From NCBI GenBank assembly GCA_900618425.1, contig UZAN01044339.1, positions 4,848 to 36,744 on the forward strand: a stretch of 31,897 bases of DNA, written 5' to 3'. Position numbers and translations under genes: made by a program. Source of the stretch: Echinostoma caproni (lineage: Eukaryota; Platyhelminthes; Trematoda; Plagiorchiida; Echinostomatidae). The notes below the pieces were generated by a model. The model saw only the letters and a program-made list of their open reading frames with translations, had not been told where the DNA came from and made no database searches. Below are positions 1 to 31,897 of this stretch, one piece after another; the first letter of the stretch is position 1; the number at the start of each line of letters is the position of its first letter.

Positions 1-1511
1 GGTGTGATATTTTGCGTGCTTCTATAACCGTGATAGCAGGACGACTCCCCACAGCCACGGATCTAATCATAACTGGAAGGTCAATGGGTAGACGCCAGAC
101 AAAGCTCAGTCTCACAAGGTCGACTGCTTCCGCACCTCCTAAATTCCTATGGTTAGTGACGCTCGCGATTGAAGAGGTTGATCGGACCGACAATCAACGC
201 ATCAGCGAACCAAAACCCAAAGGCCTTTATGACAGGTCTCTAGAAGCTCTCACACGGATGCTTTTGTCAACCTCTCGCGGTGGATCCATGTCCCAATGAC
301 TTATGGTTCAGAAACCTGAGTCAAAAGAATCGCTTGATGTTCCCAAAGAAAACCCCCTCGTCAGTGTAGGCTGCCGTGAAGTAAATCATGCCTTACTACC
401 TTAGGATTCAACAACAATGTATTGCGTGACTAAAGTTGTAAATTAGTTTTTAACCATGTTTCATTTGTTACCTTGTTTTACACGATTAACCTGTGGCGAA
501 TCCTGTATTTGAAATCTAGTTGTATCTTGAAACTGCGTCAATCAAACAAAAACAGCTGCTTACAGAATTCTAATACGGATTCAATTCCATTTTTAAGTGA
601 TGATAAGCAAAATTACCGTTAGGATGCACGATTTGACGATAATACTGTCACAGCGATGTATAATGAGCCAGAAAAATGTGTACATACTACACCAGTCATT
701 CCCCAGATTGGGTATTTGAAAACAACGATTTAGGAGAATTGATGAAATGCAACCCCGTTTTCCTCCAATCTGTCAGATAAAGTCAACTTAAATCGTTAGG
801 CACAATACCTCATGTAAATAGACAAATCGGTCAACGAAGGACGGTTGAACTGTTTTCGTTTGATTAGCAACAACCGAAGACATTTCTCACCACTTGTTAT
901 ATCGTGCTCCATACCTTTTCAACTTCAAGTGAATTCATTGGAACTTCAAGTGAATCCAACCAATTGCACTCCATTGGAAATCCCACAAGACGATTGGTGT
1001 TTTGGCAGGTAAAATGCCACCGATTGGATCGGATCTATTCGAACCCCATCCGAACGGAATGAACTGATTTCTCCGTAAACAAACTAAAGTAGCAGATACT
1101 TGCATGAATGTTTGGATTAGCCACAACGATAGAAAACCAGAAAAGAACAATTTTCGGTTGACGTAGTTTTTCACCTTCTTGGAAGGCTTTTTTCAAATCA
1201 GTCAACAAGCGAACGTTGAACAAAAGTCGCATCAAACGGATGAGATTTTGATTGGTCTATGGGGAAGGAACACCTGAGTTAAATTGTCTGTGAGGTAATA
1301 AATGAAATCTTGGAAGTTGCGACTGAAGCAAGAGGTCAAACAGTTGATGATGACGTCGTAGACGATGGGATATTAGTCCGTTAGCAGTTTTCCAGATTAG
1401 CTAGATTAAATGTTGTTTGTTAGTGAGCAATGGTGTGTGAGTGTACTTTTTGAGTAAATCACTGATCCAGGATGGAGGATTCGGTGAGGTAAGTAGGGCC
1501 GTTCTCCCCTC

Positions 1512-1542
<31 letters not shown>

Positions 1543-3251
1543 GTACAACTCGGGAACATTATGTTCGTGACAGCCGATCGAGTGTGCATCATAGTTACGA
1601 ATGGACAAACCCGGAGTTAATTGACCTGTGTTAGTCGGGTAAGGAAGAGAATCGCTTCAAGATGGATCGATAAGTCGGTCACCATACCCAGACGTAAAAG
1701 TGAGCATGCATGATTCGTTGCATGAGTCTAGTCAGTGTAAGATCTCAATAACTCAATAAATAAACTCCATTGAGGTCTATCTTCTCTCGAATAAAACCGA
1801 TTTATTTGAAGCAAATGCGATTACATACGTATTTCTGACGTTGAAATTCACAGTTGACAAGCTACTTTACAAGGGTAGCAATGGTGTTTTATCTGAATAG
1901 GAAGATCGAATTCACTAGCTGACAGAAATCAGATTTTCCAGACGCAATGCGTGCCCTAGCCAGCGAAACCTACTTGTTTGAATTCAATGAGGTAGCAATT
2001 TTATCCCTGATAAACACAAAACAACTGACGGCTCACCTTCAGAATACTCGTTCGCTCCAAATCACATGGGTTAAACTACGTGAACACCGATAGTCGAAAT
2101 AAATCTACGAAAAAATTGAATAGGAATTGCCAACTAGGGTACCGTTGACGAACGCCGCTGTAGGTGAAGAACTGCCTATTTAGTTCGTTGTAGCTCCTCA
2201 CTCCACCTGAGGTGATTATAGCGAACTCAGTAAGTTAGCTTACTCACCGGCATTCTTTTTCGAAGAAAAAAACTCATCTGGGCTTGGCGATCAACTTAAT
2301 CGAAGGCTACCCTAAGGTCAGTGCTGCTTGATTACAATCATAAATACTCATCAACTTCCAGAAACGACGAGATCACTGAATAATGAAGAGAAGAGGAAAT
2401 GTAATATAACGACGTGCTTTTGAGTCGTTTCTTTTAAATATCTTCAACACCGATAATGGTATGAGTCTCTTAGACTTGAGAACAAATTTAATCTACGTTG
2501 CTCAAGAAATTTTGGGCGCTCACCAAGAAGTCAACGGTGTCGAATACCAGTTCTAAAGGAAAATATCTGTACATCAAGAGTGCTATGAATGCTGGTGGGT
2601 TGTTGAACGTAAACGAGCGACCGAAAACTCCGAACTGTGTCGGTAACGGTTGCAAAGCTCATTGATCAGCGATGAGTCCGATGGAAATGAATTTGAGATT
2701 TACAAAATGTTAAATCAAAAGGCAGTATTGAAATCGTTATGCCCAAATGATGGTGAGTGAGAATGGCTTGTTTAAAAAGCATTCTTTGTTATGCCAAGTC
2801 TCCAATCACGAAGGATTATTGTCAGCATGCATCTTATCATGTTTGCATACATTACCCGGTAGCTCTAAAAGGCTAGACTTTTGATAGTTAGTTCATTTCT
2901 TCAATCACTGAACGATTTTTGAGTGAGAGATATAAGTCAGAAAGTTGATGTCATTTGATGTCAGTATATCGAGTACTTGAGAAATTTCGTAGAACTTTGA
3001 GTACATTTAGAATGACAGTAGGCTGGCTTTATATTTGATGACACTGGACAAATTCATACAGAAGTAGGCCCTCGGTAGGCAGTGCTTTTCACGGCATGTG
3101 GTGAATGAAGGCTAATCAAGACAGGCAGTTTGTATATTGGTAAAACCAAATGATCATGTAAAGCCCAAAAACTAGGTCAGGCAGGTCAACATTTTGCATT
3201 TCGTTGGGGTTCAAATAGTAATAATTATCAACCACTGAAGATTCTCCCAGT
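1..3251. other. No gene recognised
   Basis: Only short open frames with no recognisable domains, apart from the CA repeat. The open frame at 12-299 (+, 95 codons) has no features I can assign. Confidence 0.6.
1512..1540. repeat. CA microsatellite
   Basis: Fourteen uninterrupted CA units plus C. Confidence 0.98.
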
Positions 3252-3449
3252 TTAGTCAAAGTAATCAACAAAGTTGGATTTATTTGCGTTTCGCATAGTG
3301 GATGAGTAATCTTCCATCCCAGTGGCAAATGATTCGAGATGATAAACCAAATGCAGCAGGTTGATCACTTGCTCCAGTGAACGACCGCAAATGCCTAAAC
3401 CTTCACGCTTAACCTCGGCATTGCCCCCCCCCCCGTTTACCTCAACAGA

Positions 3450-3884
3450 CTCGTATAATGCGACGTAGACAGCGGTGTTCAAACACCGACAGTCTATCTT
3501 TATTCTGTTGCCGTGAAGCAGGACTGGCTGAACTGCTGCATCATACAATCGACCCTTCAAAGACAGCCGGATATCGTGACGACGCCATAGATGTCTCAAA
3601 TTGGCAAATGCCAATCGAGCCTTTTGCATACGCGTCGATACTTCATCTGTGACGCGTCCGCCAGGTGAGATATAGCTGCCCAGATAGCAAAATTTGTCTA
3701 CTTCCTCTACCACTTCCTCAGTTAGGGTGAGACTGGGTGCTGGACCAACCCAATCTTGTTTTAGCATTTTACACTTTGAAGGTGCAAAACGCATACCGAA
3801 CATGGACACACTAGCACTCAAACTATTCATTAAAGCTTGCAACTTATCTGGATCTTCACTTAGTAGCAAAATGTCGTCTGCCAA
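3450..3884 (-). pseudogene. Reverse transcriptase C-terminal half of the RTE-like element
   Basis: Begins in the palm at LELADDILLLSEDP, so the catalytic DD is present (3870-3875) with Leu in place of the usual aromatic residue. Then KLQALMNSLSASVSMFGMRF, VDKFCYLGSYISPGGRV and LRHLWRRHDIRLSLKGRLYD follow, the thumb/connection order of RTE-type elements. After VLLHG homology fades; the similarity past about 3450 is weak (EQVINLLHL). A poly-C run (3425-3434) interrupts the tail. Confidence 0.8.
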
Positions 3885-4098
3885 CTCCAGGTCAGACTAG
3901 CTCAGAGTAAATCGATACGACTATCCTCGCACGAGGATAGGGCTATTTCAGGAATTTAATCTATCACAAAGTTAAACAGGAACGGAAAGAGAGGCAACCC
4001 TGTCGAACACCACTTTTCGTGGTGACCTCGGGTGAAAAAGTGCCGCAAGCTCGGACTCGGCTTCGGCTATTGGTGGAAAGCGACCATAATATTGCGAT

Positions 4099-4644
4099 TT
4101 ACTTCTCAGGCACTCCTTTCAGTGAAAGGCAGCGCCAGAGTTTACAGCTGTTGACTGAGTCGAAAGCCGCTTTCAGACACAGGAAGATAGAAATAGTGGG
4201 TCTACGAAAGGAGTGTCTTTGTTCTAGAATTTGACGAAGTTTGAAGATGTGGTCAATACAGCCTCTATCAAGTCTGAAACCATCGTGGTTCTCACGCGTA
4301 CACTGTTCACATGCGGCAGATAACCGACGGAGTATGATGCCTGTGAGATGTTTAGATACAATGTTGAATAAACTATTTCCTCTGGGATTTTCACAGGAGG
4401 ATCTGTCACCTTTCTTGTAAATTGGTATAATTACCGATTCACGCCATTCACTTGGAACCTGTTCCCTCTTCCATACTGAACCCAAGAGTTTTGTTAACTT
4501 CAAAACAAAGGTTGGACCTCCATTCTTAAAAGCGAATGGGGACAGCCCCGCGGGGCCGGAAGCCTTATGCCGTTTGAGGTAGCTTATTTCCCGGGTAACC
4601 TCCGTTTCAGATAGAGGACTGTTGTCAACTGGCAATATTTGCAC
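4099..4644 (-). pseudogene. Reverse transcriptase N-terminal half of the RTE-like element
   Basis: Open for 181 codons. Visible motifs: KRHKASGPAGLSPFAFKNGG (RT motif 0/1 region), VPSEWRESVIIPIYKKGDRS (motif 1), ENPRGNSL (degenerate NYRGISL) and LKAAFDSVN, which keeps the motif A catalytic Asp. It ends at LSLKGVPEK, where the reading frame breaks. Immediately downstream, GVRQGC and then FPFLFNFVID are recovered in different frames (about 4015-3960), marking a one-base frameshift. Confidence 0.8.
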
Positions 4645-5179
4645 AGCTGAACCGGGTGTGAGGTGGTCTTGTGTCGAAAGGGACCAGCTGAACTGTGCCT
4701 TAAAATGTTCTGCCCAACGTTCAAGACGACATCCTGAATTTGAATCAGTGTGCCGTCAGACTCCCTAATTACCTCACTTATGCCTGCTTTCCTTGGTTCC
4801 GTACTCCTAATTAAACGAAAAAAGATTGTGACTATTACCGATAGCTGCAGCCTTCTTCATCTCTCTGCACTTCTCTACCCATCACTTCTCGCGATCATTC
4901 CTCAGACTCTTGATGAACTGGCACTTAAGGGATTTTCGCGTTTTGTCGTATTTTCAGTCCCAAGGAATTGCTCTGCGAGCGTCCAGCAGGGCACCTGAGG
5001 TTTGGGAGATCCATCGTTTTTTATCTGACCGTGCGCCAGAATTAGACGTTGTTTGTATCGACGTTTGATTGCTGACCAGTGTTATCTGAGTCCTCCAGAT
5101 GACGACTGAGCTGAGAGGCGAGCTGGTAGTTCCGCCTCGATGGCCGATTTGCAACTGTCGGTGATACTGTATTGTGAGC

Positions 5180-5594
5180 AACCGATTTTTATGGAATCCC
5201 GCTCGTAGCACGATATGGTCCGTGTCCACGGGTGTTGACGAGTAGGATACTTTCCAGTGGTGGCTGATTGCGATGTGGTCGATCTGAGTCCAGCGCTGGG
5301 AAGAAATTGTCGTTCTCCGTGTAAGTCAGTGACGTATCTTGTTCGAGAAGTTCGTGCTTGACAGGAACTGTCCGTGGTCAGCAAAAAATGGAGTAGTTGT
5401 TCTCCGTTTTCAGTCCTGTTGCCTGGGATTACATGCAAACCGCCAAGTAAACTCTCTGATTCGTCCAGGGATCCCACTTGAGCATTGAAGCCTCCAGCGA
5501 CTACCACAATGTCCGTTGACCGAGTACTTTGGAGCAATTGAGAGAGGTCCTTGTGGAATATGAGCAGAGTAGTTTCATTGGTCCTCAGCTCCAA
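5180..5594 (-). pseudogene. Endonuclease domain fragment of the RTE-like element
   Basis: The first frame reads LLQSTRSTDIVVVAGGFNAQVG; the usual GDFNAQ has become GGFNAQ, losing a conserved Asp. It continues through an RTENGEQLL segment. Other frames recover QRWTQIDHIAISHHW (about 5250-5300) and DTDHIVLRAGF (about 5200-5227), the latter carrying the terminal Asp-His catalytic pair. At least one frameshift splits the domain. The N-terminal catalytic Glu region is absent. Confidence 0.75.
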
Positions 5595-5600
5595 TTGTAC

Positions 5601-7543
5601 GGGTGTTGATTACACTAGGCGGCCGGAAACACTCTTCGCTATTCAGGCACGTTAACCCGCAATGTACACTGTACAATTTGAGATTTTGATTGAATAGAAT
5701 GATTTCAATGAGTAACTGCACTGGTCCAATGAACTACACAAAACTCGAAGCCTTCAACGGCATTCGGATAAAAAACCTTTATGTCTTCGAATATGGAATC
5801 TCCAGTTACGTAAACTGAAGCTGAATTTACCAGATTTAAACTACATTTTGTAACATCATTCTCGTGCCAACGAAGAGTTTTCCATTTTGCATGTTCGTCG
5901 AGACTGAGAATTTGCTTGCAGACGTTTCATCACCAGTCGAGTTGACATCATCAGCTCTTGTGAAGCGCTAGCGTGTCACTTGTACTCGTTCGTTCATATA
6001 AGTGCTCATCTCCACCGACTGTCTGTTTATCCTATGTCCTGGTGGATTCTATTCCGGACATGATGTAAATTCGCTTGTCACTAAGAAACCAATCAAAGAA
6101 ACTATCAATCACGAAGCAGACCACATCCAAATGAATGATATCAAATGGGGACTTAAATTAGTTATCTTATTTTAGCACATATGAATTACAATTTAAATTC
6201 AACGATGCTGTTTATCGTCAGAGGAACGACGTTTTAATGGATTTCTCGCTTGGCCGGTTCCTAGCGAATGTCCTCGTGGTAATTTTAGAGAAAAACGCCC
6301 TCACAGCGTCCATAGAAACATGCAAGTTATGAAAAAGCTATCAAGGAGAGGCTGTGTTTAATGGAAGAGGATAGTGATCGCAATTAGCAAATGGGAAGAT
6401 TCAACTGCGCGCATCGAAATATTACGTTCACTCTGGAGTAGGGAACTGAGAACCAAATCGCATTTCATGATGTTTACCTGGAAAGCCGTGGAGAGGGGTC
6501 TAACCGACACTCGGTGTTTCCAATAATTAACGCGATCGGGTCAGTGCATTCATTTTTAAAGTCCCATATCACTCAAAAGAAAGTGAAATTGAATAAATGT
6601 TTCGGATGGAGAGAGAGAGCGAACAAAATATCTGCTCGACTGCTGGAGTTCTGAACGACTTGGAATTACTGTTCTAGATTTTTTCAAATGGTTATAGGGA
6701 ACGATCTATGGCTGCACAGCAAAACGCCACCAAACCGATGGGAACATCTTTGAAGTAGCAAACGTATAGCACAGAAAGATTCGGAAATTGCGGATGACGA
6801 TACGACGAAACAAGTTACTCTAACGTTGAGAACATCGGAGAGTCAACAATCCGTGCAACGAAATTGAATTTCACATTCACCACCAGACCGTCCCTCAGTC
6901 TGCAGCGCAAAGATAAAGTTCCGGACTCCGCTATTTGTATGTGCTTCAACTCTTTCACTTGTTCTTTCGGAACAACGCACATCGGTCGCAGGATAAAAGC
7001 CTTGAATAGGAGAACTTACCTTTACCAAGTTAGATTACTTTGTTGACTTAATCAGTATTTCGTCCACAATAACAAGTTTGTGAAGAAAATTCTAAGAAGA
7101 TTAAACATCATAATCTAGCCACGGGGGAGGAGTGGGAATTTGCATTCACAAACTGGCCCTGTGTGCGTCAAAACAAGGTTTTAAGGCATGACCATAACCC
7201 ACACCACACACCGATTTCCGCTCGCGCTTTCAAACCCGGACCAAACACCACCCGGGAAATCGTGTAAACTAAGCTTATTCTTAGCTTATTCCTAGATAAC
7301 ATATCCGCCCTCCTGTATTTTGACAGAGTTAAGTTGGAATTGTTTCTTGTTTGGTATATTGTGCTGGATTCATTATGCTGGTCTTTGATTACATATAGTT
7401 ACGCTCAATTAACCACGTTGGAAGAAAGAATAGGCTTTCAAAGCCAAAAATTGGTCTTCCATGAGAGATCTCCCGAAGGCAATCAATATGGAACTACGGA
7501 GATTAAACAGAGTCTATTAACATGCACTGTTAGCTAACAGTAG
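5601..7543. other. No gene recognised
   Basis: Non-coding in appearance; stops are frequent in all frames. No triplet micro-exon pattern found on the minus strand. Confidence 0.55.
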
Positions 7544-7864
7544 TTGTCGCGATACACAGAGAATGTCATTACAGCTCGGCGGTTTAAAAAAATTGAGAAT
7601 ATGCCGGCTACGAATTTGGAAAATCTCAATTGCGATTTATGTAACGCTGACACCAGCCTTTCTGCACAATTTACAACAGTAGTCCCTTCCGGTAATGCTG
7701 CAAGTTCCATTACGGACCAAACAGACAGTTTCGCATTTGTAATCAGGCTGCAGTCTAATAAAGCATGTTATCCTGGTGAACTGCCTCATTTGGTGCTCGA
7801 TGAATGTGTAGAATCCCTATCTCCTGACCTCTGTATTACTCAGCGTAGCATTCTGGACTGCTGA
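7544..7864 (+). pseudogene. Probable LINE reverse transcriptase scrap
   Basis: Within an open 106-codon stretch, LQSNKACYPGELPHLVLDEC followed by VESLSPDL resembles the K-S/A-x-GPDGLP-x-x-LK-x-C...L start of LINE RT domains (CR1/Jockey-like), with GPDG changed to YPGE. The preceding LSAQFTTVV fits the phenylalanine-rich segment before it. No later RT motif follows in any frame that I could see. Could be a chance resemblance. Confidence 0.4.
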
Positions 7865-10512
7865 AGATTTCCTTCCTCCATGCAAGTTCCCAAAATGGGA
7901 ACGTCTAAATTTCACCCGATTCCAGGCACGCATTATGGTTTGACCGTTCTAGAAGACATTCTATTACAAATGATGGATGGATCCTCCTGATCCCATCCTA
8001 TTTGCCTTTTGGACCTCCAGGCCAACTATTTTTGTGCTGACATTTCTGCTTCCTTGTACATTAAATGTTCAACTGTTCAGCTGTTCCATTGCCTCAAACT
8101 CATCTTCACATACATACACACAGACATACTCCCTCTCGGTGAGAGCATACTATTTATCATGAATCCGCAAACATCATCTTTTCCACATCTACCCGAACCA
8201 TCTCCTGTGTAAAAAGTGGACTATGTATCTCGCTCTGCACACTCATCAGTTCATTATAGTTGCATCATTCTCCTGCTCGGTAGCAGGTTTTTCTCTGGGT
8301 CTTTATCTGATTGGTTGTTTATAGTCGTGCTCTTGCATCATAACAAGTTGAGCGCAAACAAAAAGAAACACGCAGGAGAATGCCAGATTTTATTTAGAAA
8401 CGGGAAAAGCGACAATCCACCGCGGAATTCAAATATGTGGACTCGGTCTAAAAGAGGGAAATGCAAGATGCGTCTCAATTGTGGGATATATTGCTGTAAA
8501 AACTTATGTGATTTTGGCAAAACTCCGGTTTAATACGCTAGTGTTGTCCAACAGTATGAGATCAAAAAGTGAGTGAGCCGTAATTGTTCTTTGACTGACC
8601 AAGACTGACCTGGATGCGTCCCTGAAAAATATTTCCACTTCCAGCACACAATTTCGGATTTGATTGTAAGAGGCCTATGCTTGCCTCTCGTTCGCGAAAG
8701 AACTCAGATCCCTCTCTATGTTCTTGTGCGTTTCTATTATCTTCGGATGGACTGTCGTAGACTGCGTTGAATGGATCCTATAACGGGCAGTAAAACCACG
8801 AGTTCAAATGTTCACATATCTGGGACTCTTTACCCCCAAAACTCGGAGCGTTCCAGGCTTCATTATGACGTCCCATTGATTCAACCCGACACAACAAAGC
8901 ATTAATACAAGTCTCCGGTTGTCTGCATGATCATTCGTGGAGTATGAATCACAGCATGTTCTAGCACACGGGCACCGGATAAACCAGCGTACCGTGATCG
9001 TAACTTCGAAGCAAAGGTGACATTGCCGCTTCACGAATGGACATTTTAACCTTGATTTGATAACTACATATAACCGAAAACTAGTTTTCACGCAAAATGT
9101 TGAATAGACAACTGTGGCGTATATTACTTGGACTACGGAACGTTGTTCCTCGGCTATACTCAGTAGCGATTATTCTACCACGAGGTGGAACATGTTCTAC
9201 TAATTCTGCGCTCATGGTCTGACAAAATGTTATTCAAATTGCTTGGGACCGATTGGTTGTACTACCTTTGGTGATATTCATTCTACGTCTACGAGCACCA
9301 CGAGTGCTTTGGCCTACCTAGGGAAACGGCACACTAGAAGTTCGCGCGCTTCTTTGGAGATCCGTAAGAAGACATATCGGCAGGCTGTCAACGCCGGTCA
9401 ACTTCATATGTATTCTGTTTCCCATACTGGCATTTGATCGTGTGCCGAGAGTTTTGCATAACCTAATATGCGCGAACATTGTTTGTTTTGCCAGAGTGGT
9501 AAATTTCGACTTCATTATTCTTTCCTCACTGGCAAATTTCGGTAACTGATGGACGTTTTGAACAGGTTCATGTAGACTCTCTCTATATCTCCGTCCAACG
9601 GATGTTTATGTACTATCAACTGTGTCGATCTTTTTACTAGTAGGCCAATCGTAATTTCGTAAAGGACTTTTCCCGCAGACTTGAAGTACAGACCTTAAAG
9701 GAGTTTTGTCATTTTTAATTTTCGGAGTTTCAGCTATTATCGGAGAAGCAAAACTAGACGCACACAAACACTTGCAGCAATATGATTCACTTCGGCCAAC
9801 CGTGATCTGTCATGAAGGTAGTTGATGGAGGCATAATGGTGATGTCGCGAAGTTATCGCCTCAGCGGACGAGTTCGAAACCCACCACCACCGCTCGACCT
9901 TTGCAGCGTGTAATTTGTGGCAACGATTGGAGTGTTTGCTTCCTTCTTCATTAAAATTATATAATTATACGTTCAAAAACAGGAATTTGAATCAGTTTAT
10001 CGGATACAATTTTCACAAATAACATGCAACTAATGCCTCAGAAAAGAATTTGATTTACGAACGAGAGGTATGTATAGCCCACCTGATCCGTCATATTTAT
10101 GTACCTAAAATGTGCGAGGAGGAAAACCCTGGGTGGTTATCTGTCCAAATTAGGAACATCTTTACACCAGGGGAATGTCAACCACATGAATGCTTTCGAA
10201 GTCCAACGCTTCGGAGTAGTGTGCAAAACTAAGCGCTTGTCTAGCGTTAATCCCTGATTAAATTCGATAAATGTCCTTCGAATAAGCAGATTGCGTAGAA
10301 ACACTCAAACATATAAACTGCATGACGGTGGAATACCGAGTGTCAAACATTTCTCAGTTCCTGCATTTTGTGAATAACACAGGTGGCATATGACCAAAGC
10401 CCATCGAATGCGGATTCCTGAAGGGAAAAACCATCAAAACACTGCGAGTGGTATATTGCAAAACGTCAAAACATTCACTCCATAAGGAACACATTCAATA
10501 CCCACAACTAAC
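7865..10512. other. No gene recognised
   Basis: Short frames only. A B-box-like GAGTTCGAAAC near 9870 could be a decayed tRNA-like SINE, but no convincing A box goes with it. No 9-nt triplet exon with a good donor was found here. Confidence 0.5.
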
Positions 10513-10530
10513 CTCCACGACGTACGGGTT
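10513..10530 (-). CDS. Candidate 18-nt double-triplet micro-exon
   Basis: Minus strand AACCCGTACGTCGTGGAG, acceptor TCTTTTTACAG (excellent pyrimidine tract), donor GTTAGT. Phase 1 after T29 gives Gln-Pro-Val then Arg-Arg-Gly: two 9-nt units fused, with Val (GTA) where Gly is expected in the first. If real, the gene runs further left and 11322-11356 is not the end, or the two are alternative 3' ends. Confidence 0.4.
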
Positions 10531-10762
10531 CTGTAAAAAGACGGAACGTAATACAGACTAGTTTATGCTCACTGTTGGATGCAAGTAGAAACTGGAACAA
10601 ATGATGCATTAGGTGAAAACTTCAAATGTTTTCCCAACGGTCACAGATTATGCTTTGCTAAAGTTCACGAGGAGAACGGAACAACTGTCCGCTGTTCGTT
10701 GGGACTCACCACTGAAATTTATTTGACGGGGCGACAACCAGACTAGGTTTACCAAACAATCG

Positions 10763-10945
10763 CCTCACTTTATTAACGGAATACGGAGCCGAATCAATAA
10801 CGAGATGATATTTCGGAACAGATGCATGTAAGAATACGACAAATGGAAATCCTCTGCGTACACAGAGAAGAATGTCAAGATATTCTGTCAGCGATTTTGC
10901 TTCATATACCGATTTGACCTCATTTTATTGACGGTATACGGAGCC
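10763..10945 (+). repeat. Pair of 28-bp direct repeats
   Basis: 10763-10790 and 10918-10945 share 25 of 28 bases (differences: c/t, a/g, a/t); each ends with TACGGAGCC. Both contain tttatt, which is AATAAA on the strand of the collagen-like gene. Confidence 0.75.
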
Positions 10946-11321
10946 TTACTGATTCCAAAATCTTAGTATGCGCATATCTCAAAATTGTATTGAGTGGATC
11001 ATACAAATTGTATTCCTAAGCTGCTTTTTTAGACGATCCATTCACACAGCTGTATCGGCAGTTTTGAAGATCGATCGAGATCGACATTACTTACTTTCAC
11101 CATACAAAATTAACACAAACGTGCAAACTGTTACTTTGGGTCCTTTTAAGAGCGTGACACAAACAACAGATGAACGGCAAACAAACACAACGGTGGCTCA
11201 GCACAAATGATACATATCCCAATATGTGACCGATTGATATACCTAAATGTTTTGAGTGCTGTGAATGTTTGCTTTACGTGTAACGGTAAAACGCGGCGCT
11301 GTATATTCTCTAACTATCACT

Positions 11322-11356
11322 CTATGTAATGTTACCTGGAGTCACTGCTGCTGCTG
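11322..11356 (-). CDS. Candidate terminal exon with stop codon
   Basis: Minus strand: a pyrimidine-rich acceptor (GTCCCTTTCAG) followed by a CAG repeat. In phase 1 after T29 (C) it reads PAAAVTPGNIT and then TAG. Because the acceptor sits in tandem CAGs, alternative AG choices only add or drop whole codons. AATAAA occurs on this strand at 10924-10929 and 10769-10774, which could serve as polyadenylation signals about 400 or 550 nt downstream. Competes with the 18-nt exon at 10513-10530 as the continuation of the gene. Confidence 0.35.
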
Positions 11357-14300
11357 CTGAAAGGGACATCAGTTTTAAATTAGAAAACACTTTGATCGTA
11401 CATTGAGTTCAGATTAAGTAACAGATATTGGTTGACGGCCACAAATGCATCTTATCAGATCCGATTGCTGATGTCAAATGCACCTTCTGCGTTTGATTAT
11501 TTTGAGAAACCTTGGACATGGACCACCGATAAACATAATTACCGCTGTGGAAACAGAGATGTGACTTTATGCGATCGGTGAATAGAAAAAAAGCAATTTT
11601 AACCTTTATTGCTATTGATAGTCAACCCGGTCGAAATAGGCATTCAATGCCGCGTTGCTCTCTAACTCAATTTTGTTATATAAGTAACAGGTAACAGGAA
11701 GTTTAGTACGCGATCACAGGTACATTTTACGTAATGGTATCTGTGATGTAGTGAGCGCTGTGGATTATCAAGACGCATTTTACTGGAATAGACTTACGGC
11801 CAGGTGCTGCGCGTCACGGGATGGTAAAACGAAGACTATAATTAGTTGTTTTGATTTGCAAAATCAGTGAATTGTGTTCACGTTTAGTTGTTATCAATTT
11901 GTAATTGTGATTTCAGGTTCAGTGACCAACAGCCGCATTCCTAAAGATCAACTTTGTCCACTTCTCTGAAAGAAATATGGATTTTGGCCTATTTGATATT
12001 TTCACTGTTTCCCACAAAGCGACTTCGCACATAATACAGTTTTAGTGTGTATCGGTCTCGGAATTTCAACTCCTCATGAGTGCAAATTATCATAGAACAT
12101 GTTTCACCGTAAAAATGTTCCAGAATTTAAATATGATTAGTAGTAAGTGCATCTAACGTTTTACTGATGTGAGTTGTTATGCTGAGAGGTTGTCAGACTT
12201 CGATCACTTTTTGATTCACACAGGAGTGACCGAGGGTTTGAGAGGTTACCTAATCATACCTGTGATGAATTGACATGTTATAAATAAAATGCGATTCTCC
12301 ACGAACATTTATCTGCTTTACCTTCAATCGATAGGAAAGCGTCAACGAAACAAAACAAACCGTTCTGAGAGGTGCGCGTTGACTTTTTGCTTAACCTTTA
12401 TGATTTTCGAATGTCAAAGTGAACCCGGTCAAAACGATTTTGAAATTTCTGCTACTGTGGTAAACTTACGACCAGGTGCTGCGTGGAAGCGAATTATGAA
12501 TATGAAGGTAGAATTATTGTTTTTCAGAATGTTGTTTTCGTTTTCAAAACTGGCTAATTCGTGCTGCGTTGTGCTCATTATTTGTTGGGTTTCGATTTTG
12601 CGATGAGTTGTAAAATCTATCCACTTAATTTGGCATCGTCGATTGTGATGACATAACCTGCTAAAATAGCTCGTAGGCAAATTCCAAACTCGTTACCTCT
12701 TTTGAGTAAATGTTGATTTCAGGTGCCGTGTACTGATGTAGGCATTAGTGAATCTAATGAGAATCTCGTGGTGATAGAGGAATATACTTTGATCGTTTAA
12801 ATGTATATATACACATGTGTCAGTAGTAGACTTACGACCAGGTGCTGTGTGCGAATGCGGATAGAATATTGAAGTGTGGTTAGTGTTTTTCACTACGCAG
12901 CTGTCATGCGTGATTGGGGTGAATTCGCTGCACTTCTGACACTCACGGAATCAACTTATTCCATAGAATATTTTCTACTCAAGAAATATATATATATAAC
13001 CTCTAGTGTATACATGCATATACGGGAACGTTCCCAACAGAATTCATTCTGAGACGATAATTTTTTCAACAGTAAACATTCTGGTCAGTGCAGCTGATTA
13101 TGTCTATGCTTTTTCATTGACTTTCACCAAATTCGGGTAAACTTACGACCACGGGCTATATTCATTGACAAGTAGATAATGAAGTATAAGTAACGGGGAC
13201 CATCATATGACATCAGAACAAAATAATATCTTGCAAACAATGTTCCATAGGTAATTGCAATAAAAATGAATTAGAGCGATTCATCGATTCACAACTTACG
13301 TCCAGGTTCTGAGGAGGATAAATGTTGCACGACAACAAGTTAAAACGTGTTGTTATTCAGCCGTTTGCTACTTGTTTTTGTAACATCGGTTAAAACAAAA
13401 CAGTGCAGATTAATCACGACTGAATTCCTTTTCGCGTGCCACATTTAAAATGCATTGAATCATGTGGAGTGAGAGCGCAGTTGATGATCACACGAGTTCC
13501 AACTAAAACTGCGACACAAGGCGAATTGGCCGTCATGCAAAACCAAAACTGGCCGTGGCGAACGGCAAACAGAATGGAACAGAAAACACGTCATAATTGA
13601 TGAACACGCGGTTTCAGTGCATCATAAGATGCGGATATCACAAGAGAGCGTGAATTCATTAACTCATCCTTCCTGAAATTCATTTCAGATATGGTGACTT
13701 ACCGCCACGAGCTATCAGAAATGTGGGATGATTAGTGGAACACGTTTATTTTATTGCACCATATCATTTTGAAATTTCTCAGACAAAAACTACTGCGTGT
13801 ACCATGCATTCTACACGCGTTTATGTTTGAGATGATTAAGAATTGTTTGGTCATTTTCATCAATGAATCAAACTAATTTGTAATAAGATAGTGATCAATA
13901 TGAAACTTACGTCCAGGTTCTGGAAACAAACGAAGCAAAGAGACATATGACGTAAACGTTTATGTATCCATTGTGTAAACAGGCGATTAGCGTTTTATGC
14001 GTGAGGGAATTTTTACACAGTATTGGTAAAAGCTTCGAAGAGGAAAAACGACATCCTCAAATGGATCTCGTTCACACTGCGCTACTGGTCGTTCACAGAA
14101 AAGTTATGCTCACATGAACGATCACAAACATATTCGAATGCCAAAAACAGAGAGAGAGAGGTGCACACGGTCGGAACGAAACATCGACGGGTTACAGAAC
14201 TGCACTGAGGAACTATCCGCTTGATGAACGATTATTTTGCAATGTTGTGCACTGAGTGGTTTAACCTCATAGTCAAGGGATCCTATGGTTTTATTCCGCG

Positions 14301-17300
14301 AGCTACGAAAACTGTATGCGTATTTCTTAAGCGTCTGAAACGAGAAGAGTCGCCCAAAATATAGCAGAATAATGATCTTTCTAAGTAAAGGGAAATTTCC
14401 GTGATTTATCTCTGGGTGATACATCGCTAGGAGCCTATACAAAAGCAGGTGAATTTTCCTGGTCATTTCACATTCGGATACGTTGGCTAGCCAACGTCTG
14501 ACTCTAAGGGCAGCGGGGTAGTGTGCCAAAACGGTTGGGAGAACCAATGTCTGCGAATTACAAGGGCAGAGACACTAGGCACCAGCCTAACCGAAGAATT
14601 TGAGACATATTCACAGTTTGAATCATAATGCATCCAATGATCATTGTAGTTTTATTATCCCACTCTACTTGAACCTGCATAGAGGCAGAAAGCTAATTTT
14701 CGTACAACTTGCCTTGAGAATGGTTACCCAAGTTAAAGAAAACGTCGGCGAATATAATTCTCTGCCGAAACTGTTCTTTTATTCTCATTAAAATATTCAC
14801 ATATATTTCGTATAAACCAAACTATGCTTCAAATATTTGAAATTCTTTGTTCGTTTAGATCTCTGATTGAGATAAAAGGAGTTCAACAACCCGCTTGTTG
14901 TTAGACAAAAGATGCAATTGGAATATGTTAACCGTTCCACAAATAGTTTTGAGCCGATTGTGGTATAACGCTGCTTGCATTTCATTTTAAGCACGCAGTT
15001 AAATCCTGAATGGGAATATATTACAATGAATTAGGGACTTGATATACCTGCTACAAAACGTAGTATGGAAAAGGTCAATCAAATTTCTGAATCTCGTTTT
15101 CGAAAAATAAATGTTGATATGGAACTCACCTCCGTCAACTGGAAGTAAACAATTACGGTAAGCAATTTGAACAACAGTGGACTGTTTTCGACGAAGTTTG
15201 ACTGGAAATATTTCCAGAGTTTAAATAACAACTTTTGTGATCATATCAGAAGTGTTGAACATTTCAGTTTTTAAAAAATATGTTCTTTGAGATAGATTCA
15301 TTGATTATAGTGGCTGGGATAAGAGTTTTCAAAACACGAAACGTCATATTGTTGACGAGTGGATTACTTGACACAAATTCTATCTAGCAGAAAGTTCAAC
15401 TCACGTCCTGGAACTAAATTATTATGGAAAACGGAAGTAAATTATTCGAGTAAAAACCCTGGTTCTTTTGCATACCAACGAAATTTGAAAAATACCTCAA
15501 TACGGAAAACCTTTCTTTGGGTAAGCAATTTGGCCAATAATGACTGCGTCCAATTTGTCGCGGATAGAATTGCTAGTTACTAGGGAGGATCTACCGTTTC
15601 ATAGAAATCAATGAAAGATATTTCGGGCACCTGAAAATTCACCCTTGGGTTCAAAAAGCTTCTTTTGATGTCACTTCACCAGACCAAATGACAAAATACT
15701 GATTTCAGTGTGTCGATTAGGCCTCTCAGCAAGATATGCGAAACAAAACAGCCCGTTTGTTTACAACAATACCAATCCTCACTCCATGTGCAAATGAACT
15801 TCGAACCGCTGTCTGACGAGTCATATGTCCTCTACTAAATACAAACTGCATGCACTGCATCTAACTTAACAACTATATAGCTGCATATATGGATCGAGGN
15901 NNNNNNNNNNNNNNNNNNNNNNNNNNNNNNNNNNNNNNNNNNNNNNNNNNNNNNNNNNNNNNNNNNNNNNNNNNNNNNNNNNNNNNNNNNNNNNNNNNNN
16001 NNNNNNNNNNNNNNNNNNNNNNNNNNNNNNNNNNNNNNNNNNNNNNNNNNNNNNNNNNNNNNNNNNNNNNNNNNNNNNNNNNNNNNNNNNNNNNNNNNNN
16101 NNNNNNNNNNNNNNNNNNNNNNNNNNNNNNNNNNNNNNNNNNNNNNNNNNNNNNNNNNNNNNNNNNNNNNNNNNNNNNNNNNNNNNNNNNNNNNNNNNNN
16201 NNNNNNNNNNNNNNNNNNNNNNNNNNNNNNNNNNNNNNNNNNNNNNNNNNNNNNNNNNNNNNNNNNNNNNNNNNNNNNNNNNNNNNNNNNNNNNNNNNNN
16301 NNNNNNNNNNNNNNNNNNNNNNNNNNNNNNNNNNNNNNNNNNNNNNNNNNNNNNNNNNNNNNNNNNNNNNNNNNNNNNNNNNNNNNNNNNNNNNNNNNNN
16401 NNNNNNNNNNNNNNNNNNNNNNNNNAGAAACTAATGCCTATCCGCTACCAAATGAATTTATTCACGATCCAATTTTCAGTGACGTGCAAATCATTGTGCT
16501 CTATACGTTAAGTAGACAGGGAGGCCTCTGGTGAAAATCATTGCGTCCGAGATATAATTCTGGCCCACATACATCGAGGGCAGGGTCTGCTACAATAATT
16601 TGAAAGCACCGTGTGCAAGGATGTATACTTGTTATCCAAACCAAGATACCCTTCTCCACACGATAAGCACAACAAGTACATTATTTTACCCTCGCTTTCA
16701 ATCTAAATGCGAATTTGTTGCTAATGTCCATTGCTCTGTATATATAAATTTAAATCCGGGGTGCAGTTAGAAAATAGATGTGTGCCCATTAATTTATTTT
16801 GAAGAAAGAATGCTTGCTATAAGAACTGAACCAACTGCCAAATGAATACAAGACCAGCTTTGATGAAATATCAGGTAAACGACATATACTATGAGATCAT
16901 TGATAACTAGTATTCAATTATTCCTTATTCAATACTGTTCAGTGTTGCCAAAAAAACACTGGTTTACGTGATAGGCAATATCATTTTACCGATACCCTTG
17001 TGTGAGGAGGTTGCACGGAAATCTTTACCCGTCAACCAAAAAGCTACGCAGGTATCTATGATACTTCAACTTTTGAGCGCGTTATTTCTAGTAATACAAG
17101 TCCAAACGATTTGTGATCAGTTTAGTTAAACCAGAGCTTATTTTACAATGGGAACACGAGCAACGAAATTAATTTCCGGTTATTTACAGTTGTTTGTGTA
17201 AAACCTGACGTAACGATTTTGATGCAGTAAACATGTTACAATAACGGAAGCACTCACCTCCCACAACTGAAAAAACGTAATTGATAACCATGAGTGTTAT

Positions 17301-20300
17301 TCAGATTAGAACATATGTTTTCAGCTGAATGGAAGAACTATGGTGTGCAGTATTCCTGCGATTGACAAGGTTGATATCTTCACTATACAAACGCTGACAT
17401 ATTGAAGCGAAGGGAGGGTGGACTCATTTCTACCATCATAAAATTTTAGAAAGAAGGACTTGTTCACTTTTCAACGTCGACTGAAACCGGGCAGAGTTTT
17501 ATTGTATTAGGAAGAACACACAAAACTTCGGTCCCCAATTTCATTCTGGTTTTCTAGTAAATTGACCTTAGTCCCACATATGTGCCGAATAAATTCATGG
17601 AATTTAGCGCGCAATAGACCCCAAACGTGAAAACGAAATCGGTTCCCTGTCATCACGTTCCATTTCAACCTAAGATAATGAAGTCGGAGTTTCCGAGGTA
17701 TATGCTCGGAATTGAAATCTGAGGCAGCCACGAGGTCAGAAATAGGCAGCTGTTTACCAGAAATATGCATTACACGGAAATGATGTCTTTCTCTTCTTAT
17801 GTCCCTCATGAAATACATACAATCGGGAGCGCAACGGTCAACGATTTAGAACAACCATATAGGGAAAATCTGCAGTCTATTTTTCCTCCGACTTTTACGA
17901 ATGACACACAACACAATTGCATTGAGTAGACAAGCACCAGTTTTGCTCAAATCAGGGTGCACATTTTAGTGATCGGATCAAGAGGAAAGGATGTTTTGAA
18001 AATTCCTTATCTAGCGGGATTAAACAGGAATGCAATGAACAAATGTTTCCAGTACATCATTCGTCTTCAATCATATTACGCGTATGACTTACTTCCTTGC
18101 ACTGGAATGATACCACGGATTTCGTTATTTCAATTCGTTTCAAAAACCGAATCATCATTTTGGGATGTATGGGATTTTTGCAAAACAGGAACTCATGTTA
18201 CTTACGACCAGTATCTGTATTTGTTCAATTTTTAAGAGAAGGAAATAGGGGAATCCTCAATAGGAAGTTGGTATGTCGGTATATGTATACCATAATTCAG
18301 CGATTTGGACTTGGTATCTGTTGATGTTTATGGAATTGCAATTGCTGCCAGCAGACCTACTCATTCAGGTGTTTGTTATACACGCACATTATAGGATAAT
18401 TTTATTGCACAAAGAAAAGAAAGTAACACTCACCGCCTTTTACTGCAATGAATCATTTTACAGTGAACATATTGATTGGTTATTTTGCTCATTGCACATA
18501 GTAATGGACGTGAACCCATGACTGGTACCAGTCAATGAAATTATTTATGTGACATGATACCGCAGTTGGCAGACTCGGATGTTGTATGATATATGATTCT
18601 TCGTTATTGTATGCAACCTGCAATCTTAACTACAAGTGACTTACTGCCAGGTGCTGAATTTCAAAGCAGATTGTGGCTTTTGGTTACGGGCGAACATGTA
18701 ATTGAATACAATGGAATGAAGCAAGATGAGCTACTTAAACGACCTTCAATGAGAATATGGAATAGTGATCTAAAGATTAAGTTTTCCGGTTATTTGAAAT
18801 TTCGAATGGAAATCCGTCGTGTTTATAGCAAATGAAGCGTAAACTTGAAAGCTAAGAAGCACTGAACATCGGTGTCCACCTGTTTTGGTTTCATCAGCAA
18901 TGTGCTACGATCTTCCGTCACAATGCTAGTCACATGAGATATTTTCTATTTTTAGAACACTTCTCCTTCAAATCTGGTGTAAAATTATCAAATGTACAAG
19001 TCAATATCAGGAATGGGGTTGCGGTCTTACAAAGACTGTCTAGCAAAATACAGGAATCGGAGGGATGGCCAACGATTGATCGCATCGAACCCGGGATTTA
19101 CTGATCAACCTGGTCCACGTTCTTAGCGTCCGATCATCAACTGTTGCACAGACAACACCGAACGCTTTGTGGCTAAAGGCTGATAAAACTGTCACTTGCT
19201 AGTTAATTATTCAACGAAATTTCAACTAGGTGTGCAGTGTTTGGTAAATATTTTCTTACGCTACAAGCAACTTGATAGTGTAGGTTTCCCTAATAAAACG
19301 AAACTTACGTCCGGGATCTGTAATGAACAAGTTCAGATGACATTGAAACAGCGCTTCTCAATCAATCCACTATTATTTATTCAATTCAAAACATTGATAT
19401 GCGTTAGTAAAGTGACACAAGGCTGAAGGTAAATGCAACTGCAAGTGGGGTCACATATTTGATGTATTAGGGGATTGTTCAGTTAAAAAATAACAGATGG
19501 ATTTATCTGATTGACTTACTGCCTCTCTCTGAAAATATTGCATACAAAATAGAAAAANTTCTTTCTTCAACAAACACATTTAACACATGCCGTGAACATC
19601 GCGGCATATACGTGAAATTCTATTCAATGATGTCAAATGTTGTCCTGTATGTGTTTTCAAGAAATTAAAACTAACCTCCCTGAACTGCAAGAAAATGTAG
19701 GACGAGAAGAATTCTAAGTCACGATTGCATCTCCTGAACCAGGTTTCCTGAGAACTGATTGTGTGTATGGGTAAACCTCCTTAATTATTCGCGAAACATT
19801 ATTGGTTTATGCGAGACTTACATCCGGGTACTGACGGATTAAAAGCATGAGATAGTCGAGATAGGCCTGATAAGTCACCGTATCGGGAAGAAATATCAAG
19901 TGTTGATTATTTACATATTATACATAGATTGCTGTAACCCAAACACCAGGAATGAAAACAGCCAGCACGTCCATGTTGTAGTTAGGTTTTATTTCTAATT
20001 TATCATTTCAGCGCTGTTGCACAAGCATTTCTTGGTTTCTGACTAACCATTTTCTCGGTATTCAATCGAGCGTTCAGTCACAATGTTTGTTTGCAAGTTT
20101 GTCTTGGCTGCAGTAATTTATCGTCCGTTAAGTCCTGCCTCGGTTGTTTGAAAATGCAGTATTCGAACACTTTCAATGTTGCATGCACTTTTAAGTTGTT
20201 GCCTTAAGTGAGTATTGCAGACCAAATTCTGTTATCTTGATGGTGGTGATTTGCACTCGGTGAACAGACAACCAATGCGAAATGTATGCTAATAATTAGT

Positions 20301-23300
20301 TGTTCGTGGTCGGCAATCACGGTTTCTATAAATATTTTGGCAACGAAATAAATTATCAGAATACTCACGTCCAGGGGCTGATTTGCAATAGAAATTGGAA
20401 CATTGTGAATGTGCGGTGAGCTCATTTAATAAAACAGGGCAATTATGGGTTGCATGGCATTCGTTGCAAAATAACAATTGCGAGGAGACAAACGGATAAT
20501 CAGGTGGATTGCAATTTCGATTTATTTTCGTGGTTCGTTATTTGTGTGCCAGTATGGAGGAATGCTTTACAGAAATAACAAACTTGTAACTCGGGCGCAA
20601 ATATTCATTGACAAACTGAAATGGTGTCAACATGTAATTTGGTTTCTGGCATCTTTTTATCGTACTATTGGATCGTCCAACTTTAAATATCTATCTGGAA
20701 GACGAAAAGCGTGTAAAATAATCATTTCAACAAATTCCTTTTGCATGCAGGAAATTGACACTACTACTAGCAGTTTATCCAATATTTTTCCTACGCGTGA
20801 GCTGAACCTCAGTACAGTGTGCTGGCAGGCGAATACGGAGGCTGTGAATCAGGTAACTGATTGATTCAAATTTCAACAAGACACTCATTTGTGGAATAAT
20901 TATTTTGTACTCCGTATGCCTCCAAACATTTAGGCAATTTTGCGGATGAAAAGCGAAAATTTATTCTCCTGGTTTAAACACCATGAAGGGAACAATTGTT
21001 TATTGNTAACAAACTTGTAACTCGGGCGCAAATATTCATTGACAAACTGAAATGGTGTCAACATGTAATTTGGTTTCTGGCATCTTTTTATCGTACTATT
21101 GGATCGTCCAACTTTAAATATCTATCTGGAAGACGAAAAGCGTGTAAAATAATCATTTCAACAAATTCCTTTTGCATGCAGGAAATTGACACTACTACTA
21201 GCAGTTTATCCAATATTTTTCCTACGCGTGAGCTGAACCTCAGTACAGTGTGCTGGCAGGCGAATACGGAGGCTGTGAATCAGGTAACTGATTGATTCAA
21301 ATTTCAACAAGACACTCATTTGTGGAATAATTATTTTGTACTCCGTATGCCTCCAAACATTTAGGCAATTTTGCGGATGAAAAGCGAAAATTTATTCTCC
21401 TGGTTTAAACACCATGAAGGGAACAATTGTTTATTGAACAAAGCTTACGACCGGGTACTGTAATGAGACAAGAAAAGTACTGAGTAAATATTGATCTTTA
21501 TCCCCAAATTGTATGCAATCATAATGTATGTTGTCATCCAATTACTACTTGCCATATTTATTATAAATCATTGAATTATAAATTATAAATTATTACAAAT
21601 TGTGAGGTATAACCGATTTCCTGTTTGGCATTGAGAGTGTTACTTAATCCAATGAGAAATATCTGTTGGGCAAAACAAGTTCGCTGCCAATGTGCAAATT
21701 TCATGCTTGTGATAGTCGATAGCAATAGCTCATGAAAATCTTCACTCGGACCGGCATGCTGAACAGAGCATCAGTTGACCAAGATGAATGACTGCAACAC
21801 ATGGCGGATCGCAAACGGGAATATGAGCAATCGCGTAACATTCGGTGTTCGCGCTGTTTGAATCGGAGTTCAATATAATTTCGCAAATAAAATGTATACC
21901 AGTGGTAGCAACAACAACAGAAAATACATGTCACGAGATGATAACATTTGGTGTAATGTTCTCAATCGCTGACGTAAAAGAAACATGCACATTTATAACC
22001 CATTGTGTTTGTAAATCGTAGTGAATCGAGAACTACGGTTAGGCGACGCCCAGAAAATCTGGCAATATCTTTACAGTGAATGTATTCGATAGATGTGTAA
22101 TTCCTTTTCAGCAAAATTGCGCTCCATGTAACAGTTGATTTCTTATGTGATTATACTCCTTCAGTTATTTTCCATGTCCATCCGCTCTCGAATATTTCGG
22201 AGAACTGCTGTTTCATGTACCGAAAACATTCGTTCTGAATTCAAATACAAACAGATTGATTGCGTAGCGTTGGACAGTTCGTTAGGTCCTATGGTACCTG
22301 ATGTATGTTTAGGAATCATTGAACTAAACTGGGTCAATAATATATCACAGACCATCTTGTGAGAACGCTATGTGGATGATTTTTTTATTATTACTAAGCG
22401 TGAACATTTTGAATTCGTTTTGAAACTATTGCACTCTGTTCATCCACATCTTTCCGTAGTACATGGAGAAGAAACCAAAGATTGTTTAGGGTTTCTGTAG
22501 GTAAGAATAACGACCTGCTTTGATGGTAAAACGCTGTGCCGTCGGTCACCATCTGAACGATATGCGCAACTGTTAAAATCAGCTCTCAACCACACCGTCC
22601 CGGCTCCTCGAATTTGACGAATTAACTCTATTCATGGAATCGATTTGGAAAACATGTGCGTAGTTGGCAATCCAGTTAAGTCTCACACACTGTGTGCGAG
22701 ATCAGCTTCAGTGGCGGTGACGCATATATAGGCAGAACCAACGGTCAATTATCACAACGAAGGACCGGACACATTCCAAAGTGGTTGGTGAACTCGATGA
22801 CATATTCAACGCACATTAATCGGGCGGGGTGGTGGTGGCCAAGTCGGCAAGTCATCAAACTGTAACCCGGAAGTCGCGAGTTCGAACCGCTTCCCCACCG
22901 CCCATCTCCCCACACCTGTATTATCTCCAGGCAGCCGTTGTAAGGCCACAGCTTCCTTCCTGAAAGTTGACTGTACATTTGCATATTTCATAAATAGAAA
23001 CAGGAAGTAAAAAGACATTTTACATTTACATTTAAACCCGGAGTCATCAACTGCAAAACACGTCATGAAACATAATCGATCCAGATCCCTCTTTCAAGCC
23101 GTTGCTACTCAACTACAATGCAAAACTGTTGGCAATAAGTGATTGCATAATCCTATTATATGCGCCCAACAGTTGTTGATCACATCAGTTCACTTGTCGT
23201 GGAGTTGATCTGTGTTTTTGATTCAAATAGTCTCTGTCTAACTGTCATTGTCCGTTCACAAGGGTTTACAAATCCAACGAGCTACAAATGTGCTTGTTTG

Positions 23301-26300
23301 TTTTTCGTCAGCAATTGAGAAGAGCACACGAAATTATAGCATCTGGTGACATATGTCTTCGTTCGGCCTTGATACGGTGTATAAGGACGAGCCATTGTTT
23401 TATCTATACAAATGGGCTACTCTAAGCAATGAGCAACTTACGTCCACTTTCTGGGTATTCAACAAAAAAGAAAATTAATTAAGTTTAACTCAGCGGTTGC
23501 AATTTGCTGGCTGATTTACGAAAAGCACGTTGACAACATCTCTCTTCCAAACTGCATTTACTTGAGGATGAACAAAACTATCTTATCTTATCTTGCCGTA
23601 CCGTAACCCTTTTTGGGTAATTGATAAACAAAGTAAAATAACTCTGATTCCATGAAGGTGAGAACCGACGCACCTTCGGTTGCACAAAGGCTGCAACAAT
23701 TTTGTATCATTCAAGCACATTTCTGGTACGTTATGTCATTAGGCGTAACGCTTACCACCAGGTGCTTTGATGAATGAAAAATGAGAGATTCCATAAATTT
23801 TATATTTCCAAAGTCAGAAACGTTATCTTGTCACATTTGATGAGCACTCGAAAAGTTATATGATCAATTGAGAGTAGCTCAGTGAAACGTGGAGTGCTTC
23901 ATTGGAGACACTATCTCGCAAAATATTATCTTTATATATCAGAGAACATCATTGATTGGAACGCATATTTGAGTCATAGGACTTGAACGCCATTGTCAAC
24001 TTACTTCCACGAGCTGGAAGGGTTTGTGTGGAAAACCGAACATCAGTTTTGAACATTTTGCCGGGGAATGTAGTGATAGAATGAATAGAAAGAACTTGTG
24101 GAACTAGAGATATTTCAGTAATTTCCCTGTTGCTCACATAGGAAAGCCCATCTGGGTTTGACATGAGATTGCAACGCGGAGTCAGTGCCAATAAACACAC
24201 ATCCACGAGGTATACTCTATCTTGTTGATTCAAAAGCAACCAGTCTGATACGACCTTGGCGTCAAATGTTTCATATTATGATTCTGTATGGCAATATTTC
24301 TTTTCTAACGGGAAACAGATTGAGTATGTTTCATGACAGCGCTATTCAATGCAGTGGTTAGTTCATTTTACTGCTGTGTTCCTTCATTTCTGTGGTTACG
24401 CCTATTCATACATACATATGCATATCTTTATTCTGTAATCTACATTATCACATATTCACTGATTGTTTCGTTTACTTACTTCCTCTTCCTGGAAAGAAAA
24501 TGTTGCACGATATGTAGGAATGTATGTAGGAAATAATACTCATAGATGTTTGGTGGTCTTGATAATTAGTATGCGATCTTCAACTGCGGGTTCTCATTCC
24601 GATTTGTAGCATCAAATAGGTTTCTCCGCGGATAGCATCAACGCAGATTTTCACGAGCGTTTAAATTCTACTAAACACAAGCTCTATCTGAGAAGATGCA
24701 CTTACTTCCACGAGCTAAATTGCAAACAGAAAGGAAACATGTCAGCCACTTTTGACATTTGAGAATTTGTACAAATGAATTAGTACAATATGATCAATTT
24801 TCTGAATTTTCATTTCAAAATGGTCGGTCTTCATTGAACACCTGTTCATCCGCTCTATTCATGATTGACCTGCATATGATTGCTGTTGTGCTATATTCCT
24901 GTAATTGCTTCAGAATGGCCAAAAATATCACGGTATAACAACGTGTATGAAGAAGAAAGCAAGATTGATGCACTGCTCGAGGGCGGGATACTAATAGGTC
25001 CTCCTGGTCAAAGCAGGCGAATTGTTTTGGGACAATTCACAACCGGTTCCTTCTCATTACGAAAGCCTGACCCGCAAGGCAGCGGTGCGATGTTCCAAAC
25101 CGCAATACATTGGGGACTTCGTCATACGATAAGGTTCCGAAAACACCTGTACAGATAATTGAGTTGATGATCACTCCTACAAGCCGAAGGGTGTTGGGTG
25201 TGGTTTTTGTACGCATGTTCTCGGATGGTTTAAAAATCAGGCGGTGTAAACAACCACACCGGAGAAATCCAAACCGGCCCTATTGAGACTTCTGCAGGCC
25301 ATTGGAAAAACGTTGCATGCGTTTGAATTAACCAAGCTTATTTCGAAGTGCCAAAACGGAAATTATTCGCAGCGATTTTCAACTGGTCTCACTAAAATGA
25401 TCGTTTTATTGTCACATCCGTGGTTTTCTTAGTTTCAGTCATTCAGTTATTCATAAAGTGGCATGGGGTAGCATGTTAAATACAAGTAATTGCAATTAAT
25501 TTCACGTGGCTAAACGTATTGCCAATCAAGAACAATATATCCTTCCCCACACTCCTATAATGTTATGGAATAGAACAAAATCAATGTACACAAAATTGTG
25601 GTTCAGTTTGCTTGCATGCATGCAGGTGAGCCAGTACAGCCCAAAACTCAAGCGCCACTCGAAAACGAACTAGATTGGTACAGCAACGGTCAGTGAAATT
25701 TTCTACTTACGGCCAGGTGCTGAACGAGTGATGAAAACAAGAAAAAGACCAGCATTTTCAGATGCAATACACCAAATGCACAGCAGGCATCAACCCCATG
25801 CTGAGTACAATGAAAGCCCGTGGTCACATCATAGAGCCCATACTGGATGAACTGTTTGAAAATAATTCTCGAACCTCACAAATTGAAACGGATAATATGG
25901 AAAGTGAGGAAACACTTGTCGATGTTTGTACGTCTGAAAACGGGTCTTGATCATGTCACTTTTTGAAGAAGTCATAGCCGTCGCATTGCAACACCGATAA
26001 CAGGTAAACAAAACTCAGATCAAAGAGCGGTAATTGTTGGAAGTGTACGCCCCTGAAATGGATTGGCGGACTTAATTCTGTGAACACAAGTTACAGTTTC
26101 CATTAGTGAAATACAGATCAACAACCAACAGACAGTCCGATACGGGTAAGGTCAATAGCGAGACCGCTTAGTCACGTGACAACTGATGCTTGCGAATTGT
26201 GGCATGATTTCAGATTACATCACAGAAATGCGAGAGCGTTGTAAGCAGTTACGTTCCCTTCCGCTTTTGCTCCAAAAAATCAGTAGTATCTATCACAAAA

Positions 26301-29300
26301 ATACGTTTGTGGGAAAATGCCAGGGGGATAACTTACGGCCGGGTTCTAATCCGCACATGGATCAGAAACGGGATAGGGGAATGGATCAGCCAAAAAACCG
26401 TGGATTGCATTACTCGAAATGAATTCATACAGCTCATTAATAGAATCAGCGACTAACGCTACCTGTGGTTGGAATCCTTTGTTGGTTTTCAATAAGTATG
26501 AAAGCTCTAAGCCGAAAGCGTCACTTTGTCATGATAAGAATTGAAATGAGTGCATAGTCAGAACTCAATTCTCGAAATGTTATTGAACCATTGAATTATT
26601 TACCATGTATTTTGTCCACAGTCATACTCTGGGCTCAATAATGAATATCCGTCTTGTCAGCAAGTCTGGACCTGTTTATCGCTGGGACATTGATGTTCTG
26701 GTTTACTGAGGAACTCCGGTGTAACTGGTGTACTGGTAGAGGCCCAAGCTGCAGTTGTTAGGTTACACAAGATCACTGGTATACAATTTTGCTTATATCG
26801 TACATCCCAATAATTCCAGTTGTGCTCTGAGTTACTTCGCGTGTGTTATGGACTATTTCACTTTGTGCCCATTCTAAAAAAAGACAAATGACTGATATGT
26901 ATGTTTCTCATTCGTTAAAAAAGGCATCCTGATGTTCATACTATAAAACTGTTCCTTGAATGTGTCGTATCGAATGTTATATTTTATCAACAAACGCGAA
27001 GATGGTTATACAGATAAGTAATGTAACTTACGACCTTGTGCTGAACGGTTTGAGTAGACAGAAGGCAAAGTGGTAGCTCAGATTTTTCATCAAATGAGCA
27101 CTCTTGAACCGGTCTTAAGATAGCCTTGTTTATAACAGACCGTAGCACTATGATTTGTACTGTGCAAAGTAATTTAAGGTGAATGAGAAGTGAGCACGTC
27201 TTCAGAATATAAAGCGGAGGTATTCTTATATCCCCAAGCAGGTTGGCAGTTGACGACGATTTTTCAGAACCCAAGCGATTGTCAGTGTTGTAGTTTCAGC
27301 AGTCCGAAGTGAACAGCGCTTTATATGATTTCGGGTGAAATGGCAATTGTTCATCTGATTATGTTCACCGTATGTTGATTCGTCAACGAATATCTAACCG
27401 ATATATGCGCATGAATTCGAAAATCAACGAGGGTTTTCTTCTATCACGCAACTCGATGACAGAACTTGGACCTCTTAAATGAGTTCAACACCAAGTTGCA
27501 ATTGCATGCACACAAGGAACTCATCTGCACAGGTTGCCATTGGCGACTCAGATCGATTATCTTCGTTTGAGGTTCGTTTATTACGCAATAAATATGCAAA
27601 GTTCGTAATTCTAGTGGCATCCACGAGTCAAAAAATACGTCATTCTCCGGAATTTCTCAATGCATCAAAGTGCACTGTGAGTCACTGCGTCGGTTCTTCT
27701 CTGGTAATCCATAGAGATGAGCGTCTCGCCAAATACAGTCGTCCTGACTAAATAACAATTTGATTCACACGCGAAAATGCTTTTCTAATTTGCGTAGTGG
27801 TGCACGGTTTTCAAATCAATGAAGCAAAAATGACGCTGGCACACATTATTACCGTCACTACTACTAGTAATACTATTTAAAATAAATCATATTGCATTTT
27901 GATGGAAATGTGTAGTCATGCAAATCCCTAAGTGCACTAATCCAGTCACATTCGTTATCCAAAATGAACTTACAGCCAGAGTCTTGAAGGTGTGTACAAA
28001 ATAACACATGCATTGATTTTCACCATCACATAAAGTGCAACACTGATCGCTTCAAACAACCTCACTCCATGAGATATTAACGCTCACAGAAAATGTGTCC
28101 CAATAAGCCACTTTTCACGCGCCTCACATTCAATATCATTGTGCAGGTATCTATTAAATAGTTGTGTGTATGTTACAAACTGAGAGTAAACAACGTTTCT
28201 GTGGTGCCAATTCGTCCGCACCTCCCTAAAATGTTACCAATTGTTCTCGGGTTTGCCACAGACGTCTTAGGTATGGCAGGTTTCCAGTTAAAGTTTACAC
28301 CTTCTGGTTGCTTAGCCTTGAACTAAACCTCTGGTTTGGTTTTATCTTTCCTCTCAAGAAACAACTTCACGAAATATATGTTTAAACATTTTTTGCTCGA
28401 TTAAAACTGACCTAGCGTTTCAAACGTTTTGCCATAAAATTACCTGAAACGTTTTCCGGGGAATTTGTGGCCGGATTGATTGATTGATGCAATGACGTAT
28501 GCTGCTTGAGGTCACATACATCATGGATTAGACCCATGGCAATATCAATCAACTCCCGCTTATAAGATGTAGGTAAATAATTCGTTCGCTGATTCATTTG
28601 TCGACTGTTACTAAGGCTGTTTGACTGCTACAGAAATGGTGTCACTTGACCGCTATTCAACGGGGTGAAGGCATACATTCATTTTGATCAAAGATACTTT
28701 GTCAGTGAAAATGTGGGGCCAATAGAGACTAAAGAGGAGATTTCCATTTCTTTTCAAATTGCAGTTCACTCACCACATGACCCTAAAATAGAATGCCAAT
28801 AACGCATATATCCATGAATGAGCATTGAAGGGAACATACGTGCAGCAATGAAACTTCCAATAATACTCTCGCATTACGCACACTAGAATGTGTAGTGCAT
28901 CATTCACGCCACAACCAGGCAGCTTTGTACTTGTGCGTATTCTACACGATGGACAGTGAATTGCGCTCCCCGTTTCCCATGCCCGACACAGACCGAACAA
29001 TGACTAATGTTCGAGGTTGTTCAGAACCGTATGTTTTCATCTCTGTTTCATAAATCCAGACGGAATATTTCAATGACAAAAGATGTTCGGTTGATTCTTG
29101 GAATACATCACACTTCATGTTGCTGGAAATTCTGCATCCTGCGAGAAACAAACTCAATTTTCCCACTGTCTCACGCTGTCTGGGACTCTCTTTTCCACGC
29201 ACTAATGAAAAGGCACCGGCTTGACGTTTGTCAAGATGGCTTTTCCTCAGTATCTATTATCAACGTGATTCATCGGTTGACCATTCAGAAACTGTTGTTA

Positions 29301-30009
29301 CATTTTGACCATCAAAACGTAATACATCTGCAATATATCGAATTCCGGATTGTGTATCAAGACCAATACTTACACCAATCGTCACCTGAATTATACAAAA
29401 TGGGAACAAATAGAAGGGTTCATGAAGCATGCTCTATCTAGCCTCAATCATGTATGAAGACAGCAGAATATTGCAATACAAACTGTCTTATACAAACACG
29501 AATTGAATCATTGCCGCTGCACACTATACCTCGTGCCAATTAACTAAGGATTATAAAATGAACGATGAACAATAAACTTCACTCTCCAGCTACTAGTGAT
29601 CCAGCAATGAACATGATTTACTACTTTCACTCGTGTAGTTGGTTTCACAAGAATGAATTTATTTCATCAAGGTGGGTCCAGTTTATTGCAACGTCGATCA
29701 TTGGATCGTGAAATGATCACCTCTGGGGCGCCTCCAAAAACAGCAACCAAGAGCGACGCATAGAAGAGCATGCTGATAGTTGTTCAAACTGAACCGACAC
29801 TAGGTTCAGGGATGAATCACACATCATTTTGACATAGGAATAACCACAGTACCATCAACGAAGATACACCTACACCAAATGCTAATGGAACAGATTAAAA
29901 TGGTCTCTCCCGCCACGTGGTTAAAAGCGGAATCACGTGGAGACTCACATTGTACGAAGCATGAGAACAAAACGAGCCAGGTCACCGCGCTCAGTATGTA
30001 CGAGCTCAT
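11322..30009 (-). CDS. Secreted collagen-like gene built of 9-nt one-triplet micro-exons
   Basis: Seen: a signal-peptide exon (29949-30009) followed by 29 exons of exactly 9 nt, each between an AG acceptor (22 CAG, 5 TAG, 2 AAG) and a consensus donor. All are in phase 1, so the splice falls after base 1 of the X codon, and every exon ends with an intact GGN codon plus one base. Joined in order they give an uninterrupted (X-Y-Gly)29 with no stops, Pro at 14 of 29 Y and 9 of 29 X positions. Known: Gly-X-Y repeats form the collagen triple helix, and flatworm micro-exon genes (MEGs) combine a signal-peptide exon with tiny symmetrical exons. Inferred: a secreted short-chain collagen-like protein. 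Introns run from about 104 to 1984 nt, so the triplet coding (261 nt) is under 2 percent of the span. The left boundary is uncertain (11322 or beyond 10513), and triplets may be missing in the assembly gap. Each exon is listed separately below. Confidence 0.85.
11798..11806 (-). CDS. Triplet micro-exon T29 (Pro-Pro-Gly)
   Basis: Minus strand CACCTGGCC, acceptor CAG, donor GTAAGT. Last strict triplet exon. With T27 and T28 it forms a (Pro-Pro-Gly)3 block at the C-terminal end of the helix. Confidence 0.85.
12470..12478 (-). CDS. Triplet micro-exon T28 (Pro-Pro-Gly)
   Basis: Minus strand CACCTGGTC, acceptor CAG, donor GTAAGT. C from T27 makes CCA. Confidence 0.88.
12836..12844 (-). CDS. Triplet micro-exon T27 (Pro-Pro-Gly)
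   Basis: Minus strand CACCTGGTC, acceptor CAG, donor GTAAGT. Identical to T28, and the flanking intron sequence on the acceptor side is also similar, suggesting tandem duplication. Confidence 0.88.
13147..13155 (-). CDS. Triplet micro-exon T26 (Pro-Arg-Gly)
   Basis: Minus strand CCCGTGGTC, acceptor TAG, donor GTAAGT. C from T25 makes CCC, then CGT, GGT. Confidence 0.85.
13300..13308 (-). CDS. Triplet micro-exon T25 (Glu-Pro-Gly)
   Basis: Minus strand AACCTGGAC, acceptor CAG, donor GTAAGT. G from T24 makes GAA (Glu), then CCT, GGA. Confidence 0.85.
13703..13711 (-). CDS. Triplet micro-exon T24 (Pro-Arg-Gly)
   Basis: Minus strand CTCGTGGCG, acceptor TAG, donor GTAAGT. C from T23 makes CCT (Pro), then CGT, GGC, with G carried on. 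Confidence 0.85.
13911..13919 (-). CDS. Triplet micro-exon T23 (Glu-Pro-Gly)
   Basis: Minus strand AACCTGGAC, acceptor CAG, donor GTAAGT. G from T22 makes GAA (Glu). Same exon sequence as T25, including donor and the CAG. Confidence 0.85.
15130..15138 (-). CDS. Triplet micro-exon T22 (Leu-Asp-Gly)
   Basis: Minus strand TTGACGGAG, acceptor CAG, donor GTGAGT. C from T21 makes CTT (Leu), then GAC, GGA. Read in phase 2 this exon would contain a TGA stop. Confidence 0.8.
15405..15413 (-). CDS. Triplet micro-exon T21 (X-Pro-Gly)
   Basis: Minus strand TTCCAGGAC, acceptor TAG, donor GTGAGT. If no exon is hidden in the N gap, G from T20 makes GTT (Val). The X residue depends on that assumption. Confidence 0.8.
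15900..16425. other. Assembly gap (526 N)
   Basis: A run of 526 Ns lies in the intron between T20 and T21. One or more 9-nt exons could be hidden here; the triplet frame would be kept either way. Confidence 0.99.
17258..17266 (-). CDS. Triplet micro-exon T20 (Ile-Val-Gly)
   Basis: Minus strand TTGTGGGAG, acceptor CAG, donor GTGAGT. A from T19 makes ATT (Ile), then GTG, GGA. Last triplet before the assembly gap. Confidence 0.8.
18093..18101 (-). CDS. Triplet micro-exon T19 (Leu-Gln-Gly)
   Basis: Minus strand TGCAAGGAA, acceptor CAG, donor GTAAGT. C from T18 makes CTG (Leu), then CAA, GGA. The 104-nt intron between T18 and T19 is the shortest seen. Confidence 0.85.
18206..18214 (-). CDS. Triplet micro-exon T18 (Asp-Thr-Gly)
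   Basis: Minus strand ATACTGGTC, acceptor CAG, donor GTAAGT. G from T17 makes GAT (Asp), then ACT, GGT. Confidence 0.85.
18434..18442 (-). CDS. Triplet micro-exon T17 (Ile-Lys-Gly)
   Basis: Minus strand TAAAAGGCG, acceptor CAG, donor GTGAGT. A from T16 makes ATA (Ile), then AAA, GGC. Read in phase 0 this exon starts with a stop codon, so phase 1 is required. Confidence 0.85.
18645..18653 (-). CDS. Triplet micro-exon T16 (Pro-Pro-Gly)
   Basis: Minus strand CACCTGGCA, acceptor CAG, donor GTAAGT. C from T15 makes CCA (Pro), then CCT, GGC, with A carried on. Confidence 0.85.
19309..19317 (-). CDS. Triplet micro-exon T15 (Asn-Pro-Gly)
   Basis: Minus strand ATCCCGGAC, acceptor CAG, donor GTAAGT. 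A from T14 makes AAT (Asn), then CCC, GGA. Confidence 0.85.
19520..19528 (-). CDS. Triplet micro-exon T14 (Glu-Arg-Gly)
   Basis: Minus strand AGAGAGGCA, acceptor CAG, donor GTAAGT. G from T13 makes GAG (Glu), then AGA, GGC. Confidence 0.85.
19676..19684 (-). CDS. Triplet micro-exon T13 (Phe-Gln-Gly)
   Basis: Minus strand TTCAGGGAG, acceptor CAG, donor GTTAGT (the only such donor among the 29). T from T12 makes TTT (Phe), then CAG, GGA. Confidence 0.8.
19822..19830 (-). CDS. Triplet micro-exon T12 (Leu-Pro-Gly)
   Basis: Minus strand TACCCGGAT, acceptor CAG, donor GTAAGT. C from T11 makes CTA (Leu). T is carried on and becomes TTT (Phe) with T13. Confidence 0.85.
20369..20377 (-). CDS. Triplet micro-exon T11 (Pro-Pro-Gly)
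   Basis: Minus strand CCCCTGGAC, acceptor CAG, donor GTGAGT. C from T10 makes CCC, then CCT, GGA. Confidence 0.85.
20576..21436. repeat. 430-bp direct duplication around a single N
   Basis: 20576-21005 and 21007-21436 appear identical by eye, and a single N at 21006 separates them. Perfect identity joined by one N points to an assembly join in which overlapping contig ends were not merged, rather than a biological tandem repeat. The T10-T11 intron is then about 431 nt shorter than it looks. No triplet exon lies inside the block. Confidence 0.9.
21449..21457 (-). CDS. Triplet micro-exon T10 (Leu-Pro-Gly)
   Basis: Minus strand TACCCGGTC, acceptor CAG, donor GTAAGC. C from T9 makes CTA (Leu), then CCC, GGT. 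It lies 13 bp outside the 430-bp duplicated block, so it is not itself duplicated. Confidence 0.85.
22135..22620 (+). pseudogene. Penelope-like retroelement RT remnant
   Basis: One frame reads through an RT-like stretch: FKYKQIDCVALDSSLGPMV (compare the RQ-GVAMGSPLGP motif of Penelope-like elements; here the Gly and Met are changed), then ELNW, a TGA stop at 22360-22362, then ERYVDDFFII with the YVDD catalytic core intact at 22369-22380, then LLHSVHPHL and CLGFL before a TAG at 22498-22500. The HPH segment and the final GFL block match the usual order in Penelope-like RTs. In-frame stops and motif changes make it dead. It lies in the T9-T10 intron, antisense to the host gene. Family call is from motif memory; an LTR-type RT is less likely. 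Confidence 0.6.
22822..22985 (+). mobile_element. tRNA-related SINE
   Basis: An A-box-like TGGCCAAGTCGG (22836-22847) and a B-box-like GAGTTCGAACC (22878-22888) are spaced as in tRNA genes. GTGGTGG (22829-22835) can pair with CCACCGC (22895-22901) as an acceptor-like stem, but the T-stem is mismatched, so this is not a functional tRNA. A non-tRNA body follows. The 3' end is estimated. It sits beside the Penelope-like remnant in the same intron. Confidence 0.55.
23442..23450 (-). CDS. Triplet micro-exon T9 (Glu-Ser-Gly)
   Basis: Minus strand AAAGTGGAC, acceptor CAG, donor GTAAGT. G from T8 makes GAA (Glu), then AGT, GGA. The following intron (1984 nt) is the longest and holds a Penelope-like remnant and a SINE. 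Confidence 0.85.
23756..23764 (-). CDS. Triplet micro-exon T8 (Thr-Pro-Gly)
   Basis: Minus strand CACCTGGTG, acceptor AAG, donor GTAAGC. A from T7 makes ACA (Thr), then CCT, GGT, with G carried on. Confidence 0.8.
24005..24013 (-). CDS. Triplet micro-exon T7 (Thr-Arg-Gly)
   Basis: Minus strand CTCGTGGAA, acceptor CAG, donor GTAAGT. A from T6 makes ACT (Thr), then CGT, GGA. Confidence 0.85.
24480..24488 (-). CDS. Triplet micro-exon T6 (Arg-Arg-Gly)
   Basis: Minus strand GAAGAGGAA, acceptor CAG, donor GTAAGT. A from T5 makes AGA (Arg), then AGA, GGA. The only triplet with Arg at X. Confidence 0.8.
24706..24714 (-). CDS. Triplet micro-exon T5 (Pro-Arg-Gly)
   Basis: Minus strand CTCGTGGAA, acceptor TAG after a good pyrimidine tract, donor GTAAGT. 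C from T4 makes CCT (Pro). A is carried on. Same exon sequence as T7. Confidence 0.85.
25041..25049 (-). CDS. Possible extra triplet micro-exon between T4 and T5
   Basis: Minus strand GAACCGGTT, acceptor AAG with a weak upstream pyrimidine tract, donor GTGAAT (weaker than the others). In phase it would give Arg-Thr-Gly and change T5 from Pro-Arg-Gly to Ser-Arg-Gly. It fits the Gly position and phase, but a loose pattern of this kind is expected a few times by chance in 17 kb. Confidence 0.3.
25711..25719 (-). CDS. Triplet micro-exon T4 (Pro-Pro-Gly)
   Basis: Minus strand CACCTGGCC, acceptor CAG with a pyrimidine stretch, donor GTAAGT. Identical in sequence to T29, about 14 kb away. C from T3 makes CCA (Pro). 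Confidence 0.85.
26337..26345 (-). CDS. Triplet micro-exon T3 (Gln-Pro-Gly)
   Basis: Minus strand AACCCGGCC, acceptor TAG, donor GTAAGT. C from T2 makes CAA (Gln), then CCC, GGC, with C carried on. Confidence 0.85.
27032..27040 (-). CDS. Triplet micro-exon T2 (Ser-Gln-Gly)
   Basis: Minus strand CACAAGGTC, acceptor CAG, donor GTAAGT. T from T1 makes TCA (Ser), then CAA, GGT, with C carried on. Confidence 0.8.
27974..27982 (-). CDS. Triplet micro-exon T1 (Asp-Ser-Gly)
   Basis: Minus strand ACTCTGGCT, acceptor AAG, donor GTAAGT. Phase 1: codon completed by G from the candidate exon upstream (GAC), then TCT, GGC, and T carried on. First exon with Gly in the collagen position. Confidence 0.7.
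28774..28782 (-). CDS. Candidate exon 3: 9-nt micro-exon, Cys in place of Gly
   Basis: Minus strand GGTCATGTG with acceptor ..CTATTTTAG and donor GTGAGT. In phase 1 after the 12-nt exon it reads Trp-Ser-Cys plus G. The third codon is TGT, not GGN, so it is either the last N-terminal exon before the triple helix or a Gly-to-Cys change. Its final G completes GAC (Asp) with the next exon. Confidence 0.45.
29374..29385 (-). CDS. Candidate exon 2: 12-nt micro-exon
   Basis: Minus strand GTGACGATTGGT, acceptor ..ATAATTCAG before it and donor GTAAGT after it. In phase 1 after exon 1 (T) it reads Cys-Asp-Asp-Trp plus one base (T). It is the only GTAAGT or GTGAGT donor with a nearby AG that I found between exon 1 and 28782. 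It carries no Gly codon in this phase, so it would be a non-collagenous N-terminal piece. Confidence 0.5.
29949..30009 (-). CDS. Exon 1: signal peptide, ends in phase 1
   Basis: The ATG (30007-30009) opens MSSYILSAVTWLVLFSCFVQ, a textbook signal peptide: short polar N-region, hydrophobic core AVTWLVLFSCFV, then a polar residue. After 20 codons plus one base (T) comes GTGAGT, a strong donor. The exon therefore ends in phase 1, exactly the phase all downstream triplet exons need. The base at -3 of the ATG is a purine (G). The frame stays open past the donor to 29824, but that stretch is better read as intron. Start choice: first ATG below the TATA box in this frame. What is inferred is that this exon belongs to the collagen-like gene; phase, strand and order agree, but no transcript was available. 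Confidence 0.65.
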
Positions 30010-30054
30010 TTCGGGCGTTGGTAAACAAGATGATCAACTCCATTTGCAACACGC

Positions 30055-30061
30055 ATTTATA
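30055..30061 (-). promoter_or_regulatory. TATA box of the micro-exon collagen gene
   Basis: The minus strand reads GTAAAGTATAAATGCG here, a consensus TATAAAT. Its 3' end is 46 bp from the ATG at 30009. A start site about 30 bp downstream (near 30031) would leave a 5' UTR of only about 20 nt. Placement immediately ahead of a signal-peptide ORF supports a real promoter. Spliced-leader trans-splicing, common in flatworms, could alter the mature 5' end. Confidence 0.55.
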
Positions 30062-31897
30062 CTTTACCCCCGGAGGAGAAACGACACTACGTTTGTTATT
30101 TTGAAGTGTCAAATATTTCCAGAATTTAGTGCCTCATTGAAGTAACTACCTGAATCTGGACAAACACTATTGAGCATCCTAGAACCTGACCGGTTAACAT
30201 GTTGCGTTTTGTTCTGACAGATCTTCTCAACCTTCCGTGATTCACAATTTTATCCCGTTATTGGAGTGTCAATTGACAGAGGGGGACATGGATTTTTACA
30301 AACTACAGTGTAGAGTGTGTCAAACATAGATTTGTGTGCAAACAGGTGCGTATCCAGATTACAGTTGTCCTAGTAACTAACCGACTTTCAGCCGAGATTT
30401 TAGATACATGGAAACAGCATACGTAAAAGTTTGCTTGCGCAGGTAAGAGTGACATGTTATTTTCAAGATTCTGGTAACAAAACCTTGTTATCCTAAATCC
30501 AATTGCTGGGCAGTGCCAAGTCACCTCAAGTCAACTTTCATTCGGTCTGTTGGGAGTTACTATTCAGCCAATACACGATCACGGTTCTGTGGTAGAAATG
30601 TCAGATTAGAAACAAAACAAATAACGATACGCTGCATATACAAAGAAATCGACTCAAATTCGGCAGAGTTTCAGTTTATGGTGTTTACTGGCAAGATCAG
30701 CGTTAGCATGAAACCCTTGCAAGGTGTGTTAATACAGAAAAGTTGTATGTTGTCTGCGGGCTGCGGGCTGCTTTATGCTTCCCATACATGGAGGGAGTTG
30801 TACGTCTACCGAGAAATTCGCTGAGATCAGGGTAGTGTGTTAGAGATGGGTTTAGTATTATTCCGGTAGGAAGTTTATTGGGAAACCCTAGAGTGCGATA
30901 AAATTAGACTATATAGTACACTTGCCCCATCGTTCCACATCGCCTTGTCCCTCTCACTCGTGAGTTTGAGCAAGTTAATTCCCTCTGACCCTTTCTGTGA
31001 TCTAATTGGATCATATTCCGTTTTCGGCGTCGCTTGAAATCCTTCACCTCAACATTAGATTGTCTGATTACCGTCTCAGACTCACGGCAGTAAACAAGGT
31101 GTGAATTCTCGCTCGGGTTAGCTGGACGAGTACCAGGTCCCTTGTTGCGGCTGTACCATCCAACCGATCTATACATGAACCCGATCGGTTGTGTGATTTT
31201 CGGGCCGGCACAGAACAGGACAGGTTCTGAATCCGATGCAGCATATTTGTTGGTAGAGAAGCACCACATGAGAATCAGTTGTGGATCGGTGCGCCATGTG
31301 GGAAATTCGGAATGGAAAGTGCTCAAGCATGTATCTCCTAACCCTATTTTCACCCGCCCCTTCAAATTTCCCACCATTGTAAAAGAAAAAACACTGAAAA
31401 CCGCGTACATTATCTATTTTCTTTGAAGTTCAATAATTTGTTGTGGTCATTCTTCTGCGTAATATCTACTCCCACCCGTATTTTAACCAAATTATAGTAC
31501 ATTGTCACGTATTAGTTATGAAGATGAATTCCTGGTAAATAACCCTGTTATCTATAGTGTGTTCTGTTCAACATTTCGGTCACCCTCTAGTTGTTGTAAC
31601 CTAATTGAACATTTTAATTTCCGTTAAGTACGGTCACAATGTTTCTTGTCATATATGCCTACATGACCAAATCGGATAAAACAAGAATGTCTCGAATCCA
31701 AAAGCAGTCTTTGATGAGAGACATGATCATCATCATCATTTTACAGTATTTGTATTTTGTATTTGTATTTGTAATTTTTGTAAGCATATATGCTTACATT
31801 TCAGTTAAAATGTGCATTGTTCGTCGCGCAGAATGAAATAAAAATAATCAAAACAAAAGGTAAAGAATGTCGGTAATATACGTATCATGTACAAAGC
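30062..31897. other. Upstream flank of the micro-exon gene
   Basis: No Gly-triplet exon pattern occurs here, consistent with lying 5' of the gene. Overlapping open frames on both strands at 30904-31426 (168 codons minus, 94 codons plus) have no domain I recognise. Confidence 0.5.
31725..31798. repeat. Low-complexity tract with 20-bp palindrome
   Basis: An ATC-repeat (31725-31740), a TTTGTA-like repeat (31749-31779) and a perfect palindrome TGTAAGCATATATGCTTACA (31779-31798) lie together. Confidence 0.85.

Follow-up and report, generated by a model that had tools for sequence, protein, structure and literature searches.

Can a collagen triple helix be encoded one Gly-X-Y triplet at a time, each in an exon of its own? 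The question is raised by a 31,897-nt stretch of the Echinostoma caproni genome (the window), on whose minus strand 29 segments of 9 nt follow one another from 27982 down to 11798, separated by introns that range in length from 104 to 1984 nt. All 29 are preceded by AG and followed by a donor GT, which forms GTRAG[T/C] in 28 cases and GTTAGT in the other (the segment at 19684). Bases 6-7 are GG in 29 of 29, the glycine codon being made of bases 6-8, and the joined segments read as an unbroken Gly-X-Y helix with no stop across the junctions. Positions, spacing, splice borders and the open collagen series agree with the original prediction. The intron position is identical throughout the array (phase 1, after the first base of the X codon), each exon holding bases 2-3 of X, the Y and Gly codons and base 1 of the following X. 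Exon length is therefore that of one triplet, as first proposed, but exon edges are offset from triplet edges, and the earlier equation of exon and triplet holds for length (9 nt, 29/29) and fails for the borders. Among the 29 exons there are 25 distinct 9-mers, and their glycine codons (14 GGA, 8 GGC, 7 GGT) vary in the third base only. Judged from the sequence, the 29 segments are very probably micro-exons of one gene, predicted to encode a short, likely secreted collagen.

Splice-site strength, the constant register, the residues at X and Y and the exon order all favour a helix in which each 9-nt exon supplies one triplet. Across the whole window, the minus strand has 27 copies of AG-N9-GTRAGT vs one on the plus strand, and for all other AG-to-GTRAGT spacings between 3 and 60 nt the count per strand is at most 6. 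Within 28500-11500, the in-register pattern is found 28 times on the minus strand vs 0 on the plus strand, and 300 dinucleotide-preserving shuffles of this interval yielded 0.017 occurrences on average and never more than 1. Leave-one-out splice-site scores range from 5.4 to 20.7 bits, with 28 of the 29 exons at 10.1 or more; the model was trained on these same 29 exons, the left-one-out scores and the plus strand serving as controls. The X and Y residues follow collagen position preferences, as had been suggested (3 of 20000 label swaps were equally good), and only 89 of 20000 shuffled orders give cross-intron X codons as good as those of the genomic order; both tests are partly circular, because the X/Y frequencies were derived from proteins retrieved by similarity to the query. 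Forward exon-to-exon joins stay open in 397 of 406 cases. Exon 13, which carries the GTTAGT donor, is needed, because the frame runs into TAG when it is left out. In the introns near the exons, CTAAT was counted 7 times upstream and 6 times downstream vs about 1.4 expected, a figure uncorrected for the number of motifs inspected, and GCATG and TGCATG showed no clear enrichment there. The intron 17266-15413 contains 526 N, which may conceal another exon.

The span 11798..27982 given in the original prediction describes the array well, but not the gene, which likely starts upstream of 27982, at 30009 (Table 1). The window has 11 readings of 41-121 nt that run from an ATG to a phase-1 GTRAGT, 9 on the minus and 2 on the plus strand. 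Predicted exon 1 has the highest hydrophobicity among them, and its signal-peptide-like label denotes hydropathy only. The 12-nt exon 2 is one among 7 short candidates of lengths other than 9; it is weakly supported by itself, since strong-site pairs at other lengths (3-90 nt) are about equally common on both strands (47 plus vs 51 minus). For the 3' end, a terminal exon at 11356 is tentatively ranked above an alternative made of a 21-nt exon at the same site, an 18-nt exon that belongs to this model only, and a terminal exon at 10417. The preferred segment has AATAAA just downstream, at 10929, and as a 21-nt internal exon the 11356 site would have a poor donor (-0.3 bits).

Table 1. Predicted features of the putative collagen gene in the window, in order of transcription
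Feature	Position	Strand	Sequence or reading	Remarks
TATA box (TATAAA)	30056..30061	-		52 nt, first T to ATG; putative promoter function
Predicted exon 1	29949..30009	-	MSSYILSAVTWLVLFSCFVQ + first base of next codon	signal-peptide-like; donor GTGAGT, phase 1
Predicted exon 2, 12 nt	29374..29385	-	GTGACGATTGGT (C-D-D-W)	phase 1-1; acceptor 6.8, donor 9.7 bits
Predicted exon 3, 9 nt	28774..28782	-	GGTCATGTG (W-S-C)	phase 1-1; without Gly; acceptor 5.0, donor 8.7 bits
Collagen micro-exon 1	27974..27982	-	ACTCTGGCT	
Collagen micro-exon 2	27032..27040	-	CACAAGGTC	
Collagen micro-exon 3	26337..26345	-	AACCCGGCC	lowest-scoring of 29
Collagen micro-exon 4	25711..25719	-	CACCTGGCC	
Collagen micro-exon 5	24706..24714	-	CTCGTGGAA	
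Collagen micro-exon 6	24480..24488	-	GAAGAGGAA	
Collagen micro-exon 7	24005..24013	-	CTCGTGGAA	
Collagen micro-exon 8	23756..23764	-	CACCTGGTG	donor GTAAGC
Collagen micro-exon 9	23442..23450	-	AAAGTGGAC	
Collagen micro-exon 10	21449..21457	-	TACCCGGTC	donor GTAAGC
Collagen micro-exon 11	20369..20377	-	CCCCTGGAC	
Collagen micro-exon 12	19822..19830	-	TACCCGGAT	
Collagen micro-exon 13	19676..19684	-	TTCAGGGAG	donor GTTAGT
Collagen micro-exon 14	19520..19528	-	AGAGAGGCA	
Collagen micro-exon 15	19309..19317	-	ATCCCGGAC	
Collagen micro-exon 16	18645..18653	-	CACCTGGCA	
Collagen micro-exon 17	18434..18442	-	TAAAAGGCG	
Collagen micro-exon 18	18206..18214	-	ATACTGGTC	
Collagen micro-exon 19	18093..18101	-	TGCAAGGAA	
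Collagen micro-exon 20	17258..17266	-	TTGTGGGAG	
Collagen micro-exon 21	15405..15413	-	TTCCAGGAC	
Collagen micro-exon 22	15130..15138	-	TTGACGGAG	
Collagen micro-exon 23	13911..13919	-	AACCTGGAC	
Collagen micro-exon 24	13703..13711	-	CTCGTGGCG	
Collagen micro-exon 25	13300..13308	-	AACCTGGAC	
Collagen micro-exon 26	13147..13155	-	CCCGTGGTC	
Collagen micro-exon 27	12836..12844	-	CACCTGGTC	
Collagen micro-exon 28	12470..12478	-	CACCTGGTC	
Collagen micro-exon 29	11798..11806	-	CACCTGGCC	
Terminal coding segment, preferred but tentative	11322..11356	-	PAAAVTPGNIT-stop	CAG-repeat acceptor, 8.0 bits
Alternative 18-nt exon	10513..10530	-	AACCCGTACGTCGTGGAG (E-P-V-R-R-G)	phase 1-1; acceptor 5.9, donor 7.4 bits
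Alternative terminal exon, tentative	10305..10417	-	4-Cys tail up to TGA	acceptor 7.1 bits

In the best reading of these features, the predicted product would have about 125 residues, with a coding length of about 380 nt under the preferred 3' end, and the gene would be of the micro-exon (MEG) type. Transcription would start a short way downstream of the TATA box at 30061, and the signal-peptide exon would be followed by two small exons coding CDDWWSC, by a helix of 29 triplets whose last three are PPG, and by a short tail. With about 0.29 nm of rise for each residue, as in collagen, the helix would form a rod of roughly 25 nm, and the cysteines N-terminal to it could link three chains. With all exons in a single phase and of triplet length, each one skipped would take one triplet off the rod and leave the glycine register intact. 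A query of 164 residues, joined with the alternative 3' end (the two models do not differ in helix or N-terminus), was used for the Pfam and homologue searches; it gave Pfam Collagen (PF01391) at 65.7 bits, above a cut-off of 27.2. It had 889 protein matches, and the 120 of these that were listed all have a Collagen domain; no orthologue was found, none of the 120 being established as having the same ends as the predicted protein. With residues 1-40 as query, no candidate was obtained.

Micro-exon genes are defined by at least seven exons, at least half of them micro-exons (<70 nt, divisible by 3), with a run of at least four (PMC7653826), and the predicted gene, with 31 micro-exons among 33 predicted exons, has this structure. 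It resembles the MEGs of schistosomes and tapeworms, also flatworm genes, in a putative signal peptide, judged from hydropathy, and in a long series of tiny symmetric exons. Known MEGs have exons of mixed lengths of 6-36 bp, symmetric exons of this size making up about 80% of the coding region, according to sections of PMC5825161; here the fraction is 0.746 with the tentatively preferred 3' end, and 30 of the 31 predicted micro-exons are of 9 nt and 29 code for collagen helix. PMC7653826, PMC4350168 and PMC5825161 do not use the word collagen in their main texts. Schistosoma VAL-6, a gene outside the MEG families, also has a MEG-like stretch of tiny symmetric exons according to parts of PMC4350168; it resembles the predicted gene in this respect and is not a collagen. 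Fibrillar collagen genes resemble it in their Gly-X-Y helix and in exon lengths that are multiples of 9. For types I and III, passages of PMC2852846 give helix exons of 45, 54, 99, 108 or 162 bp, each fibrillar exon unit starting with an intact Gly codon, whereas the exons here are of 9 nt and begin in phase 1 inside X, outside the 45/54-bp intact-Gly rule. As for the protein, its shortness, probable secretion, few triplets and terminal cysteines recall the usual description of another group of collagens. These are the cnidarian minicollagens, which are short and secreted, with few triplets and terminal cysteines. To our knowledge, no micro-exon structure is known for them. No description of a gene whose exon equals the triplet was found in the literature searched, in line with the original prediction, and of the two options which it offered, a relic-like or secondarily fragmented collagen or else a new MEG class, the second is the better one, given the signal-peptide-like first exon and an exon table that fits the rule of PMC7653826.

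Most likely, the array arose when a 9-nt exon was duplicated again and again together with its flanking intron, because random intron gain would not strike the same base of the triplet each time. The 29 exons' flanks of 150 nt show no trace of this duplication. Of the 15 same-strand BLAST pairs among them (E <=0.01), 13 arise where neighbouring flanks physically overlap and 2 stand for one match of 14 bases, so that recent duplication of the flanks is rejected; otherwise the flanks are dissimilar. It is also conceivable, though the less favoured view, that a former ordinary collagen had its long exons split when introns later entered them at a preferred site of each triplet. This would suit the dissimilar flanks, the diversity of the 9-mers and a repeat protein that presents the same target base pattern in every triplet, but every junction lies at the same base and no common proto-splice motif is seen at the exon edges (last base C 15, A 6, G 6, T 2; first base C 12, A 8, T 8, G 1). 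Rather unlikely is that the exons, although real, belong to a longer collagen with its remaining domains beyond the window or in unrecognised exons. Two competing 3' ends, the N stretch in one intron and the 18-nt exon at 10530, which would add two further triplets (one with Gly replaced by Val), point in this direction; against it stand the terminal reading with its stop and nearby AATAAA, and the three minus-strand frames of 11797-5801, where no Pfam domain was found, the COLFI C-propeptide included, in a search that an intron-split or further-downstream domain could escape. A decaying pseudogene, in which old exons are kept and splicing is lost, is very improbable: one exon has the donor GTTAGT and one a weak acceptor, but no Gly codon, splice AG or GT has been lost in 29, no stop interrupts the frame, and the signal-peptide-like exon and the TATA box are intact, so the relic option, taken to mean a decaying gene, is disfavoured. 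Chance, or a non-coding repeat motif resembling AG-N9-GTAAGT, is a general possibility in any 32-kb window and a negligible one here, rejected on the spacing and strand counts and the shuffles, with unrelated flanks and Gly codons fixed at bases 1-2 and variable at base 3 also against it.

In the surroundings of the array lies a retroelement relic closest to those of digenean flukes: it had 17 reverse transcriptase matches, and the 11 with an organism name were all from flukes. Retroelements were spotted in an open reading frame list made under the mitochondrial code, and two of their readings were translated anew with the standard code. In the sequence analysed, Rfam gave nothing at the gathering score and ARAGORN no tRNA.

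Altogether, the predicted micro-exon collagen gene, if the prediction is true, would be the most finely divided collagen gene known to us. It would join micro-exon genes with the multiple-of-nine exons of collagens, at the limit where exon length equals the structural repeat. It would be a living test case for the growth of collagen genes, by unit duplication vs intron gain, and for a spliceosome that joins about 30 serial 9-nt exons over introns of up to 2 kb. A broader proposal, which we consider possible but somewhat unlikely, is that flukes have a class of genes with one exon per structural repeat: a collagen would have grown by amplification of a 9-nt exon unit, its rod length would be set by skipping single-triplet exons, and one locus would yield a family of collagens. 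Further genes of this kind may exist in flukes, as gene finders and read aligners easily overlook such small exons.

The one-triplet-per-exon arrangement is real as sequence. Reading and scanning of the minus strand from 27982 to 11798 recovered all 29 nine-base segments of the original prediction, each preceded by AG and 28 of the 29 followed by GTRAGT or GTRAGC (GTTAGT at the segment starting at 19684), and the introns span the claimed 104 to 1984 nt. GG is present at bases 6-7 of every segment (29/29). The minus strand of the whole window has 27 copies of AG-N9-GTRAGT and the plus strand a single one; at all other spacings between 3 and 60 nt, neither strand has more than 6. Between 28500 and 11500, the minus strand has 28 occurrences of the in-register pattern, with the Gly codon at a fixed place, and the plus strand none; 300 dinucleotide-preserving shuffles averaged 0.017 and gave at most 1. 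With a splice-site profile trained on 28 of the 29 collagen exons themselves, 32 nine-mers reach at least 8 bits on the minus strand (29 in register) and 1 on the plus strand (0 in register); leave-one-out scores of the 29 exons range from 5.4 to 20.7 bits. Among the out-of-register minus-strand nine-mers (28782, 19039 and 7158), the first was adopted as exon 3 and the others were left unused. Strong-site pairs of other lengths (3-90 nt) showed no clear strand excess (51 minus vs 47 plus). Judged from sequence, the 29-segment array is very probably a gene. A run of N within one intron could hide a further 9-nt exon, and a tandem duplication in another, with a single N (21006) at its join, is either genuine or an artefact of assembly (see table).

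Joined, the exons read D-S-G S-Q-G Q-P-G P-P-G P-R-G ... E-P-G P-R-G P-P-G P-P-G P-P-G, and the noted absence of stops at the junctions was borne out. Exon 19684, the only one lacking a GTRAG donor, is required, because its omission creates an in-frame TAG. Glu, Leu, Phe and Ile are confined to the X position, and Y holds 6 of the 7 Arg and the sole Lys. The proposed collagen-type residue preferences also held: using frequencies from 3210 triplets of proteins fetched by similarity, which makes both tests partly circular, random X/Y swaps were equally good in 3 of 20000 trials, and 89 of 20000 shuffled exon orders matched or beat the genomic order, which is testable because the intron splits each X codon. 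The joined protein (164 residues, with the alternative 3' end) scored 65.7 bits against the Pfam Collagen model (cut-off 27.2) and had 889 protein matches (7970 candidates scored); a Collagen domain was present in 120 of the 120 matches listed (best 120 of 889), and 11 inspected were varied collagens and collagen-like proteins. Residues 1-40 as a separate query gave zero matches, and neither search found an orthologue.

Upstream of the helix, the putative signal-peptide reading MSSYILSAVTWLVLFSCFVQ begins at an ATG (30009) that TATAAA precedes by 52 nt, and closes at GTGAGT in phase 1. Its hydrophobicity (2.37; next 1.82) is the highest among the 11 window-wide readings running from ATG to a phase-1 GTRAGT over 41-121 nt (9 minus, 2 plus). 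Two candidate exons, the longer one among 7 listed minus-strand short candidates of other lengths, carry the frame into the helix as CDDWWSC, then DSG; this start is a sequence-based prediction. At the 3' end, the top acceptor score from 11797 to 6900 (8.0 bits) is at 11356, within a CAG repeat; this site would yield PAAAVTPGNIT followed by a stop (11322), and AATAAA lies beyond it at 10929. Multiple acceptors 3 bases apart in this repeat could add or drop single alanines. The alternative 3' end continues through three further exons, and the first triplet of its 18-nt candidate has Val (GTA) in place of the expected Gly. A Pfam search of three frames of 11797-5801 gave no domain.

Candidate exons and side features of the window
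Feature	Position	Strand	Detail
12-nt candidate exon	29385	minus	phase 1-1
9-nt candidate exon	28782	minus	phase 1-1
21-nt exon, alternative 3' end	from acceptor 11356		donor poor (-0.3 bits)
18-nt symmetric candidate exon, alternative 3' end	10513-10530	minus	E-P-V + R-R-G, two extra triplets
Terminal exon, alternative 3' end	10417-10305	minus	four cysteines
CAG repeat	11341-11358	minus	
Run of 526 N	15900-16425		in 1844-nt intron 17266/15413
431-bp tandem duplication	20576-21442		99% matches; in intron directly after exon 21457
LINE-type retroelement remains	3252-5733	minus	
Reverse-transcriptase relic	4743-4099	minus	
Stop-interrupted stretch with YVDD	22102-22600	plus	in intron of exons 23450/21457
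B-box-like stretches	about 22888 and 9880	minus	GGTTCGAACTC and TTTCGAACTCG

One piece of the LINE-type remains scored 26.7 bits against RVT_1, slightly below the cut-off (29.6). The reverse-transcriptase relic, another piece of these remains, had 82 candidate matches, of which 17 proteins reached E <=1e-10; the 11 with an organism name all come from flukes (Fasciola, Schistosoma, Opisthorchis, Paragonimus, Echinostoma), with identities of 50 to 69%. On this evidence the window is most likely digenean. The YVDD stretch presumably reflects another reverse transcriptase. The stretches resembling a tRNA B box may be SINE remnants; no tRNA was detected by ARAGORN.

Structurally, the suggestion of a new class of micro-exon gene (MEG) is supported in that the predicted gene, with micro-exons making up 31 of its 33 predicted exons, conforms to the rule given in PMC7653826. 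Their share of coding length, 0.746, is slightly below the ~80% given for MEGs in PMC5825161. The predicted gene departs from the exon rule of fibrillar collagens given in PMC2852846, and no fibrillar C-propeptide was found in 11797-5801. In the part of PMC4450265 available, 9-bp exons appear once, in a drawing of a hypothetical collagen-growth scheme. Searches of the literature, mostly at the level of titles and abstract starts and including passages of PMC4350168, turned up no collagen described as having one exon per triplet; as they covered open-licence papers only, this is weak evidence of novelty.

Every intron interrupts the triplet after the same base, a regularity that duplication of an exon unit would give with no target-site rule needed; comparison of exon flanks no longer reveals a duplication trace, and targeted intron insertion is the rival explanation. 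Exon size, register and open frame can be read directly from the DNA. Splicing of the ~33 exons would produce a secreted chain of ~125 residues, and such chains would then trimerise. The frame stays open in 397 of 406 forward exon joins, the stops in the remaining 9 all following the two exons ending in T, and single-exon skips among the 27 internal exons give a stop in 2 (27040, 19684). Exon skipping, if it occurs, may change the chain length stepwise.
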